NCBI RefSeq assembly: GCF_000620785.1
Contig: NZ_JIAI01000007.1
Span: forward strand, 62,001-126,000
Direction: 5' to 3'
DNA from: Actinospineispora acaciae DSM 45401
GTDB taxonomy: Bacteria; Actinomycetota; Actinomycetes; Mycobacteriales; Pseudonocardiaceae
Length of the DNA: 64,000 nt
Position numbers and translations under genes: made by a program
Notes under the pieces: model-generated
Told to the model about the DNA's origin: nothing
The model's database searches: none
What the model saw: the letters and a program-made list of their open reading frames with translations, nothing else
Shown: positions 1 to 64,000 of the stretch, one piece after another
How the letters are laid out: the number at the start of each line of letters is the position of its first letter
Numbering within the stretch: the first letter of the stretch is position 1

Positions 1-886
1 ACCAGACGGCGGCCTCGCCCATCTCGGGCGTCCAGACCCCGCCGCCGAGGGCCAGCACCCGACCCTGCTCGTCGCGTTTGCGCACGCCGCTGTGGTGGAT
101 GCCGACGACCTCCCACTCGTCGTTGAACAGCGGCGCGCCCGACGAGCCCGGCGCGGTGTCCGTCTCGTAGTGCAGCCAGTCCTCGGCGAGCGCCGGGCTC
201 TCGATCGCGGTGAGCCGGTTCTCCCGGATGCTGATCACTCGCGGCTGGCCCTGGGGGTGGTGCACGGCGTTGACCATGCCGCCCTTGGTGAGCTTGCCCA
301 GCTCGGCGCTGAGCGCGTTGTGCGGGAGCTGGTCCAGGGTGAGCCCGTTCGAGTCGGCGCGGGCGGTGGGTGCCACGGCCACCAGGGCGTAGTCGTGCCC
401 GCCGTCGGCGGGGCTGGCCAGGAACACCTCGTCCGGGGCCAAGTCGAACGTCGCGGTCGGCGGGATATCGCCGTCGAAGCCCTCCTCGTAGTCGAACTCG
501 ATGCGGCTCTCCCGCGCGGTGGCCAGGTCCGGCAGCACGTGCTGGTTGGTGACCATCAGGTTCGGCGCGACCAGGAAACCGGTCCCGTAGCCGACCCGCC
601 GACCGGCGAGCCGGATGTGCACCCGCCCGACGCTGCGCCGCAGCTCGCCGCCGCGCACCAGGAACCAGGCCGGCTGGCTGTCGTTCCCGCCGATGTAGCG
701 CTCCAGCCCCCGGTCCTCGTCGCCGGCGACCATCGCGCGGGCCGGGCCGGCGAGCAGCCGGCGGCGGCGCAGCTCGATCCGCTCCGGCGCGTCCGCGTCG
801 AGCAGGGTGCCCAGCCGCACGTGCCTCCAGGTGGCGGTGCGCTCCTCGCGGGTGGCGCGAACGCGGCTCTCGGCGTCGGGCTGCAT
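1..886 (-). CDS. Trypsin-like serine protease (C-terminus outside window)
   Basis: Partial gene; the C-terminus lies beyond base 1. Translating the minus strand from ATG at 886 gives a charged N-terminal segment (SPERI-like context) followed by a trypsin-2 domain. The catalytic triad is readable as His in TNQHVL, Asp in HDYALV and Ser in APGSSGAP. No signal peptide is visible, so it is probably cytoplasmic. It starts 4 bp after the stop of the NUC endonuclease gene, which indicates co-transcription. Trypsin-like domains coupled to NUC nucleases occur in actinobacterial conflict-type proteins, sometimes fused; here they are separate genes. Inferred role: proteolytic activation or processing linked to the nuclease. 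The target is unknown. Confidence 0.8.
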   Translation of the reverse strand, partial: MQPDAESRVRATREERTATWRHVRLGTLLDADAPERIELRRRRLLAGPARAMVAGDEDRGLERYIGGNDSQPAWFLVRGGELRRSVGRVHIRLAGRRVGYGTGFLVAPNLMVTNQHVLPDLATARESRIEFDYEEGFDGDIPPTATFDLAPDEVFLASPADGGHDYALVAVAPTARADSNGLTLDQLPHNALSAELGKLTKGGMVNAVHHPQGQPRVISIRENRLTAIESPALAEDWLHYETDTAPGSSGAPLFNDEWEVVGIHHSGVRKRDEQGRVLALGGGVWTPEMGEAAVW

Positions 887-890
887 CGGA

Positions 891-1799
891 CTACAGGGCG
901 ACGTTGGCGAAGTCGGCGCCGATGGGGAGGCGGGTCGGCGCCCTTTCCAGGCCGCTGGAGTCCAGCGGTGTCTCGTGCGCGGCCAGGTAGCCGAAGTCCA
1001 GCCCGGTGCGTTCGCCCAGCTCGGCGAGGGTCACGCGGTACATGCCGGCGTCGAACGCGGCCTCCAGGTCGGGCAGCTCGTGGATCAGCGCGGCCTGCTC
1101 CAGGGCGTAGGCCGAGGCCGCGAGCTCGCCGGCCGGGCGGCGGAACACCGCGATCTTCCAGAACGCCAGCGGCAGGCGCACGCCCTTGTAGAGCGGGTCG
1201 TCGTCGGCCATCACCGGCCCGGTGAACACGGTCAGCCGCTGGTCGGCCAGGTCGGCGTGGCCGAGCAGGAAGTTCTCCAGGCCCTGCCAGAGGTCCTGGC
1301 CCTGGTTGAACCGCTCGTGCTGCGGCGAGCAGTTCGTGAAGTGGAAGGTGTCGTCGTTGGCGCGGGGGCCTCGGTCGCCCCACACCGGGTCGAGCCGGCG
1401 CACCAGGTGGCCCCGGTCGAGGGCGTTGCGGCGGTAGAGGCCCTCGCCGATCTGCTCCGACTCGGCGATCCGGGGGTCGAAGTACCACTTGTCGTCGGCC
1501 CGCTCCAGCTCGATCGACTCGGCGCCGTCGATGTTGACCACCGTGTAGTACGCGAGCTGCCGGCTGCGGTTCATCACCAGGCTGAAGTGCGTGTAGGGCA
1601 GCACCGTGTCGTCGCTGCCGGGGTCGGCGGCGGTGTTCTTCGCGGCGTTGCGGCGCTGCTCCTCGGTGAGGACCGGCACCGGGACGCTCACCCCGAGGAA
1701 GGCCGGGTCGTAGCCCCGGTAGGCCGCGTAGTAACCGATCGGGCGGGTGGCTCCGGCCAGGGCGGGGCCGAGATCCGGGCCGGCGGTCGTGGTGTCCAT
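891..1799 (-). CDS. DNA/RNA non-specific endonuclease (NUC family)
   Basis: 302 residues from ATG at 1799. The NUC (beta-beta-alpha metal) signature DRGH lies at residues 128-131, with His131 as the expected general base. Downstream FTNCSPQHERFNQG supplies the conserved Asn that binds the Mg ion. The family cuts DNA and RNA without sequence preference. No secretion signal is visible, so the product would be dangerous in the cytoplasm unless controlled; the trypsin-like protease encoded 4 bp downstream is an obvious candidate controller or activator. Alternative start codons further upstream in this frame extend through a low-GC region read on the other strand and are unlikely. Family call is firm; the role in defence is inferred. 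Confidence 0.85.
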   Translation of the reverse strand: MDTTTAGPDLGPALAGATRPIGYYAAYRGYDPAFLGVSVPVPVLTEEQRRNAAKNTAADPGSDDTVLPYTHFSLVMNRSRQLAYYTVVNIDGAESIELERADDKWYFDPRIAESEQIGEGLYRRNALDRGHLVRRLDPVWGDRGPRANDDTFHFTNCSPQHERFNQGQDLWQGLENFLLGHADLADQRLTVFTGPVMADDDPLYKGVRLPLAFWKIAVFRRPAGELAASAYALEQAALIHELPDLEAAFDAGMYRVTLAELGERTGLDFGYLAAHETPLDSSGLERAPTRLPIGADFANVAL

Positions 1800-1832
1800 G
1801 GTTGGGATGAGCGGGGGCGCGGACGCCCAGAT

Positions 1833-1851
1833 ACCGCCGCCACCCGAACGG
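1833..1851 (+). repeat. 19-bp direct repeat, left copy
   Basis: The sequence ACCGCCGCCACCCGAACGG recurs with one mismatch at 2768-2786. The two copies bracket a visibly lower-GC segment that carries a regulator remnant. They could be an insertion scar or attachment-like duplication. The core CCGCCGCCACCC is low-complexity in such a GC-rich genome and a similar 14-mer occurs near 15938, so chance is possible. Confidence 0.4.
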
Positions 1852-1871
1852 CTCAACGCGGTTGGTGTCGC

Positions 1872-2879
1872 TTGAGCATCGCCCAAACCATCTCGCAAGA
1901 ACCCAGGAACCATTTGTTGAACGACCACAGCCGAATCTTCAACATGCTCAGCGGCCTCATTGGTCACGCCCCTTCTCAAGCGCCTTTGCCCGAACCACCG
2001 GATGACAATTTCCAGCCGGGCACAGACCAACTTCTCGCCACGGCTGGGGCTGCATGTGATGTAGGGGATCAGATACCCGACCTGATCGCAACCGTACGTG
2101 CGGTTGAATCTATGTACGTCGAGTGGCAACGTCATATGCGTGCCGGACTGAAGCAGTCGCAAACTCAGCCCGTTCCACTCTACGAGAGAACTCGACTGTT
2201 CAGGGTGTACGAGAACACCGTGATACCTGGACTTTTCCACACGGCCGAGTATGCAGCGGCGATCTTTCGGTTCTGGAACACGTTTCTCGATATCCCCAAC
2301 GATGTGGATGAAGCAGTGGCCGCACGCATGGACCGACAGCACATCCTTTACGCCGGCCGTCGTCGCTTCTCGTTTGTACTGGAGGAGCAAACCTTGTACA
2401 CCCGGGTCGGTGACGTGAGTGCTATGGCTGGCCAGCTTGACCGACTTTTGGCCGTGATGACTCTTCCACGTATAAGTCTCGGCATCATTCCAGCATCCGC
2501 GGAAAGGCACTGCCTCACCCAAAGAAGTTTCTGGATTTTCGACGAGGAACGCGTGGAGGTTGAAGGCGTGTCAGCGGGTCTTGACATCACACAACCGCGG
2601 GAGATCGCACTACATGCCAAGGCATTTGCACTGCTCCAACAGTCGGCCGTGCACGGCCAAGCTGCCCGTGAGCTCATACAGCGCGCCATGACCGACCGCG
2701 CTCGAAACCTAACGGCAGTCTCGATGAAGTCGCCGGCCGGGCGGTGTAGACATAGCCGGCGCATTCAACCGCCGCCACCCGATCGGCCGCGTCAGTGCGC
2801 CCTGGCCGCCGCGGTCCGGCCGGGGGTGAGCACGGCGGGGGGCGGGGCGGGAGCGGTGGTCGCTTCGGTCGCGATGTAG
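1872..2879 (+). pseudogene. DUF5753 regulator remnant lacking a recognisable HTH
   Basis: The reading frame from TTG 1872 (or ATG 1941) encodes a clear DUF5753 ligand/effector-type domain, with PLYERTR, VIPGLFHTAEYA, a Met-Asp-Arg-Gln helix and LPRISLGIIP. In full-length actinobacterial XRE regulators this domain follows an N-terminal helix-turn-helix. None is recognisable here, because the frame upstream belongs to the endonuclease promoter side. At the 3' end the frame runs past the natural family end (near MTDRARNL, about 2710) into the 3' part of the convergent LacI gene, suggesting loss of its own stop. Base composition is clearly less GC-rich than its neighbours. A functional short protein is possible, but truncation at both ends favours a transferred, decaying gene. 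Confidence 0.55.
2768..2786 (+). repeat. 19-bp direct repeat, right copy
   Basis: ACCGCCGCCACCCGATCGG matches the copy at 1833-1851 in 18 of 19 bases. It lies exactly where the DUF5753 homology has faded out and composition returns to high GC, just outside the LacI stop codon. This supports an insertion or recombination event spanning 1852-2767, with the low-complexity caveat noted for the left copy. Confidence 0.4.
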
Positions 2880-3790
2880 CGGGCGGCGAGGCCGCCGAGC
2901 TCGGCCAGGGGCAGCGTGACGGCGGTCAGGCCGAAGATGGCGGCGGCCCGGGTGCCGCCGATGCCCGCGATGGAGACGTCGTCGGGCGCGCGCAGGCGGT
3001 GCTCCCACAGCGCGGCGAGCGCGCCGACGGCCACCTCGTCGTTCACGCAGACCACCGCGTCGGGCAGCCCGCCGGACTCGATCAGCCGCGACATCGCGGC
3101 CTTGCCGGACTCCTGGCTCAGCCCGTCGGTCTCGGCCACCGCGGCGCCGAGGCCCGACTCCCCCAGCGCCCGGCGGTAGCCCGCGATGCGCCGCTCGGTC
3201 GCGGTCAGGCCGGGGATGCGGCCGAGGCAGGTCACCTCGCGGTGCCCGAGCGCGAGCAGGTGGCGGGTCACCTCGTAACCGGCCAGCTCGTTGTCGACGA
3301 TGATCTTCGTGGCGTCGAAGCCGCGCGGCGCCAGCGTCACCACCCTGGTGCCCTCCCGGACCGCGAAGTTGACCTCCTTCGCCAGCCGGGCGGTGCCGGG
3401 CGAGCCGTCGATGTCGCTGCCGCAGAACACGATCCCCGACGCCCGGTGCTCGCGCAGGACCTGGAACTTCTCCCGTTCCTCCTCGGCGTCGCGGTTCGCG
3501 TTGGCCAGCACGGTGACGTGGCCGTGGCGCGCCGCCTCGACCTCGATCCCCCGCGCCACCTCGGCGAAGTACGGGTCGAGGACGTCGCTCACGATCACGC
3601 CGATTATCCGGGCGCGCCGGTGCTTGAGCGCCTGGGCGGCGGCCGAGGGCGCGTAGCCCAACCGCTCGGCCGCCGCCTGCACGGCCTGCCGGACTGTCGC
3701 GGACACCGGGTGGTCGGAGCCGTTGAGGACCCGGGACGCGGTGGCGACCGAGACCGAGGCCGCCTCGGCCACCTCACGCAACGTGCTCAT
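2792..3790 (-). CDS. LacI-family transcriptional regulator
   Basis: 332 residues from ATG 3790, preceded by a good GGAGGA ribosome site. Residues 1-25 form the LacI helix-turn-helix (TLREVAEAASVSVATASR) with the hinge-type VLNG segment. The rest is a periplasmic-binding-protein-like sugar-sensing domain (GVIVSDVLDPYFAEVARG, ending LPLAELGGLAARY). It is divergent from the five-gene catabolic operon starting at 3917. Two identical operator-like sequences lie in the 126-bp gap, so it most likely represses that operon and itself until an inducer binds. The ligand is unknown; LacI proteins usually sense sugars or sugar acids. Confidence 0.9.
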   Translation of the reverse strand: MSTLREVAEAASVSVATASRVLNGSDHPVSATVRQAVQAAAERLGYAPSAAAQALKHRRARIIGVIVSDVLDPYFAEVARGIEVEAARHGHVTVLANANRDAEEEREKFQVLREHRASGIVFCGSDIDGSPGTARLAKEVNFAVREGTRVVTLAPRGFDATKIIVDNELAGYEVTRHLLALGHREVTCLGRIPGLTATERRIAGYRRALGESGLGAAVAETDGLSQESGKAAMSRLIESGGLPDAVVCVNDEVAVGALAALWEHRLRAPDDVSIAGIGGTRAAAIFGLTAVTLPLAELGGLAARYIATEATTAPAPPPAVLTPGRTAAARAH

Positions 3791-3840
3791 CGACGCGGAT
3801 CCTCCGCCGTTGACACCCGGAACTGTCGAACCTAGGTTAG

Positions 3841-3856
3841 CGGCAAACGTTATCCA
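3841..3856 (+). promoter_or_regulatory. LacI-type operator, copy 1
   Basis: CGGCAAACGTTATCCA centres on the palindromic AACGTT core typical of LacI-family operators. An identical 16-mer starts 43 bp downstream, about four helical turns, so both sites face the same side of the helix. It sits upstream of the LacI start codon. Confidence 0.7.
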
Positions 3857-3883
3857 TGATTCCGGGCGACACACCGGTACGAA

Positions 3884-3899
3884 CGGCAAACGTTATCCA
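3884..3899 (+). promoter_or_regulatory. LacI-type operator, copy 2
   Basis: Second exact copy of CGGCAAACGTTATCCA, ending 17 bp before the GTG start of the flavoprotein gene and just before its ribosome-binding site GGAAGGA. A repressor here would block transcription of the catabolic operon directly. Confidence 0.7.
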
Positions 3900-3916
3900 C
3901 GGACGGAAGGAACCAC

Positions 3917-5248
3917 GTGACGGGGAGCTCATTCGACCTGGTAGTCGTCGGCGCCGGCGCGGGAGGCCTGGCCACCGCGAACCGCGCCGCGAGCCTCGGC
4001 GCACGAGTCCTGGTGCTGGAGAAGGGTGCGGACGTCGGCGGCTCGGCGGCGCTGTCGGCCGGCATCCTGTGGACCGCGCCGGACCTGGCGACCCTGTGGC
4101 GGGTGCAGCCCGACGCCGATCCGGTGCTCGGGCCGCTGGTGGTCGAGGGTTACGAACGGGCGGTTGCGGACGTGCGCGCCGCCGGCGCCGAGGTCAGCGA
4201 GCCGTGGGCCGACCACCTGGAGTGGGGCCTGGCCTGCAAGATCGATATCCCGGCGTTGTTCGCGGCGTGGTCGGCCGAGGTGCGGGCGAGCGGGTCGCTG
4301 CTGACTCAGGTGAGCGAGGTCGAGCTGGTGCGCGAGCGGGGGCGGGTGGCCGGGGTCGAGTACACCCACGAGGGGCGGCGAGAGCGGGCGTCGGCCCCGG
4401 CGACGGTGCTCGCCACCGGCGGGTTCCAGGGCGACCCTGAGCTGCGGCAGGCGTTCATCGGCCACGGCGCCGACGACATAGCGGTGCGCAGCAACCCGTG
4501 CTCGGTCGGCGACGGCTTCCGGCTCGGCAAGGCCGCGGGCGGCGCCGCCAGCCGGCACCTGTCGGCGTTCTACGGCCACCTGCTGCCGAGCCCGATGGCG
4601 GTCACTCGCGAACGACTGCTGCGGCTGACGCTGTACTTCTCCGCCTACGGCGTGCTGGTCAACCGGGACGGGCGCCGGTTCACCGACGAGTCACTCGGCG
4701 ACGAGGTGTCCAACCAGTTCGTGGTGCGCCAGCCCGGCCGGCGCGCGGTGCTGATCTGGGACGAGCGGGTGCAGCGCGAGCGGGCGCTGGCCGTGCCGTA
4801 CCCCAGCGGCATGGCGCTGGACCGGCACGCCGAGGCGACCGCCCTGGGCGCGCGCGCCGCCCGGTGCGCGGACCTCGGCGAGCTGGTCGACGCGGTCGCG
4901 GGCTGGGGCGTGGACGGCACGGCGCTCGCGGCCACCCTGGACGGCTACCGGCGGTTCGCGGCGGGCGAGGCCGTCGCGCTCGACGCCCCGGCCAGCAGCC
5001 CGTGCCGGCTGGGAGACGGCGGTCCGTACTACGCGCTGGAGGTGCAGCCGTGCATCACGATCCCGTTCGGCGGGCTGCGGGTGGACGGCGACGCGCGCGT
5101 GCTGGACCGCGACGGCGTCTCGGTGCCCGGCCTGTACGCGGTGGGCGCGGACGCCGGCGGCGCCCAGGACCTGCGCTACATCGGCGGGCTGGTCTTCGGG
5201 TTCGTGTTCGGACGCCGCGCGGCCGAGGCGGCGCTGTGCCGGGCATGA
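3917..5248 (+). CDS. FAD-dependent dehydrogenase (fumarate reductase / ketosteroid dehydrogenase-like)
   Basis: 443 residues from GTG 3917, with GGAAGG upstream. The N-terminal FAD-binding fold carries GAGAGG at about residues 12-17 and the glutamate of LVLEKGADVGGS. The middle contains ATGGFQGD, and the C-terminus has the FAD-binding GLYAVGADAGGAQ and GGLVFGFVFGRRAA elements of the FAD-binding-2 family (fumarate reductase, KstD, tricarballylate dehydrogenase). It is shorter than many KstD enzymes. First gene of a tightly coupled operon: its TGA overlaps the next ATG as ATGA. It likely introduces or removes a C-C double bond next to a carbonyl or carboxylate in the pathway substrate. The substrate is not predictable. 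Confidence 0.85.
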   Translation: MTGSSFDLVVVGAGAGGLATANRAASLGARVLVLEKGADVGGSAALSAGILWTAPDLATLWRVQPDADPVLGPLVVEGYERAVADVRAAGAEVSEPWADHLEWGLACKIDIPALFAAWSAEVRASGSLLTQVSEVELVRERGRVAGVEYTHEGRRERASAPATVLATGGFQGDPELRQAFIGHGADDIAVRSNPCSVGDGFRLGKAAGGAASRHLSAFYGHLLPSPMAVTRERLLRLTLYFSAYGVLVNRDGRRFTDESLGDEVSNQFVVRQPGRRAVLIWDERVQRERALAVPYPSGMALDRHAEATALGARAARCADLGELVDAVAGWGVDGTALAATLDGYRRFAAGEAVALDAPASSPCRLGDGGPYYALEVQPCITIPFGGLRVDGDARVLDRDGVSVPGLYAVGADAGGAQDLRYIGGLVFGFVFGRRAAEAALCRA

Positions 5249-6258
5249 CGACGGCGACGAACCGGGTCGTGCGGTGGGCCGGCGCGCGGCGGCTCACCGT
5301 GGAGGACGCACCGTTCCCGGACGCCCGCCCTGACCAGGTCGTCGTCCAGGTGCACGGCGTCGGGATCTGCGGGACGGACCTGAGCGTGTGGCGCGGCCAG
5401 GTCGGCCGGGCGCGCCCCGGGGTGGTGCTCGGGCACGAGTTCGGCGGCACGGTGGCCGGCGTCGGGTCCGAGGTCGCCGAGTGGCGGGAAGGCCAGGCCG
5501 TCGCGATCGACCCGAACGACGGCTGCGGCGACTGCTCGCACTGCCGCGAAGGTTCGCTCGGCGCGTGCGCCCGCCGCAAGCTGCTCGGGGTCGACCTGGA
5601 CGGCGGCCTGTGCCGCTACCTCGCGCTCGACCCCGCCCAACTGGTCGCCGCGGACCCCTGCACGGAGCCCCACCGCCTGGCCCTGGCCGAGCCCCTCGCG
5701 GTCGCCGTCCGGGCCTGCGAACGGGCCCGGATCGCGGCGGGCTCCCGGGTCGGAGTGATCGGCGCCGGCTCGATCGGCACGGCCTGCGTGGTGCGCGCCC
5801 GCGACCTGGGCGCGGCCTCGGTCACGGTGGTCGAGGCCGCCCCGGACCGGCGCGCGGACGCCGCCCGGCGGGGCATCGACGCCATGGCCCCCGACGAGCT
5901 GAGGCCGGACCGCTGGGACGCCGTCGTGGACACCGTCGGCATCGGCGCGACGGCGGCCTCGGCGGCCGAGGCGACGCAGCCCGGCGGCACCGTCTGCGTG
6001 GTCGGGCTCGCGCCCGAGCTGACCCCGCCGCTCGGCCAGCGCCTGGTGCGCGAGGAGATCACCCTCACCGGGTCGTTCTGCTACTCGCGCGCGCAACTGC
6101 ACGAAGCGACCCGGCTGCTCGCCCGCATCGACCCCGCCGACCTGCCGGTCCGCGTCCTCGACTCGCTCGACCACGCCCCGGAGGCGTTCCTGGCCCTGGC
6201 CGACGGCGCGCTCGGCCCGTACAAGACGGTCTTCCGCCCCGAAGGAGCCCAACGGTGA
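5245..6258 (+). CDS. Zinc-binding alcohol dehydrogenase (MDR family)
   Basis: 337 residues from ATG 5245, overlapping the previous stop. Catalytic zinc ligands are seen in GICGTDL (Cys) and GHEFGG (His-Glu). A structural-zinc lobe with four cysteines is present at CGDCSHCREGSLGAC. The Rossmann motif GVIGAGSIG is followed by VTVVEA, whose acidic residue suggests NAD preference. Family members oxidise polyols, threonine-like alcohols or sugar alcohols. The position between a flavin dehydrogenase and a transporter argues for a catabolic oxidation step. The stop overlaps the GTG of the transporter gene. Confidence 0.88.
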   Translation: MTTATNRVVRWAGARRLTVEDAPFPDARPDQVVVQVHGVGICGTDLSVWRGQVGRARPGVVLGHEFGGTVAGVGSEVAEWREGQAVAIDPNDGCGDCSHCREGSLGACARRKLLGVDLDGGLCRYLALDPAQLVAADPCTEPHRLALAEPLAVAVRACERARIAAGSRVGVIGAGSIGTACVVRARDLGAASVTVVEAAPDRRADAARRGIDAMAPDELRPDRWDAVVDTVGIGATAASAAEATQPGGTVCVVGLAPELTPPLGQRLVREEITLTGSFCYSRAQLHEATRLLARIDPADLPVRVLDSLDHAPEAFLALADGALGPYKTVFRPEGAQR

Positions 6259-7571
6259 GCTCGAACAGCCCCCGCCGCGCGGCGGTCGCCAGCCTGGCCG
6301 GCAGCACCCTGGAGTACTACGACAACTACATCTACGCGCTGGCCGCCGCGCTGGTCTTCGGCGAGGTGTTCTTCCCGCACGCCGGGGGCGTCGCCACCCT
6401 CGCCTCGCTGGCCACCTTCGGGGTGTCCTACGTGGCCCGCCCGCTGGGGGCGATCCTGCTCGGCCACATCGGCGACCGGATCGGCCGCAAGCACGTCCTG
6501 GTGCTCATCCTGCTGATGATGGGCTCGTGCACGTTCCTGGTCGGCTGCCTGCCCGGGTACGGCCAGATCGGGTTCTGGGCTCCGGTGCTGCTGGTGACGC
6601 TGCGGATCCTGCAGGGCATCTCGGTCGGCGGCGAGACCGCGGCGGCCACCACGCTGACCGTCGAGGTGGCCCCGCCCGGGCGTCGCGGGCTGTTCACCAG
6701 CTTCGGGCCGGTCGGCATCGTCGCCGGCTTCACGCTGGCCACGCTGGTGTTCCTGCCGATCGAGGCGCTGCGGCCCGACCAGCTGGCGAGCTGGGGCTGG
6801 CGGGTGCCGTTCTGGCTGAGCGTGTTCGTCATGCTCGCCGGCTACCTGATCCGCGCCAAGCTCAGCGAGCCGGAGGCGTTCGTCGCGGCGCAACGCAACG
6901 ACGAGCTGGCCAAGCTGCCGATCGTGGAGGTGCTCCGCACGCACTGGGCGGCGATCCTGCGGGTCACGTTCTGCTCGCTGGCCTTCGCGGTGGACACCAT
7001 CATCAAGGTGTTCGCGCTGTCGTACGCCACCGGCCAGAACCACGTCTCCAAGACCACCATGCTGTGGGTGCTCGTGGTCACCCACCTGTGCGCGCTGGCG
7101 ACCCAGCCGCTGCTCGCGGCGCTGTCCGACCGGATCGGCCGCAAGCCGGTGTTCGTCGCGGGCAACCTGGCGTCCGCCGTGATGATCTTCGGCTACCTGG
7201 CGGCGATCGACAGCGGCAACGTCGTGCTGGTGCTGCTGGCCGCGTTCGGGTCGGTCACCGGGGCGTACGCGGCGATCAACGCGGTGTACCCGGCGCTGTT
7301 CGCGGAGATGTTCACCCTGCGGGTGCGCCAGACGGGCATGGCGCTGGGCATCCAGATCGGGCTCATCGCCGCCGGCCTCGGCCCCGCGCTGGCCACCGCG
7401 GTCACCGGCGGCTCCACCCGCTGGCTGCCGGTGGCGATCATGACGGCGGCGGTGAGCCTGATCGCGACGGCGGCCGCGCTGACCGCGAAGGAGACCTTCC
7501 GTACGCCGCTGTCCGACCTCGGCGCGCCGGCCGTCCAACGCCCGAGAAGGGTCGACGCCGCCCATGGCTGA
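6255..7571 (+). CDS. MFS transporter, metabolite:H+ symporter (MHS) family
   Basis: 438 residues from GTG 6255, which overlaps the dehydrogenase stop. Hallmarks of the MHS group are visible: STLEYYDNYIYALAAAL in helix 1, GHIGDRIGRKH between helices 2 and 3, the RILQGISVGGE motif in helix 4, and a second DRIGRKP loop at mid-protein. About 12 membrane helices are expected. Characterised relatives (proline/betaine, shikimate, alpha-ketoglutarate and citrate carriers) import organic acids or zwitterions with protons. Within this operon it probably imports the substrate that the flanking enzymes degrade. One of three MHS transporters in the window. Confidence 0.9.
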   Translation: MSSNSPRRAAVASLAGSTLEYYDNYIYALAAALVFGEVFFPHAGGVATLASLATFGVSYVARPLGAILLGHIGDRIGRKHVLVLILLMMGSCTFLVGCLPGYGQIGFWAPVLLVTLRILQGISVGGETAAATTLTVEVAPPGRRGLFTSFGPVGIVAGFTLATLVFLPIEALRPDQLASWGWRVPFWLSVFVMLAGYLIRAKLSEPEAFVAAQRNDELAKLPIVEVLRTHWAAILRVTFCSLAFAVDTIIKVFALSYATGQNHVSKTTMLWVLVVTHLCALATQPLLAALSDRIGRKPVFVAGNLASAVMIFGYLAAIDSGNVVLVLLAAFGSVTGAYAAINAVYPALFAEMFTLRVRQTGMALGIQIGLIAAGLGPALATAVTGGSTRWLPVAIMTAAVSLIATAAALTAKETFRTPLSDLGAPAVQRPRRVDAAHG

Positions 7572-8307
7572 CCCCACCGGCCTCGCCGACACCCGCTGCC
7601 TGGTGGTCGGCGCGGCCAGCGGCATCGGCGACGCCGTCGCCACCCTGCTGGCCGGTGCCAGTGCCGGTGCCGAGTTCGTGGCCGCCGACCTGCCCACCGC
7701 CCGCTGGCCCGACCCGCGCCCTGGCGAGCACCGCGTCGACATCGACGTCACCGACCCGTCGAGCGTGGACGCCGCGGTCGCCGCCGCCGGGGAGGCGCTC
7801 GGCCGGATCGACGCGGTGGTCAACTGCGCCGGCGTCCTCGGCCGGGTCCAGCCGTCCTCGCACGAGACCGTCCAGGAGTTCGAGCGCCTGCTCGCCGTCA
7901 ACCTGACCGGGGCGTTCATCCTGTCCCGCGCGGTGCTGCCCGCGATGGCGGCGCGCGGCTACGGCCGGCTGGTGCACCTGTCCTCCACCGCCGGCAAGGA
8001 GGGCAGCGCCGGCATGACCGGCTACTCGGCCGCGAAGGCGGGCGTCCTCGGCCTGGTCAAGGCCCTCGCAAGGGAGTACGCCGACACCGGCGTGACGGTC
8101 AACGCGATAGCCCCCGGCACCGTCGAGACACCGCTGATCGCCGCGATGTCCGAGCGCCAGCGGGCCGAGAAGCGACGGCTCATCCCGATGGGCCGCTTCG
8201 GCCTCCCCCGCGAGGCCGCCGAGCTGATCGCGTTCGTGATCTCCCCCCAGGCGTCGTTCACCACCGGCGCCGTCTTCGACCTCTCCGGCGGCCGCGCCAC
8301 CTACTGA
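7564..8307 (+). CDS. Short-chain dehydrogenase/reductase (SDR)
   Basis: 247 residues; ATG 7564 lies inside the end of the transporter gene (8-nt overlap). Classical SDR motifs are present: GAASGIG for cofactor binding, NCAG in the fourth strand, the catalytic Ser in HLSSTAG and the YSAAK Tyr-Lys pair. The ADLP segment at the second strand places an Asp for NAD preference. It likely oxidises or reduces a hydroxyl/keto group of a ring or sugar-like intermediate in the pathway encoded by 3917-9177. The exact substrate is unknown. Confidence 0.9.
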   Translation: MADPTGLADTRCLVVGAASGIGDAVATLLAGASAGAEFVAADLPTARWPDPRPGEHRVDIDVTDPSSVDAAVAAAGEALGRIDAVVNCAGVLGRVQPSSHETVQEFERLLAVNLTGAFILSRAVLPAMAARGYGRLVHLSSTAGKEGSAGMTGYSAAKAGVLGLVKALAREYADTGVTVNAIAPGTVETPLIAAMSERQRAEKRRLIPMGRFGLPREAAELIAFVISPQASFTTGAVFDLSGGRATY

Positions 8308-8334
8308 CCGCCCGCACACCCAGGAGCGAGCCGC

Positions 8335-9177
8335 ATGACCGTCGAACTGAGCCTCAACCAGGCCACCACCCGCCCCTACCCGCTCACCGACACCGCCAGG
8401 GCCGCCTCCGCCGTCGGCATCCGGCACCTCGGCCTGTGGTGCGAGCCCGTCCGCGAGCTGGGCGCCGGTCCGACCGCGCGCCTGCTGCGCGACACCGGCC
8501 TGGGCGTCACCTCGCTGAGCCGGGTCGGCTTCGTCGCCGACAAGCGCGGCCCCGAGCTGCGCGCCGCCCTCGACGAGGTGGCCGGGGCGATCGAGCTGGC
8601 GCACGCGGTCGGCGCGCCGATGCTCACCTTCATCGCCGGCGGACTGCCCACGGAGAACCCCGACCCGCGCGCCGCCGAGGCCCGCGTCGCCGACGCCCTC
8701 GCCCAGGTCGAGCCGCTCGCCCGCGCCGCCGGCGTCCGGCTCGCCCTGGAACCCCTGCACCCGCTGTTCGCCGCCGACCGCAGCGCGGTCACCACCCTGC
8801 GCGCCGCGCTGCGCACCATCGCCGAGCTGCCGCCACAGTCCGTCGGCGTGCTCATCGACAGCTACGCCACCTGGTGGGACCCCGACCTCGCCGAGGGCGT
8901 CGAGGCCGCCGGCCCCCGCATCGCCGGCTACCAGGTCAGCGACTTCCGGCTGCCGCTGCCCGCGCCCGACCACATGAACGGGCGCCTGCTGCCCGGCGAC
9001 GGGATCATCGACCTGGCCCGGATGACGACCACCGTGCGCGCCGCCGGCTTCACCGGGCCGATCGAGGTCGAGGTCTTCAACGACGAGATCTGGACGCTCC
9101 CGCTCGCCGACATCGTCGCCAGGACCGTCCAGCGCTTCGAGACGCACGTCGCGTCGGGTATGCCCTACCGCCGTTAG
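8335..9177 (+). CDS. Sugar phosphate isomerase/epimerase-like TIM barrel protein
   Basis: 280 residues from ATG 8335, with AGGAG 9 bases upstream. The sequence fits the AP-endonuclease-2/xylose-isomerase-like barrel: LALEPLHP with a metal-binding Glu, an Asp in GVLIDSYATWWDP, a His in PDHMNGRLLPGDG, and IEVEVFND with a C-terminal metal Glu. Relatives isomerise or epimerise keto-sugars, dehydrate inososes or act on dehydroshikimate. Last gene of the LacI-controlled operon. Together with the SDR and the flavoprotein it suggests catabolism of a cyclic polyol or hydroxy-acid; this is inference only. Confidence 0.8.
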   Translation: MTVELSLNQATTRPYPLTDTARAASAVGIRHLGLWCEPVRELGAGPTARLLRDTGLGVTSLSRVGFVADKRGPELRAALDEVAGAIELAHAVGAPMLTFIAGGLPTENPDPRAAEARVADALAQVEPLARAAGVRLALEPLHPLFAADRSAVTTLRAALRTIAELPPQSVGVLIDSYATWWDPDLAEGVEAAGPRIAGYQVSDFRLPLPAPDHMNGRLLPGDGIIDLARMTTTVRAAGFTGPIEVEVFNDEIWTLPLADIVARTVQRFETHVASGMPYRR

Positions 9178-9267
9178 TCGGGACAACTCCATCGCGGTCC
9201 AGTCAAGATTCGGGTGAGGTGTCCTGTGGCTGGCTACGATGTGTCGCCGTGGCGGAGGGGAGCCGTG

Positions 9268-10569
9268 ATGGGTTACTGCCTCGGTGTAGATCTCGGCACT
9301 ACCTTCGTGGCCGCCGCGCGCGCCGACGGGGCTCAGGTCGAGATGGTCACCCTCGGGGACCGCTCGGTGGTGATGCCCTCGATCGTCTACGCCGGCGAGG
9401 ACGGCACCCTGGTGACCGGGGAGGCGGCCAACCGGCGGGCGGCGACCAGCCCGGAACGGGTCGCCCGCCAGTTCAAGCGGCGCCTCGGTGACCCGACGCC
9501 GATGCGCCTGGCCGACAGCTCGTACTCGGCGACCGACCTGCTCGCCACCCTGCTCCGCGAGGTGATCACCAGGGTCACCGAGACCGAGGGCGAGGCGCCG
9601 GAGCGGGTGGTGCTGACCCACCCCGCGAACTGGGGCCCGTTCCGGCGCGGCGTGTTCGAGGACGTGCCCCGGCTGGCCGGCCTCGACGACTCCGTGATGA
9701 TCACCGAGCCGGAGGCGGCGGCCACCCACTACGCGGCGTCGCGGCGGCTGGAGAGCGGCGCCCTGGTGGCCGTCTACGACCTCGGCGGCGGGACGTTCGA
9801 CGCCACCGTGGTGCGCAAGGTCGGCAACGGGGTGGAGACGCTGGGCACGCCCGAGGGCGTCGAGCGGCTCGGCGGGATCGACTTCGACCAGGCCGTCTTC
9901 GACTTCGTCAGCTACTCCTCGGACGGGGCGCTGGCCGACCTCGACACCCGCGACCCGAAGGCCCTGGTGGCGTTGAGCCGGCTGCGCCAGGACTGCGTGC
10001 TGGCCAAGGAGGCGCTGTCGGTCGACACCGAGACGCTGCTGCCGGTGTTCCTGCCCGGCAGGCACTTCGACGTGCGGATCACCCGCTCCGGGTTCGAGGA
10101 CCTGGTGCGGGCGCAGATCGAGTCCACCATCAGCGCGCTGTCCCGCGCGCTGCGCTCGGCCCAGGTGAGCGCCGATGAGCTGAGCGCCGTACTGCTGGTG
10201 GGCGGCTCGTCGCGCATCCCGCTGGTGGCCAAGATGGTCTCCGACGAGCTGGGCCGGCCCATCCTGGTCGACACCCACCCGAAGTACGCGGTCGCGCTGG
10301 GCGCGGCCACGGTGGCGAGCATGGCCAACGGCACGGCGGCCGACCCGACGCCCGTCGAGGCCGCCCCGGCACCGGCCCGCCCAACCCGCCAGCGGGTCCG
10401 GGCGGCGGCGCCCGAGGCGACGGCGGTCGACACCGGACGGCCCGCCACGTCGGTCGTGTCGAAGATCCTGCTGGCGGTGGCGCTGCTCGCGTTGGCGGTG
10501 GCGATCGTGCTGGTCGCGATGTTCGTGTTCCAACAGATCTGGTCGGGGGCCAACCCCACCTCGGGTTAG
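9268..10569 (+). CDS. Hsp70-like ATPase with C-terminal membrane anchor
   Basis: 433 residues from ATG 9268, with GGAGGGG about 10 bases upstream. The actin-fold ATPase of Hsp70 is complete: GVDLGTTFVAA (phosphate 1), YDLGGGTFDATVV (phosphate 2), VLLVGGSSRIPLV (adenosine). The substrate-binding beta domain and lid of DnaK are absent. Instead an Ala/Pro-rich linker leads to one hydrophobic helix of about 23 residues (KILLAVALLALAVAIVL) near the C-terminus. This is a non-chaperone Hsp70 relative tethered to the membrane with its ATPase domain probably cytoplasmic. It is followed about 100 bp downstream by a membrane-anchored protein and a DUF6529-like protein. Function unknown. Confidence 0.85.
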   Translation: MGYCLGVDLGTTFVAAARADGAQVEMVTLGDRSVVMPSIVYAGEDGTLVTGEAANRRAATSPERVARQFKRRLGDPTPMRLADSSYSATDLLATLLREVITRVTETEGEAPERVVLTHPANWGPFRRGVFEDVPRLAGLDDSVMITEPEAAATHYAASRRLESGALVAVYDLGGGTFDATVVRKVGNGVETLGTPEGVERLGGIDFDQAVFDFVSYSSDGALADLDTRDPKALVALSRLRQDCVLAKEALSVDTETLLPVFLPGRHFDVRITRSGFEDLVRAQIESTISALSRALRSAQVSADELSAVLLVGGSSRIPLVAKMVSDELGRPILVDTHPKYAVALGAATVASMANGTAADPTPVEAAPAPARPTRQRVRAAAPEATAVDTGRPATSVVSKILLAVALLALAVAIVLVAMFVFQQIWSGANPTSG

Positions 10570-10666
10570 CGGGATGGCACTCGGGTTTGGGGGGCGCACC
10601 CCCTCGTACCGCCCGGGTGCCGCTGGGAAGCTTCGGTTCGAGACGAACTCTCGAAGGGGGAAGATC

Positions 10667-11281
10667 ATGAGCCGACGCGGGCCGTACCTCACGTTGCTGG
10701 CGGTCGCGGTGCTGGGCCTGGTGCTGCTGGGCGTCAACCTGTCCGGCACGCCGTCCTCTGCCACACCGGCACCGGCACCCGCCGCTCAGGCCCCCGCCGC
10801 GCAGGCACCCGCGCCGGCCCCGCCCGCTCCGGCGGCGGTCAGCGAGCCGTTCCCGGCCGAGGCCAAGTACACCGGGTACACCGAGGGCAACCACGCCGCC
10901 ATCGCGGTCACCGTGCGCGGCGGCAAGGTGGCCGCCTACCTGTGCGACGGCAAGGCGACCGAGGCCTGGTACCAGGGCAGCGCGACGGACGGGAAGGTCG
11001 ACGCCAAGGGCGGCGGCGGGGCGAACACGCTGAACGGCACGCTGGCCGGGTCCACCCTGACCGGCACCGTCACGGCCGGCGGCAAGTCCTGGACCTACTC
11101 CGCGGCGGCCGCCTCCGCACCGGCCGGGCTCTACCGCGACAAGGCCGGCGAGCGCACCACCGGCTGGATCAAGGACAAGGACGGCAAGGTCACCGGCCTG
11201 TCCCACCGGGGCACCACGATCGAACCGGCCGCCCCGCTCAACCCGTCCGCCGCCCAGTTCGTCAGCGGTGACCTCGGATGA
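10667..11281 (+). CDS. Membrane-anchored or secreted hypothetical protein
   Basis: 204 residues from ATG 10667, with GAAGGGGGA just upstream. An N-terminal hydrophobic helix (LTLLAVAVLGLVLLGVNL) is followed by an Ala/Pro-rich spacer of about 35 residues and a glycine-rich, probably beta-stranded domain (ITVRGGKVAAYLCDG-type text, residues about 65-170) that would lie outside the cell. No named family is recognised with certainty. Its stop overlaps the ATG of the DUF6529-like gene (ATGA), so the two are translationally coupled. Together with the anchored Hsp70-like protein it may form a membrane complex; this is inference from gene order. Confidence 0.75.
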   Translation: MSRRGPYLTLLAVAVLGLVLLGVNLSGTPSSATPAPAPAAQAPAAQAPAPAPPAPAAVSEPFPAEAKYTGYTEGNHAAIAVTVRGGKVAAYLCDGKATEAWYQGSATDGKVDAKGGGGANTLNGTLAGSTLTGTVTAGGKSWTYSAAAASAPAGLYRDKAGERTTGWIKDKDGKVTGLSHRGTTIEPAAPLNPSAAQFVSGDLG

Positions 11282-11829
11282 CCACACCACCGGTCCCGCC
11301 CCGCACCGACCCGAAGGCGGCCACCCTGGTGGCCCCGGTGCTGGTCGGGTGCCTGGTCGCGGTGGCGCTGGGCGTCTACGGCGCCGTGCACCAGCCGACC
11401 GGCTTCTCCATCAACGTGTCCGGGTTCAGCAGCGGGGTCTACGTCAAGTCCTGGCTGGTCACCGTGTCCGCGCTGCTGGCGATCACCCAGCTGGCGACCG
11501 CCTCGCTGCTCTACCGGGGCAACACCGCGAGCTGGGTGCCGGCCCTGCACCGCTGGTCGGGGCGCGTCGCCGTGCTGCTCACCGTCCCGGTGGTGGTGCA
11601 CTGCCTGTTCGCGCTGGGCTTCGAGGCCTCCAGCCCGAGGGTGCTGGTCCACTCGCTGCTCGGCTGCCTGTTCTACGGCGCGTTCGTGACCAAGATGATG
11701 ACCCTGACCAGGCGCGGCCTGCCGGGGTGGGTGCTGCCGGCGGTCGGCGGCGTCACGTTCACCGCCCTGATAGGCCTGTGGCTGACCTCGGCGCTGTGGG
11801 CGTTCGGCAACCAGGGCCTGCACCTGTAG
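11278..11829 (+). CDS. DUF6529-like integral membrane protein
   Basis: 183 residues from ATG 11278. About five hydrophobic helices are visible. Two histidine-containing helix ends, LHRWSGRVAVLL and VVHCLFALGF, recall the heme-ligating helices of cytochrome b561/ferric-reductase-like proteins. It resembles the actinobacterial DUF6529 family in size and layout; I recognise this from memory, not from a search. Coupled to the upstream anchored protein and ending 9 bp from the stop of the convergent STAND gene. A redox or electron-transfer role is possible but unproven. Confidence 0.7.
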   Translation: MTTPPVPPRTDPKAATLVAPVLVGCLVAVALGVYGAVHQPTGFSINVSGFSSGVYVKSWLVTVSALLAITQLATASLLYRGNTASWVPALHRWSGRVAVLLTVPVVVHCLFALGFEASSPRVLVHSLLGCLFYGAFVTKMMTLTRRGLPGWVLPAVGGVTFTALIGLWLTSALWAFGNQGLHL

Positions 11830-11838
11830 GAAACCGCG

Positions 11839-14800
11839 CTACGAGCATGGCGGCTCGATCGTCGAGCCGGACGGCAAGAGGGCGCGCTCGGCCGGGGTGA
11901 ACGGGCGGTTGGAGAACCGGCAGAGGGAGTCGAACCACTGCTGGCCCGTCAGCGGCATGCTGAACGGTGCCGAGCCGTCCACGCCCCTGGCATCCATCCC
12001 GCGACCGTTCTTGAGCCGACCGGCGAGTTGGTGGAACGCCGTCGGCACCAGGAACGAGCCGCTGAGATGCCCGCCCTCGACCTCCCACAGCTGAGCGAGC
12101 TGCTGGGTGCCGCCCACCGTGCGCACGAGCATGACGTGTCCGTCCTCGGTGAAGCCCTCCGCCTGCGCGAGGACGCCGGTGGGGATGGGTGGACGGATCA
12201 GCTCGCCCGTCTCGACGTCCCAGATGTCGAGCGTGCGGGCCTGGGTGGTGGCGGCGAGGCGGCGTCCGGTCGCGTCGAACGTAAAGCTCACCGTCTTGCG
12301 CCCACCCAGGCTCGGCAGCGTCACCAGCCGCCGGCCGGCCACCGCGTCCCAGACCTGGATGGCATTGTCCGGGCCCAGCGCGGCCACCTGCCCCGGATGC
12401 CCCGGCCTCGCTTCGAAGTTCGCGGCGCCTCGGAACCATCCCTGCTCGGCGGGGGTCTGACCGAGCCGGGTCGGCGGCGCGAGAGGCGCGGCGGAGGCCC
12501 GGTCCCACACGGTGACCACCCCGCCGGCATAGCCGACCACCCGCCCGTCCGCGACCTCGAACCACCGGCTGTGCTCCGACTCGCCCGCCGCACGCGGCAT
12601 CGTGTAGCTGCCCATGAGGGCCAGCGTGGGAAACGCGTGATCCCGAAGAACCCACCGGTCGGGGGTCTCGATCGCCACCAGGACGGAGTCCCCCACCATC
12701 TCTTCGACGCTGCCCCCGGGGCCGGCGTCGGGCTTGGCGGCCCTGGTCAGCTCGCGGCCCGAGGCCGCATCGAAGACCGTGTACCCGGCGTCCTCGACGC
12801 CGATCAGGAACCTCCCGTCATCGCTGCCCCCCAGGGCAGGGCCGGTCCCGTCGGGGCGGACGCCCACCCGGCTCGCGCCCCGCATCCGCAGCAGCGAGGT
12901 GCCCTGGCCGAGCACGGCCGAGGGGGCGCCGTCCCGCGCCGGGAGCACGCCGAGCAGCGTCTGCACCGTGACCTGGTTCGGGTCGATCATGGGGTTCTCG
13001 CCGGGCATCGCGACCTCGAACGTGCGCCCGTCGACCAGGTTGGTGACCCGGGTGGTGCTGTAGTCCCGCGCGCCGTGCGGCCTGTCGACGAGGTGGTACC
13101 CGTCCCGGGAGATCGTGGACCGAATCCCGGACTGCAGGCATGACCGCGTCGGGATGCGCAGCAGCTCGGCGGACAGGTCGGCGCGCTGGACGACGGCGGT
13201 CCGCTCCCCCGCGCAGGAGACCACCGCGTCCCCGCTGCCACGCAACACCGTGCCGGGCGGGTACTCCCGCGTCACCGAGCCGTTCGACAGCGACCGCGCC
13301 ACCAGCCGCCTGCTGCCGCCGACCGGGTCGCCCCGGCTGACGAACAGCGCGTCGGGGTCGGCGCCCAGCGCGATGTCGGAGACGTCCGCCTCGGCGAGCG
13401 GCGCGAGCGGACCCCCGGTCCGCGCCCGGCGCTCGACGTCCCAGACCTCGATCCCGCGCCCGGCCGGCCCCGGCGGCGTCAGCCAGGCGAGCCGGCGCCC
13501 GTCCGGTGAGAAGGCGTGCCCGACGGGGTCCGCGCTGCCCGGCTCGGCCAGCCGGTCCGGCCCCCGGCGCGCCGCCACGTCCCAGGTCCACACCGCGCCG
13601 TCACGGTCCGCGACCGCGAGCCGGCGCCCGTCCGGGCTCAGCGCCGACCAGCGCGACCTCGGCGGCACCCCGGGCACCACCCAGCGCGACTCCGGCCCGC
13701 CGACGACCACCAGCCCGGCGCCGTCGGGGAGCAGCACGGTGCCGTCGGTGGACATCTGGTAGTCCACGATCGGGGTGTCCGTCACGCCGGCGAGCACCGC
13801 GTCCACCGACCGCAGCCCCAAGAACTGCTTGGCGAGCACGGTTCTGGCGTTGGCGTTGCGCGGGTCGAGCCGGAACGCGGCGAGCGCGAGCTGGGTGGCG
13901 GTCACCGGGTCGTTGTCCGCCTGGGTCAGGGCGTTCGCGGCGAGCAGCTCGGAGTTCGCGGTCCGGAGCTGGTCGCCGAGCTCGTCGCCGCGCCGCACCG
14001 CGACCGCCGCGAGCACCCCGGCGAGCACGACCAGCGTCGCCAGCACGGCCGTCACCAGCCGCCAGCGCCGCGCGTCCCGGCGCTGGCGGGCGCGGCTGCG
14101 CCGCACGTACTCCCGGCTCGGCTCCGCCAGGTCCCCGGCCCGCGCCGGCAGCCAGTCCGACGCCGCGGCCAGCGCCGCCCCGCGCAGCAGCGAGCCGTCG
14201 TCGTGGCCGGACTCCTCCCACCGCTCCCGCTGGGCGTCGAGCCGGGCCCGCCAGGTCAGGAAGGCCTGGTCCTCGGCCAGCCAGTCACGCAGCCGGGGCC
14301 AGTGCTCGATGACGGCCTGGTGCGCGAGCTGGACGACGTGCTCCCCGCCGGCCTCCACCACCAGCAACCGGCCCTCGATCAGCCGGTGCACCAACGGGTG
14401 CAGCTCCGGCGCCAGGTCCTCCAGCCGAACCGGCCGGCGGGTCAGCCGCCCGTCGCGGTCCGCGCCCGCGAGTGCCACGAACAGCCGGCGCAGCTGCGGC
14501 TCGTCCATCGAGCCGGTCACCTGCTCGGCGCGCTTGGCCACCACCCCCGCGACGCCACCGGCGCGCTCGTACGCCTCCACCGTGAGGAAGCCGCCCTCGC
14601 GCCGCTCCCACAGCTCGGTGAGCAGGGACTCCACCAGGGGCAGCTGGCCGGGCTCGGCTGCGGCGTCGTCCAGGATGCGGTCGACCAGTCCGAGCTCGAA
14701 GGACAGCCCCGGCGCCCACTCGGCGGGCGCCACGATCGCGTCCCGCAGCTGGCCGCGCCGCATCGGCGGCAGCAGCACGGTCCCGGTGCTCAGCAGCGCC

Positions 14801-15876
14801 GCCGCCTCGGGCGCGAACAGGTTGTCCAGGGTCGCCGAGCGCAGCGTGAGCAGCACCAGCACCCGCCGGGCGTCCCGTTCGGCCAGCTCGACCAACCGCT
14901 CCAGCAGCTCGCCCGCCTCGGCCGGCTCGGTCGACTCCAGCTCCTCGAACTGGTCGACCAGGAGCACCAACCGCTGTTCGCGCTCGGTCCTCGACAGCGC
15001 GGCGTCCAGCGCGGCCGCGGTGCGTACCTCGACGATCTGGTCGCCCCGCGCCCGCAGCCTGGGCAACAGTCCGGCCCGCACCAGCGACGACTTGCCGGCC
15101 CCGGACGGGCCCGCCACCGCGACCAGCCGCTGCCGCGCGGCGACCTCCTCGAGCCGGGCCAGATCGTGCCCCCGGCCGAAGAACAGCGAGGCGTGTTCCT
15201 CGCCGAACGGTTCCAGCCCCCGGTACGGGCAGGGCAGCAGCTCGGGATCCACCCCGAGCACCGCGTCCAGCGGGATCAGGTACGCCGTGGTGGTGGCGCC
15301 GCTGCCGTCCGCCGCGACGGTCATGCCCACCACCGCGCCGGCCTCGGTGTGCCACACCGGCGAGCCGCTGTAGCCGCCCACGATCTGCTGCTCGCCCACC
15401 TCGGTCTGCAGCTGGAACCAGCCGGTGGCCTGCTCGCCCCTGATGTGCCCGGTCGTCCAGACGCCGTCCGCCATCCCCTCGGGGAAGCCCAGCACCCGGA
15501 ACCGCTGGTCCCACATCTGGTCGATCCGCCGCAGCGGCGGCATCCGGACCCCGGCCGGCAGCTCGCCGCGCAGCGCCAGCACGGCGATGTCCCCGCTGCC
15601 GTCCGCCCCGATCGGCCGCCACCGACGCACGGTGGCCATCACCGACGGCGGCGCCGAGCCGGGCTCGCCGAACAGCGGGAAGTCCACCCGCACCGGCGTG
15701 GTGGGCGCCGCGTCCCGATGCGGGTCCTCGCCGAGCGCCGTCGCGATCACGTGCGCGCAGGTGACCATCCGCTCCGGATCGATCAGGAACCCGGCGCCGA
15801 CGACCTCCCCCTCCGAGCCAAGAACCCGCACGACCACCCGCGCCGCGAGCGAGTGATCCTGCCCAGCCGCACTCAC
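11839..15876 (-). CDS. Trypsin-STAND NTPase-WD40 multidomain protein (nSTAND1-like)
   Basis: 1345 residues from GTG 15876. Domain order: trypsin-like protease at residues 1-210 (His42 in TCAHV, Asp96 in GDIAVL, Ser170 in GGYSGSP). Next comes a STAND-type P-loop NTPase from about 217, introduced by YRGLEPFGEEHASLFFGR, with Walker A GPSGAGKSS at 256-264 and Walker B LVLLVDQFEEL at 303-313. A helical region and one membrane helix follow (about 605-627), then a WD40-like repeat region to the C-terminus (SPDGRRLA and WDVA/WDVE repeats). STAND proteins sense a ligand through their repeats and switch on an effector, here probably the protease. This architecture is known from conflict/defence proteins of multicellular bacteria. 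The trigger and the protease target are unknown. Confidence 0.88.
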   Translation of the reverse strand: MSAAGQDHSLAARVVVRVLGSEGEVVGAGFLIDPERMVTCAHVIATALGEDPHRDAAPTTPVRVDFPLFGEPGSAPPSVMATVRRWRPIGADGSGDIAVLALRGELPAGVRMPPLRRIDQMWDQRFRVLGFPEGMADGVWTTGHIRGEQATGWFQLQTEVGEQQIVGGYSGSPVWHTEAGAVVGMTVAADGSGATTTAYLIPLDAVLGVDPELLPCPYRGLEPFGEEHASLFFGRGHDLARLEEVAARQRLVAVAGPSGAGKSSLVRAGLLPRLRARGDQIVEVRTAAALDAALSRTEREQRLVLLVDQFEELESTEPAEAGELLERLVELAERDARRVLVLLTLRSATLDNLFAPEAAALLSTGTVLLPPMRRGQLRDAIVAPAEWAPGLSFELGLVDRILDDAAAEPGQLPLVESLLTELWERREGGFLTVEAYERAGGVAGVVAKRAEQVTGSMDEPQLRRLFVALAGADRDGRLTRRPVRLEDLAPELHPLVHRLIEGRLLVVEAGGEHVVQLAHQAVIEHWPRLRDWLAEDQAFLTWRARLDAQRERWEESGHDDGSLLRGAALAAASDWLPARAGDLAEPSREYVRRSRARQRRDARRWRLVTAVLATLVVLAGVLAAVAVRRGDELGDQLRTANSELLAANALTQADNDPVTATQLALAAFRLDPRNANARTVLAKQFLGLRSVDAVLAGVTDTPIVDYQMSTDGTVLLPDGAGLVVVGGPESRWVVPGVPPRSRWSALSPDGRRLAVADRDGAVWTWDVAARRGPDRLAEPGSADPVGHAFSPDGRRLAWLTPPGPAGRGIEVWDVERRARTGGPLAPLAEADVSDIALGADPDALFVSRGDPVGGSRRLVARSLSNGSVTREYPPGTVLRGSGDAVVSCAGERTAVVQRADLSAELLRIPTRSCLQSGIRSTISRDGYHLVDRPHGARDYSTTRVTNLVDGRTFEVAMPGENPMIDPNQVTVQTLLGVLPARDGAPSAVLGQGTSLLRMRGASRVGVRPDGTGPALGGSDDGRFLIGVEDAGYTVFDAASGRELTRAAKPDAGPGGSVEEMVGDSVLVAIETPDRWVLRDHAFPTLALMGSYTMPRAAGESEHSRWFEVADGRVVGYAGGVVTVWDRASAAPLAPPTRLGQTPAEQGWFRGAANFEARPGHPGQVAALGPDNAIQVWDAVAGRRLVTLPSLGGRKTVSFTFDATGRRLAATTQARTLDIWDVETGELIRPPIPTGVLAQAEGFTEDGHVMLVRTVGGTQQLAQLWEVEGGHLSGSFLVPTAFHQLAGRLKNGRGMDARGVDGSAPFSMPLTGQQWFDSLCRFSNRPFTPAERALLPSGSTIEPPCS

Positions 15877-15958
15877 CCATCCAGGCTAGCCACGCCGCCG
15901 CTTTCGGCCGCACACACCTCATGGCCGCCGCACACCAACCGCCGCCACCCCCGCCAGT

Positions 15959-16051
15959 GATCATCAGGTCACCACGGTTGCTATAGCACCCGCGCAACAA
16001 CCGTAGTGACCTGATGATCTTCTTACACCGCTAGACCGACCGTCGGTCTAG
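15959..16051 (+). repeat. Composite repeat module, copy 1 (inverted repeat plus palindrome)
   Basis: Left arm 15959-15980 and right arm 15998-16019 form a 22-bp inverted repeat (21 of 22 paired) around a 17-nt loop. After a 12-nt spacer follows the 19-bp palindrome TAGACCGACCGTCGGTCTA (16032-16050), the kind of site bound by TetR-family repressors. The whole arrangement recurs 332 bp downstream with identical internal spacing. No TetR gene is adjacent. It could be a strong terminator-like hairpin joined to an operator, or part of a small mobile or duplicated element. Confidence 0.75.
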
Positions 16052-16052
16052 A

Positions 16053-16288
16053 AGGTTCCGGGCGACCAGGAACGCGACACCGAACCAGCACGCGGACCTC
16101 ACAACATGCCGCCCAGCACCCGGCGACGCCTCGGTGAACGTGTCGAAGTCCCCGTCCCTCGGTCAGCCCCGACAACGTCGAGCCGATCGAGCGGCCCGTC
16201 ACCGCGAGCGGCAAGGCGGCCGAGGCGATGCCGCCCCGATCACGGGCGCACGCCGGCCTGCGCACCCCGTTGCCCGTGCCACCCAGCG
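16053..16288. other. Intergenic segment between the two repeat modules
   Basis: About 236 bp without a convincing gene. On the minus strand a short open stretch reads with a hydrophobic, transporter-like flavour and ends at a stop inside the copy-1 palindrome, so this may be the worn end of a deleted gene. The evidence is weak and no family can be named. Confidence 0.3.
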
Positions 16289-16290
16289 CT

Positions 16291-16382
16291 GATCATCAGG
16301 TCACCACGGTTGCTATAGCGCCCGCACAACAACCATGGTGACCTGATGATCTCTTCACACCACTAGACCGACCGTCGGTCTA
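16291..16382 (+). repeat. Composite repeat module, copy 2
   Basis: Arms 16291-16312 and 16330-16351 again pair in 21 of 22 bases, but the single mismatch is at a different position from copy 1. The identical 19-bp palindrome lies at 16364-16382. Distance from left arm to palindrome is 73 bp in both copies. It lies 142 bp upstream of the P450 start and may take part in its control. Confidence 0.75.
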
Positions 16383-16524
16383 ACCGGAATCGGACGTGTC
16401 ACCGCCGACGGCGAAGGTCAACAAGGCGTTCCCGCACGAGCGGTCCCGAACCATGCCGTCCGCGTCACGTCGCGATGCCGGATCGGCAGTTCGCGCGCCC
16501 CCGCACATCGACTGGGATGGGTGC

Positions 16525-17796
16525 ATGAGCACGGACGAGCTCGACCCCGCCGGCATCGACCTGTCGGACATCAACGGCTTCTGGAGCCGCCCGATCGAGT
16601 ACCGGCACGCGGCGTTCGACGCGCTGCGCGCCCGCCCCGGGCTGCCGTTCTACGCCGAGCCGGACTTCTCCTTCGGGCAGCCCGGGCCCGGCTACTACGC
16701 GCTGACCAGGCTGGACGACATCGTCACCGCCAGCCGCACGCCGGCCGTCTACATCTCCGGGGAGGGCGCGGCCGGCGCGGTGGACTTCCCCGTCGAGCTC
16801 CGCGAGTTCTACGGCTCGATGATCAACATGGACGACCCCCGGCACGGCAGGCTGCGCCGGATCGTCTCCCGGGGGTTCACCCCGAAGATGCTCGACGCGC
16901 TCACCGACAACGTCTCCCAGGTCGCCACCCGGATCGTCGACGAGGTGATCGAGTCGGGCGAGTGCGACGCCGTCGCCGACCTCGCCGCCAAGCTGCCGCT
17001 GACGATCATCTGCGACATGATGGGCATCCCGGCCAGCCAGCACCGGTTCGTCTTCGACACCACCAACGTCATCCTGGGTACGCAGGATCCGGAGTACGTC
17101 CCGGACCGGAGCAACATCTTCCAGGCCTTCCTCGATGCCGGCCAGGACATGGCCAACCTGGTGCGCGAGCTGGCCAAGCTGCGCGCCGAGCACCCCACCG
17201 ACGACCTGATCTCCAAGCTGACCAACGCCGAGATCGACGGCGAGTCCCTGACCCCCGACGAGCTGGCCTCGTTCTTCATCCTGCTGGTGGCGGCCGGCAA
17301 CGAGACCACCCGCAACGCGATCAGCTGGGGCATCGACCTGCTCACCAAGAACCCCGAGCAGCGCACCGCCTGGCTGGCCGACCTCGACGGCGTCACCCCG
17401 ACCGCGGTAGAGGAGATCGTCCGCTGGGCCTCACCGGTGATCTTCATGCGGCGCGTGCTCGCCGAGCCCGCCGAGCTGTCCGGCCAGCGCCTCGAACCCG
17501 GGGACAGGGTGCTGATGTTCTACTGGGCCGCCAACCGCGACCCGGCCCACTTCGAGCACCCCGAACGGTTCGACGTGCGCCGCTCGCCCAACCCGCACAT
17601 CGGCTTCGGCGGCCCCGGCCCGCACTTCTGCCTGGGCGCCCACCTGGCCCGCCGCGAGATCACCGTGATGTTCCGCGAACTGCTCACCCGCATCCCCGAC
17701 ATCCACGCCACCGCCGAACCGGCCCGGCTGAGCTCGCAGTTCATCAACGGCATCAAGCGGCTGCCCGTCGCCTTCACCCCAGGAGGCACCATGTGA
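16525..17796 (+). CDS. Cytochrome P450
   Basis: 423 residues from ATG 16525. P450 motifs are complete: the oxygen-activating I-helix AGNETTR, the K-helix EEIVR (ExxR), and the heme-binding FGGPGPHFCLGAHLAR with the ligand at about Cys369. The INMDDPRHGRLRRIVSRGF segment resembles actinobacterial CYP124/125/142-type enzymes that act on steroid side chains, fatty or terpenoid substrates; this is a resemblance, not an assignment. No ferredoxin or reductase gene is adjacent, so redox partners must be shared. Followed 31 bp later by a decarboxylase-like amidohydrolase, suggesting a two-step pathway. Confidence 0.9.
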   Translation: MSTDELDPAGIDLSDINGFWSRPIEYRHAAFDALRARPGLPFYAEPDFSFGQPGPGYYALTRLDDIVTASRTPAVYISGEGAAGAVDFPVELREFYGSMINMDDPRHGRLRRIVSRGFTPKMLDALTDNVSQVATRIVDEVIESGECDAVADLAAKLPLTIICDMMGIPASQHRFVFDTTNVILGTQDPEYVPDRSNIFQAFLDAGQDMANLVRELAKLRAEHPTDDLISKLTNAEIDGESLTPDELASFFILLVAAGNETTRNAISWGIDLLTKNPEQRTAWLADLDGVTPTAVEEIVRWASPVIFMRRVLAEPAELSGQRLEPGDRVLMFYWAANRDPAHFEHPERFDVRRSPNPHIGFGGPGPHFCLGAHLARREITVMFRELLTRIPDIHATAEPARLSSQFINGIKRLPVAFTPGGTM

Positions 17797-17827
17797 TCGT
17801 CAGCCCTTGACCGAAGGAGAGAAGCGG

Positions 17828-18850
17828 ATGACCGACGGCCGGCTGCCGAAGATCACGTTGGAGGAGGCGTACCAGCACCCGGACGCGGTGCGCGCCATTC
17901 TCGCGAACGAGGAGGACCTGCGCGGGCTGTTGGAGAGCGTGGCGCTGACCCCGGAGTACTACCACCGGGTCGCGCGGCGGCTGCCCGAGTTCGACGAGCT
18001 GCGCCTGGCCAGCATGGACGCCGCCGGCATCGAGCACCAAATCATCTCGCTGACCGCCCCCGGCATCCAGGCCATCGCCGACCCCGCCGAGGCCACCGCC
18101 GAGGCCCGCCGGCAGAACGACTTCCTGGCCGGCCAGGTCGCCCGCCACCCCGCGCGCTACTCCGGTTTCGCCGCCGTCGCGCTGCAGGACCCCGAGGGCG
18201 CCGGCAAGGAGCTGCGCCGGGCCGTCACCGAGCTGGGGTTCAAGGGCGTGCTGGTCAACGGCTACACCAACGTCGGCGGCCACGAGCACGGCCGGTACCT
18301 CGACGACCCCGCGTACCACCCGTTCTGGGAGGCGCTGGCCGAGCTCGACGTCCCGCTGTACCTGCACCCCCGCCCGCCGCTGCCCGGCGCGCAGGCCGAC
18401 CTCTACCGGGGGCATCCGGAGATGCTCGGCGCCACCTGGGGCTTCGGCAGCGAGACGGCCACCCACGCGGTGCGGCTGCTGCTGAGCGGGCACTTCGACA
18501 GGTTCCCCAGCACCCAGCTGATCCTCGGTCACCTCGGCGAAGGCCTGCCCGCGCTGCTGTGGCGGACCCAGAACATGTTCGACCTCAACCCCGGCGACAA
18601 GAAGATCAGGAAGACCATCCCGGAGTACGTCGCGGACAACATCTGGATCACCACCAGCGGCACCTTCTCCGACCAGGCCCTGATCAACGCCGTCCTCGCG
18701 GTGGGCGCCGACCACATCCTGTTCTCGGTGGACTACCCCTACTCGGACAACGCCGACGGCGCGGCCTGGATCGAACGCACCCCGATCAGCGAGCTGGACC
18801 GCCGCAAGATCGCCCACGGCAACGCCCGCGCCCTGTTCGGCCTGGGCTGA
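17828..18850 (+). CDS. Amidohydrolase-2 family, gamma-resorcylate decarboxylase-like
   Basis: 340 residues from ATG 17828, with GAAGGAGAG upstream; a TTG 21 bases earlier is less likely. Features of the ACMSD/gamma-resorcylate decarboxylase branch: an N-terminal KITLEEAYQHP with the metal-binding Glu, LYLHPRPPLPG with a metal His, LILGHLGEGLP with the catalytic His, and FSVDYPYSDN with the metal Asp. Relatives remove CO2 from hydroxylated benzoates without oxygen and need Zn or Mn. Placed directly behind the P450, it may act on a hydroxylated aromatic acid. The substrate is not established. Confidence 0.85.
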   Translation: MTDGRLPKITLEEAYQHPDAVRAILANEEDLRGLLESVALTPEYYHRVARRLPEFDELRLASMDAAGIEHQIISLTAPGIQAIADPAEATAEARRQNDFLAGQVARHPARYSGFAAVALQDPEGAGKELRRAVTELGFKGVLVNGYTNVGGHEHGRYLDDPAYHPFWEALAELDVPLYLHPRPPLPGAQADLYRGHPEMLGATWGFGSETATHAVRLLLSGHFDRFPSTQLILGHLGEGLPALLWRTQNMFDLNPGDKKIRKTIPEYVADNIWITTSGTFSDQALINAVLAVGADHILFSVDYPYSDNADGAAWIERTPISELDRRKIAHGNARALFGLG

Positions 18851-18855
18851 ACCCG

Positions 18856-19779
18856 TCAGCTCCGGGCGGTGTTGGCGCCGCAGAGCACGACGCACACCGA
18901 CTCGCCCGGTTCCGGGGCGTACGCCGGGCGTTCGCCCAGCAGCGCGGCCAGCGCGGTGGCGGTGCCGTGCTCGACCAGGATCCGGAGGTCGTCCCAGAGC
19001 AGCTCCCGCGCCGCCGCGATCAGCGGGTCGTCCACCAGCACGCAGCGGGTGTCGAAGGACAGCGCGGTGCGCACCGCCAGCTCGCTCGCCCGGCGCGCGC
19101 CCAGCGAGTCCGCCGCTATCGAGTCCACCTCGACGTCCACCGGCCGCCCGGCCGCCACGCCGGCGTGCAGGGCGCGGCTGCCGGCCGGCTCCACCCCGAC
19201 GGTCCGGATGCCGTGCGCGGCGGCGGCCGTCGCGACGCCGGAGAACAGCCCGCCCCCGCCCACCGCGACGACCAGCGTGGCCAGGCCGGGCAACTGCGCG
19301 CGGATGTCGGCCACCAGGGTGCCGGCGCCGGCCGCCATCAGCCGGTTGTCGTAGGCGTGGCCGAGCAGGACGTCCCGCTTCAGGGCGAACTCGCGGCAGG
19401 CCTGGGCGGCGTCGCCGTACTCGGTGCCGACCCGGTGCACGACGGCGCCCAGCCCGCTCAGCCGCTCCAGCTTGACCGCCGGCGTTCCGACCGGGACGAA
19501 CACGTTGGCCTTGGCGCCGACCAGCCCCGCCGCCCAGGCGTAGGCAAGGCCCGCGTTCCCGCCGCTGGCGATGGCGACCCCGCCGGGCGGCAGCGTGCCG
19601 TCGGCGGCGTGCGCGAGCACGAAGTTGGCCGCCCCTCGCGCCTTGAACGAGCCGGTGAACTGCAGGAACTCCAACGCCAGCGACGCGCGCACCCCCGAGG
19701 GGGCCACCCGGGCGACGGTCACGGGGCGCACCACGCCGGCGATGCGCTCACCGGCCTCGGCGATGTCGTCGGGCTTCAA
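18856..19779 (-). CDS. PLP-dependent threonine/serine dehydratase-like enzyme
   Basis: 307 residues, probably starting at TTG 19779, only 18 bp after the stop of the AraC gene; no ATG or GTG is available in frame before that stop. Fold type II PLP motifs: FTGSFKARGAANF with the Schiff-base lysine, IASGGNAGLAYA for the phosphate/substrate loop, and AVGGGGLFSG, the glycine-rich phosphate cradle. Typical products of this family are 2-oxoacids from Ser/Thr or diaminopropionate. Co-transcribed with the AraC-type regulator and divergent from the permease-hydantoinase operon. It may supply or consume an amino acid intermediate of that pathway. Confidence 0.8.
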   Translation of the reverse strand: MKPDDIAEAGERIAGVVRPVTVARVAPSGVRASLALEFLQFTGSFKARGAANFVLAHAADGTLPPGGVAIASGGNAGLAYAWAAGLVGAKANVFVPVGTPAVKLERLSGLGAVVHRVGTEYGDAAQACREFALKRDVLLGHAYDNRLMAAGAGTLVADIRAQLPGLATLVVAVGGGGLFSGVATAAAAHGIRTVGVEPAGSRALHAGVAAGRPVDVEVDSIAADSLGARRASELAVRTALSFDTRCVLVDDPLIAAARELLWDDLRILVEHGTATALAALLGERPAYAPEPGESVCVVLCGANTARS

Positions 19780-19797
19780 CAGGTCGATGTGGGGATG

Positions 19798-20763
19798 TTA
19801 CCGGCCCAGGGCGGTGTGGCGGGTGCGGTAGGTGCCCGGTGGCGGTCCGAACGCGCGCTTGAACGCCCTGGTGAAGGTGCCGACCTCGGGGAAGCCCCAG
19901 CGCGCGGCGATGGCGGAGATGGGCTCGTCCAGGCCGGAGCGGATGAGGTCGCGGCGGGCGTTCTCCAGACGGCGCTTGCGGATCCAGCTGCTCGGCGACT
20001 CGTTGCGGGAGTGGAACAGCAGCTGCAGCGAGCGCAGCGACATGAAGTGCGCGGACGCCACCACCTGCGGGGTGAGGTTGGCCTCGGTGAGGTGCGCTTC
20101 GATGAACGCGAGCACCTCGGCGAAGCGCCCGGACTCGGTCTCGGACAGCGAGCTGCCGAGCGCGTCGCGCAGCACCGCCCCGCCGAGCTCGATGAGGGTC
20201 TCGGACAGCGCGAGGCGGTTGCGCTCGGACAGGGTGTGCACGTCGGAGTTGAGCCCGCGCATGATCCGGGCCAGCACCCTGGCCGCGCCGCGCTCGATGG
20301 GGGTGGCGGTCGCGGTGACCGACGCGACGGCGTCGCCGGAGATGTCCAGGGCGTCCCGAGGGATCATGAGCACCTGGTGGCTGTACGGGCCGAGGAAGTC
20401 CAGCGAGTACGGCCGGGTGGTGTCGGAGATGACCAGGGCGCGCTGCTGCAGCTCGGCGGTGCGCCCGTCCTGGGAGACCCGGCAGGTGCCGCCCAGGTGG
20501 AAGATCAGCTTGTAGAACCCGTCGTCGCCGCCCGAGCGCACCAGCTGCGGGGTGCGTTCGACCGTGGCGGAGTCCGCCCTGATCGTGAGCACCCGCAGGT
20601 TGCCGACCAGGTCGGCGCACAGCCGCCCGACGGACTCGCCCCGGGAGTAGACGTTGATCGGGACCGAGGCCCGGGCGATCGCCCGGTTCCAGGACCCGGC
20701 CCGCTCGTCCGCGCGGGTGTGCCGGGTGTCGATGTCCACCAGGTGCCGAGCGTCGATGCTCAT
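19798..20763 (-). CDS. AraC-family transcriptional regulator
   Basis: 321 residues from ATG 20763. The N-terminal half resembles the AraC-binding-like domain of NitR/FeaR-type activators (GFYKLIFHLGG, LVISDTTRPY). The C-terminal half carries two helix-turn-helix units: VVASAHFMSLRSLQLLF and ISAIAARWGFPEVGTFTRAFKRAFG. Divergent from the amino-acid permease at 20881, so it most likely activates the permease-hydantoinase-aminotransferase operon and the dehydratase gene behind it. The effector is likely the transported compound. Confidence 0.9.
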   Translation of the reverse strand: MSIDARHLVDIDTRHTRADERAGSWNRAIARASVPINVYSRGESVGRLCADLVGNLRVLTIRADSATVERTPQLVRSGGDDGFYKLIFHLGGTCRVSQDGRTAELQQRALVISDTTRPYSLDFLGPYSHQVLMIPRDALDISGDAVASVTATATPIERGAARVLARIMRGLNSDVHTLSERNRLALSETLIELGGAVLRDALGSSLSETESGRFAEVLAFIEAHLTEANLTPQVVASAHFMSLRSLQLLFHSRNESPSSWIRKRRLENARRDLIRSGLDEPISAIAARWGFPEVGTFTRAFKRAFGPPPGTYRTRHTALGR

Positions 20764-20880
20764 CGCTCGACGGTAGGCCCTCTGTCCAGCCGCCCGGCAG
20801 CGGCGGTTCGCGGAATGCCGGCCGGTGTGCGCGTTGTGCCGGTTCGGCGGGCCGGCCGCCACGGTTAGCGTCATTTGGCC

Positions 20881-22302
20881 ATGAGTGACGACACCGCACA
20901 GTTCGGTTATCGGCAGGAGTTCCGCCGCACCGTACGGTCATTCGGGTCGTTCGCGATCGCATTCTCCACCGCGTCCGCGCTGACCGGAATCGTGACGACG
21001 TACGGGTTCCTGCTCACCACCGCGGGCCCGCGCGGCACCTGGATGTGGATCGGCTCGGTCGTCGGCCGGCTGGCGGTCGCGCTCATCGTGGCCCAGTTCG
21101 TGGCGCGCATGCCGCTGACCGGGTTCATCTACCAATGGTCGTCCAAGCTGGCGAACCCGATTGTGGGCTGGGGAATGGGCTGGCTGTATTTCGCGACGAT
21201 GCCGATCGTGATCGTCGCGACGGACATCGGGCTGGCCACCCAGGCGTTCCTGCCGCTTTTCGACATCGAACCAACCCCGTTGGCGATGACGCTGGTCGTG
21301 CTCGCCACGCTGTGCCTGCAGGCGCTGGTGGCGGCGTACTCGACCCGGCTGGTCAACGCGGTCAACGGCACGGCGGTCGGCGCCGAGATCGTCGCGCTGG
21401 TGGTGCTCACCGTCGCGCTGTTCGTCGCGGCGCTGGCCAGCGGGGGCGTGCGCCCGGCAACCCTGTTCTCCGCCGGCGTCGTCGACGAGGGCGGCTACTG
21501 GGCGTTCGCCGGGCCGTTCATGATGGCCGCGCTGCTCGGCGCGTACACCATCGCCGGGTTCGAGGGCGCGGCCGAGCTGTCCGAGGAGACGCACAACCCG
21601 AGCCGCACGGCGCCGCGCGCGATCATCCGCGCGGTCGTCATCTCCGGGGTGACGGGGTTCGTGTTCCTGCTCGCGCTGACCATGGCGATCACCGACGTCG
21701 GGCAGGTCAGCGAGGCCGGCTCGCCGGTCGCGTTCATCCTGGGGCAGTACATCGGTCCGCCGGCGGAGCGGTTCGTGCTCGCGCTGGTGACGGTGGCGAT
21801 GTTCTCCTGCGGGCTGTGCCTGATGCTCTCGGCGTCGCGCACCAGCTTCGCGATGGCCCGCGACCGGCGGTTCCCCGGCTACCGGCTGCTGCGCCGGGTT
21901 CCGCCCCGACTGGGCACGCCGGCCTGGGCCACCGCGCTGGTGTGGGCGATCGCGGTGGCGGTGGTGCTGACCGTCGGGCAGCGCCCGGAGCGGCTCAACG
22001 ACGTGCTCTCCGGCGGGACGATCATCTCGGTGTTCCTCTACCTGTGCACCGTCGTGGTCTACCTGGCGATCCGGCGACGGCTGCCCGACGTCCCCGCCGG
22101 CGGGTTCGACCTGCGCGGCTGGGACCTGCCGGTGGCCGCGTTCGCCGGGCTGTGGTGCCTGTTCGAGCTGCTGGTGCTCACCGTCCCGGAGATGTTCCAC
22201 GCCGGGCTGGCGCTGTCCACGGTGTTCTTCGGCACCGGCGCGGCGATCCTGGCCTGGTACCTGCTCGTCCTGCCCGGCCGGTTCGGCGAGCGTCAGCGAT
22301 GA
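20881..22302 (+). CDS. APC-superfamily amino acid permease
   Basis: 473 residues from ATG 20881; a TTG 6 bases upstream is possible. About 12 hydrophobic helices. Family marks: FAIAFSTASALTGIVTTYGF in the first broken helix, PLTGFIYQWSSKLANP, GFEGAAELSEET in helix 6, and LSASRTSFAMARDRRFPG. The group imports amino acids, GABA, choline-like or amide compounds with protons. First gene of a coupled operon whose next product is hydantoinase A (ATGA overlap), so the likely cargo is a cyclic amide, hydantoin or related amino acid. Confidence 0.9.
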   Translation: MSDDTAQFGYRQEFRRTVRSFGSFAIAFSTASALTGIVTTYGFLLTTAGPRGTWMWIGSVVGRLAVALIVAQFVARMPLTGFIYQWSSKLANPIVGWGMGWLYFATMPIVIVATDIGLATQAFLPLFDIEPTPLAMTLVVLATLCLQALVAAYSTRLVNAVNGTAVGAEIVALVVLTVALFVAALASGGVRPATLFSAGVVDEGGYWAFAGPFMMAALLGAYTIAGFEGAAELSEETHNPSRTAPRAIIRAVVISGVTGFVFLLALTMAITDVGQVSEAGSPVAFILGQYIGPPAERFVLALVTVAMFSCGLCLMLSASRTSFAMARDRRFPGYRLLRRVPPRLGTPAWATALVWAIAVAVVLTVGQRPERLNDVLSGGTIISVFLYLCTVVVYLAIRRRLPDVPAGGFDLRGWDLPVAAFAGLWCLFELLVLTVPEMFHAGLALSTVFFGTGAAILAWYLLVLPGRFGERQR

Positions 22303-24425
22303 GCGTCGAGGCGCCGTTTCGCATCTCGGTGGACGTGGGCGGCACGTTCACCGACCTGGTGCTCGACGACGGCTCGGGCTCGCCGCGGGCGTTCAAGGCG
22401 AGCACCACCCCGGACGACCCCACCCAGGCCATCACCGCCGCCCTGCTCAAGGCCGCGCAGGCGTCGCGGCTGCGGCTGCGCCAACTGCTCGGGCGCACCG
22501 AGCTGCTCATCCACGGCACCACGCGCGCGCTCAACGCCATAGTGACCGGCCAGACCGCGCGCACCGCGTTCGTGACCACCAAGGGCCACCCGGACATCCT
22601 GCTCTACGCCGAGGGCGGCCGGACCGACCTGTTCAACTATGCGGTCCCTACCCGCGAGCCGTACGTGCCCAGGGCGCTCACCGTCGAGGTCGACGAGCGC
22701 ATCGGGGCGGGCGGCGAGGTGGTGCGCGCGCTGGAGCCGGCCGAGGTGGACCGGGTCGTCGCGGCGGTGCGCGCGCTGGGCGTCGAGGCGGTCGCGGTGT
22801 GCCTGCTCTGGTCGCCGGCCAACCCGGCCCACGAGCTGCGCCTGGCCGCCGCGCTGGGCCAGGCCCTGCCCGCGACGGCGATCACGCTCTCGCACCGGCT
22901 CAACCCGACCCTGCGGGAGTACCGCCGCGCGTCCTCGGCCGCGATCGACGCCTCCCTCAAGCCGCTGATGGCCGCGTACCTTGGCGGGCTGGAACACCAG
23001 CTGCGCGACAACGGCTTCGCCGGCCGGCTGCTGGTGGTGACCTCGTCGGGGGGCTTCCAGGACGCCCGGCGGGTGGCGGAGAAACCGATCCTCAGCGTCA
23101 AGTCAGGCCCGGCGATGGCCCCGGTCGCGGGCCGGCGCTTCGTCGAGCGGGAGCTGCCCGGCCGCACCGCGATCGTCACCGACACCGGCGGCACCACCTA
23201 CGACGTGAGCCTGGTGCGCGACGGCGCCATCCCGACCACCAGGGAGAGCTGGATCGGGCGGCGCTACCTCGGGCACATGACCGGGTTCAGCTCGGTGGAC
23301 ATCCGGGGCATCGGCGCGGGCGGCGGCTCCGTCGCGTGGGTGGACCGGGGCGGGGTGCTGCACGTGGGCCCGCGCAGCGCCGGGTCGACGCCGGGGCCGG
23401 CCTGCTACGGGCTCGGCGGCGAGGAACCGACGCTGACCGACGCCTGCCTGGTGCTGGGCTACCTCGACCCGGAGTACTTCCTCGGCGGCGCGGTGCCGCT
23501 GGAGCCCGGCCTGGCGCACGAGGCGATCGGGCGCGGGGTCGCCGAACCGCTCGGCATCGACCCGGTGGAGGCCGCCGAGGCCGTCCACCGCCTGGCCACC
23601 GAGCGGATGGTCACCGGGATCGAGGAGATCGCGCTGGAGCAGGGGCAGGACCCGGCCAAGGCGGTGCTGGTCGCGGGCGGTGGGGCGGGCGGGCTCAACG
23701 CGGCGGCGATCGGGCGCCGGCTCGACTGCCCGGCGGTGATCATCCCGCACGCGGCGCCGGTGATGAGCGCGTTCGGGGCGCTGACCAGCGAGCTGTCCGA
23801 CGAGTTCGAGCTGCCGGGGCCGACCTCCAGCGACGGCTTCGACCACGACGCGGTGGGCGCGGTGCTCGGCGAGCTGGCGGGCCGCTGCGAGAAGTTCATC
23901 GCCGGCCCCGGGGCGGGCAGCCTGGCCGCCCGGGTCGCGTACTCCGTGGAGGCCCGCTACCCGAACCAGGTCTGGGAGCTGGCCGTCCCGTTCGAGCACG
24001 ACGGCGCTGTCAACGCCCGGGACCTGGTCGGCCGGCTGGTCGCCGGGTTCCACGACGCCCACCTGCGCACCTTCGCCGTCGCCGACCCCTCCTCGCCGGT
24101 GGAGTTCATCACCTGGCGGGCCCGGGTGGACTGTTCGCTGCGCCCGGCGCCGGAGGTTCCCCTGGACACCGGCACCGGCACCGACACCGGCACCGACCCC
24201 GAGCCCGACGCCCGCCCCGCCGGCCGGCTGGCCTACTTCGCCTCGCTGGGCTGGGCCGAGGTGGGCGTGCACCGCCCGCTGTCCATGCCGGTGGGCGCGC
24301 GCGTCGCCGGGCCGGCGATCGTGGAGTCGCCGATGACCACGGTGGTGGTGGAACCGGGCTGCGGCGTCGTGCGCACCGCCGACGGCAACCTGCTCCTGCG
24401 CCTCGACCGGGAGCCACGGGGATGA
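22299..24425 (+). CDS. Hydantoinase/oxoprolinase subunit A (HyuA family)
   Basis: 708 residues from ATG 22299, overlapping the permease stop. ATPase-type motifs of the actin-like HyuA family: SVDVGGTFTDLVL at the N-terminus, LIHGTTRALNAIV, VTDTGGTTYDVSLV, and VAGGGAGGLNAAAI. It is normally paired with a HyuB subunit for ATP-dependent opening of 5-oxoproline, N-methylhydantoin or similar rings, and subunit B follows directly. Near the C-terminus there is a short Thr/Gly/Asp repeat linker (TGTGTDTGTD). Acts in the cytoplasm. The precise ring substrate cannot be told from sequence alone. Confidence 0.9.
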   Translation: MSVEAPFRISVDVGGTFTDLVLDDGSGSPRAFKASTTPDDPTQAITAALLKAAQASRLRLRQLLGRTELLIHGTTRALNAIVTGQTARTAFVTTKGHPDILLYAEGGRTDLFNYAVPTREPYVPRALTVEVDERIGAGGEVVRALEPAEVDRVVAAVRALGVEAVAVCLLWSPANPAHELRLAAALGQALPATAITLSHRLNPTLREYRRASSAAIDASLKPLMAAYLGGLEHQLRDNGFAGRLLVVTSSGGFQDARRVAEKPILSVKSGPAMAPVAGRRFVERELPGRTAIVTDTGGTTYDVSLVRDGAIPTTRESWIGRRYLGHMTGFSSVDIRGIGAGGGSVAWVDRGGVLHVGPRSAGSTPGPACYGLGGEEPTLTDACLVLGYLDPEYFLGGAVPLEPGLAHEAIGRGVAEPLGIDPVEAAEAVHRLATERMVTGIEEIALEQGQDPAKAVLVAGGGAGGLNAAAIGRRLDCPAVIIPHAAPVMSAFGALTSELSDEFELPGPTSSDGFDHDAVGAVLGELAGRCEKFIAGPGAGSLAARVAYSVEARYPNQVWELAVPFEHDGAVNARDLVGRLVAGFHDAHLRTFAVADPSSPVEFITWRARVDCSLRPAPEVPLDTGTGTDTGTDPEPDARPAGRLAYFASLGWAEVGVHRPLSMPVGARVAGPAIVESPMTTVVVEPGCGVVRTADGNLLLRLDREPRG

Positions 24426-26158
24426 CCAGGAAGGACTCGCGTGGCGTGGCGCTCGCGGTGATCACCACCCGGATCGAGGCGGTCATCCGCAAGATGGTCA
24501 ACACGCTCTACCGCACCGGCCGCTCCGGCGTGATCAACACCGCCAACGACTTCTCCTGCGCGATCGTCACCGCCGGCGACGAGCTGCTGGCCTCGGTGGA
24601 GAGCCTGCCCATCCACGTGATGAGCGGGCCGGACCTGATGGCGGCCTCGCTGCGGGAGTTCCACCCCCGGTTCGCCGCCGGCGACGCGTTCCTGCACAAC
24701 TCGCCGTACCACGGCAACAGCCACGCCGCCGACCACACGCTGCTCGTCCCGGTCGTCGACGCCGACGGTGTGCACCGGTTCACCGTGGTCGCCAAGGCCC
24801 ACCAGGCGGACTGCGGCAACGCCCTGCCCACCACGTACATGCCCGCCGCCTCGGACGTCTACGAGGAGGGCGCGCTGATCTTCCCCGGCGTCCGGATACA
24901 GCGCGACTACGCCGACTGCGAGGACATCGTCCGGATGTGCCGGATGCGGCTGCGGGTGCCCGACCAGTGGTGGGGCGACTACCTCGCGCTGGTCGGCGCC
25001 GCGCGGGTCGGCGAGCGCGGGCTGCTCGCGCTCGGCGAGGAGCTGGGCTGGGACGCGCTGGAGCGCTACGTGGCGGACTGGTTCGACTACAGCGAGGCAC
25101 GCATGGCCGAGGCGATCCGGGGGCTGCCGGAAGGGTCCGTGTCGGCCACCAGCGTGCTCGACCCGAACCCGGCCGCGCCGGACGGGCTGCCGATCACCGC
25201 CCGGGTGAGCGTCGACCCCGCCGAGGCCCGGGTCACCGTCGACCTGCGCGACAACCCCGACTGCGTGCCCAGCGGCCTCAACCTCACCGAGGCCACCGCC
25301 CGCACCTCGGCCATGATCGGCGTGTTCAACAGCCTCGGCCCGGGGATCCCGCCCAACGCCGGCAGCTTCCGCCGGCTGCGGGTGCTGCTGCGGGAGAACT
25401 GCGTGGTGGGCATCCCGCGCCACCCCACCTCGTGCTCGCTGGCCACCACCGGCGTCGCCGAGCGCGCCGCGAACGCGGTGCAGGCCGCCCTGGCCGAGCT
25501 GGGCGAGGGCGTCGGAATGGCCGAGGCCGGCTACGTCATGCCGCCGTGCGACGCCGTCATCTCCGGCACCGACCCGCGCCGGGGCGGCGAGCGGTTCATC
25601 AACCAGATCTTCTTCGCCAGCTCCGGAGGCGGCGGCGCGCCGGTGGAGGACGGCGTGCTCTGTCTCGGCCACGTCGGCGCGGCGGGGGTGGTGCGCCGCG
25701 ACGGGGTGGAGATGAACGAGCTGCGCTTCCCCATCCGCATCGTCGCCCAGCGCCTGCTGGTGGACAGCGAGGGCGCCGGGCGGCGGCGCGGCTCGCCCGG
25801 CAACTACGTGGAGTACGGCCCGGTCGGCACCGAGCTGCGGGTGATCTACAGCGCGGGCGGGTCGGCGCACCCGGCGGCCGGGGTGCGCGGCGGCGGGCCG
25901 GGCAGCCGCTCCCGGGCGATGCTGCGCGCCCGCGACGGCTCGGTGCGCGAGCTGCCCGCCGACGGTGACCTGGTGCTGCGCGACGGCGAGACGGTGATCT
26001 CGCTGGCCTGCGGGGGCGGTGGCTACGGCCCGCCGCACGAACGCGAGGTCGAGCGGGTGGCGCACGACGTTTCCGAGGGCTGGATCTCTGCTGAACGCGC
26101 CCGCCAGGTGTACGGGGTCGTCTTCGACGCCGACGGCAACCCAGGGAGGCACCCGTGA
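24422..26158 (+). CDS. Hydantoinase/oxoprolinase subunit B (HyuB family)
   Basis: 578 residues from ATG 24422, overlapping the A-subunit stop. Family features: ANDFSCAIVTAGDELLA, HNSPYHGNSHAADHTLLVPV with clustered His/Asp, VAKAHQADCGNALP, and a C-terminal glycine-rich CGGGGYGPPHEREVERV that is highly typical of HyuB. It forms the ring-opening enzyme with subunit A. Gene order permease-A-B-aminotransferase suggests import, ring opening and transamination of the released amino acid or amine. Its stop overlaps the GTG of the aminotransferase gene. Confidence 0.9.
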   Translation: MTRKDSRGVALAVITTRIEAVIRKMVNTLYRTGRSGVINTANDFSCAIVTAGDELLASVESLPIHVMSGPDLMAASLREFHPRFAAGDAFLHNSPYHGNSHAADHTLLVPVVDADGVHRFTVVAKAHQADCGNALPTTYMPAASDVYEEGALIFPGVRIQRDYADCEDIVRMCRMRLRVPDQWWGDYLALVGAARVGERGLLALGEELGWDALERYVADWFDYSEARMAEAIRGLPEGSVSATSVLDPNPAAPDGLPITARVSVDPAEARVTVDLRDNPDCVPSGLNLTEATARTSAMIGVFNSLGPGIPPNAGSFRRLRVLLRENCVVGIPRHPTSCSLATTGVAERAANAVQAALAELGEGVGMAEAGYVMPPCDAVISGTDPRRGGERFINQIFFASSGGGGAPVEDGVLCLGHVGAAGVVRRDGVEMNELRFPIRIVAQRLLVDSEGAGRRRGSPGNYVEYGPVGTELRVIYSAGGSAHPAAGVRGGGPGSRSRAMLRARDGSVRELPADGDLVLRDGETVISLACGGGGYGPPHEREVERVAHDVSEGWISAERARQVYGVVFDADGNPGRHP

Positions 26159-27417
26159 GCGCTGAAGCAATCATCGCCCGTGAAAGGGCCGCCTACCGCG
26201 CCGCGCACCCCGCCTCCGAGCGGATGCGCGAACGTGCCCGCCGCGCGCTGCTGGACGGCGTGCCGCTGCACTGGATGGACCTCTACGCGCTGCCCTACCC
26301 GTTCTACCTCGACCGGGCCGAGGGCAACCGGGTCCGCGACATCGACGGCAACGACTACCTCGACTTCGGCCTGTGCGGCACCGCCGCGCTGTGGGGCCAC
26401 TCCGGCGCGGAGATCCTGTCCGAGCTGGCCGACGACCCGGGCGGCGGCGTGGTGTCCGGCTGGCCGGGGGAAGACTCGGTGCGGGTGGCGGAGAACCTGG
26501 CCGGGCGGTTCGGGCTGCCGCTGTGGCAGTTCACCCTCTCGGCCACCGACGCCAACCGCACCGCGCTGCGCCTGGCCAGGCTCGCCACCGGCAGGCCCGG
26601 GGTGCTCGCGTTCACCGGCTGCTACCACGGCAACCTCGACGAGCTGACCACCGCCGAGCGCGTCGAGTTCAACGACCCGCCCGCGCTGGAACGTGCCCTC
26701 GCGCGCGGCGACATCGCCGCCGTCATCGCCGAACCCGTCCGCACCACCGGCGGCGGCATCGCCGCGCCCGACGACGGCTTCCACCCCCGGCTGCGCGAGC
26801 TCACCCGCGCGGCCGGCGCGCTGCTGGTCGTCGACGAGACGCAGACGATCGTGGCCGGCCCCGCCGGCGTCACCGGATCCGGCACCGGCCTGGACCCCGA
26901 CCTGCTCGTGCTCGGCAAGTCGTTCGCGTTCGGCCTGCCGATCGGCGCGGTCGGCATGACGCAACCGGTCGCGGACGCCTTCCACGCCCACACCCACCCG
27001 TCCAACCAGGGCGGCCTGGGCGGCACGCTCAACGCCGGCCAGCTGCCGATGCGGATGGCCCGCCGCTGCCTGGAGACCGCCATGACCGAGGCGGCCTACC
27101 GGCGGATGAGCGCGCACGCCGCCCGCCTGGCCGACGGCCTGGACGACGCGATCCGCCGCGCCGGCCTGCCCTGGACGGTCGCCAGGCTCGGCGCGATGGT
27201 GACCTGCGCGCTCCCCCACAACGACCCGACGCTGCGCGACCTGCTCTTCCTCTACCTGGCCAACCGGGGCGTCCTGGTCGGCTGCTTCGGCGGCGCCGCC
27301 GTGGTCTCCCCGCACACCACCGCCGCCGACGTCGACGCCCTGCTCGACGCCGCGCGCGCCGCGATCACCGAGATCGCCTCAGAGCCGCCAGGACCGCAGC
27401 CAGACCGTCTGCGGTGA
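26155..27417 (+). CDS. Class III aminotransferase (glutamate-1-semialdehyde mutase-like)
   Basis: 420 residues from GTG 26155, overlapping the HyuB stop. PLP fold type I: cofactor-aromatic stacking region FTGCYHGN, Asp227 in LLVVDETQT contacting the pyridine nitrogen, and Lys255 in LVLGKSFAFGLPIGA as the Schiff base. The N-terminus (GVPLHWMDLYALPYPFYLDRAEG) resembles glutamate-1-semialdehyde aminomutase relatives, but the operon context indicates catabolism rather than heme synthesis. The last 39 nt overlap the 3' end of the convergent SerA-like gene. Confidence 0.87.
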   Translation: MSAEAIIARERAAYRAAHPASERMRERARRALLDGVPLHWMDLYALPYPFYLDRAEGNRVRDIDGNDYLDFGLCGTAALWGHSGAEILSELADDPGGGVVSGWPGEDSVRVAENLAGRFGLPLWQFTLSATDANRTALRLARLATGRPGVLAFTGCYHGNLDELTTAERVEFNDPPALERALARGDIAAVIAEPVRTTGGGIAAPDDGFHPRLRELTRAAGALLVVDETQTIVAGPAGVTGSGTGLDPDLLVLGKSFAFGLPIGAVGMTQPVADAFHAHTHPSNQGGLGGTLNAGQLPMRMARRCLETAMTEAAYRRMSAHAARLADGLDDAIRRAGLPWTVARLGAMVTCALPHNDPTLRDLLFLYLANRGVLVGCFGGAAVVSPHTTAADVDALLDAARAAITEIASEPPGPQPDRLR

Positions 27418-28578
27418 CCCGCCCAGGGTCGAGAGCGTCTCCTCGGGCAGCGCCGCGTCGGTGTCGGTGACGACGTAGCCGTACTCGCCCCTGGTGGACA
27501 GCGACTGGCCGATCACGTTCGTCCCCGCGTCGGCGACCGCCCGGTTGATCCCGGCCAGCGTCCCCGGCACGTTCCGGTGCAGGTAGGCCATCCGGAACAC
27601 GCCCGGCGGCCGCGGCGGCGCCACCTGCGGCAGGTTGACGCACAGCGCGGTGCCGCCGCCCTGGACGAACCCGATCAGCTTGCCGGACACGAAGTGGCCG
27701 ATCTCGCGCTGCGCCTCCTGCGTCGAACCGCCCACGTGCGGGGTGAGGATGACGTTGTCCAGCCCGCGCAGCGGGGACTCGAACGGGTCGCCCTGGGCCT
27801 TCGGCTCGATCGGGAACACGTCGATCGCGGCGCCGGCCAGGTGGCCGGACAGGATGTTCTCCCGCAGCGCCGCGTCGTCCACGACCATGCCCCGTGACGC
27901 GTTGATGAAGATCGCTCGCGGCTTCATCTTGGCGAACTCGTCCGCCCCGAACAGCCCCGCGTTGCCGGGCCGGCCGTCGACGTGGATGCTCACCACGTCC
28001 GACTCGGCCAGCAGCTCGTCCAGCGAACCCATACGCTTCGCGTTGCCGTGGGCCAGCCGGTCGGCGGTGTCGTAGAAGATCACCCGCATGCCGAAGGCCT
28101 CGGCGACGTTGGACAGCTGGGTGCCGATGTTGCCGTAGCCGAGGATGCCCAGCGTGCGGCCCCGCACCTCGTGGCTGCCCTTCGCCGACTTGTCCCAGAC
28201 GCCCTCGTGCATCCGCTGGGTCTTCTCCGGCAGCCGGCGCGCCAGCGCCACGATCTCCCCGATGACCAGCTCGACCACGCTGCGGGTGTTGGAGAACGGC
28301 GCGTTGAACACCGCCAGCCCGCGCTCCGCCGCCTCGTCCAGGTGCACCTGGTTGGTCCCGATGCAGAAGCACCCCACGGCCAGCAGGTCCTTGCCGGCCT
28401 CCAGCACCCTCGGGGTGACCCTGGTGTTGGACCGGATGCCCAGCAGCTCGACCCCGGACAGCTCGTGGACCAGCTCGTCCTCGCTCAGCGAGCCGGCGCG
28501 CACGTCGACCTCGCAGCCGGCGTCGCGCAGCGCCCGCGCCGCGTCCGGGTGGATGCCCTCCAGCAGAAGTACCTTCAC
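27379..28578 (-). CDS. serA: Phosphoglycerate dehydrogenase-like enzyme with ACT domain
   Basis: 399 residues from GTG 28578. Two-domain D-2-hydroxyacid dehydrogenase: GILGYGNIG for NAD, Arg in FINASRG, and the catalytic His in TPHVGGSTQEAQ. The last ~80 residues form an ACT domain (YLHRNVPGTLAGINRAVADAG), the serine-sensing module of the short, E. coli-type SerA. It would oxidise 3-phosphoglycerate to start serine synthesis, or act on another 2-hydroxyacid. Many actinomycetes carry a longer SerA elsewhere, so this could be a second copy. 3' end overlaps the aminotransferase gene by 39 nt. Confidence 0.85.
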   Translation of the reverse strand: MKVLLLEGIHPDAARALRDAGCEVDVRAGSLSEDELVHELSGVELLGIRSNTRVTPRVLEAGKDLLAVGCFCIGTNQVHLDEAAERGLAVFNAPFSNTRSVVELVIGEIVALARRLPEKTQRMHEGVWDKSAKGSHEVRGRTLGILGYGNIGTQLSNVAEAFGMRVIFYDTADRLAHGNAKRMGSLDELLAESDVVSIHVDGRPGNAGLFGADEFAKMKPRAIFINASRGMVVDDAALRENILSGHLAGAAIDVFPIEPKAQGDPFESPLRGLDNVILTPHVGGSTQEAQREIGHFVSGKLIGFVQGGGTALCVNLPQVAPPRPPGVFRMAYLHRNVPGTLAGINRAVADAGTNVIGQSLSTRGEYGYVVTDTDAALPEETLSTLGGSPQTVWLRSWRL

Positions 28579-28700
28579 ACGCCCCAACGTAGGCCACCGC
28601 CGCGTGTAGTCCGCCGCACACGCCGGGTGAGCCCGCCACCCCCTATGGTGTTCGCCTGTACACGCTCGGTAACGAGTTTCGCCAGGAGGGGATCCGAAAG

Positions 28701-29240
28701 ATGCGCGTGAAGCCAACGGGACGCGGGCTCGCCGGCATGCTGGTCGTCGCCGCCGCCACGACGGCCGGGCTCGCCCTGGTCACCGGCCCGGCGTACGCGG
28801 CCGGCCCGAAGACGCTGCCGGCGCAGGGCGGCGACGCGCCGTCGTCGTGCCGGCCGGCCAACCATCGAGCCGTGGTCACCCCCGACCACCCCAGCGCCGG
28901 CCACCGCCACTATCGCGTCGTACTGACCGCCGCCCCGGGCTACAGCGACTGCACCCTCGCCGGCGTCCCCACCGACGTGGTCTTCCAGGGTGACGGCGGC
29001 GGGCCGCTCGGAGTCCGGCCGGCGCCGGCGTCCGCGCAGGCCGTGCCGGTGACCTTCGGACCCGAGCACCCGGTGCACTTCGACATCCAGGTACCCAACA
29101 TCCCCGGCGGCGCCCGCGCGAGCGGCCTGACGTACACCCTGCCGGCCCCCGGCGGCGACATTCCCGGCGAGCAGGAGGCGTCGGGTCCGCTGGAGGTCGA
29201 CGGAGGCACCCAGATCGGGCCGGTCCAACCCGGCCGGTAA
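28701..29240 (+). CDS. Secreted DUF4232-like protein
   Basis: 179 residues from ATG 28701, with CAGGAGGGG upstream. A Sec signal peptide (positively charged start, hydrophobic run LAGMLVVAAATTAGLALVTG, cleavage after AYA) is followed by a domain with two cysteines (SSCRPAN and YSDCTLAG) likely forming a disulfide, in the pattern of DUF4232. The mature protein is small, Pro/Gly-rich and extracellular. Function unknown. Single gene with a short low-GC stretch behind it. Confidence 0.8.
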   Translation: MRVKPTGRGLAGMLVVAAATTAGLALVTGPAYAAGPKTLPAQGGDAPSSCRPANHRAVVTPDHPSAGHRHYRVVLTAAPGYSDCTLAGVPTDVVFQGDGGGPLGVRPAPASAQAVPVTFGPEHPVHFDIQVPNIPGGARASGLTYTLPAPGGDIPGEQEASGPLEVDGGTQIGPVQPGR

Positions 29241-29306
29241 CGGCGCGTTTGCAACCGGCGGTATGCCGCACCAGAATAGCCGTAACCACATGTAGGCTTG
29301 AAACTC

Positions 29307-29339
29307 ATCGATCGTTCTCCCCAACAGCACGCGATCGAT
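29307..29339. promoter_or_regulatory. Inverted repeat ATCGATCG...CGATCGAT
   Basis: Perfect 8-bp arms at 29307-29314 and 29332-29339 separated by 17 nt, within an AT-rich gap (29241-29445) between the DUF4232-like gene and the transglycosylase-like lipoprotein gene. Could be an operator for an unknown regulator or a weak terminator for the upstream gene. Confidence 0.4.
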
Positions 29340-29386
29340 AGAAACTATTCAAAATCGTTTATCACAAAAGACCCTCATTTGATCGC

Positions 29387-29422
29387 CCGAAACCGGCGAG
29401 ATAGATTGATGCCGGTTTTCGG
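29387..29422 (+). promoter_or_regulatory. Hairpin upstream of lipoprotein gene
   Basis: CCGAAACCGGC (29387-29397) pairs with GCCGGTTTTCGG (29411-29422) with one bulged base and a 13-nt loop. It ends 23 bases before the ATG at 29446 and just before GAGGGG, so it would lie in the 5' leader. No U-tract follows. A leader-RNA structure affecting expression is possible. Confidence 0.4.
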
Positions 29423-29445
29423 CGTCCTAGAGGGGTGGCTCACGC

Positions 29446-30201
29446 ATGGGCGGCTCGAATCGCGGTCGAACGGCGAATGTCCCGCTATTGCTGATAGTCG
29501 TCGGAATGATCGCGAGCGGGTGCGGCTGGGCGGTCACCGAGGACCAGCTCGCCACGCTGCCGCCCCGGGCCGCGTTGCCCTCGGCGCAGGAATGCGCCGA
29601 CCGGGCGGGCCGCGGCCACCCCGAGGAGGTCCAGGAGAACGACCGCTTCAACCACGTCGAGCCGGCCAAGGCGGTGTTCCCGGTCTGGGAGGACTTCACG
29701 GTCCAGGCCAACCAGCGGTTCGTCTCGCGCATCGACGGCCGGTTCGGCGGCAGCACCGGCGAGATCCTCGCCTGGGGCGCCTGCAAGTGGGGCCTCGACC
29801 TCGACGTGCTGCGCGCGGTGGCCTACCAGGAGAGCGACTGGAAACAGGCCACGACCGGCGACAAGAGCGACGACCCGGCCGACTGCCAGGGCGGGGCGAA
29901 GCCGCCGTGCCCGACCAGCTTCGGCATCCTCCAGCTCAAGGCCACCGACCTGCCGGGGTCCTACCCGCACTCCCAGGCCAGCACGGCGTTCAACGTCGAC
30001 TACTACGGCGCCCGGATGCGCGCCTGCTACGAGGGCTGGGTCACCTACCTCGGCGCCGACTACGCGCCCGGCGACCTGTGGAGCTGCGTCGGCTGGCACT
30101 GGTCGGGCAAGTGGAAGGACGCCGGCGCGCTGAACTACATCGCCAGGGTCCAGCGCCACCTGCACAACAGGTCCTGGACGGACCTCGACCACCAGACCTG
30201 A
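29446..30201 (+). CDS. Transglycosylase (SLT)-like lipoprotein
   Basis: 251 residues from ATG 29446. An N-terminal lipobox (VVGMIASGC, lipidated Cys26) anchors it to the outer face of the membrane. The central region has lytic-transglycosylase-like elements: VLRAVAYQESDW with the candidate catalytic Glu129, and TSFGILQLKATDLPGS. Several cysteines suggest disulfides. Likely trims or remodels peptidoglycan, or has lost activity and serves as a surface protein. Followed 12 bp later by a sugar-binding-like lipoprotein, so the pair is probably co-transcribed. Confidence 0.75.
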   Translation: MGGSNRGRTANVPLLLIVVGMIASGCGWAVTEDQLATLPPRAALPSAQECADRAGRGHPEEVQENDRFNHVEPAKAVFPVWEDFTVQANQRFVSRIDGRFGGSTGEILAWGACKWGLDLDVLRAVAYQESDWKQATTGDKSDDPADCQGGAKPPCPTSFGILQLKATDLPGSYPHSQASTAFNVDYYGARMRACYEGWVTYLGADYAPGDLWSCVGWHWSGKWKDAGALNYIARVQRHLHNRSWTDLDHQT

Positions 30202-30213
30202 CAGGGGGCGACG

Positions 30214-31293
30214 GTGCGTACCAGGTATGGCCGGATGGGGGCCGTGGCAATGCTCGGGCTGGCGCTCGCGCTGGGCGGATGCGCGGGCAAGCCGCCGATC
30301 GAGAAGGTCAGGGTGGGCGTCCTGCTGCCCGGGGACGACGCCGGGCCGCGCTGGGAGCAGGCCGACCGCCCCGCCCTGGAGAACGAGTTCAAGGGCCAGA
30401 ACTACGCGTTCCAGCCGGACATCGAGACCGCCTCCACCCCCGCCGAGGCGACCGCCGCCGCCACCAAGATGATCAACGACGGCGGCCGGGTGCTGGTGTT
30501 CGCCGCCGCGAACCGGGACGTGGAGGCAGCGATCACCGCCACGGCCAGGGCGCGGGGCGTCCCGACCATCGGATACGACCTGACCGACGCCAAGGGCAAC
30601 AGCGCCGCCGCCTCGGCCGACTTCGTGGTCACCACCGACTACCGCCAGGTCGGCGAGCTCGCCGGCCGGGCCCTGGTCCGAGGCATCCGCACCAAACCCG
30701 ACGCCACCGTCATCGAGCTCGCGTCCGGCCCCACCCGCGAGGCCGCCGTCCAGATCGCCGAGGGCGAGCGCGACATCCTCGCCCCGCGCTACGACAAGCG
30801 CCTCTACCGGCTGCTCGCCACCGAACCCGTCAACCCGGCCGACGCCCGCGCGGTCACCGCGACCCTGACCCGGCTGCTCGACGCGCACGGCGGGCGCGTC
30901 GACGCCGTCCTGACCGCCAACGACGCCGTCGCCCAGGCCGCCATCGCCGTGCTGCGCCAACGCGGCCTGGCCGGCAGGACCATCGTGACCGGCTACGGCG
31001 CCCGCACCGACGCCCTGAAGGCCGTGCTCAGGGGCGACCAGTTCGCCACCGGCTACACCCCGCCGCCCGCCCAGGCCACCGCCGTCGCAACGCTCGCCAA
31101 GGCACTCGCCCTCGGCGACCGCGCCCGCGCCGACCAGCTCAGCGCCCCCGGCCGGCCCCGCCGGCTGCTGGTCGCGCCGGCCGCCGTCACCCTCGCCGAC
31201 ATCAGCCAGGTGTTCAACAACGGCATCGCCGAGTCGTCCGACGTCTGCGATCCCACCCTCGCCCTGCGCTGCAACCAGCTCAGCGTCCCCTAG
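30214..31293 (+). CDS. Periplasmic-binding-protein-like lipoprotein (sugar ABC type)
   Basis: 359 residues from GTG 30214. Lipobox LALGGC with Cys23, then a type I binding-protein fold: VRVGVLLPGDDAGPRWEQAD, repeated MINDGGRVLVFAAAN, GVPTIGYDLTDA and AVLTANDAVAQAAIAVL, all like xylose/ribose-binding proteins. No permease or ATPase gene is nearby, so it either works with a distant ABC transporter or is a sensor partner of the transglycosylase-like lipoprotein encoded 12 bp upstream. The DVCDPTLALRC tail adds two cysteines not expected of transport-type members. Confidence 0.82.
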   Translation: MRTRYGRMGAVAMLGLALALGGCAGKPPIEKVRVGVLLPGDDAGPRWEQADRPALENEFKGQNYAFQPDIETASTPAEATAAATKMINDGGRVLVFAAANRDVEAAITATARARGVPTIGYDLTDAKGNSAAASADFVVTTDYRQVGELAGRALVRGIRTKPDATVIELASGPTREAAVQIAEGERDILAPRYDKRLYRLLATEPVNPADARAVTATLTRLLDAHGGRVDAVLTANDAVAQAAIAVLRQRGLAGRTIVTGYGARTDALKAVLRGDQFATGYTPPPAQATAVATLAKALALGDRARADQLSAPGRPRRLLVAPAAVTLADISQVFNNGIAESSDVCDPTLALRCNQLSVP

Positions 31294-31382
31294 CCCGTGC
31301 CGTCAGCATCGTGATTCGCTACGAGACTGCTGGTCGCGACGATGCCGCGCCCCCGCAACCCGGGCCTGGCCGGCGGGGATGC

Positions 31383-32294
31383 TCATCGCGGCTGCTCGGC
31401 GCGCAGCGCGGGCAGGAACGTGTCGCCGACGAAGGACTCGATGCTGGTGGGTGTGGTCGTCCGCCGGGTGCGCGGTTGCAGGGTCGCGGTGTGGCCGGAG
31501 TTGATCGCGTGCACGACGTCGACCATGAGCCCGGTGACGTTCTCCGAGACGCCCGCGCGGCGCTGCTCGGCCGCGAACTCCTCGACGGTCCGCCGGACGT
31601 AGCGCAGGCCCGGCCGGCCGGTGACCGCGGCGATGACGTCGACGACCTCGCTCATGCTCAGGTCGCGCTCGCCGTGCAGCTCCAGGACCTCCGGTGCGCC
31701 GGCCGAGGCGGCGGTCGCGCCGGCCAGGCGGTGCGCCGCGGCGCGGCCGACGTCCTCGGCCGCGATGAACGGCATCGGGAGGTCCGGCGCGAACGGAGCC
31801 GCGACGACCCCGCCGGCGTGGACGCTCGCCACCTGGCCGAGCAGGTTCTCCATGAAGTAGCCGGCCCGAAGGTGGGTCACCGCCGCGTCGAGGGCATTGG
31901 TCCGCTCCTCGAGGTGGCGCAGCCCGAGCACCGGCCCGGTGCCGTGCTCCTTGTCCGCGCCCCAGCTGCTCAGGGTGACGACCCGCCCGACACCGGCCGA
32001 CGACAGCGCCTCGGTCATGGCGTCGACGATGGCGCGCTGGTGGGCGGGGAAGTCCGGGCTGTCGGGGATGTAGTTCGGCTGGACCATCACGTACACGCCC
32101 TCGGCGCCGGAGAACGCCTCGGCCAGGGCGTCGCGATCGGTCGGCTCGGCCACCGAGGCGCGCGCGCCCGCCGCCTCCAGCGGCGCCAGGGTGCGCGGGC
32201 GGCGCCCGATCGCTCGGACCGGGTGGCCCGCGCGGAGAAGCTCGTCGACAACGGCCCGCCCGGTGCGCCCTGTCGCGCCCGTCACCACGAACAT
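31383..32294 (-). CDS. NmrA-family NAD(P)-binding protein
   Basis: 303 residues from ATG 32294. The N-terminal MFVVTGATGRTGRAVVDELL is a Rossmann nucleotide-binding motif (GxxGxxG), followed by AIGRRPRTL with basic residues that favour NADP. There is no YxxxK catalytic pair, as expected for the NmrA/HSCARG branch of atypical SDRs that act as redox sensors or quinone/azo reductases. Divergent from an XRE/MmyB-type regulator (32412), a frequent pairing in actinobacteria in which the regulator controls the reductase. Confidence 0.85.
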   Translation of the reverse strand: MFVVTGATGRTGRAVVDELLRAGHPVRAIGRRPRTLAPLEAAGARASVAEPTDRDALAEAFSGAEGVYVMVQPNYIPDSPDFPAHQRAIVDAMTEALSSAGVGRVVTLSSWGADKEHGTGPVLGLRHLEERTNALDAAVTHLRAGYFMENLLGQVASVHAGGVVAAPFAPDLPMPFIAAEDVGRAAAHRLAGATAASAGAPEVLELHGERDLSMSEVVDVIAAVTGRPGLRYVRRTVEEFAAEQRRAGVSENVTGLMVDVVHAINSGHTATLQPRTRRTTTPTSIESFVGDTFLPALRAEQPR

Positions 32295-32390
32295 CCGCCC
32301 GTCCTCCTCGTTCGACCCGTCAGCGCCACCGACGCTAGGAGCGGGCACCCGTTCGCCGGTGGTGCCGACAGGCCCACCCCGGGTCGCCGA

Positions 32391-32404
32391 ACCGCACGTA
32401 CGGT
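32391..32404. promoter_or_regulatory. Operator-like palindrome and -10 box before the XRE regulator gene
   Basis: ACCGCACGTACGGT is a near-perfect palindrome. Its right half contains TACGGT (32399-32404), an actinobacterial -10 box, and the GTG at 32412 lies 7 nt further on. This spacing predicts a leaderless transcript and autoregulation by occlusion of the -10. Confidence 0.5.
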
Positions 32405-32411
32405 GGGCGGA

Positions 32412-33224
32412 GTGGGCAGCACCTCGGACGCGCTCGGCGAGTTCCTTCGCGCGAGACGCGCGCTCGTGCGGCCCCACGATGTCGGCCTCGACCCCGGCGG
32501 GTCACGGCAGGTCCCCGGCCTGCGCCGCGAAGAGGTCGCGGTCCTGGCCGGGGTGAGCACCGACTATTACGTACAGCTCGAACAGGGCAGGGGGAAACGC
32601 CCCTCGACCCAGGTTCTCGACGCGCTCGCCCGGGTCCTGCGGCTCGACTTCGACACGCACGCGCACCTGCGCAACCTGGCGGCCCGCGACACGGCCCTCC
32701 GAGGGTCGGTCGCGATCACCGACGACACCCGCCGCGCCCTGGATGACCTGGTTCGGCGGTGGGTGGGCGTGCCGGCGATGCTGGTCACGCCCTGGATGGA
32801 CGTCGTAACCCGCAACGGGCCGGCCGATGCGCTCTACGCCGGGCTGGCGTTGCGCGACAACCTGGCCCGGATGGCGTTCCTCGACGAGAACATCGGGAGC
32901 TTCGTCGCCGACCCCGCGCACCTGGCCCGGTGCACGGTGGCGACCCTGCGGGCCTCGGCGGGGCCCGAGCCCCACGCACCGAGGCTGGTCGAGCTGATCG
33001 GCGAGCTGTCCGTGCGCAGTGAGTTGTTCCGCCGGCTGTGGGCTCGACACGACGCCCACAACAAGGCGAGCGCGGTCAAGCACTTCCGCCATCCCGCGGT
33101 CGGCGACCTCACGTTGCACCAGCACGTGATGTCGCTTCCTCATAACCCCGAACTTCAGCTGTGGATCTACCAGGCCGAGCCGGGGTCGGCGTCGGAGAAA
33201 GCCCTGCTCCGGCTCTCGGGCTAG
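32412..33224 (+). CDS. XRE-family regulator with MmyB-like ligand domain
   Basis: 270 residues from GTG 32412, chosen because a TACGGT -10 box ends 7 nt upstream (leaderless); GTG 32403 is the alternative. The N-terminal HTH reads LRREEVAVLAGVSTDYYVQLEQGR, exactly the form seen in MmyB-type regulators. The remainder is the MmyB-like PAS-related domain (WMDVVTRNGPADALYAG, LPHNPELQLWIYQAEPG). Related proteins control oxidoreductases and antibiotic genes. Divergent from the NmrA-like gene. The last 4 nt overlap the convergent DHFR-family gene. Confidence 0.88.
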   Translation: MGSTSDALGEFLRARRALVRPHDVGLDPGGSRQVPGLRREEVAVLAGVSTDYYVQLEQGRGKRPSTQVLDALARVLRLDFDTHAHLRNLAARDTALRGSVAITDDTRRALDDLVRRWVGVPAMLVTPWMDVVTRNGPADALYAGLALRDNLARMAFLDENIGSFVADPAHLARCTVATLRASAGPEPHAPRLVELIGELSVRSELFRRLWARHDAHNKASAVKHFRHPAVGDLTLHQHVMSLPHNPELQLWIYQAEPGSASEKALLRLSG

Positions 33225-33838
33225 CGCAGCACGCGATAGGTCAGGTGGGTGACCGAGTTCGTTGCGCGCGACTCCACCTGCTCCAGGTTCAGCGGCCCGA
33301 CGCCGTCGAACAGCCGCGTGCCGGCGCCGAGCGTGAGCGGCGAGATGTGCAGCCGCAGCTCGTCGATCAGGCCGGCGGCGAGGTACTGGTTGACGGTGGT
33401 CGCGCCGCCGTGGACGGAGACGTCGCCGTCCCCGGCCGCGTCGCGCGCGCGTTCGAGTGCGGACTCGATGCCCTCGGTGACGAAGTAGAACGTGGTGCCG
33501 CCGTCCATTGGCTGAGGCTCGCGCGGGTGGTGGGTGAGCACGAAGACCGGGGCGTGGTACGGCGGGTTGTCGCCCCACCACCCGGTCCACGGCCGGTCCC
33601 ACTCGCCGCGCACCGGGCCGAACATGTTGCGCCCCATGATGAACGCGCCGGCCGAGGTCCCCCGGTCGATCTCGGGCCGGTTCTCCTCGGGACGGCCGTA
33701 CCAGGCGTGCAGCTTGTCGCCCCAGCCGTCGCCGCCGTCGTCGCCGAACGGGCGCTGCTCGGTCTGGTTGAGCCCGGCGGAGTACCCGTCCACCGAGATC
33801 GTGAGATCGCAGGTCACCCTGCCCGTCCGTGTAGCCAT
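33221..33838 (-). CDS. Dihydrofolate reductase-family (RibD C-terminal-like) protein
   Basis: 205 residues from ATG 33838. The RibD_C/DHFR-like fold is shown by CDLTISVDGYSAG at the start, GAFIMGRNMFGPVRGEW, PVFVLTHHPREP, DVSVHGGATTVNQYLAAGLIDELRLHISP (nucleotide-binding) and LTLGAGTRLFDG. These small stand-alone proteins are NADPH-dependent reductases of unclear substrate. Separated by 109 bp from the divergent LysR gene, which may regulate it. Confidence 0.87.
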   Translation of the reverse strand: MATRTGRVTCDLTISVDGYSAGLNQTEQRPFGDDGGDGWGDKLHAWYGRPEENRPEIDRGTSAGAFIMGRNMFGPVRGEWDRPWTGWWGDNPPYHAPVFVLTHHPREPQPMDGGTTFYFVTEGIESALERARDAAGDGDVSVHGGATTVNQYLAAGLIDELRLHISPLTLGAGTRLFDGVGPLNLEQVESRATNSVTHLTYRVLR

Positions 33839-33947
33839 CTGCCGTGCCTTCCCGTGCGGCGAGCCTCTGTGTGGAGCGTCAGCATGGAGCAGCCACGACA
33901 TGACGTCCAATTCAGATTCCGTGTCGACTCATTGATATTCTTAATGG

Positions 33948-34826
33948 ATGCTCAACCTGGTCCACCTGAAGGTCCTGGCGGCGGTGGCCCGACACGGCTC
34001 GGTGACCGAGGCGGCACGAGAGCTGCACTACTCCCAGCCGTCGGTGAGCCACCACCTGGCCCGTCTGGAAGCGGCCACCGGCGTCAAGCTGGTCCAGCGG
34101 ATCGGCCGAGGGATCCGGTTGACGCCGGAGGGACGGCTGCTGGCCAACCGGGCCGCCGAGATCCTCGGACGGGTCGACGCGGCGACCAACGAGCTGGCCG
34201 GGCGGGTCGGCCTGCGGGCGGGGCGGGTCCGGCTGGCCGCCAACGCGTCCACGCTGAGCACGATCGTGCCGAAGGCGGCCGCCGCGCTGACCGAGGCGCA
34301 CCCGGGCCTCCAGCTGAGCCTGTACGACCGCCACCCCGTCGAGGCGCTCCAGATGCTGCGCCACGGCGAGATCGACATCGCCCTGGTCTTCCGGTACCCC
34401 GACGCCCCGGTCGAGGAGGAGGGCCTGCGCCTGCTGCACATCGGTGACGACCCGATCCACCTCATCAGCCGGCAACCCGAGGACACCATCGCGAACCACC
34501 GCCACTCCGCCTGGATCGGCGGCTGCGACAGGTGCCGGGCCGAGCTCACCGCCGTGTGCCGGCACGAGGGGTTCACCCCGCGCATCGCCTCGTACAGCGA
34601 CGACATGGTCGTCGTCCAGGCCCTGGTCGCCGCGGGCGTGGGCGTCACCACCCTGCCCGGCCTCGCGCTCCGAGCCCACCGCCGACCCGACATCCACGCC
34701 ACCGAGCTGACCGGCTTCCGCCGCCAGATCCACGCCGCCACCTACGGCGACCCGCCCAACCCACCGGCCGTCGCCGCCGTGCTCACCGCCCTCACCGAGG
34801 CCGCCACCCCAACGGCAACGAGGTAG
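33948..34826 (+). CDS. LysR-family transcriptional regulator
   Basis: 292 residues from ATG 33948. The HTH is classical (LKVLAAVARHGSVTEAARELHYSQPSVSHHLARLE). The effector domain shows VRLAANASTLSTIVPKAA and GEIDIALVFRYPD. TATTCT at 33936-33941 ends 6 nt before the ATG, predicting a leaderless mRNA. Divergent from the DHFR-family reductase at 33838, a likely target. The effector is unknown. Confidence 0.9.
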   Translation: MLNLVHLKVLAAVARHGSVTEAARELHYSQPSVSHHLARLEAATGVKLVQRIGRGIRLTPEGRLLANRAAEILGRVDAATNELAGRVGLRAGRVRLAANASTLSTIVPKAAAALTEAHPGLQLSLYDRHPVEALQMLRHGEIDIALVFRYPDAPVEEEGLRLLHIGDDPIHLISRQPEDTIANHRHSAWIGGCDRCRAELTAVCRHEGFTPRIASYSDDMVVVQALVAAGVGVTTLPGLALRAHRRPDIHATELTGFRRQIHAATYGDPPNPPAVAAVLTALTEAATPTATR

Positions 34827-35208
34827 CCGATCACAAGACGGCAGCCGCTTCGCGCCGGCCAACTCGTGATCGTGCACGCATCCACGCCGGCGACGGCCTC
34901 GGCGCAGGCCATGTTGGCCCACACGCCGTCCTCGAACGCGAGGTTCCTAGCGCGCCATGACCAGCCCTGGTCGGCTAGCACGCCTATCTGCGCTACATTA
35001 TAGCCATACCGAATATTATAGGTCACTCATTAGTTTCACATTGCACACGAGTATTCCCATTGTCCCCACTGTCGCCATTCGCAACAGTATTAGCTCTTCT
35101 TAATTTGCAGACACCACTTTCCATAACCCTCGCGGTTCGCAGTCGTTTGGCCCTATGTCCGCTGCTGGATGCAGTCAGGATGCAACGGAGACGAGAACTG
35201 GGGGATCC
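34827..35208. other. Intergenic region, turning AT-rich
   Basis: 382 bp between the LysR gene and a small secreted protein gene. The first 150 bp are GC-rich; a minus-strand open stretch there matches no family I recognise. From about 34985 to 35150 the sequence becomes unusually AT-rich for this genome. No RNA gene or clear repeat is seen. It could hold promoters for the following low-GC genes. Confidence 0.5.
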
Positions 35209-35571
35209 ATGAACATTCGCTCAGCTCGACAGATGCTCATAACGGTGGCAATTTCGGCGATTCCAGCCGCCGGTATAGCGTCGGTCGCGGTAGGCCACGC
35301 ATCCACGCCGACGACTATGGTCGCCGCGGCATCGTCAAAGGAATGCCGAGGCGACGACGCAAAGCAGTCAGCTCAGTGCGAGCAGCGATCCGAGGACCAA
35401 GACGAGTCTGGTTTCCCGACTCTGCCGGTACTCTCGGGAAGAAAGAACGGTCCGGCACCGGCACCCGAACAGCCCGGCACCTCAGTTTCTCCGGGGACGG
35501 ATGTTTCACCCACGACGGGCAGCAACAATAACATTTCGCCTAATGTTGCGCCGATCACTATTGGCCGTTAG
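35209..35571 (+). CDS. Small secreted hypothetical protein
   Basis: 120 residues from ATG 35209, with GGGGGATCC just before. A Sec signal (MLITVAISAIPAAGIASVAVG, cut near GHA-S) is followed by a short segment with two cysteines (KECRGDD, AQCEQRS) and a Pro/Thr/Ser/Asn-rich tail. GC content and codon use are lower than in flanking operons. No family recognised. Probably extracellular or wall-associated. Confidence 0.6.
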   Translation: MNIRSARQMLITVAISAIPAAGIASVAVGHASTPTTMVAAASSKECRGDDAKQSAQCEQRSEDQDESGFPTLPVLSGRKNGPAPAPEQPGTSVSPGTDVSPTTGSNNNISPNVAPITIGR

Positions 35572-35721
35572 TTCGCCCTGCCGAGCGTTTTACAGTCATC
35601 AACTTCGGCTCGTTCCGCGTCGCCGCCAAATAGCAGGCGATTGTCCTTGTTGGTTCTGTTGAACTCACTCCGCGCCGCGGCCGGGGTCGACGTTCACCTG
35701 CTGCACAGGGGAGTTCCTCGG

Positions 35722-36300
35722 ATGGCTCGACGTCTGGCAGGAAGCCTCAAGGCAACTTGTATGGCTCTCGCAGTCCTGGTGGCGGTCGTGTTCGGTGGTG
35801 ATGTCGCGCCTCCCGATGCGCGGACGCCCAGTGAGTTGCCGTTCGTCGAGCTCAGCGAGTCAAGCCCGGCGGCGGTTCACCATAGCGACGGTTCCTGGAC
35901 CATACCGGTCGTGGCTCCGGCAAGCGTGCGAGGCGGAGACAAGCGCCAACAACCAGTCGGTGTTTGCAAGGGCAGCGCGATCGACCCGGAGATTGTTGCC
36001 CGCAGCCCGGGTACGGCCGTGCACTTCGCCACGAAGTACTTCTGTACCGGCGTCGTCCAGTGGACGATCCGTACCGGGGTCACCAACTGGTATGACGAAA
36101 CTATCGATGGCCCGGTCCTCCCACACCCCGGCGGAGAGACGGTCGCACACGGTGTAGGCCAGCAGGCGTACGCAGAAGGGTTCTCTCCCCCATGCCGGAC
36201 CAACCAGAACAGCGGCTGGGAGCCGTGGGACGAATCGCAGTTCGGCAATGGGCATGCCAAGCACAGCGGGAAGCGGATCACCGTCGGTTGCCGCATGTGA
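35722..36300 (+). CDS. Secreted hypothetical protein
   Basis: 192 residues from ATG 35722, preferred over an in-frame TTG at 35641 because it directly precedes a signal peptide (MARRLAGSLKATCMALAVLVAVVFGG) and has GGGGAG upstream. The mature part contains four well-spaced cysteines (VCKGSAI, YFCTGVV, PPCRTN, GCRM) suggesting two disulfides, and Trp-rich segments. No family is recognised. Composition is below the regional GC average, as for the preceding gene. Confidence 0.6.
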   Translation: MARRLAGSLKATCMALAVLVAVVFGGDVAPPDARTPSELPFVELSESSPAAVHHSDGSWTIPVVAPASVRGGDKRQQPVGVCKGSAIDPEIVARSPGTAVHFATKYFCTGVVQWTIRTGVTNWYDETIDGPVLPHPGGETVAHGVGQQAYAEGFSPPCRTNQNSGWEPWDESQFGNGHAKHSGKRITVGCRM

Positions 36301-36325
36301 CCGGACACTCGGTACGCTCGGCAAT

Positions 36326-36529
36326 ATGGTCGACCTGAACGAGCCCGAGGGGCTGAGCGACGAAGAGCGCGTTGCTTGGCTACGCAAGATCGGCACCGAG
36401 CTCGTCGCCGAGACGGGCGAGTTTACCGGATCCGTCGAGCACTACAGGGAAGGCCAGAACCAGCCCGACTGGTTCGTGTGGTGGACCGAGGACCCCGCGG
36501 ACACCGACGATCAAGACCAGCGCTCCTGA
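36326..36529 (+). CDS. Small acidic hypothetical protein
   Basis: 67 residues from ATG 36326 (MVDLNEPEGLSDEERVAWL). Strongly acidic, with a Trp-rich end (PDWFVWWTEDPAD) and no signal peptide, so probably cytoplasmic. Starts 25 bp after the secreted hypothetical gene and may be co-transcribed with it. Function unknown. The short length leaves some doubt that it is real. Confidence 0.5.
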   Translation: MVDLNEPEGLSDEERVAWLRKIGTELVAETGEFTGSVEHYREGQNQPDWFVWWTEDPADTDDQDQRS

Positions 36530-36711
36530 GGGACTGTCGATCGCGGTCGAGACCGGTCACGGCCCGGACGTCGCGCACCGGCAGGCGGCCACGCCGATCG
36601 ACCTCTCGGTGTTCCGTCCCGGGGCCGGGAGGCGTCCGTGCGGTTCGATCGCGCCTGCGCGGGCGCGGGCCGGCGGATCCCGCGACCTCGTGATCGACGT
36701 CGACCGGCGCG

Positions 36712-37371
36712 TCAAGCGCCGGAGCCGGGAGCTGGACTCGCTGAAGAACCGGCTCGGAGTCGCGTGATCCTCGCCGGCGCGCGGACCGGCTCGTTGGCCA
36801 GGGGGACGCCGGCATCCAGGCGCCCGAGCATGGCGTCCAGCTCGTCGAGGTAGCGCTCGGCGCGCCCGGCGTCCAGGCGTGCTCGGGCCGCGTGGCGGGC
36901 GCCCAGCACGATGGCACTGAACAGCAGCACATCGGGGTCGTCGGGCTCGCGGTCGGTGGCGGCAGCGATCATCCCGGTGTACTGCTCGATCCCCCACGCG
37001 TCGCGCTCGCGCAGGATCGCCGCGATGGCGGGCACCGTCAGGGCCAGCTCCATGCGGACCTCCTCGATGTCGCGGGCCTCGTCGTCGAGGGAGGCGAACG
37101 AGTCCCGCAGCACGCCGCGCAGGGCCTGGAGCAGTGGCGTCCCCTCGGGCACCTCGGCCATCATGCGGCGCATCGCCGGTTCCACGTTGTCGAAGAGGAG
37201 CACGTCCTCCTTGGTGCCGAAGTACCGGAAGAAGGTGCTGCGGCTGACCTCGGCGGCCGCCGCGATGTCGTCCACCGTCGTCTCGGCGTATCCCCGGTCG
37301 CGGAACAGGCGCAGGGCATGACGCTGCAGCTCGGCGCGCGTGCGCCGCTTCTTCCGCTCCCGCAGGCTCAT
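36712..37371 (-). CDS. TetR-family transcriptional regulator
   Basis: 219 residues from ATG 37371. N-terminal HTH: TRAELQRHALRLFRDRGYAETTVDDIAAAAEVSRSTFFRYFGTKEDV is the full TetR DNA-binding unit. The C-terminal ligand domain (EVRMELALTVPAIAAILRER) resembles MftR/TetR-17-type domains. Divergent from a flavin monooxygenase gene, with a TGACACT/AGTGTCA inverted repeat in the 64-bp gap, so it probably represses that gene until an aromatic or antibiotic-like ligand binds. Confidence 0.88.
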   Translation of the reverse strand: MSLRERKKRRTRAELQRHALRLFRDRGYAETTVDDIAAAAEVSRSTFFRYFGTKEDVLLFDNVEPAMRRMMAEVPEGTPLLQALRGVLRDSFASLDDEARDIEEVRMELALTVPAIAAILRERDAWGIEQYTGMIAAATDREPDDPDVLLFSAIVLGARHAARARLDAGRAERYLDELDAMLGRLDAGVPLANEPVRAPARITRLRAGSSASPAPGSGA

Positions 37372-37396
37372 ACGACGATTGTGACACGCGGAACCT

Positions 37397-37435
37397 TTTG
37401 ACACTGAGTCTCATTTGAAGCGTAGTGTCAGTTCT
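37397..37435 (+). promoter_or_regulatory. Promoter and TetR operator of the flavin monooxygenase gene
   Basis: TTGACA (37397-37402) and TAGTGT (37423-37428) form -35/-10 boxes 20 nt apart. The inverted repeat TGACACT (37399-37405) / AGTGTCA (37424-37430) overlaps both boxes. A further GTGACAC lies at 37381-37387. The start codon is 7 nt after the -10, predicting a leaderless mRNA repressed by TetR binding. Confidence 0.55.
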
Positions 37436-38902
37436 ATGGATGACGCTGCGGGCAGGGGCGACCTGGATGTGATCGTCGCGGGCGCGGGGCCGACGGGCCT
37501 GATGCTGGCGTGTGAGCTGGCGCTGGCCGGCGTGGACGTACTGCTGGCCGACCAGATCGCCGAGCGCAGGGCGAACGAGGAACGAGCGGGCGGCATGCAC
37601 CCGCGCACCCTGGAGGTGTTGGACCAGCGCGGGCTGGCGGACCGGTTCGTCGAGCGGGGCCGCCCGATGCAGTTCGGCCACTTCTCCGGGCTGTGGCTGG
37701 ACTTCAGCGGCTTCCCGACCCGTTATCCGTACGGGCTCATGCTGTGGCAGCACCAGGCCGAGCTGCTCCTCGAGGAACGCGCGGCCGAGCTCGGTGTGCG
37801 GGTCCGCTGGTCCTCGCCGGTGACGGAGGTACGCCAGGACGACGACGGCGTCGAGGCCCTCGTCGGTGGCGAGCGGATCCGCGCGAGCTACCTGGTGGGC
37901 TGTGACGGTGGCCGGAGCACTGTCCGCCGGCTCGCCGGGATCGACTTCCCCGGCACCGACGCGACCCTGACCGCGATGCTGGGCGACGTCGAGCTGGTCG
38001 ATCCGCCGGACAGGATGTTGTTGTTCGAACGCCGCCAGCACGGCGACTTCACGGTGGTCGAGAACGAGAACGGCTGGTACCGGGTGGCGACCGGGGAACA
38101 CGACCACGTGACCGACCGGGACGCGCCGATGACGTTCGAGATCCTGCGGGACTCGATGCGCAAGATCGCCGGGACGGACTTCGGCATGCACAGCCCCCGC
38201 TGGGTGTCCCGGTTCAACGACACCGCACGGCTGGCGAGCCGGTACCGCGACGGACGCGTGCTCCTTGCCGGCGACGCGGCGCACATCCATTACCCGGCGG
38301 GCGGCCAGGGCATGAACACCGGCGTGCAGGACGCGGTCAACCTCGGCTGGAAGCTGGCCGCCGTGGTACACGGCCACGCCCCCGGCGACCTGCTGGACAC
38401 CTATGAGGCGGAGCGGCGCCCGGTCGCCGAACGGGTGCTGCACAACACCCGCGCGCAGACCGCGCTCACCCGCCCGGGCCCTCACGTGGACGCGTTGCGG
38501 GACATCATGACCGGGCTGATCGAGCAGCCCGGCGTCAACGCGTCACTGGGCGGCATGATCTCCGGGCTGGACATCCACTACCCCGCCGGCGACGGCCATC
38601 CGCTGATCGGCCGCCGCGTCCCCGACCTGGATGTGACGACCGAGTCCGGCCCGACCCGGGTGTACGAGCTGCTCCACCCCGGCCGCCCGGTCCTGCTCGA
38701 CCTTGGCGCGGGCGTCTCGGCGCCGGGCGGCTGGGTGGACGTGGTCACGGCCCGGTGCGACGCCGGCGAATGGGCGGTTCCGGTGCTGGGCCCGGTGCCC
38801 GCGGTGGGTGCGATGCTGATCAGGCCGGACGGGTACGTGGCCTGGACCGACGGTTCCGCGGAGCCGCCCGCCCTCACGCCCCGAAGAACGGATCGTCGAT
38901 GA
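37436..38902 (+). CDS. FAD-dependent aromatic monooxygenase (PheA/TfdB / Rox-like)
   Basis: 488 residues from ATG 37436. Class A flavoprotein monooxygenase motifs: GAGPTGLMLACELALAG (FAD ADP-binding), YLVGCDGGRSTVR (the DG motif for FAD/NADPH), and RVLLAGDAAHIHYPAGGQGMNTGVQDA (GD motif). The C-terminus is a thioredoxin-like domain common to phenol hydroxylase and rifampin monooxygenase. It inserts oxygen into phenolic compounds and could act in antibiotic modification or aromatic catabolism. TetR control is indicated by the shared promoter. Its end overlaps the convergent HD-SnoaL gene by 29 nt. Confidence 0.88.
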   Translation: MDDAAGRGDLDVIVAGAGPTGLMLACELALAGVDVLLADQIAERRANEERAGGMHPRTLEVLDQRGLADRFVERGRPMQFGHFSGLWLDFSGFPTRYPYGLMLWQHQAELLLEERAAELGVRVRWSSPVTEVRQDDDGVEALVGGERIRASYLVGCDGGRSTVRRLAGIDFPGTDATLTAMLGDVELVDPPDRMLLFERRQHGDFTVVENENGWYRVATGEHDHVTDRDAPMTFEILRDSMRKIAGTDFGMHSPRWVSRFNDTARLASRYRDGRVLLAGDAAHIHYPAGGQGMNTGVQDAVNLGWKLAAVVHGHAPGDLLDTYEAERRPVAERVLHNTRAQTALTRPGPHVDALRDIMTGLIEQPGVNASLGGMISGLDIHYPAGDGHPLIGRRVPDLDVTTESGPTRVYELLHPGRPVLLDLGAGVSAPGGWVDVVTARCDAGEWAVPVLGPVPAVGAMLIRPDGYVAWTDGSAEPPALTPRRTDRR

Positions 38903-39917
38903 CGTAGCGCCACCGCCCGTCCGGCTGGCGGCGCAACACCTCGGTGGTCGTGGTCTCGAGCGGCTCGTCGGCCACCCCCGTGGCGGTGGCGTCGTTCGAC
39001 ACCAGGGCCAGGTCGCCGACGACGTGCACCTTCACCGGGTCCAGGGTGATGCGCGCCCCGGCCGCGACATAGGAGGCCAGGCCGTCCCGGATCGCGGCGC
39101 CGCCGGTCGCGCGAGCCCCCGGCCGGGGCACGAAGACCGCCTCCGGCTCGTACAGCGACACCAACCCGTCCAGGTCCCCGGCGGCGAGGTGCCGCACGAA
39201 CAGCTCGCCCAGGCGCTCGGGGGCGGTGGCGTCCGCCGAGTCGCGGCCGGCGGCGGGCCGGTCGCCCCAGCCGTTGCGCGCGATCAGCTCGCGCCACTCC
39301 GGCATCGTCCCGACCGGCACGCACGGGCGCAGGAGGTGGCCGGGGAACGTCGACGGATCCGCCTTGCCGGGGTTCCGGGCGGCCTGCGCCACTATCGCGT
39401 CGGTCAGGGCGTAGCCGATGTCGGCGCGCGGCAGCACCGCGTGCACCCGCTCGACCAGCTCGTCGGGCAGCTGGTCGCGGTCCATCCCGAGCACGTCGGC
39501 GCCCGTCCCGGCGTGGGTCAGGGCGATCTCGGGGCGTTTGCGGCCGGCGATCCCGACCGAGGTGTGCAGCGCGATCGCGTCCCACACGATCTCGACCCGC
39601 CGCTCGTCCACGCCTCGGTCACGCAGGAACTCGGCGGCCAGGTCCGCGCCGTCGACCTCGAAGCGCTGGTCGCCGTTGCCCCGCTCGCTCAGCCCCATGT
39701 CGTGCAGGACGCAGCCCAGGAACAGCAGCTCGTCGTCGTAGTCCGCCGGCCCCAGCCCCCGTCGCCCGGCCAGTTCGCGGGCGTACACGTAGCTGCGGAC
39801 GCTGTGGTGGAACACGAACGCCGGCACGCCGGCCTCGGCGAACCGGTACGCCTCCACGGCCAGCCCGGTCCGGGGAAGCCGCAGGTCGGCGTAGTAGGCG
39901 GGAAGATCATCGGTCAT
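38874..39917 (-). CDS. HD-domain phosphohydrolase fused to SnoaL/NTF2-like domain
   Basis: 347 residues from ATG 39917. Residues 1-~220 form an HD hydrolase like the cyanamide hydratase/HD-superfamily proteins: His37/38 in VFHHSVRSYVYA, the His72-Asp73 pair in CVLHDMGLSE, and HTSVGIAGRKRPEIALTHAG. Residues ~232-347 are an NTF2-like (SnoaL/ketosteroid isomerase) domain (FVRHLAAGDLDGLVSLYEPEAVFV ... GALVSNDATATG type). The two are normally separate proteins. A metal-dependent hydrolase coupled to a small-molecule-binding cup is suggested. Divergent from a GlxA-type regulator that may control it. Confidence 0.82.
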   Translation of the reverse strand: MTDDLPAYYADLRLPRTGLAVEAYRFAEAGVPAFVFHHSVRSYVYARELAGRRGLGPADYDDELLFLGCVLHDMGLSERGNGDQRFEVDGADLAAEFLRDRGVDERRVEIVWDAIALHTSVGIAGRKRPEIALTHAGTGADVLGMDRDQLPDELVERVHAVLPRADIGYALTDAIVAQAARNPGKADPSTFPGHLLRPCVPVGTMPEWRELIARNGWGDRPAAGRDSADATAPERLGELFVRHLAAGDLDGLVSLYEPEAVFVPRPGARATGGAAIRDGLASYVAAGARITLDPVKVHVVGDLALVSNDATATGVADEPLETTTTEVLRRQPDGRWRYVIDDPFFGA

Positions 39918-40017
39918 GGTGAGGCACTCCCTGGCGTGAGACGGCGTGCCCCGATCCTGCTGTCCCGCCCGAGCCTCAGCCAGTGGCCACAATGCCAGTA
40001 TCCACTAAGATCTGGCC

Positions 40018-41031
40018 ATGACGACGATCGCGGTGCTCGCGCTCGACGGCGTGGTCGGTTTCGAGCTCACCGTCCCCGGCATGGTCTTCGGGACCGCCAA
40101 CGCCGTCACCGGCTCGCCGCGCTACGAGGTCCGTGTCGTCGCGCCGGGCGGCGGCGTGAGCACCGACGCGCGCCTGGACGGCTTCCGGATCCACACGCCC
40201 TGGGGCCTGGACGCCCTGGCCGGGGCCGACACCGTCATCGTCCCCGGTCACGCCGGTTTCCTCGCCGAACCGCCCGGCGCCGTGCTGGACGCGCTGCGCG
40301 AGGCCGCCGGGCGCGGCGCGCGGATCGCGTCGGTCTGCATCGGCGCGTTCACCCTCGCCGCGACCGGCCTGCTCGACGGGCATCGCGCCACCACGCACTG
40401 GCAGCACGCGGAGGAGCTCGCCCGCCGCCACCCGCGCATCGACGTCGATGCCTCGGTGCTGTTCATCGACAACGGGAGCCTGCTCACCTCGGCGGGCGTC
40501 GCCGCCGGCCTCGACCTGTGCCTGCACCTGCTGCGCGGCGACGTCGGCAGCACCCTCGCCGCCGCCACCGCTCGACGCATCGTCATGCCGCCGCAACGCG
40601 ACGGCGGCCAGGCGCAGTTCATCGAGCACCCCGACCCGGACGGCCAGGACACGCCCCTTCGCCACATCCTGGAGTGGATGGAGTCGAACCTCTCCCGCCC
40701 GCTGACCCTGCACGACATCGCCCGGCACACCAGGACCAGCGTCCGCGGCCTGAACCGGCACTTCCGCGCGCAGATCGGCACCACACCGCTGCAATGGCTG
40801 CTGCGAGCCCGCACCAACCGCGCTCAGGAGCTGCTGGAAACCACCACGCTGTCCATCGACCGCATCGCCGAGGAGACCGGGTTCAACACGGCGAACACGC
40901 TGCGCTATCACTTCACCCGCCGCACCGGCACCTCCCCGCACGCCTACCGCACCGCGTTCCACTCCCCGGTCAACCAGCCCCCACCCAGGGACCCAGACCG
41001 CCGACCCGCTCCGGGCGGATCCGGACGATGA
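40018..41031 (+). CDS. GlxA-family AraC-type transcriptional regulator
   Basis: 337 residues from ATG 40018. N-terminal DJ-1/PfpI-like domain, with Cys in IASVCIGAFTLAATGLLDG at the nucleophile-elbow position, then a C-terminal AraC double HTH (LHDIARHTRTSVRGLNRHFRAQIG and IDRIAEETGFNTANTLRYHF). The -10 box TAAGAT (40006-40011) ends 6 nt before the ATG, so the transcript is probably leaderless. Divergent from the HD-SnoaL gene, its likely target. Overlaps the convergent PPOX-type gene by 62 nt. Confidence 0.9.
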   Translation: MTTIAVLALDGVVGFELTVPGMVFGTANAVTGSPRYEVRVVAPGGGVSTDARLDGFRIHTPWGLDALAGADTVIVPGHAGFLAEPPGAVLDALREAAGRGARIASVCIGAFTLAATGLLDGHRATTHWQHAEELARRHPRIDVDASVLFIDNGSLLTSAGVAAGLDLCLHLLRGDVGSTLAAATARRIVMPPQRDGGQAQFIEHPDPDGQDTPLRHILEWMESNLSRPLTLHDIARHTRTSVRGLNRHFRAQIGTTPLQWLLRARTNRAQELLETTTLSIDRIAEETGFNTANTLRYHFTRRTGTSPHAYRTAFHSPVNQPPPRDPDRRPAPGGSGR

Positions 41032-41428
41032 CCGCCGTGCGCGAGCCCCTGTTCGGCAGCGGGTACGCCTCGGTGCCCAGGTAGCGGCGCGCGAGCCGGT
41101 CCATCAGCCGGGTGAACCGATCCGCGATGCCCGGCCCGTCGATGGTCGCCCTCCCCCGGACCGTCAGGAACCGCACCAGGCCGTTGTCCGCCCGACACGT
41201 GTCCTGGACGATCACCGCCGCGACCGGGTCGCGTCGCAGGTTCTGGACCTTCCGGCGCCACCCTTCGGCACCGAACACGATGTCGTCGCCGTCCAGCTCG
41301 ACCCAGACCAGCGAGACCTGGGGCGTGCCGTCGGGGTTCGTCGTGACGACGGTGGCGTGCAGGTCCCGCTCGAACAGCCGGCGGGCGGACGGCGGCAGCA
41401 CCTGTCGGTCGGGTACGGATCGGGTCAT
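40970..41428 (-). CDS. PPOX-class (split-barrel) flavin/F420-dependent oxidoreductase
   Basis: 152 residues from ATG 41428. Pyridoxamine-oxidase-like split barrel: ARRLFERDLHATVVTTNPDGTPQVSLVWVELDGDDIVFGAEGWRRKVQNL with RDPVAAVIVQD and a C-terminal IRIRPER-type strand. Such small actinobacterial proteins bind F420, FMN or heme. The size and the HATVVT/NLRRDP pattern favour the F420-type group, but cofactor choice is uncertain. Divergent from an HxlR-type regulator at 41510. Confidence 0.85.
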   Translation of the reverse strand: MTRSVPDRQVLPPSARRLFERDLHATVVTTNPDGTPQVSLVWVELDGDDIVFGAEGWRRKVQNLRRDPVAAVIVQDTCRADNGLVRFLTVRGRATIDGPGIADRFTRLMDRLARRYLGTEAYPLPNRGSRTAVIVRIRPERVGGLGPWVGAG

Positions 41429-41483
41429 CGTCGGTGGCTCCCTCGGTCGCGTTGGCGTTCCCGGCCGACGGTAGGCCGGCGTA

Positions 41484-41500
41484 GGTAACCGAGAGGTACC
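41484..41500. promoter_or_regulatory. Tandem GGTAACC/GGTACC sites before HxlR gene
   Basis: GGTAACC (41484-41490) and GGTACC (41495-41500), 11 bp apart (one helical turn), lie in the 81-bp gap between divergent PPOX and HxlR genes. The second site overlaps the -10 box TACCTT (41497-41502), 7 nt before the GTG start, so HxlR autoregulation is plausible. Confidence 0.45.
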
Positions 41501-41509
41501 TTGGGAACC

Positions 41510-41875
41510 GTGGGAGACTTTGAGGGCGCGGGCGACGTGTTCCTGGCGGACTGCCCGGCCCGGCTGGCCATCGAGCTCATCGCCGACAAGTGGTCGGTCG
41601 TGGTGCTCTACGGGCTGAGCCGAGGCCCGCGCCGGCACGGCGAGCTCCTCGAGCTGATCGGCGGCGTCTCGAAGAAGATGCTCACCCAGACGCTGCGTCG
41701 GCTCCACGGCCACGGCCTGGTCACCAGGACCGCCTATCCCGACGTGCCGCCGCGCGTGGAGTACGACCTCACGGCGCTCGGCCGCACCCTGATCGACCCC
41801 ATCGCTAGCCTCACCGCCTGGGCCGAGGCCAACGGCGCGGCGGTGCTCGAGGCGGGCGGCGGCGCACGCGCCTGA
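41510..41875 (+). CDS. HxlR-family winged-helix regulator
   Basis: 121 residues from GTG 41510; TTG 41501 is less likely because TACCTT ends 7 nt before the GTG, giving a leaderless start. HxlR signature: CPARLAIELIADKWSVVVLYGLSRGPRRHGELLELIGGVSKKMLTQTLRRLHGHGLV, with the N-terminal Cys used as a redox or electrophile sensor in many members, and a wing PRVEYDLTALGRTL. Likely controls the divergent PPOX-type oxidoreductase. Confidence 0.88.
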   Translation: MGDFEGAGDVFLADCPARLAIELIADKWSVVVLYGLSRGPRRHGELLELIGGVSKKMLTQTLRRLHGHGLVTRTAYPDVPPRVEYDLTALGRTLIDPIASLTAWAEANGAAVLEAGGGARA

Positions 41876-41941
41876 AGAACGGCGTGAACGCTCGACGATA
41901 TCGATATAAGCTATCCCACTCTTGGCTGACGTGGAGATGGC

Positions 41942-43171
41942 ATGGGACGGTCGGCAGGTCTCGCGGCGGTGATCGTGGCCATCGGGCTGGTGATGACGTC
42001 GGCGTGCGGTTCGCCGGCCGCGCCGCCGGCTCCCGCCGAGCACCCGCCGCCGCACGCGGCCACCCTGCGCCCGCTGATCGAGCGGGTGATGAGGGAGAAC
42101 GCCATCCCGGGTGCCGTCGTGCTGGTCAGGTCGCCGGGCCAGGGTGACTGGCTGGCGGCGTTCGGCTCCCGGGTGGTCGGCCGCGACGAGCCCATGTCGA
42201 CCGAGGACCACTTCCGGGTCGGCAGCAACACCAAGACAATGACCTCGACGGTGATCCTGCAGTTGGCGCAGGAGGGCAGGCTCCGCCTCGACGACCCGGT
42301 CTCGAAGTACCGCCCCGAGGTCCCGAACGGTGACAAGATCACCATCGCGCAGCTCTCCGACATGCGCAGCGGGCTCTACAGCTACACCTTCGACACAGGG
42401 TTCAACGAGTCCCTGGACCGCGACCCCGGCAAGGTCTGGACCCCTGAAGAACTGCTGGCGATCGCCTTCGCCCACCCGGTGAACTTCGCGCCGGGACAGA
42501 GGTTCGACTACTGCAACACCAACACCATCCTGCTGGGCCTGATCATCGAGCGGCTCACCGGCATGCCGGCCGCACGGGCCTTCCAACAGCGGATCTTCAC
42601 CCCGCTCGGCCTGACGCACACCTCGCTGCCGGCGGGCACGGACGCCTCGCTCCCCGACCCCCATCCGCGCGGCTACTCGTTCGGCACCAACGTCTCCACC
42701 ATCGACACCTACGCCCTCCCGCCTGCCCAACGGGCCGAGGCGCTCGCGGGCACGCTGAAGCCGAACGACGACACCGACGCCAGCCCGTCCTGGGCGTGGA
42801 CGGCCGGAGGCGCGATCTCGACGGTCGGTGACCTGGCCGTCTACGTCAGGGCGCTGGTGGGCGGCGGACTGCTGAACGAGCAGACCCAGAAGCTGCGCCT
42901 CGACAGCATCCAGCCCACCGACCCCGCCCAGCCCGCCGCCGCGGGCTACGGGCTGGGCATCGCCCGGTTCGGCCCGCTGATCGGCCACGACGGGCAGATC
43001 CCCGGGTTCATGACCTTCATGGGCCACGACCCGACGACCGCGCGCACCGTCGTCATCGCCACCAACCTCGCCGCCGTGCCCTCCGGAGAAGGATCGGCGC
43101 TGACGTTGCTCAAGGCCATGCTGCCGGTCCTCTACCCGGCCGCGCCGGGCTCGACCACACCCACCCGCTGA
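41942..43171 (+). CDS. Serine hydrolase lipoprotein (class C beta-lactamase/DD-peptidase family)
   Basis: 409 residues from ATG 41942, with GTGGAGATGG upstream. A lipobox ends at Cys22 (VMTSAC). Penicillin-binding-like motifs are intact: SNTK at 95-98 (catalytic Ser and Lys), DYCN as the YxN motif, and GHDG as the third (HxG) motif. The family covers D-Ala-D-Ala carboxypeptidases, esterases and beta-lactamases. Without close homology data the substrate cannot be chosen. Anchored outside the membrane. The 3' end overlaps the convergent MHS transporter gene by 40 nt. Confidence 0.87.
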   Translation: MGRSAGLAAVIVAIGLVMTSACGSPAAPPAPAEHPPPHAATLRPLIERVMRENAIPGAVVLVRSPGQGDWLAAFGSRVVGRDEPMSTEDHFRVGSNTKTMTSTVILQLAQEGRLRLDDPVSKYRPEVPNGDKITIAQLSDMRSGLYSYTFDTGFNESLDRDPGKVWTPEELLAIAFAHPVNFAPGQRFDYCNTNTILLGLIIERLTGMPAARAFQQRIFTPLGLTHTSLPAGTDASLPDPHPRGYSFGTNVSTIDTYALPPAQRAEALAGTLKPNDDTDASPSWAWTAGGAISTVGDLAVYVRALVGGGLLNEQTQKLRLDSIQPTDPAQPAAAGYGLGIARFGPLIGHDGQIPGFMTFMGHDPTTARTVVIATNLAAVPSGEGSALTLLKAMLPVLYPAAPGSTTPTR

Positions 43172-44481
43172 TCGGCGGCCTCCGGCTCACCGTCCTCGAT
43201 CGCCCGATGACGCGTCTCGGCGAGGAACACCAGGCACAGCAGCGAGATCACCGCTGTCGCGACCATCAACGTCACGACCGGCAGGTAGCCACCGAAACCG
43301 GCCACCAGCGCCGCGGCCACGATCGGGGTCGGGCCGCTGATCAGCGCGGCGGCCAGCTGGTAGGCGAGCGAGATGCCGCTGTAGCGAGTCCGCGCGGTGA
43401 ACGACTCGGCGAAGAAGCTGGAGGTCACCGCGTAGACCGGGGCATGGCCCAGCGCGAGCCCGAGCACCGTGGCGAGGGTGAGCAGCGCCGCCGATCCCGA
43501 TGCGGCCATGGCGAAGTAGGGATAGGCGAAGACCGCGAGGAATATGTTTCCGAAGATGAGGATGGGCCGGCGGCCGACCCGGTCGGAGAGCAGCGCGAAG
43601 AGCAGGATCGCCACGAAGTCGACGATCGAGCCGACGATCAGGGCGAAGAGCGTCTCGTTCCTGCTCAGGCCCACGGTGGTCGTCGCGTAGGCGATCGCGT
43701 AGACCGTGATCACGTAGAACCCGACATTGATGCCCGCGCACAGTCCGGTGGTGAGCAGGACCTGTTTCTTCGCCGTCCGGAGGATCTCGCCGATCGGGAG
43801 CTTGACCTGGCGCCCCTGGGCCCGGATGCGCGCGAACACCGGCGATTCCTCGACGCGGAGGCGAATGATCAGGCCGACGACCACCAACAGGGCGCTGAGC
43901 AGGAACGGCAACCGCCAGCCCCAGGAGACGAACGCCGCCTCGGGCATCGCGGCGGATATTCCGGCGAGCGTTCCCGTGGCCAGGATGAGCGACAGCGGGA
44001 TGCCCAACTGCGCCCAGCTCGCGTAGAAACCACGCCTGTTCGAGGGCGCGTGCTCGACGCTCATCAGCACCGCGCCGCCCCATTCCCCGCCCACCGCGAC
44101 GCCCTGCAGGATGCGCAGGACCACCAGCACGATCGGAGCCCAGATGCCGATCTGGGCGTAGGTCGGGAGCAGGCCGACGAACACGGTCGCCAGGCCCATG
44201 ATGAGCAGCGTGGTCACCAGGGTCGTCTTGCGGCCGACCCGGTCGCCGAGATGTCCGAAGATGATGCCGCCCACCGGCCTGGCCACAAAGCCGACCGCGA
44301 ATGTCGCGAGGCTCGCGAGCGTCCCGACCACCGGGTCGAACTCGGGGAAGAACAACCGGTTCATCACCAGCGCTGCGGCCTGGCTGTAAATGACGAAGTC
44401 GTACCATTCAATAGTCGTTCCGACAAGGCTGGCGAAAGCGACCTTACGAATCTCACGAGCTGGTCGGTCGTCTGACTTCAT
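43132..44481 (-). CDS. MFS transporter, MHS family
   Basis: 449 residues from ATG 44481. MHS signatures: ASLVGTTIEWYDFVIYSQAAALV, GHLGDRVGRKTTLV, LRILQGVAVGGEWGGAVLM, and a second LSDRVGRRP loop at mid-protein. Twelve membrane helices expected. Divergent from a GntR/FCD regulator plus an Asp/hydantoin-racemase-like enzyme, so it probably imports the acid or hydantoin-type compound acted on by that enzyme. Second of three MHS carriers in the window. Confidence 0.9.
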   Translation of the reverse strand: MKSDDRPAREIRKVAFASLVGTTIEWYDFVIYSQAAALVMNRLFFPEFDPVVGTLASLATFAVGFVARPVGGIIFGHLGDRVGRKTTLVTTLLIMGLATVFVGLLPTYAQIGIWAPIVLVVLRILQGVAVGGEWGGAVLMSVEHAPSNRRGFYASWAQLGIPLSLILATGTLAGISAAMPEAAFVSWGWRLPFLLSALLVVVGLIIRLRVEESPVFARIRAQGRQVKLPIGEILRTAKKQVLLTTGLCAGINVGFYVITVYAIAYATTTVGLSRNETLFALIVGSIVDFVAILLFALLSDRVGRRPILIFGNIFLAVFAYPYFAMAASGSAALLTLATVLGLALGHAPVYAVTSSFFAESFTARTRYSGISLAYQLAAALISGPTPIVAAALVAGFGGYLPVVTLMVATAVISLLCLVFLAETRHRAIEDGEPEAADQRVGVVEPGAAG

Positions 44482-44703
44482 TGTCGTCCTCAAAGAAAGA
44501 AGAAAGTGGAGCCCGGACGAGGAACGCGGCCGGGCCGGCGCCGTCGACGCGCGACCCGGGCCGCCGCGTGGATCGCCGGACCGGGCAGCGCCATCGACGT
44601 GGGGGCGAGCGACATGCCTGACCTCTCCTAGCCGGCGCCCACGGCGCCGATCGGCCCGAAAGTATTGGATTGTCCTACGGTTGGTCAATAGGGCTGTTGG
44701 GCA

Positions 44704-44718
44704 GTAGGTGTAACCTAC
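44704..44718. promoter_or_regulatory. GntR-type operator palindrome
   Basis: GTAGGTGTAACCTAC has perfect 6-bp arms GTAGGT/ACCTAC around 3 nt, typical of FadR/FCD-type GntR sites. It lies 21 bp upstream of the GntR start and in the 258-bp gap shared with the divergent MHS transporter, suited to autoregulation. The rest of the gap holds no gene. Confidence 0.55.
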
Positions 44719-44739
44719 AGGCGGCAGAGGGGAGCCCCG

Positions 44740-45420
44740 ATGAAGATCACCCGCGTCTACGCCCCGGTCCGCGAGCAGGTCGTCGAGGTGATCCGGGCGG
44801 AGATCGTCAACGGGGATCTCCGGCCCGGCCAACGGCTGGTGGAGCGGGAGGTGTGCGAGCGGCTCGACATCTCCCGCAACACCCTGCGGGAGGCCCTTCG
44901 CCAGCTGGAGGCCGAGGGATTCGTGACCATCGCGCCCAACAGGGGCCCGGCCGTGGCCGTGCTGACCGCCGACGAGGCCCGCCAGGTCTACCAGGTTCGC
45001 GAGGCGCTCGAATGCATGGCGGTGCGGCTGTTCGTCGAGCGTTCGGACAGCTCGGATCGTGACAAGCTGCGCGACGTGGTGGCCCGGCTGCGCGACGCCC
45101 ACACCACCGGTTCGGTCACCACCATGCTCGACGCCAAGACCGGCTTCTACGACGTGCTCTACGCCGGGTGCGGCAACGACGTGCTCCGAGGCCAGGCCGC
45201 GCTGCTGCAGTCCAGGCTCTACCAGCTGCGGGCCCGGTCGCTGTCCAGGCCCGGCCGGCCGATCGACAGCATCGCCGAGATCGAGCAGGTGCTGGAGCTC
45301 ATCGCCTCGGGGGACGCCGCCGGCGCCGCCGAGCTGTGGAGCCGGCACATCCGAGGGGCGGCCGCCGCCGCACTGGCCGACAACACCGACAACATGACGG
45401 AGAGCGGAGGACGACAGTGA
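44740..45420 (+). CDS. GntR-family (FCD domain) transcriptional regulator
   Basis: 226 residues from ATG 44740, with GAGGGGAG upstream. Winged HTH at the N-terminus: GDLRPGQRLVEREVCERLDISRNTLREALRQLEAEGFV. C-terminal FCD helical domain, with metal-binding residues expected in VYQVREALECMAVRLF and the HI of LWSRHIRG. Its stop overlaps the GTG of the racemase-like gene, so regulator and enzyme are made together. Likely senses a carboxylic acid and controls both the operon and the divergent transporter. Confidence 0.9.
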   Translation: MKITRVYAPVREQVVEVIRAEIVNGDLRPGQRLVEREVCERLDISRNTLREALRQLEAEGFVTIAPNRGPAVAVLTADEARQVYQVREALECMAVRLFVERSDSSDRDKLRDVVARLRDAHTTGSVTTMLDAKTGFYDVLYAGCGNDVLRGQAALLQSRLYQLRARSLSRPGRPIDSIAEIEQVLELIASGDAAGAAELWSRHIRGAAAAALADNTDNMTESGGRQ

Positions 45421-46280
45421 CCGGCCCGACGCCCGACACCACCAGGATCTGGGTCCAGAGCGTCACCGACCTGAGCGTGCTGCCCTTGTACGCGCAACAG
45501 CTCGAGGAGCACGCCGCGCGCTGCGTGCGGCCCTCGACAGTGGTCGACGTGCACGGAGTCGCCCCCGGCACCTACCCCGAGGGCGTCCCGCCGGTCGAGC
45601 TGCTGCGCTATCCCGCCGCCGAGTACCTGCTCGGCGTGCAACTGCTGCGCAACGCCGGACGCGCCGAACAGGAGGGCTACCACGCCTTCGCGGTCAGCTG
45701 CTTCTTCGACCCGGTCCTGGCCGAGCTGCGCGGCGCCGTGGACATCCCCGTCGTCAGCCTCTGCGAGAGCACGCTCATGATGAGCGCGGCCGCCGGGTGC
45801 CACCTCGGCCTGATCGGCATCGCGGAGTCGAACAAGGACCGGCTCGTCGACCTGGTCGGCCGGTACGGGTTCGCGGCGAGGGTGGCGGCGATCGTGGAGG
45901 TCGACCCGCCCATCGGCGAGGACGAGATGCATCGGGCGTACGGCGACCCCGCCCTGCTGCTCCCGAGGTTCGAGGCCGCGGCCGGACGCTGCGCGGACGC
46001 CGCCGCGGACCTGTTGATCCCGGCCGAGGGCGTGCTGAACAGCCTGCTCACCCGGGGTGGCATCGGTGAGCTTGCCGGGATCCCGGTGGTCGACGCCTTC
46101 GCCGCGCTGCTCGCCCATGCCGAGGCGCTGGCCTGGCTGTCCCGCAACTCCGGGCTGACCGTCAGCCACCGGCACGGCTACGCCCGGGCGCCCGCCGAGA
46201 TGATGGACGCCGTCTCGGCGCGTGCGCGCGAGGCGCTGGCGGAATCGGCGACGGCCGTTCGAGGTTTGCGCACCACCTGA
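45417..46280 (+). CDS. Asp/Glu/hydantoin racemase-family protein
   Basis: 287 residues from GTG 45417, overlapping the GntR stop. The two-cysteine racemase arrangement is only partly visible: FAVSCFFDPVLAELRGAVDIPVVSLCEST resembles hydantoin racemase/maleate isomerase proteins with the first Cys in AVSCFFDP, while the second-half catalytic position falls in LIPAEGVLNSLL, where a Cys is missing. It could be a racemase variant or a decarboxylase/isomerase of the same fold. Context (GntR, MHS carrier) indicates catabolism of a small acid or hydantoin. Confidence 0.75.
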   Translation: MTGPTPDTTRIWVQSVTDLSVLPLYAQQLEEHAARCVRPSTVVDVHGVAPGTYPEGVPPVELLRYPAAEYLLGVQLLRNAGRAEQEGYHAFAVSCFFDPVLAELRGAVDIPVVSLCESTLMMSAAAGCHLGLIGIAESNKDRLVDLVGRYGFAARVAAIVEVDPPIGEDEMHRAYGDPALLLPRFEAAAGRCADAAADLLIPAEGVLNSLLTRGGIGELAGIPVVDAFAALLAHAEALAWLSRNSGLTVSHRHGYARAPAEMMDAVSARAREALAESATAVRGLRTT

Positions 46281-46331
46281 CGGGGTAGGTCCGGGCGTCA
46301 CAACGGGGTTTCCGTGAGGAGGCGGTTCGCC

Positions 46332-46745
46332 GTGGCCCGCGTGCCGAGAGGCCCAGACATTCTCGATACGGTTCCCACCCCGGACCCGGCTCACGAACAG
46401 GACGACCGACCGGATCTGGCGGCGCTGCACGACAATCTCTTCGACGGGGAGCGCTTCGACGGAATCTACCGGGGTTGCCCGGGAGGGATTCACCTTCTCG
46501 CGGTCACCAACCGGCGCCTCATGGTCCTGGACTCCAGCCGCCGCGAAGGCCGAACGGCCCTCACCTCGATACCGATCTCCCAGATATCCACCGTGAGCTA
46601 CCTCGCCCCGGACCACCGCTCGATCCCCAGGTCCACCACCGTCGAGATCCAGGTGCGCTCCACCTACTTCGAGCTGTGCTGCCAGGACGAGGAACAGGCA
46701 CACGAGGTGCACGACCTGCTCATCTGGAACCTGGTCGGCGTCTGA
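46332..46745 (+). CDS. PH-like domain protein (bacterial YokE type)
   Basis: 137 residues; GTG 46332 is chosen because GGAGG lies about 10 bases upstream. The core (DGERFDGIYRGCPGGIHLLAVTNRRLMVLD ... SIPISQISTVSYL) matches the bacterial PH-like fold, with its alternating strands and VTNRRL motif. A C-terminal helix follows. No signal or membrane helix. Such proteins bind lipids or proteins in stress responses. Role here unknown. Confidence 0.7.
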   Translation: MARVPRGPDILDTVPTPDPAHEQDDRPDLAALHDNLFDGERFDGIYRGCPGGIHLLAVTNRRLMVLDSSRREGRTALTSIPISQISTVSYLAPDHRSIPRSTTVEIQVRSTYFELCCQDEEQAHEVHDLLIWNLVGV

Positions 46746-46785
46746 GCGCCGTTTGGACCGACTCCGAGCGGGAACCTGAACCCGC

Positions 46786-46992
46786 AAGAACCTGGTCCAG
46801 CGCGCGCCCTCCCCCACCGACGCCCGCGCGGTCCGCGTCGAGCTCACCGGATCCGGCGGCGCCCTGCTGGAGCACGTCCAGCAGTCCCACCGCGCCGGGA
46901 TCCGCACCGCGCTCGACCGCATCCCGCCCGGAGACCGGCTGCCCCTGGTGCGAGCGCTGCGCGGCCTGGCGGCGGCCGCCGTTCCCCGGTAA
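46786..46992 (+). pseudogene. MarR-family regulator remnant (C-terminal part)
   Basis: The frame KNLVQRAPSPTDARAVRVELT ... DRLPLVRALRGLAAAAVPR is the wing and C-terminal dimerisation helix of a MarR regulator. The N-terminal half with the recognition helix is absent upstream, where the PH-like gene ends, and no start codon fits. A deletion remnant. The remaining bases to 47186 hold a short CATCAA/TTGATG hairpin near 47112 and no gene. Confidence 0.65.
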
Positions 46993-47186
46993 ACCGTTTC
47001 GACCCCGTCCCCGCCCGTACCGAGGCCGTGGGACACTGTGCGGCGTACGCGTCCGGGTTCTGACCCGGATCGCCCTCGGCCGCGGTGCGTGAGTCCGCCC
47101 GCACCCCGCCCATCAAATCCCCTTGATGAACCGCGACCGTCACCGCGCGGGCTCCCAGCCATGCACAAAGAGAATGGAGTAACCCC

Positions 47187-47693
47187 ATGAGTGCCGACCG
47201 AATGACCAATGGCGCCGAACGAGAGCTCATCGAGAACACGCTCGATCGCAACCGCGAAGCGCTGATCGAGACCGCGCGCGGCCTCTCCGAAGCCGACGCC
47301 CGCCGGCGACTCGTCCCGTCGCTGACGACACCGATCTCGCTGATCAAGCATGCCGCCGCCGCCGAACGGATCTGGTTCCAACGGTTCTGGGCGGGGCTCG
47401 ACGAGTCCGAATGCGACGGATACTCGAACCGTGACGAGGGCACCTTCGCCGTCGCGGACGACGAGCCCCTGGCCGACGTGATCGCCGAGTTCGAACGCGC
47501 CAGCCGGCGGTCACGGGTCATCGCCGCCCGCTTCGACCTCGACGACACCAAGGACAACCCCCGCGAAGGGACCGTCAGCATGCGGTGGACCCTGCTCGCC
47601 ATGATCGAGGAGTTCGCCCGGCACGCGGGGCACGGCGACATACTTCGCGAACAGATCGACCGGTCCACGGCCCGGCAGCGCGAGCGGCGGTGA
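47187..47693 (+). CDS. DinB/DUF664-family protein
   Basis: 168 residues from ATG 47187, preceded by AGAGAATGGAGTAA. A four-helix DinB-like fold is indicated by the metal-binding His of SLIKHAAAAERIWFQRF and the C-terminal EEFARHAGHGDILREQID. The DUF664 group is common in actinobacteria and includes putative mycothiol- or metal-dependent enzymes. Its stop overlaps a possible GTG start of the rhomboid gene, so the two may be translated together. Confidence 0.85.
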   Translation: MSADRMTNGAERELIENTLDRNREALIETARGLSEADARRRLVPSLTTPISLIKHAAAAERIWFQRFWAGLDESECDGYSNRDEGTFAVADDEPLADVIAEFERASRRSRVIAARFDLDDTKDNPREGTVSMRWTLLAMIEEFARHAGHGDILREQIDRSTARQRERR

Positions 47694-47719
47694 GCGGTCG
47701 CCTCGGCGCGCGTGTTCTC

Positions 47720-48478
47720 ATGGTCTGCCCAGCCGCACCAGCAACAGGGAGGGTCGGTATCTCGTACGCCGGCGTGGTCGACGACTGTTCGAAGTGGGCG
47801 GGCGGGGTCGCGCGCCGATACCCCGTGACGCTGGCCGTCGCGGTCCTCACCTCGGCCGTGAGCGTTCCGGCCCTGGTGTCCCCGGGGCTGGTGCGCGCGC
47901 TGGAGCAGGACCCGCACGCGTTCGCCCAGGGGCAGTGGTGGCGGCTGCTCACGCCCATGCTCATCCAGGGATACGGCCTCGGCCACCTCGCGTTCAACCT
48001 GCTCGGGATCGTGCTGGCCGGCATCGCCGTCGAACGCCGCTACGGATGGCGGCGCTGGCTGGTCGCCTACCTCGCCGGCGGTGTGGTGGCGATCGCGGTG
48101 ACCTCGGTGTTGTTCCCGGACCAGACCGACTCCGGCTCGTCCGCCGGGGTCGCCGGCCTGATCGGCGCGATGATGGTCGCGGTGGCGTCCTCCACGCGCC
48201 TCCCGCCGTGGCCGAGCCTGCTGTACGGACTGTTCTTCGCGGCCTACCTGAGCGCGCTCGCGCTCGGCGGGCCCATCGCCGGGGCGGTGGCCGGGACGGC
48301 CATGATCCCGGCGTTCCGGCTCACCCGAAAGCTCGCCGGCGAGCACGCCCTGCGCGTCGGCATCCTCGTCGTCGTCGGCGCCGCGACCGTCGCGATGCTC
48401 GCCGTCGGGGACAGCCACGGGATCGGCCTGGCCACCGGAATGATCGTGGCGACGCTGCCGCCGCCGAGGAACCAATGA
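47720..48478 (+). CDS. Rhomboid-family intramembrane protease-like protein
   Basis: 252 residues from ATG 47720; GTG 47690, overlapping the DinB stop, is an alternative. Six hydrophobic helices. Rhomboid marks: QWWRLLTPMLIQGYGLGHLAFNLLGI (helix 2 His/Asn region), a serine in the DSGSSAGVAGLIGAM helix at the GxSG position, and a His in GDSHGIGLATG near the last helix. An active Ser-His dyad is therefore possible, though the motif is slightly variant. Would cleave membrane proteins within the bilayer. Target unknown. Confidence 0.78.
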   Translation: MVCPAAPATGRVGISYAGVVDDCSKWAGGVARRYPVTLAVAVLTSAVSVPALVSPGLVRALEQDPHAFAQGQWWRLLTPMLIQGYGLGHLAFNLLGIVLAGIAVERRYGWRRWLVAYLAGGVVAIAVTSVLFPDQTDSGSSAGVAGLIGAMMVAVASSTRLPPWPSLLYGLFFAAYLSALALGGPIAGAVAGTAMIPAFRLTRKLAGEHALRVGILVVVGAATVAMLAVGDSHGIGLATGMIVATLPPPRNQ

Positions 48479-48547
48479 GCGTTCGGACGTGCTACACATG
48501 GCCGCGTACAGGCCCGCCGAGTGTTGCTCAGGGAGGGTGATCCCACC

Positions 48548-49348
48548 GTGGCCGACAGCTCACCGGATCCCAGGATCAACTTCGGCGTTCCCGGCGCCGC
48601 CAGGATCTGGAACTACTGGATGGGCGGCAAGGACTACTACGCCGTCGACAAACAGGCCGGAGACGCCGGCCTCGAGCTCTACGACATGCGCGCGATGGCG
48701 CGCGAGTGCCGGCAGGCCTCCATCCGCATAGTGCGTTTCCTGGCCGGCGAGGCCGGCATCCGGCAATTCCTGGACATCGGCGCCGGCCTGCCCGCCATGC
48801 AGAACACGCACGAGATCGCTCAGTCGATCGCCCCGGAATGCCGCGTGGTGTACGTGGACAACGACCCGGTGGTACTGGCGCACGCCCGCGCGCTGTTGAC
48901 CAACACCACCCCGGAAGGGGTCACGGCCTACATCGAGGCGGACTGCCACGACCCCGACCTGATCGTCTCCGATGCACGCAACGTGCTCAACTTCAACGAG
49001 CCGATCGCCGTGATGTTCATGGGCGTGCTCGGCCACGCGCGCAGCTTCGAGGCGGCACGGTCGATCGTCGCGCGGGTGATGGACGCGGTCGCACCCGGCA
49101 GCTACCTGGCCACCAACGAGGCCAACGACACCAACGAGGACTTCACCACGCTCTGCGCGAACTACGAACAGACCGGCGCCGTGCCCTACGTCCCGTACCC
49201 GGTCGAGGAGATACGCCGACGGTTCGACGGCCTGGAGATGGTCGAACCCGGCCTGGTGCCCGTGACAGACTGGCGACCCGAAGTCCCCGAAATCGGCAGC
49301 CCCACCCCGATGCGCGAGGTTCACGTCGGAGTCGCGCGCAAGCCCTGA
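48548..49348 (+). CDS. SAM-dependent methyltransferase (PF04672 type), copy 1
   Basis: 266 residues from GTG 48548, with AGGGAGG upstream. Actinobacterial PF04672 hallmarks: FGVPGAARIWNYWMGGKDYY at the N-terminus, IRQFLDIGAGLPAMQNTHEIAQ as the SAM-binding site, VVYVDNDPVVLAHARALL, and a conserved VARKP end. A very similar paralogue in opposite orientation lies at 58967-59776, so the two bracket the helicase island. The family's substrate is unknown. The stop is only 53 bp from that of the convergent helicase gene. Confidence 0.88.
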   Translation: MADSSPDPRINFGVPGAARIWNYWMGGKDYYAVDKQAGDAGLELYDMRAMARECRQASIRIVRFLAGEAGIRQFLDIGAGLPAMQNTHEIAQSIAPECRVVYVDNDPVVLAHARALLTNTTPEGVTAYIEADCHDPDLIVSDARNVLNFNEPIAVMFMGVLGHARSFEAARSIVARVMDAVAPGSYLATNEANDTNEDFTTLCANYEQTGAVPYVPYPVEEIRRRFDGLEMVEPGLVPVTDWRPEVPEIGSPTPMREVHVGVARKP

Positions 49349-49401
49349 GCCCCTGTGGCCAGCATGGGTTTGAGCACGGCCGGCCGATCTGAGCACGGCG
49401 C

Positions 49402-52400
49402 TCACTCACGGATCAGCCCACCCCCGTGAGCAAGCTGGCGCAGTGCCAAAAGCGCGCCGGCGCGGCTTAGATCAGCGTGGAACCGTTGATTCGAAAAGTT
49501 GCGAAGGCAGCCGTAGCACGATGTTTCTTCACCGCAGTCACAGTTCTCGATCCGGCCGAAAGCTGAGGCCACCACGATGTCGAATGCCTCACCGATTCGG
49601 AGCACTCCTCCCGCGCCGCCGGGCACCGTGTCGAACAGGACGATTCCAGTTCCGTTCTCGGGTCGTCTGTAAAGAGTGCCGCCAATATCGTCACGGCCGA
49701 GCTCAAGCCCGATCGCGGCGCCCTCCAGTAGGCCGTAGAGCAACGACAACCATGCGTCCTTGGCCATGGTCGGCGGCACGGCCAACGGGTCGAACGACAG
49801 ATCCAGCAGGTCGGTTTCGTAGGGGTGCGCGAGAGACCGCTGGCGCATAGGCCCGGCGCACTCGGTGTTGCGTAGCAAGTGGGGATGGCTCTTGGCGGGC
49901 TTGCTCAACACGCTGTGTCCCGCGCCGCACCAGTCACAGATCAAGTAGCCGCCGCCGTTCGGCCCCTCCGACACGGCGATCAGCTCGCCCCTGGCCTTTG
50001 AACGGGCGCGCACGGACCCGCCGTCGTGGGTACGCCACACCGTCGAGCCGACATCCTGGTCGCCGAGCGTGCGGACATAGGTCGCGCCGTTCCAGCTTCG
50101 TCTCGGCGGCGCGGTGCCGGGCTTGCTGGGTTCCGGTTCGGCGACAAAGCCGAATTCGGGAACATAATACTGCTTGTCCCGGTGCGCCACGACGGAGCAG
50201 GATGGGCACACCGGATCGATGTCCTCGTCACCCTCCCAGTAGTGCTGGCACCCCTCGCATACCACGTAACGTTTGCTGATCAGCTCACGTCCGGGCAATC
50301 GATAGACCCCGCCCGATCGCCACAGCCAACCGCCGGCGACCACCTCAGAGCCCGGCGCGTACTCATAGATGGCGGCGGACAGATCGCGGCTGAGTTCGAG
50401 CTTGCTGCCCACCGGATGGGCTGAGTAGCTGGTTCGAAGCTCGACAGTGTCGACAGGGAACCCGTACTTCGGAAGCACGTTGCGGTTGGCGAGGTAGCCG
50501 ATGAGCTCCCGCGAGGTCAGTGTGGCGATGGTCTTCTCGAAACGCTGGACGTCGTACCCGCGCCGCTGCTCGAAAGCATGCTGTCGCCGTTCCTCGAGGT
50601 TGTCGACGTCGTGTGCAAGTTGGAGACGCACTACGTCGATCAGATCGCACAACGTCGTCACCCAGGCCCCGCTGTCAACGCCGATCGCCGTTTGGACGTC
50701 GGCGGGCAACACAGCGCGCAATGACCTGTCCACCCCCGAGGGGACCGGAGTTAGGAAAGCTCGAAGGCGCGAAGACGGTGGGCTGTCACCGAGGAAGAAC
50801 TGCCCCGCGGTGCTCCATCGTTCACCCGCCAAGTCCATTGCGTGGCGGAAGAATGCGGCGAGCGCGATCGAGTGCGCATGTCGTCGGTCAATCCGTTGGT
50901 TGCCGAGCGGCACATAGGGCGCACGCACCTCGCCAGCGATCATCGCCTCGGGATGAGCGTAGCAGGACAGGTCGTGCGAGCGGCGTTGCGCGTAAGTGAG
51001 CACGAGGGCGGCTGATTCGGTACGGCGGCCAGCGCGTCCCGCCCGTTGCAGGTAGTTCGCGGTATTCGGTGGCATGTTGCGCAGCATGACTGACTGCAGC
51101 TCACCGACGTCGACTCCAAGCTCGAAAGTCGTCGAGCAGGACAGCACGTTCACCTGTCCTCTGACGAATCCCTGCTGTACCTCCGCGGCCTCGCGGCTCT
51201 GCAACTGCGCGGTGTGTTCCTTCGCCACCATCGGTACCGGATTCAGCGTTCTGTAGAGCCCTCGGTAGTGATTGTCGTCCTCGTCCGCACCACGCGGCAA
51301 GAAGGTGTGCAATGTGCCGTCACAGCCGAGCGTCGGGCAAATTCCCCGCACCGATACGGCAGCCACCCGTAGGCAGCGATCGCACTGGTAGATCGGTTTG
51401 TCCACCAGTGAAAGCTCCAGCCATGTGTGGTCTATTTGCCGCACGGCCCCCAACTGCCGAACGTTATCGCTCGCAAGCCATCCTTCGGCCGGCTGGGTGA
51501 TAAACCTCCAGCAACCACGCAGTACCTGTGTGGGGTCGAGACCGCATTCGGTGGAAGCCAGCACTCGGCGCACGTAGTCAAGGCGACGGTTGCCTCCTCG
51601 TGTGGGCAACCAGCTGAGCACCTTTCGGGTTGGCTCCGATCCCTCTTCCCGCAGGTAGATCGGCCCTCGGCGGGGATCGAACGCTTCGTCGCGCGGGTCG
51701 ACGCCATCAGGCATGTCGACGACGCCCTGCTGACGGACGGTGCGGATCAACTCGGACAACAGGTTCCACGCTTCCTCGTCGGACAATCCGAGGCCGGTGA
51801 AGCCGGGTGGGATCTTCCACCGCTCGTCGCGGCCGAGGCCGACCTTGAGCAGGGCGAGACCTTCCAACGATTGGCGGTCATCGACCGCTACCAGCTCCTG
51901 CATGATCCACAATGCAGCCGCGCGTTCGCGTTGCTGGCGCGAGTCGCGGCGGCGAAACACATTCGAGTGGCCGGCCGCCTGAGCGACGTGGAACGTCAAA
52001 TCGCTCACGCTGATCGTTTCACCTGCGCGGGCACCTGCCGCGAGACCTCCGAGGATGAGCTTCCGGTGCTGGATGGACTCGTAGCTGGACGCCAGATACG
52101 GGGCGAAGAATGCGGCGGCCTGTCGGCTGTCGCTGAAGGACAGCAGCTTGCGCCCCTCTCCCGGCTGGTCGGCGAACGCTTCCTCGGCGGCTGGCGGCTG
52201 CTCCTGGTAGAGGGCCGTGGCCAGCACCGATGTCGCAGCGTCGGTGCCGCTGTCGAACAGGCGCACCATGGCGGCGCCGCGTGCGCCGCAGGCCAAGCAT
52301 CCCCTCGGCGCGGAGCCGCGCACCTGCGACAGCAGTCGGACGGGCCACAAGGTCGTCGAAGCACATCCCGGTTGGCCGCAGGAACCACCGCCGGCTCCGG

Positions 52401-54039
52401 TGCTCAGGCCACCACAGCCCGCGCACAACAACGCATCACGTTCCTTCAGCGACGACGCCTCCTCGAGCTCTTCGTCGTCCTGATCGACCAATACAGGCGA
52501 GTCACCCAACAAAGCCCACGATCGCAGCTCGTCCGCTTTGACTCGAGGGGCAAAGCGGCCGTCGCTAGTGATCGTGCCGGTCAGGTAGACGGCTCCGCAT
52601 CGTTTGCACGCGCCGAACTCGAACATGGCCCGAGCGCAGGTCTCGCAGACGTCATGCCGGCTCAGCGACACGTGTGGGTCGTCGGGCGACAGGCATGTGA
52701 AGGCGCCCTCGGTAGCGCGCGCAAACAGGTGGTACCGAGCAGACAGCACAGGGGCACCCGAAACGTCGGTAATCCGGCTGCCGAGTGCAACCACCGCCGC
52801 AAGCGCCTGGCGCGGGTCACCATCGGATGCGCACAGCTCACTTGCGAGGCCGTCGAGTGGCTCCGGACCGTCAGCCAGGCGCCGGCGAAGCGTCACCATG
52901 AGTTGCTCGTGTGCCAGCGCTTGCGCCGCATCGCTGGCGTCGAATCCGTGTTCCTTGGCCAACCGCACGATCGCGTCCGCGGGTTCCGCGCATGTGGCGA
53001 GCTGCCGGTAGGTGGCGGTCGCCAACGGCCCCCAGGGCTCACAGACCACAGTGGACTGCCGCGTCGCAGATACGAGATCTTGCCGATCGGAATCGTTGTT
53101 GGACCATTCGAACGGGACGTCGAACAGATTGGACGCAAACTTCACCACGGTGTACGGGTCGTCCCCGATGGTCGCGCTCGTGGCGATGCACTGTAAGGCT
53201 CTCTCAGGCGCGACACGATCGCGAAGCCTGCGAAGAAGCATCGCCATCTCCGCCGCCTTCGCCCCGTTGTAGACGTGTGCCTCGTCCACCGCGAGAAACC
53301 GCCAGGTCCCACCGTGGAACAGTTCTATGTCGGCCGGCCTCAGCAGCAGGTACTCGAGCATGGCGTAGTTGGTCAACAGCAGGTGCGGCGGGGCGGACCG
53401 CATCTCGTCGCGGCTGAGCAGCTCGTTCGGTAGGCGAGGATCATCGGGGTTGAGCGCTGTGAAAGTGTCTTCCGCGCGCTGCGCACTGTATTCGGTGTCC
53501 CCCGTGTACCGGCCGAAGGTAATCTGCGGCGTTCGGGCGAGCATCTGGCGGAGACGCTTGAGCTGATCGTTCGCCAGCGCGTTCATGGGGTATAGCAGCA
53601 AGGCCCGCACCCCCGGACCAAGCGTACCGTCGGCGTGCTCAGCCATGAGGGAGTTCAGGATGGGCAGAAGGAAGCTCTCGGTCTTGCCAGACCCGGTACC
53701 CGTGGCCACCACCAGGTTACGACCGCGCGATGCCTTCCGGATCGCCTGCTCCTGGTGGAGATACAGCGGACGGTCCAGCGGCAACGCGGCGGTCGCCAAC
53801 TCGCCGAATGCCCGGTGAAGGACACCCTCGTCGATGAGCCGGCGGAGGGTTGCGCCAGGCGTATAGGGCGGCGTCGCCTCCAACAGCGGCCCCTTGGTGA
53901 GCATCGGACTATCGGCGATCTGTTGGTTGAGTGCGGCCAACATGTGCGAGTCGCGGATGGGCAACAGTGACCGCAGATAGCGCCGGTACGTGGCCGTAAT
54001 CAGCTCACTCGCCGCCAGCGCATCGAGAGTCTCGTGCAC
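49402..54039 (-). CDS. Giant DEAH helicase with zinc clusters and DUF1998 (DruE-like)
   Basis: 1545 residues from GTG 54039, sharing one base with the stop of the upstream gene. Helicase domain 1: motif I ATGTGSGKTES (112-122), LLYPMNALANDQ (148-159), LTNYAMLEY, DEAH (252-255), SATI (288-291). Domain 2 includes SFSDSRQAAA (634-643) and motif VI QRAGRAGRR (998-1006). Four-cysteine clusters lie at 465-481, 539-559 and 886-906, with further CxxC pairs. The C-terminal ~170 residues are DUF1998, with LFDTVPGGAGGV and a final zinc site CDCGEETSCYGC. Size, cysteine clusters and pairing with a ~1100-residue partner match DruE of Druantia type III; MrfA-type DNA-repair helicases are much smaller. Likely a DNA translocase in anti-phage defence. 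Confidence 0.8.
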   Translation of the reverse strand: MHETLDALAASELITATYRRYLRSLLPIRDSHMLAALNQQIADSPMLTKGPLLEATPPYTPGATLRRLIDEGVLHRAFGELATAALPLDRPLYLHQEQAIRKASRGRNLVVATGTGSGKTESFLLPILNSLMAEHADGTLGPGVRALLLYPMNALANDQLKRLRQMLARTPQITFGRYTGDTEYSAQRAEDTFTALNPDDPRLPNELLSRDEMRSAPPHLLLTNYAMLEYLLLRPADIELFHGGTWRFLAVDEAHVYNGAKAAEMAMLLRRLRDRVAPERALQCIATSATIGDDPYTVVKFASNLFDVPFEWSNNDSDRQDLVSATRQSTVVCEPWGPLATATYRQLATCAEPADAIVRLAKEHGFDASDAAQALAHEQLMVTLRRRLADGPEPLDGLASELCASDGDPRQALAAVVALGSRITDVSGAPVLSARYHLFARATEGAFTCLSPDDPHVSLSRHDVCETCARAMFEFGACKRCGAVYLTGTITSDGRFAPRVKADELRSWALLGDSPVLVDQDDEELEEASSLKERDALLCAGCGGLSTGAGGGSCGQPGCASTTLWPVRLLSQVRGSAPRGCLACGARGAAMVRLFDSGTDAATSVLATALYQEQPPAAEEAFADQPGEGRKLLSFSDSRQAAAFFAPYLASSYESIQHRKLILGGLAAGARAGETISVSDLTFHVAQAAGHSNVFRRRDSRQQRERAAALWIMQELVAVDDRQSLEGLALLKVGLGRDERWKIPPGFTGLGLSDEEAWNLLSELIRTVRQQGVVDMPDGVDPRDEAFDPRRGPIYLREEGSEPTRKVLSWLPTRGGNRRLDYVRRVLASTECGLDPTQVLRGCWRFITQPAEGWLASDNVRQLGAVRQIDHTWLELSLVDKPIYQCDRCLRVAAVSVRGICPTLGCDGTLHTFLPRGADEDDNHYRGLYRTLNPVPMVAKEHTAQLQSREAAEVQQGFVRGQVNVLSCSTTFELGVDVGELQSVMLRNMPPNTANYLQRAGRAGRRTESAALVLTYAQRRSHDLSCYAHPEAMIAGEVRAPYVPLGNQRIDRRHAHSIALAAFFRHAMDLAGERWSTAGQFFLGDSPPSSRLRAFLTPVPSGVDRSLRAVLPADVQTAIGVDSGAWVTTLCDLIDVVRLQLAHDVDNLEERRQHAFEQRRGYDVQRFEKTIATLTSRELIGYLANRNVLPKYGFPVDTVELRTSYSAHPVGSKLELSRDLSAAIYEYAPGSEVVAGGWLWRSGGVYRLPGRELISKRYVVCEGCQHYWEGDEDIDPVCPSCSVVAHRDKQYYVPEFGFVAEPEPSKPGTAPPRRSWNGATYVRTLGDQDVGSTVWRTHDGGSVRARSKARGELIAVSEGPNGGGYLICDWCGAGHSVLSKPAKSHPHLLRNTECAGPMRQRSLAHPYETDLLDLSFDPLAVPPTMAKDAWLSLLYGLLEGAAIGLELGRDDIGGTLYRRPENGTGIVLFDTVPGGAGGVLRIGEAFDIVVASAFGRIENCDCGEETSCYGCLRNFSNQRFHADLSRAGALLALRQLAHGGGLIRE

Positions 54040-57000
54040 TAGATCTCCTCGGTCTCAAGGCCGACCAACAACTCGGCCAGAACCAGATCGATGGTCACCA
54101 GCTCGGGGGCGCTTACCGCCAGTCGACGCCACTTCGCTCGATACAACTGCTCCATGCGCTGGCAGCGGACATCGCCGCGCGCGGCAAGGCGTGCGACGAG
54201 AGCCAGCGCTGCCGAAGCGGCAGGGAGGTCCAACCACTCGCCGGCACCGCGGGCGCCTTGTCGAGCAGTGATCTGAGCGCGAAGTCGCGGGCGACCATCC
54301 AGCAGAGCCAGGGCGTTGCGGGCGATGCCGGACGCCATACCTCCGACCTGCCAGACTCCGCGGTCCGCGCGGTGATCAAAGAGCCGACGGGCCGCGACCG
54401 CTCTGCTGTCCGGATCCAGCAGTGCCCTCGGAACGACCTGAGCTGCTCGCCACAGGCTCTCCAACTGCTGAGGCTGCATGGCAACCATGGCGATTGCCTC
54501 GCGTCCGAACCGACACACCGTCGCGGCCGGGTCTACGCCGGTCGACAGCAGAGCATCGACCGTTTCCCCGCACTGCGCGAGGGCGGCACCCCGGACATCC
54601 TCGTCGTCTAGATGAGCGGAGAGCGCACCGAGTAGCGGGACAACCGGCCAAAGCCGATTGGCGATCTCAGCACTCACCGTTGCGCCGACACCCGCGAGGC
54701 CCGAGCTGACCACCGCGGTCACGACCTCGCCGGGGGGCAGGCCCACATCAGCGAGTGCCACGAGTGCGGCACCTGGCCTGGACCGGAGGACCTCGGCGCA
54801 CCGATCGGCGATACGGCTAGCCTCAGTCGACCGATACAGGCGCGGCGCAAGCGTGAGAAGCTGCCAGATCTTGCCCAGATCAGCACACTCGACCGGGATG
54901 TCCGCCTCCCCGGCCGCAAACTTCGACAGCGCGGTCTCGTCCGGGTCGCGGCTGGTCAGATACCCGATCCCGGGGGTATAAAGCGCGTCCGAAGGCCAAC
55001 GCGGCCACGCGCTGGGAGCCCACGGATCGTCGACCCGAAGCGCCACGGTCAACGGGCCGGCATCCCGTAGCTCAGGCGGCACCGCAACGCTTCCGTCGGC
55101 TCCGACCAGCTGTGTGAGAGGCGCCCGCCACGGCGCGCGGAGAAGGTACAGGCCGGCCGTGAGGCCATCAACGCGGACTACGTCGCGCAGCCTGAGGACG
55201 TCGCCCACCTGTTCAACACCGGTGGCGAGCCTGCGGGGCCGAACCATTGCCAGCAGTGACCTGTTCGGAGCGTCGAGCACCAGATCAACCTGCTGATGCG
55301 CGGCCACGGTACCCGTCATGCGGACCAGCTCGAAGCGAGCGGTTCCCTCCCGTGTCCGACCACTCGAAGGGACCTCCTGGACCACCTCGCCGCTGGCAAG
55401 AACGCGCAACCGGGGCACTGTCGTCATGCCGGGAACACGCACCAGCAGGACGCCCGGCTCCTCGTCAAAGGTGTCGGCGGTGATCCGTACCGGGCTCGCC
55501 GACCAAGCCACCGGCTCATCCGCGCGCTCGTGCATGACCTGGACGTGCGGAGGCGTGACAACCAACGGCTCGGTTTCCGAACCGGCCCGGTACTCAACAA
55601 CGCTTGTCCGCTGGGTCGAATCGAATGTCAGCACCCGAGGATGTGCCTGGGCGCCAATGGCCGGCACGAGCTCCGCCTGGGCCGAGGCGAGCCCGTCCAT
55701 TCCGAATACCCGCACATCAGGAGTGAAAAGTACGTCCAATGACTCCGCGATAAAGATGGTCCGGGTGATACTACGTCCGAGCGAACCGCGGATGGTAATG
55801 TCGAACGAACCCAACAACGGTCGCGGCAAGCGGTCCCACAGCTCGGTGACCGTCTGGGGTTCGTCCAATGCAAAAGTCTCGAAGGCTCTCGCGTTGCCAT
55901 CATTGCGCCGAATCTCCACCGCCCATGCCGTCCGTGCGTTCCGCTCTGCCGGCAGCCAGATGTCCGGTGCTTCGGTGCAGACCGGGGTGCCGTACGGCGT
56001 CGTTACTCCGCGTAGCGGTGGCGTCGTACCAATACGAGCCTGGGTGTATCCCTGGATCGGTCGACAAGTACCGGACAAGCCGTCGAGCCCGAGCGAGCGG
56101 ACCCGACGCAGGTTGACCTGGCGCAGACGCCAGCCGTTCCACCCAAGAGGGAGCTGGCCTTCCACAACAATGTCGATTCGGCCGTCGCCGACGAGTTCGT
56201 TCGTCTCGGGGTGGACGACCCACACCACGTCCGGTGCCAGCGGAGCGGTAGCCGGGATGCGCCGTCCACCCTCGTCGAATACCAACATTGGATTGTCCGC
56301 GTCGATCACCGGAAGCTTGGTCTGATCAGTGCTGTCAAGCGTCGAGACCACGACTGTTCGCACAGGCCGAAGCAGTGCAAACGAGGTCGGCGGAGCGGAC
56401 TCGGCCACTCCGGCCCACCGCGCCTGGCTCTCCACGACATGGGGTTGTCCATCAGCGGTCACCGACCAGCTGACGAAGCCTCCCGGGGCGTCGTTAACGG
56501 ACGGAAGCACAACCTGGACGCCCCGGCCGAACGGGTCGAGGCCGATTCGAGGACGCTCCACGCGGCTTGCGCCGCCCCAGCGGACGTGTCCAAGTCGTGC
56601 CCCGAAGACCCCTCGCGCGGAGATCTCCTGGGCTCGCGCCACCACCCTGGGCGGCAGCCCCACGACGTCCAGGTACCCGGACCGCTCGCGCAGTCGGTCG
56701 AGCAGGTCGAAGCTTCGCTCGACGAAGTCGTAGGCGTACTCGCTGCCATACGTGAGGAAGCGACTGGCGGGCTTGTCCAGCGCGTTCAGCCGGTTCGCCC
56801 GGCCTCTAGCCCATTGAAAGAAGGACTCGGCATCCAAGTCCGGATCGAGGCGCCGCCGGTGATCGAGTAGTCGGAAGTAGTCCTCAAGGCAATAGTCGGG
56901 AATTCCCGCGTGCATCAGGATCGGGCCGAGGTTCTGTAGCGGGGACTCGTCGAACGTTGGCAATCCCAAAGCCGTCAGCGCCGCGCGAAACCCTCGACCC

Positions 57001-57344
57001 CACGCCGTCTGGTCGAATTGATTGCCGTCGTATCCGAGTTCATCCCACAGTTGCGGCCAGAGCCCACCCCGGCGATAGTCCCGGGAGGCGATCCCGGTCG
57101 TTGCCACCAGGACGCACGCCGGCCACCGGTTGAAGAGCTGCTCTGCTCGTCCTGTGCCCGTCCACTTCGCGTAGGTCCGCCCCAGTACCTGACAGACCTG
57201 CTTGCGATGTGCCTCCTTGATCTCGAGCTCGGCCACGAGTGAAAGGCCTCGAAGCCGCCGCGACCAGCGTTCTTCTCGCATCCGGAGCAGCTCGGCCGCC
57301 GACACCCTCAGAGCATGGCTCGGACTTGCATGATCTGTACTCAC
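54039..57344 (-). CDS. Large uncharacterised partner of the DUF1998 helicase (DruH-like)
   Basis: 1101 residues from GTG 57344; ATG 57446 would add 34 residues and is not excluded. No named domain is recognisable. The first ~250 residues are helical and basic (LLRMREERWSRRLRGL, FRLLDHRRRLDPDLDAESFF). The middle ~600 look beta-rich with repeated DVVWVVHPET/VRVPGMTTVPRLRV-type strands. The last ~230 resemble helical repeats (ALSAHLDDEDVRGAALAQCGETVDALL). The stop TAG shares its G with the helicase GTG, so the two proteins are made in tight coupling. Druantia type III systems consist of just such a large protein (DruH) followed by DruE, which is the basis for the name; sequence homology to DruH itself was not tested. 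Confidence 0.72.
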   Translation of the reverse strand: MSTDHASPSHALRVSAAELLRMREERWSRRLRGLSLVAELEIKEAHRKQVCQVLGRTYAKWTGTGRAEQLFNRWPACVLVATTGIASRDYRRGGLWPQLWDELGYDGNQFDQTAWGRGFRAALTALGLPTFDESPLQNLGPILMHAGIPDYCLEDYFRLLDHRRRLDPDLDAESFFQWARGRANRLNALDKPASRFLTYGSEYAYDFVERSFDLLDRLRERSGYLDVVGLPPRVVARAQEISARGVFGARLGHVRWGGASRVERPRIGLDPFGRGVQVVLPSVNDAPGGFVSWSVTADGQPHVVESQARWAGVAESAPPTSFALLRPVRTVVVSTLDSTDQTKLPVIDADNPMLVFDEGGRRIPATAPLAPDVVWVVHPETNELVGDGRIDIVVEGQLPLGWNGWRLRQVNLRRVRSLGLDGLSGTCRPIQGYTQARIGTTPPLRGVTTPYGTPVCTEAPDIWLPAERNARTAWAVEIRRNDGNARAFETFALDEPQTVTELWDRLPRPLLGSFDITIRGSLGRSITRTIFIAESLDVLFTPDVRVFGMDGLASAQAELVPAIGAQAHPRVLTFDSTQRTSVVEYRAGSETEPLVVTPPHVQVMHERADEPVAWSASPVRITADTFDEEPGVLLVRVPGMTTVPRLRVLASGEVVQEVPSSGRTREGTARFELVRMTGTVAAHQQVDLVLDAPNRSLLAMVRPRRLATGVEQVGDVLRLRDVVRVDGLTAGLYLLRAPWRAPLTQLVGADGSVAVPPELRDAGPLTVALRVDDPWAPSAWPRWPSDALYTPGIGYLTSRDPDETALSKFAAGEADIPVECADLGKIWQLLTLAPRLYRSTEASRIADRCAEVLRSRPGAALVALADVGLPPGEVVTAVVSSGLAGVGATVSAEIANRLWPVVPLLGALSAHLDDEDVRGAALAQCGETVDALLSTGVDPAATVCRFGREAIAMVAMQPQQLESLWRAAQVVPRALLDPDSRAVAARRLFDHRADRGVWQVGGMASGIARNALALLDGRPRLRAQITARQGARGAGEWLDLPAASAALALVARLAARGDVRCQRMEQLYRAKWRRLAVSAPELVTIDLVLAELLVGLETEEI

Positions 57345-57482
57345 GTCGTGGCCCTGTTCTACGAGTCGAACGTGCGCGCACATCACCCGCAGAGCTCGGC
57401 GACATCCCACCGGCTCCCCAGCAGGTCGTCGCTTCGACTGCATCATCTGTTACGTGGGTCACATGAGATCTTCCTACACCCG

Positions 57483-57641
57483 GCGGTGGGGGGCGCACCA
57501 CGGAACGAGGCGATCGCGGTACCGCTGGCGGTCTACGGCGTCGTCATGTACCTGCCCGAGGCGCTGTTGTGCTACCTGCTCAGCCGTCACGCGCGGACGG
57601 GCTCGGCGGAACGCGAGGCGACCCAGCCGGGGCTAGCGTAA
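57483..57641 (+). pseudogene. C-terminal fragment of a membrane protein at the island edge
   Basis: The open frame ending at TAA 57641 reads as one membrane helix (EAIAVPLAVYGVVMYLPEAL then LCYLLSRHA) with a charged tail, typical of the end of a polytopic protein. No start or upstream helices exist, because the low-GC helicase operon begins immediately to the left, on the other strand. It looks like host sequence cut by insertion of the operon. Family not identified. Confidence 0.5.
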
Positions 57642-57646
57642 GGCGC

Positions 57647-58267
57647 ATGGGACTCTCCGCGGCGGAAGCCTTCGATGCGCTCGGCAAGGACTACGAAACG
57701 GCGTTCGCGGGGCTGACCGCGCAGCGCGACGAGCTCGACTGGTTGGTCACCGAGCTGTCCGAGGGTGCGCGGGTGCTCGACGTCGGCTGCGGCACCGGCC
57801 GCCCGACCGCCGAGACACTGGCCGCGGCCGGCCTCGACGTGACCGGCGTGGACGTCTCGCCCCGCATGGTCGACATCGCCCGCACGCAGGTGCCCGGCGC
57901 CCGCTTCGAGGTCGCCGACCTGCGTACGTTGACGTTTCCGGCGGGGAGCTGGGACGCGGTGGTGGCGTTCTTCCCGCTGCTGCAGCTGACCCGCGCGGAG
58001 ATCGACGCGGCGCTGGCGAAGTTCGCCGGCTGGCTGGCGCCGGGCGGGATCTTCCTGCTGGCCACCGTGCCAGCCGACATCGAGAACGTCGAGGTCGAGT
58101 TCATGGGCAAGCCGGTGACGGTGAGCAGCTACCCGAGGGAGGTGTACCGCGAGCGGCTCGCCGGCCTGGGCCTGCGCGTCGTGCGGGAACAGGTCATCGA
58201 GTTCCGGCCCGACCACCCCGGCGCCGCGCCCGAGCACGACCTCTTCATGGCCGCGCGCAAGCCCTAG
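57647..58267 (+). CDS. Class I SAM-dependent methyltransferase
   Basis: 206 residues from ATG 57647. Methyltransf-25 type: VLDVGCGTGRPTAETLAAAGLDVTGVDVS (motif I with the acidic residue after strand 2), FEVADLRTLTFPAGSWDAVVAFF (motif II) and WLAPGGIFLLATVP (motif III). The substrate is a small molecule or unknown. It ends 56 bp before the Ada-like gene and may share its transcript. High GC returns here, in contrast to the helicase operon. Confidence 0.88.
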   Translation: MGLSAAEAFDALGKDYETAFAGLTAQRDELDWLVTELSEGARVLDVGCGTGRPTAETLAAAGLDVTGVDVSPRMVDIARTQVPGARFEVADLRTLTFPAGSWDAVVAFFPLLQLTRAEIDAALAKFAGWLAPGGIFLLATVPADIENVEVEFMGKPVTVSSYPREVYRERLAGLGLRVVREQVIEFRPDHPGAAPEHDLFMAARKP

Positions 58268-58323
58268 GCGACGAGCGGGTCGGTTGCTCACGCACGGCCC
58301 GTCGTAGCGGCCGGGAGGATGAC

Positions 58324-58959
58324 ATGGCGCCGCAACAGAACCGCGTCACTCCGCTGGGAGATATCGAGGCTTTCGCGTTGCGGGGCGCGTGGACGGGCAA
58401 CCGCGGTGTGTTGCATTCCGGGCACGAGATCGTGCGCTTCCATGCCGGCAATTTATGGATCACCTGCGCGCTGGCGTTTCGCGGCCGGTGGCGGGAGCTG
58501 TGGCTGCCGAACAGGTGGACCCCTCTGTTCTTTCACGACGAGGCGGTGTCCATGGCCGCGGGGCACCGCCCGTGCGGCGAATGCCGCCACGCGAGCTACC
58601 AGGACTACAAGCGCGCCTGGGCGCGGACACACGGAGGACAACCACCCTCGGCCGGGGAGATGAACCGCCAACTCCACGGTGAGCGCATTTTCCGGGGCAC
58701 GCACCGGCGGCGGCTGCACCGACTCTTGTGGCGTGACCTTCCGGACGGCACGTTCGTGTTCGACGACGGTGAGCTCGCGTTGGTGCTCGGCGAATGCCTG
58801 GTGGTCTGGACCCGCGAAGGGTACAGCGCGACGAGGGCGTTGCCGCGCACCGGCACGGCAGCCGTGATCACTCCTCCGTCGTCGGTCGATGTGCTCCGCG
58901 CGGGCTATTCGGTGCAGATCGACGAATCCGCCCGCGAATTGGCCGGGCTGTCCGGGTGA
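58324..58959 (+). CDS. Conserved hypothetical protein with Ada-like CxxC motif
   Basis: 211 residues from ATG 58324, with CGGGAGGATGAC before it. The central GHRPCGECRHASYQDYKRAW resembles the RPCxxCxPD edge of the Ada metal-binding domain, but only one CxxC pair is present, so zinc binding as in Ada is doubtful. The rest is Arg/Trp-rich (RRRLHRLLWRDLPDGTFVF). I recognise it as a conserved actinobacterial hypothetical type. A nucleic-acid-related role is guesswork. Confidence 0.65.
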   Translation: MAPQQNRVTPLGDIEAFALRGAWTGNRGVLHSGHEIVRFHAGNLWITCALAFRGRWRELWLPNRWTPLFFHDEAVSMAAGHRPCGECRHASYQDYKRAWARTHGGQPPSAGEMNRQLHGERIFRGTHRRRLHRLLWRDLPDGTFVFDDGELALVLGECLVVWTREGYSATRALPRTGTAAVITPPSSVDVLRAGYSVQIDESARELAGLSG

Positions 58960-58966
58960 TCCGGTT

Positions 58967-59776
58967 TCAGGGCTTGCGCCCCACGCCGCACAGGCTGACC
59001 ACATCCAGTTTCTCGGCACCACCTTCCGGGCGCCACTCGTCGAGTTTCACGACTCCGGGCTCGACAAGTTCCAGACCCTCGAACATCTGCTCCATCTGCT
59101 CCCGAGTACGCGCATAGTAATGCGATCCCTCGCTGGCTATGGCGTTGAACGCGGCGAGCGCCTTCTGGTAGTCCGCATCGGTGTCCTCGCCCTCGTAGTG
59201 CGCCAGGTAGCTGCCCGACGGGACCGCGCCCATGTACCGCCTCACGATCGCAAGGACCTCGTCATAGTCCTCGAGCTGCCCGAGCGAGCCCATGAACATG
59301 ACCCCGATCGGCTGGGTGAAGTTCAGGGTGGCGTGGGCGGCGGAGATGACCCGTTCGGTATTGCGGAGGTCGGAGTCGACGAATGCGGTGACGCCCTCGT
59401 CGGTGGTGTTGGTCAGCAAGGCCTGGGCGTGCGCCAGCACCACGGGGTCGTTGTCCACATAGACGATCCTTGCATCCGGGGCGACCGCCTGCGCGACCTC
59501 GTGGGTGTTCTCCGTGGCGGGAAAGCCGGTGCCGATGTCCAGGAACTGGCGAATGCCGGCCTCGGCGGCCAGGTACCGCACCGACCGGATCACGAACTCC
59601 CGGGACTGAACGGCGAACGTGACGATTCCGGGGAACGCCGCGCTGAACGCGTCACCCGCCGTCTTGTCGGCCTCGTAGTAGTTCTTCCCGCCTCCCAGAT
59701 AGTTCCAGATCCGGGCCGAGTTCGGCCTGTTGAAGTCGATCTCCGCGGCCCGGCCACCCGACTCTGCATCGGCCAT
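58967..59776 (-). CDS. SAM-dependent methyltransferase (PF04672 type), copy 2
   Basis: 269 residues from ATG 59776, with CCGGAGGGA upstream. Same family as 48548-49348: NSARIWNYLGGGKNYY, QFLDIGTGFPATENTHEVAQ and YVDNDPVVLAHAQALLTNTT, the last nearly identical between copies. Divergent from a full-length XRE-DUF5753 regulator across a 294-bp gap, a combination often seen in actinomycetes. Substrate unknown. The two copies flank the helicase island as an inverted pair. Confidence 0.9.
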   Translation of the reverse strand: MADAESGGRAAEIDFNRPNSARIWNYLGGGKNYYEADKTAGDAFSAAFPGIVTFAVQSREFVIRSVRYLAAEAGIRQFLDIGTGFPATENTHEVAQAVAPDARIVYVDNDPVVLAHAQALLTNTTDEGVTAFVDSDLRNTERVISAAHATLNFTQPIGVMFMGSLGQLEDYDEVLAIVRRYMGAVPSGSYLAHYEGEDTDADYQKALAAFNAIASEGSHYYARTREQMEQMFEGLELVEPGVVKLDEWRPEGGAEKLDVVSLCGVGRKP

Positions 59777-60070
59777 GAAATAATCCCTCCGGAAGATCAG
59801 ATATTCTTGATTTCAACGGCAACCGAGCATCGGGGCGCGGCTTGTGCCCACACAACGGGATGAGGTCGCCACACCTCGACCCGTGAGCGAATATACTGTG
59901 AACGATCATATCCACGCCACCGCACGATTGAGCGCTCAGCACGTTCACGCCGGCAGCGGGCGATTGGTGCGTGACAGGCGCGCATCGCCTGTTACAGTGC
60001 GACGTCATCGCTTTCAGTAACGTGGAGTGGAAGCGTTCACCGACGCGGTTCAGCGAGACGAGAACGCCTG
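59777..60070. promoter_or_regulatory. Divergent promoter region, methyltransferase/XRE regulator
   Basis: 294 bp between divergent starts; moderately AT-rich next to the methyltransferase (GATATTCTTGATTTC on the opposite strand). A TACAGT box at 59993-59998 could serve the regulator side. No gene or strong repeat is seen. Confidence 0.4.
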
Positions 60071-60949
60071 ATGGGGCCTGGCGAACACGGACGACCAACC
60101 GGTGGTCCGACCGCGCTGCGGATCGCGCTCGGCACCCAACTGCGCCGCCTGCGCGAGGCCAAGGGCATCACCCGCCAGGACGCCGGGTATGCGATCCGCG
60201 CCTCCGAGGCCAAGATCAGCCGCCTCGAGCTGGGCAGGGTGGGCCACAAGCAGCGCGACGTCGACGACCTGCTGACCCTCTACGGCGTCACCGACGAACA
60301 GCGGCGCGAGGCACTGCTCGCCCTCGCCGACCAGACGAACGCCCCGGGCTGGTGGCACAAGTACGCCGACGTGCTGCCCAACTGGTTCGAGATGTACATC
60401 GGCCTCGAGCAGGCCGCCTCGGTGATCCGCACCTACCAGCTGCAGTTCGTGCCCGGGCTGTTCCAAACCGAGGACTACGTCCGGGCCGTCACGCTGCTCG
60501 GCAACCCGGGAGCCGCGCCCGGCGACGTCGACCTCCGCGTCGAGCTGCGCATGGCCCGCCAGGAGATCCTCACCCGCGCCGACCCGCCTCGGATCTGGGC
60601 GGTGGTCGACGAGAACGTGCTGCGGCGAGCGGTCGGCGGGACGACGGTGATGCGCGGCCAGCTCGAACGGCTGGTCGAGCTCACCGAGCTCGTGCACGTG
60701 ACCGTCCAGGCCATCCCCTTCCAGGCCGGCGGGCACGCGGCGGCCGGCGGGGCGTTCAGCATCCTGCGGTTCTCCGAACCGGACATCAACGACGTCGCCT
60801 ACCTCGAACAGCTCACCAGCGCGGTCTATCTGGACAAGCGAGCCGATGTCGACAACTACCTCAAGGTGATGGACCGCCTCTGCACGCAGGCCATCTCGCC
60901 GCCCGAAACCCGGCGGCTGCTCGAGAGCATCCTCGCCGAGATGCCCTGA
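60071..60949 (+). CDS. XRE-family regulator with DUF5753 domain
   Basis: 292 residues from ATG 60071. Full-length, unlike the remnant at 1872. HTH: LGTQLRRLREAKGITRQDAGYAIRASEAKISRLELGR. The DUF5753 domain follows (YIGLEQAASVIRTYQLQFVPGLFQTEDYVRAV, ELRMARQEIL, AFSILRFSEPDINDVAYLE). This Scr1-like group often forms antitoxin-like or developmental regulatory pairs with DUF397 proteins; no DUF397 gene is adjacent here. Likely controls the divergent methyltransferase. Confidence 0.9.
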   Translation: MGPGEHGRPTGGPTALRIALGTQLRRLREAKGITRQDAGYAIRASEAKISRLELGRVGHKQRDVDDLLTLYGVTDEQRREALLALADQTNAPGWWHKYADVLPNWFEMYIGLEQAASVIRTYQLQFVPGLFQTEDYVRAVTLLGNPGAAPGDVDLRVELRMARQEILTRADPPRIWAVVDENVLRRAVGGTTVMRGQLERLVELTELVHVTVQAIPFQAGGHAAAGGAFSILRFSEPDINDVAYLEQLTSAVYLDKRADVDNYLKVMDRLCTQAISPPETRRLLESILAEMP

Positions 60950-60980
60950 ACCGCACTCACACCGCTCGGTATTTTCTTGC

Positions 60981-61004
60981 ATACAGTATTTATGTATCCT
61001 GTAT
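60981..61004. promoter_or_regulatory. Operator-like inverted repeat upstream of GGT-like gene
   Basis: ATACAG (60981-60986) and CTGTAT (60999-61004) with a 12-nt AT-rich spacer stand out from the GC-rich surroundings, 51 bp before the start at 61055. The layout suits a GntR- or MerR-type site overlapping a promoter (TATGTATCC/TGTATACC). Confidence 0.45.
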
Positions 61005-61054
61005 ACCTTGCTGGTGGCCTCCGGCTCGCCGCCGGCGGACGGAGGGCCACCGGC

Positions 61055-62965
61055 ATGGGCTCGTCATCGGTCTCGTCCCGTCGCACGGTGCTCAAGGCCG
61101 GCGGGACGGCAGCGGCGCTCGCGGCGGCCGCGGCGTGCGCCCCGTCGGCACCCGCCCCGTCGGCACCCGCCCCGGCGGCTCCCCCGACGACGCCCCCGGG
61201 ACCGAAGCGGCCGGCGACCGTCAGCGCGAACCCGTTCGGCGCACCGACCGGCCCGGACGGGGATCCCGGGGCAGCGGTCTCGGCGGTGCGCGGTTCCCGC
61301 GTCTCGGGCTGGCGGGAGCAGACCCGCTCGGAGGTCCTGGCCCGCAACGGGGTGGTCGCGACAAGCCATCCGATCGCCGCGCAGATCGGGCTGCGCGTGT
61401 TGCAGGAGGGCGGGAACTCGGCGGATGCCGCCATCGCCACGGCCGCGGTGCTCGGGCTGGTCGAACCCGCGAGCGCGGGAATCGGCGGCGACTCGTTCGC
61501 CCTGCACTACTCGGCGGCCGATCGACGGCTGTACGGCCTGAACTCCAGCGGTTGGGCGCCGAGCGCGTGGACGCCCGCGTACTTCCAGGGCCGTGGCCAC
61601 CCCGCCGCCGGCGACATGCCCTACACCGGCATCGACTCCGCCACCGTTCCCGGCGCGGTCGACGGCTGGGACCAGATGCTCAGACGCTTCGGCAGCCGCC
61701 GGTTCGACACCGTGCTGGCGCCCGCCGCCCAGCTCGCCGAGGAAGGCTTCGGCCTCACCGAACGGATTCACAACGACTGGGCCGGCGGCGCCGCGCTGCT
61801 GGCCAAGGACCCGGACTCGGCACGCACGTTCCTGGTCGAGGGCAAGGCGCCCGCCCAGTACTCCCTGGTGCGCAACCCCGACCTGGCCAAGGCGTACCGC
61901 GCCCTCCAGCAAGGTGGGCGCGACGCCTTCTACCGGGGCGAGATCGCTGCGGCCATCGTGGACAAGAGCCAGCGCCTCGGCGGGTCGCTGCGGGCCGAGG
62001 ACCTCGCCGACTTCCAGGCCGAATGGGTCGACCCCATTCACGTCAACTACCAGGGCTACGACGTCCACCAGCTGCCGCCGAACACCCAGGGCTTCGCCAC
62101 CCTGGTCATGCTGGGCATCATCGAACAGCTCGGCCCGGTCCTCGGCTACGACCTGGCCGGGCTGGGGCCGCGATCGCCCCAGTTCTGGCATCTTCTGATC
62201 GAGGCGAAGAAGCTCGCCTACTCCGACCTCTACCGCTATGTCGCCGACCCGCGCTTCGTGCCCGTGCCGTTGGACATGCTGCTGTCCGAACAGCACGCCG
62301 CCGACCTGTGCGGCAAGATCGACCCGAACCGCGCGACGCCCCCGGGCACCCACGGCGCATCCACCCACGGGACCGTCTACCTCACCACGGCGGACCGGTG
62401 GGGAAACATGACCTCGTTCATCTACAGCATCTACGACACCTTCGGCTCGGGCGTCACCGTGCCCGGCTTCGGTTTCCCGCTGCACAACCGGGGGGCGCTG
62501 TTCTCGCTCGATCCGGCCTCGCCGAACATCGTCGCCCCGCGCAAACGCCCGTTCCACACCCTGATCCCGGCCTTCGTCACCAAGGACGGCCGCCCGGTGC
62601 TCTCCTTCGGCAACATGGGCGGCAACGTCCAGGCGCAGGCACAGGCCCTCGAACTGGTCGAGATGATCAACCTGGGGATGAACCCGCAGGCCGCCGGCGA
62701 CGCCGCACGGTTCAACCACCACCAGTCCAAGGACACCGTCGGGCTCGAACCCGCCCTGCACGAGCTGGTCGGCGGCCCGCTGACCGCGATGGGCCACAAG
62801 CTCCAGGACCCCCGCAACGTCAGCGCCGGCGGCTACCAGGCCATCCACTTCACCCCCACCCGGCCCGGCGACTGGCCGGCCCAGGAAACGCCGGGCGGGC
62901 CGGTCAACGGCATCTACCGGGCGGCCTCGGACCACCGCAAGGACGGCGCGGCGGTCGGCTGGTAG
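61055..62965 (+). CDS. Gamma-glutamyltransferase-family lipoprotein (Tat-exported)
   Basis: 636 residues from ATG 61055, with GGAGGG upstream. A twin-arginine signal (SSRRTVLKAGGTAAAL) runs into a lipobox (AAAACAPS), so it is exported folded and lipid-anchored, followed by a Pro/Ala-rich linker. The Ntn-hydrolase core of GGT follows: GGNSADAAIATAAVLGLVEP and SAGIGGDSF, then autocleavage at the Thr of STHGTVYL (about residue 440), and the small-subunit NMTSFIYS. It would hydrolyse gamma-glutamyl bonds or related amides outside the cell. The TVYLTT segment deviates slightly from the usual THxSVxD pattern, so substrate preference may differ. Confidence 0.87.
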   Translation: MGSSSVSSRRTVLKAGGTAAALAAAAACAPSAPAPSAPAPAAPPTTPPGPKRPATVSANPFGAPTGPDGDPGAAVSAVRGSRVSGWREQTRSEVLARNGVVATSHPIAAQIGLRVLQEGGNSADAAIATAAVLGLVEPASAGIGGDSFALHYSAADRRLYGLNSSGWAPSAWTPAYFQGRGHPAAGDMPYTGIDSATVPGAVDGWDQMLRRFGSRRFDTVLAPAAQLAEEGFGLTERIHNDWAGGAALLAKDPDSARTFLVEGKAPAQYSLVRNPDLAKAYRALQQGGRDAFYRGEIAAAIVDKSQRLGGSLRAEDLADFQAEWVDPIHVNYQGYDVHQLPPNTQGFATLVMLGIIEQLGPVLGYDLAGLGPRSPQFWHLLIEAKKLAYSDLYRYVADPRFVPVPLDMLLSEQHAADLCGKIDPNRATPPGTHGASTHGTVYLTTADRWGNMTSFIYSIYDTFGSGVTVPGFGFPLHNRGALFSLDPASPNIVAPRKRPFHTLIPAFVTKDGRPVLSFGNMGGNVQAQAQALELVEMINLGMNPQAAGDAARFNHHQSKDTVGLEPALHELVGGPLTAMGHKLQDPRNVSAGGYQAIHFTPTRPGDWPAQETPGGPVNGIYRAASDHRKDGAAVGW

Positions 62966-63120
62966 TCCGCACTCGTAGATTGGTATCGCCCATAACCCGG
63001 GTTCCGCCGCGATCCGGCCGCCGCACAGCCTGCCGTGTGCGCGCATTCCGGTGGGAACCATGGCATCGATCTCCGCGCAACCACGACACCGGCCCCGTGG
63101 TGTCGCTCATCCGCACATCC

Positions 63121-63330
63121 GCGCCGTTGGCGCACGCCTGGCCGCTCGGCGTCGCCGGCCGTCTGGAGGAGAGCAACGCGCGGGACGCGAAGAGCGACAT
63201 CAGGACGGTGACCAGGGCGAAGACCATCACCGGGAGGATGGATCCGAATGTGGTCGGCCGACGAACGGGGTGCTGCCGCCCAGCAGCATTCCGGCCAGGC
63301 CGTAGGCCAGTACTGGTCAAAGAGGTCCAG
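63121..63330 (-). pseudogene. MFS transporter C-terminal fragment, frameshifted
   Basis: On the minus strand VLAYGLAGMLLGGSTPFVG is followed, in another frame, by FGSILPVMVFALVTVLMSLF, the last two helices of an MHS/MFS carrier. A frameshift near 63250 separates them. No upstream part of the gene is present. Clear remnant, but the parent family is only an inference from helix pattern. Confidence 0.5.
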
Positions 63331-63531
63331 ACCAGTCTACGCCGCAGGCTTCTGAGCTGGCGTTTTCGGCTCGGGTGCCGGTGGAGATGCGGCAGCGCGC
63401 ACGAGGCGGTGTCTCGTGGTGTCGTTGAACCCCACCCGCCCGCGGTCACGGCCACACGGTCGGGGATCGACCAACTCTCGTAGGGCACGCCGGCTCGTCG
63501 ATGAGCGCGGTCGCCGCCGGGTCATCGGCGG

Positions 63532-63663
63532 CCTGAGCCACTGGTCGCCGCCGCACTGCACGGCGCGACCGGGTCGTACTGGCCCATCGCGCTCTGTGTC
63601 GTGGTGATCAGCGCCCTCGGCCAGGCCGGCTTCACCGAGCGCGGCACGGCGTCGACCGAACCT
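63532..63663 (+). pseudogene. MHS transporter C-terminal fragment
   Basis: The frame PEPLVAAALHGATGSYWPIALCVVVISALG resembles the final helix pair of MHS-family symporters (AATGSWWPIALY in relatives). It lacks any N-terminal part and lies about 190 bp before an intact MHS gene. It may be the remains of an earlier copy. Confidence 0.5.
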
Positions 63664-63852
63664 CGGCCGAGGAACGCCGAGGGTGCTGACCGCGTTCCGG
63701 CTACCGGACCGGGCTCCTTGACCCCCCTCGCCGGGCCGGTCACGGTACGCCCACCTGCTCGACACCGGGTGGACGCGCCCGCCCGGTGTCGGCGTCCGCG
63801 CTGGCGGCGACCCGCGGGCCGGCCTGCCCGGACCGCGCTTTGCGGAGGAACC

Positions 63853-64000
63853 ATGACCACCACGCACCCGCGGCACACCCCCGTCAAGGCCCTGCTGGCC
63901 AGCTGGCTCGGCACGGTCATCGAGTTCTACGACTTCTTCATCTACGGACTGGCGTCGTCGCTGATCTTCGCCCGGCTCTTCTTCCCCGACTTCGACCCGC
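63853..64000 (+). CDS. MFS transporter, MHS family (5' part; continues past window)
   Basis: Starts at ATG 63853, preceded by GGAGGAACC; 49 residues are visible. ALLASWLGTVIEFYDFFIYGLASSLIFARLFFPDFDP is the first-helix region of an MHS-family proton symporter and strongly resembles that of the carrier at 43132-44481 (IEWYDFVIY, LFFPEFDP). The gene runs off the right end. Its context next to a GGT-like lipoprotein hints at import of an organic acid or amino acid derivative. Confidence 0.85.
   Translation, partial: MTTTHPRHTPVKALLASWLGTVIEFYDFFIYGLASSLIFARLFFPDFDP

What the first reader, a model, noticed from the sequence alone, without database searches (positions are those of the whole stretch)
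49402..57344. Druantia type III-like anti-phage system (DruH-DruE)
A ~1100-residue uncharacterised protein followed, with one-base overlap, by a 1545-residue helicase that has several four-cysteine clusters, a SFSDSRQ motif and a C-terminal DUF1998. This is the two-gene layout known for Druantia type III. The operon is less GC-rich than its neighbours and sits beside a truncated host gene. If confirmed it would be an actinobacterial, possibly divergent, member.
Basis: partly seen in the sequence, partly recalled or inferred. Interest (0 to 1): 0.8.

Follow-up and report, generated by a model that had tools for sequence, protein, structure and literature searches.

The report
Actinobacterial Druantia III-like phage-defence gene pair
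Two overlapping genes in a soil-type actinobacterium most likely form a phage-defence system of the Druantia type III-like kind, in which the partner gene has changed so much that the standard search models tried here do not recognise it.

Summary
Window 49402-54039 (-) encodes a 1545-aa YprA-family helicase whose best PADLOC models are DruE ones. Just upstream, sharing one base, lies a 1101/1135-aa protein with no PADLOC, Pfam or NCBIfam match.

In 77 of the 80 best helicase loci fetched (Actinomycetota, Chloroflexota) a relative of that protein lies directly upstream; two have it one gene further up, one lacks it. It is a very remote DruH: profile-profile score against canonical DruH 66.8, at most 24.9 for 100 shuffled decoys. 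The signal lies in N-terminus and core; the C-terminal helical region gives none.

The helicase clade stands apart from the canonical type III and I references, and the window helicase ends 33 residues after its last cysteine motif, leaving no room for a C-terminal nuclease. This fits the published 'Druantia Type III-like' branch (PMC12458937) and, by published residue numbers only, the Mycolicibacterium smegmatis DruH-DruE shown to block phages (PMC13316683). A new member of a recently described kind. No activity was tested, and no direct structure comparison with solved DruH was possible.

The parts
54039..57344 (-). DruH-like gene (1101 aa from GTG 57344; longest ORF to 57446, 1135 aa)
   Evidence: ORF; no PADLOC/Pfam/NCBIfam match at E 0.1; family directly upstream of DruE in 77 of 80 loci; remote DruH homology
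49402..54039 (-). DruE-like helicase gene (1545 aa, GTG start)
   Evidence: PADLOC DruE1 587 bits, DruE3 558 bits; Pfam DEAD, Helicase_C, MZB; tree
53158..53757 (-). DruE RecA1/DEAD region (residues 95-294) with Walker A (residues 114-121, 53677-53700) and DEAH (residues 252-255, 53275-53286)
   Evidence: Pfam PF00270; motif positions; K119, D252 and E253 invariant in the window and five aligned relatives
51022..51219 (-). DruE RecA2/Helicase_C (residues 941-1006)
   Evidence: Pfam PF00271
49504..49737 (-). DruE MrfA Zn-binding (DUF1998) domain, residues 1435-1512; only 33 residues follow the last cysteine motif, so no room for a C-terminal nuclease domain
   Evidence: Pfam PF09369; tail length
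56616..57299 (-). DruH-like N-terminal helical region (residues 16-243)
   Evidence: AlphaFold2 model, mean pLDDT 89.3; remote match to canonical DruH N-terminus
54975..56552 (-). DruH-like beta-rich, Ig-like core (residues 265-790)
   Evidence: AlphaFold2 model; weak Foldseek matches to multi-Ig/macroglobulin proteins; remote match to canonical DruH core
54045..54944 (-). DruH-like C-terminal helical region (residues 801-1100), with D1086 (54087-54089), which is inferred to correspond to M. smegmatis D1108, reported as needed for defence
   Evidence: AlphaFold2 model; residue mapping, D in 16 of 16 aligned rows and nearly invariant in 56; no profile match to canonical DruH C-terminus

Best explanation
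A two-gene anti-phage operon of the Druantia type III-like branch, in a Pseudonocardia relative. DruH (helical N-terminus, Ig-like core, helical C-terminus) is inferred to sense a phage product made during infection, probably a tail or baseplate protein. DruE is an ATP-driven YprA-family SF2 helicase that is inferred to load on 3' single-stranded DNA in phage replication or circularisation intermediates. On activation the pair blocks phage DNA circularisation and replication, and infected cells stop or die. DruE here has no room for a C-terminal nuclease domain, so any DNA cutting would have to come from DruH or a host nuclease. Shown here: gene layout, helicase family, conserved pairing, remote DruH homology, absence of the tail. 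Reported elsewhere for relatives: phage resistance, need for both genes, activation by a minor tail protein, block of circularisation (M. smegmatis), 3'-tailed DNA binding (E. coli). Inferred: that this copy is expressed and works the same way.
For: DruE models score far above all others. The partner gene lies directly upstream in 77 of 80 DruE loci and further up in 2. Remote homology to canonical DruH: whole alignment 66.8 against at most 24.9 for 100 column shuffles and 15.0 reversed and 23.2 for the unrelated DruE alignment; by region N against N 28.4 (30 shuffles at most 17.5), core against core 37.4 (at most 18.3). The model's helix/beta/helix order agrees with the cryo-EM description of E. 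coli DruH in PMC13192584. Published M. smegmatis residue numbers fall on identical residues of mycobacterial family members: DruE K119, A292, R823, A1016, C1516 in L062 and L076 at zero offset; DruH R410, R536, E651, D1108 together in L062, L076, L149 and L167. Patchy occurrence: 7 of 149 relatives, own genome included.
Against: No curated DruH model tried matches. The C-terminal third shows no detectable homology to canonical DruH (14.7 against shuffled 16.0). By E-value the best DruE model is type I, not III. Profile probabilities are moderate: 88%, and 72% local with an earlier, larger alignment. Two of six off-diagonal region pairs also passed their own 30 decoys, though at 18.6 and 19.7 only. 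The solved DruH, 9tud, did not appear among the 50 Foldseek rows shown; the library ends at 2026-04-08 and I could not establish whether it holds 9tud, so this is either no test or a failed one. MSMEG_1253/1254 themselves were not in hand; of 11 DruH positions the best row fits 6, seven rows outside the four mycobacterial ones also reach 5 at other offsets, and R864/R865 were never placed together in those four. No activity was tested.
Confidence: 0.83

Rival explanations
1. Housekeeping repair helicase of the MrfA/SftH (YprA-only) kind with an unrelated neighbour.
For: Shares the DEAD, Helicase_C and MZB domains named for MrfA; the solved YprA chain 6znp matches at 69 bits. PMC13316683 reports that the helicase SftH can replace DruE in function.
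Against: DruE models score 587 and 558 bits; the closest solved chain by sequence is a 2108-aa DEAD/DEAH helicase (9tu7, 272 bits), far above 6znp. A partner gene is linked in 79 of 80 loci, unlike a lone repair gene.
Confidence: 0.04
2. A DISARM, Dpd, ARMADA or BREX component.
For: 16 of 80 relatives have an SNF2 helicase within 2.5 kb that resembles two proteins matching DrmD/BrxHII/HmaA models, and 11 of these 16 also hold a relative of a protein matching type IIG/DrmMI/PglX models.
Against: No relative of either gene was found in the window's own neighbourhood (window 34001-64000 plus 20 kb before and 19 kb after the window; window 1-34000 not included). DISARM splits helicase and DUF1998 into two genes (PMC12458937); here they are fused. 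The window helicase falls in a clade apart from the two helicases that I labelled ARMADA from their neighbours.
Confidence: 0.04
3. A distinct Druantia type: the partner shares N-terminus and core with DruH but has a different C-terminal effector part, so that it is a new type rather than a divergent type III.
For: C-terminal region shows no homology signal while N-terminus and core do; the DruE clade is separate from the III and I references with support 99; no nuclease tail on the window DruE.
Against: Same gene order, similar DruH length and one-base overlap as E. coli type III; absence of signal in fast-evolving helices is weak evidence; published work already calls such systems type III or III-like.
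Confidence: 0.3
4. A decayed, inactive copy.
For: No expression data; the sigma-70-type pattern scan of 57200-57800 found no promoter, which means little in an actinobacterium.
Against: Both frames intact; helicase motifs present; the helicase is 71% identical to Actinomycetospora L084 over 1527 columns.
Confidence: 0.06

Closest known systems
Mycolicibacterium smegmatis DruH-DruE (MSMEG_1253/1254), PMC13316683
   Same: Two overlapping genes, DruH 1132 aa and DruE 1667 aa, DUF1998 helicase, a tested lysine K119 at the number of the window's Walker A lysine; several tested residues fall on the same letters in mycobacterial family members.
   Different: Relatives of that DruE length (L062 1666 aa, L076 1668 aa) have tails of 138-140 residues after the last cysteine motif; the window has 33. 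Window DruH is 24-35% identical to the seven mycobacterial members of the alignment. MSMEG sequences were not compared directly.
Druantia Type III-like branch of Bell et al., PMC12458937
   Same: A phylogenetically distinct YprA branch near Druantia III whose helicases most often lack a nuclease domain; the window fits.
   Different: The main text does not contain the word DruH; its tree and sequence tables were not seen, so identity of the branch is inferred.
E. coli Druantia type III (DruH 9tud; DruE of PMC13192584)
   Same: Gene order and one-base overlap; DruE 27-28% identical in two blocks; DruH remotely homologous in N-terminus and core.
   Different: E. coli DruE is 2104 aa here and is described with two C-terminal PLD domains; window DruE is 1545 aa without them. 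DruH not detectable by BLAST, nor by HMM in either direction.
Druantia type I (DruA-E)
   Same: DruE1 is the best PADLOC model.
   Different: None of the neighbours scanned with PADLOC (58324-58959, 57569-58267) is a Dru protein; two helicases with a DruA neighbour branch with type III, apart from the window clade.

Membership tests
Druantia (any type) | YprA-family DruE helicase with fused DUF1998/MZB module | tested here: met
   PADLOC DruE1 587 bits, DruE3 558; Pfam DEAD, Helicase_C, MZB
Druantia type III (canonical) | DruH recognised by DruH profile models | tested here: not met
   0 PADLOC, Pfam, NCBIfam matches for P0002 at E 0.1; three canonical DruH controls match 9-11 PADLOC DruH models each
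Druantia type III (canonical) | Partner homologous to DruH | tested here: met
   Profile-profile: N-terminus and core above their decoys, C-terminus no signal; remote and not confirmed by structure
Druantia type III (canonical) | Two-gene operon, DruH then DruE, overlapping or abutting | tested here: met
   One-base overlap; 77 of 80 relatives have the family gene ending within 400 bp of DruE
Druantia type III (canonical) | Two C-terminal PLD domains on DruE (PMC12458937) | tested here: not met
   33 residues after the last cysteine motif
Druantia type III-like branch | Helicase in a branch distinct from canonical type III | tested here: met
   77-row clade, support 99, apart from 5 type III, 2 type I, 3 cyanobacterial, 2 ARMADA-labelled and 1 unlabelled row (FastTree, long reference branches); identity with the published branch not testable here
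Druantia type III-like branch | Usually no nuclease domain on the helicase | tested here: met
   Window tail 33 residues; of 58 of 80 relatives in which the tail could be measured, 36 have 23-64 residues and 22 have 118-145
M. smegmatis-type DruH-DruE | Functional residues conserved | tested here: inconclusive
   DruE K119 and the inferred counterpart of DruH D1108 (window D1086) present; the counterparts of R410, R536, E651 and E1099 are other residues in the window
Druantia (any type) | Reduces phage infection | not testable with these tools
   No bench work
DISARM | Separate drmA and drmB genes with methyltransferase | tested here: not met
   Helicase and DUF1998 fused; best DrmA hit 49 bits; no relative of the methylase tested in the stretches scanned
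MrfA/SftH repair helicase | Stand-alone repair helicase | tested here: not met
   Linked partner in 79 of 80 loci; DruE scores dominate

The most novel reading that the evidence does not exclude
The actinobacterial/chloroflexal systems are a separate Druantia type in which the helicase often has no nuclease and the partner has kept DruH's sensing N-terminus and core but has a different C-terminal effector. DruH would be the killing part and DruE both its restraint and its DNA-guided trigger. The reported toxicity of mycobacterial DruH alone, neutralised by DruE, fits this.
Probability: 0.3. Interest if true: 0.6.

Novelty: new member of a known kind. Interest (0 to 1): 0.42.

Why it matters
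Surveys that require a PADLOC DruH hit would miss this lineage. PMC13192584, based on PADLOC calls, finds type III predominantly in Proteobacteria (passage). Here a profile of seven canonical DruH proteins found 0 of 296 Actinomycetota genomes but 2 of 2 positive-control records, while a profile of three family members found 17 of 298 genomes of the window's order, own genome included and four of them weak partial matches. The 56-row alignment and model give a ready profile for the lineage. A DruE without a nuclease tail also sharpens the open question of which protein, if either, cuts DNA in Druantia III.

Tried and rejected
Foldseek of the DruH model against PDB gave multi-Ig/macroglobulin matches (best Salmonella alpha-2-macroglobulin 4u48, E 2.7e-5, TM-score 0.11/0.09), that is a stack of Ig-like domains and not a specific relative; 9tud is not among the 50 rows shown of 457 matches. 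Viral library: similar weak Ig-like structural proteins, with one baseplate wedge protein at rank 47, E 0.2. To learn whether the fold library holds the 9tu-series I modelled part of DruE (residues 862-1290, 15 rows), but the model was too poor to search with (mean pLDDT 55.7), so the question stays open. On this account I lowered the main confidence from 0.85 to 0.83.

Reading the minus-strand ORFs further left (43132-49405) as more operon genes was rejected: plus-strand genes there carry Pfam domains, and the transporter domains begin at residue 305 of the ORF at 43132. P0003 (48560-49405) overlaps DruE's end by four bases, lies antisense to the PF04672 gene and looks like an antisense frame (my judgement).

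Empty-site comparison failed: in three Pseudonocardia stretches fetched only the PDC-S40 gene (two) or the methyltransferase (one) had a relative at E 1e-15, never both flanks.

Viral contigs: no relative of E. coli DruH or of the window family. Plasmid records: no match to the window DruH.

The apparent link between a long DruE tail and an adjacent SNF2 helicase (10 of 19 against 0 of 27 loci with at least 3 kb on both sides, Fisher p 2e-5) did not hold as independent evidence: only 4 independent pairs on the tree, median sign-test p 0.5. L047, with a short tail and an SNF2 gene, was among the loci left out for lack of flanking sequence. A first count that looked only downstream gave 6 of 20 against 0 of 29.

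Bias to note: the helicase alignment used for the 80-locus scan came from loci first found through the DruH-like protein, and the scan kept the best 80 of 486 relatives. The tree is a FastTree with long reference branches flagged by the program; the order among types is unsure. The labels I, III, cyanobacterial and ARMADA of its reference rows are mine, from neighbouring genes or organism.
Full report
What is there. The window lies on contig C7 of a 9.93 Mb genome. A genome of the same genus (G011, contig of 240129 bases) has a contig as long as that of Pseudonocardia sp. MH-G8 in L046, so the host is a Pseudonocardia relative. Two minus-strand ORFs, 54039-57446 and 49402-54039, share one base. 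The second is a 1545-aa SF2 helicase with DEAD, Helicase_C and MrfA Zn-binding (DUF1998) domains. PADLOC ranks DruE models first: DruE1 587 bits, DruE3 558, with SngC 95, BrxH 92, DpdJ 87 and DrmA 49 far behind. The first ORF has no match in PADLOC, Pfam or NCBIfam at E 0.1, and one hit at E 1.4 in solved structures, which I take as chance.

Is the pair real? I scanned the collection of 84,980 species genomes with the helicase alignment; 486 stretches encoded a relative and the best 80 loci were kept. An HMM grown from the window protein and two relatives recognised the gene that ends within 400 bp of the DruE start in 77 of 80. Three of these copies are cut by contig ends (L044, L056, L098), one is split over three frames (L041), and eight are only 496-714 aa. 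Two more, L033 and L037, carry a full-length copy further up, with an Hsp70-NYN gene between. One, L054, has none in the stretch held. The helicase alignment was seeded from loci found with the DruH-like protein, so the fraction is biased upward. The family occurs in 7 of 149 relatives and 17 of 298 genomes of the order, own genome included in both; one of the 7 and four of the 17 are partial matches. On the helicase tree the window copy is sister to Actinomycetospora, whereas two other copies from the same genus (L046, and G027 in L019) sit in other subclades. This suggests repeated horizontal acquisition.

Is the partner a DruH? E. coli DruH was taken from an annotated plasmid locus, where it also shares one base with DruE. 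It matches PDB 9tud, named DruH, and 11 PADLOC DruH models. BLAST and HMM searches in both directions find nothing between canonical DruH and the window family. Profile-profile alignment of 56 family members with 7 canonical DruH proteins gives score 66.8 and probability 88%, against a maximum of 24.9 for 100 column-shuffled decoys, 15.0 reversed and 23.2 for the unrelated DruE alignment. An earlier alignment of 82 members gave 72% local and 93% global. Split in three, N-terminus pairs with N-terminus (28.4, 30 decoys at most 17.5) and core with core (37.4, at most 18.3). C-terminus with C-terminus gives 14.7 (at most 16.0). The six off-diagonal pairs score 10.7 to 19.7; two of them pass their own decoys slightly, core against canonical N-terminus (19.7 against 15.5) and C-terminus against canonical core (18.6 against 14.7). 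The AlphaFold2 model (mean pLDDT 89.3, pTM 0.79) has a helical N-terminus (16-243), a beta-rich core (265-790) and a helical C-terminus (801-1100). The cryo-EM account of E. coli DruH describes helical ends around a core, with three Ig-like domains at 257-748 (PMC13192584, section read). Direct superposition was not possible: 9tud was not among the 50 Foldseek rows shown, and I could not establish whether the library holds it.

Link to experiment. PMC13316683 (abstract and sections 2.1-2.4, 2.7, 2.8 and Discussion read) reports phage resistance from M. smegmatis DruH (1132 aa) and DruE (1667 aa), activation by minor tail protein Gp25, a block of phage DNA circularisation, and toxicity of DruH alone relieved by DruE. 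I did not hold those sequences. Its published residue numbers were tried at a range of offsets on family members. For DruE, L062 and L076 fit 5 of 8 at zero offset (K119, A292, R823, A1016, C1516); two other rows reach 5 at offsets 12-13. For DruH, the best fit of all is a mycobacterial row, L167, with 6 of 11; L062, L076 and L149 fit 5; these four rows share R410, R536, E651 and D1108. Seven other rows also reach 5 of 11 at unrelated offsets. In L062, E842, R864 and E998 fit together only at a different local offset, 42. D1108 aligns with window D1086, an aspartate in 16 of 16 aligned rows and nearly invariant in 56; the window has other residues at R410, R536 and E651. I think the M. smegmatis pair belongs to this family, by inference.

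Where it sits. A 90-row helicase tree puts the 77 rows of this clade together (support 99), apart from five type III, two type I, three cyanobacterial, two ARMADA-labelled and one unlabelled helicase; the program warns of long branches. The window helicase ends 33 residues after its last cysteine motif. Of 58 relatives in which the tail could be measured, 36 have tails of 23-64 residues and 22 have 118-145. Of six other helicases of 1640-1666 aa scanned with Pfam, five of which have such long tails, none had an accepted domain there; that the tails are degenerate Vsr-like folds is my guess. PMC12458937 (abstract, parts 1-2 of 3 of Results, and passages read) describes a Druantia Type III-like branch that most often lacks a nuclease, which fits.

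How it most likely works. Shown here: gene pair, helicase motifs, conserved pairing, remote DruH homology, no nuclease tail. Inferred from relatives: DruH senses a late phage product, probably of the tail; DruE loads on 3' single-stranded DNA (reported for E. coli DruE); together they block circularisation and replication and the cell dies or stalls. With no nuclease tail on DruE, any cutting must come from DruH (dimer-dependent nuclease activity is reported for E. coli DruH) or from host enzymes. The two published accounts differ: the M. smegmatis work finds a DruH-DruE interaction, the E. coli work no stable one.

Novelty. Searches of the held library for Druantia with DruH/DruE, Actinobacteria, Mycobacterium, Actinomycetota, and DruH with DISARM (one search listed 30 of 50,967) showed one experimental actinobacterial system and one genomic description of the branch; no listed title or abstract opening names Pseudonocardia. 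'Genomic characterization of the antiviral arsenal of Actinobacteria' has no occurrence of Druantia in its main text (term search only). The window is a new member of a recently described kind. What is added here is the evidence that its DruH is a remote homologue missed by the curated models tried, and the domain-wise limits of that homology.

Noticed in passing
16 of 80 loci, e.g. L062:13080-16439, L046:13207-20645, L064:12965-16513; L058, L061, L067, L081 upstream and divergent: An SNF2 helicase lies within 2.5 kb of DruH-DruE; the two scanned match DrmD, BrxH and HmaA models. In 11 of the 16 a relative of a type IIG/DrmMI-like methylase (scanned in L046) lies beyond it: a DISARM/ARMADA/Hma-like pair beside Druantia III-like genes.
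   Followed up: partly
L033:5925-7970, L037:5927-7975, L035:15074-17056: An Hsp70-like protein with a C-terminal Zc3h12a-type NYN ribonuclease domain (Pfam scan of L033) sits between DruH and DruE in two Streptosporangiaceae; a relative lies downstream in a third locus.
   Followed up: partly
L102:4578-7991: The C-terminal 230 residues of a Chloroflexota DruH-like protein match the C-terminal part of the defence protein model MzaA (E 1.7e-58), a possible lead to what the DruH C-terminus does.
   Followed up: no
L034, L036, L039, L051, L060, L066, L079, L090: Shortened DruH-like genes (496-714 aa) that lack the C-terminal third; L034, L039, L079 and L090 also lack most of profile positions 150-340.
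   Followed up: no
window 58324-58959 (+): PADLOC candidate PDC-S40 (257.6 bits) close to the operon; relatives in two other Pseudonocardia stretches of 20 kb occur without DruH-DruE.
   Followed up: partly
window 48521-49348 (+) and 58967-59776 (-): Two PF04672 S-adenosyl methyltransferase genes flank the region in opposite orientation.
   Followed up: no
L019:13415-16984 (-): A second YprA-like helicase ORF (1189 aa, 27% identical over 722 columns) lies about 3.7 kb beyond the DruH-like gene in another Pseudonocardia (G027).
   Followed up: no
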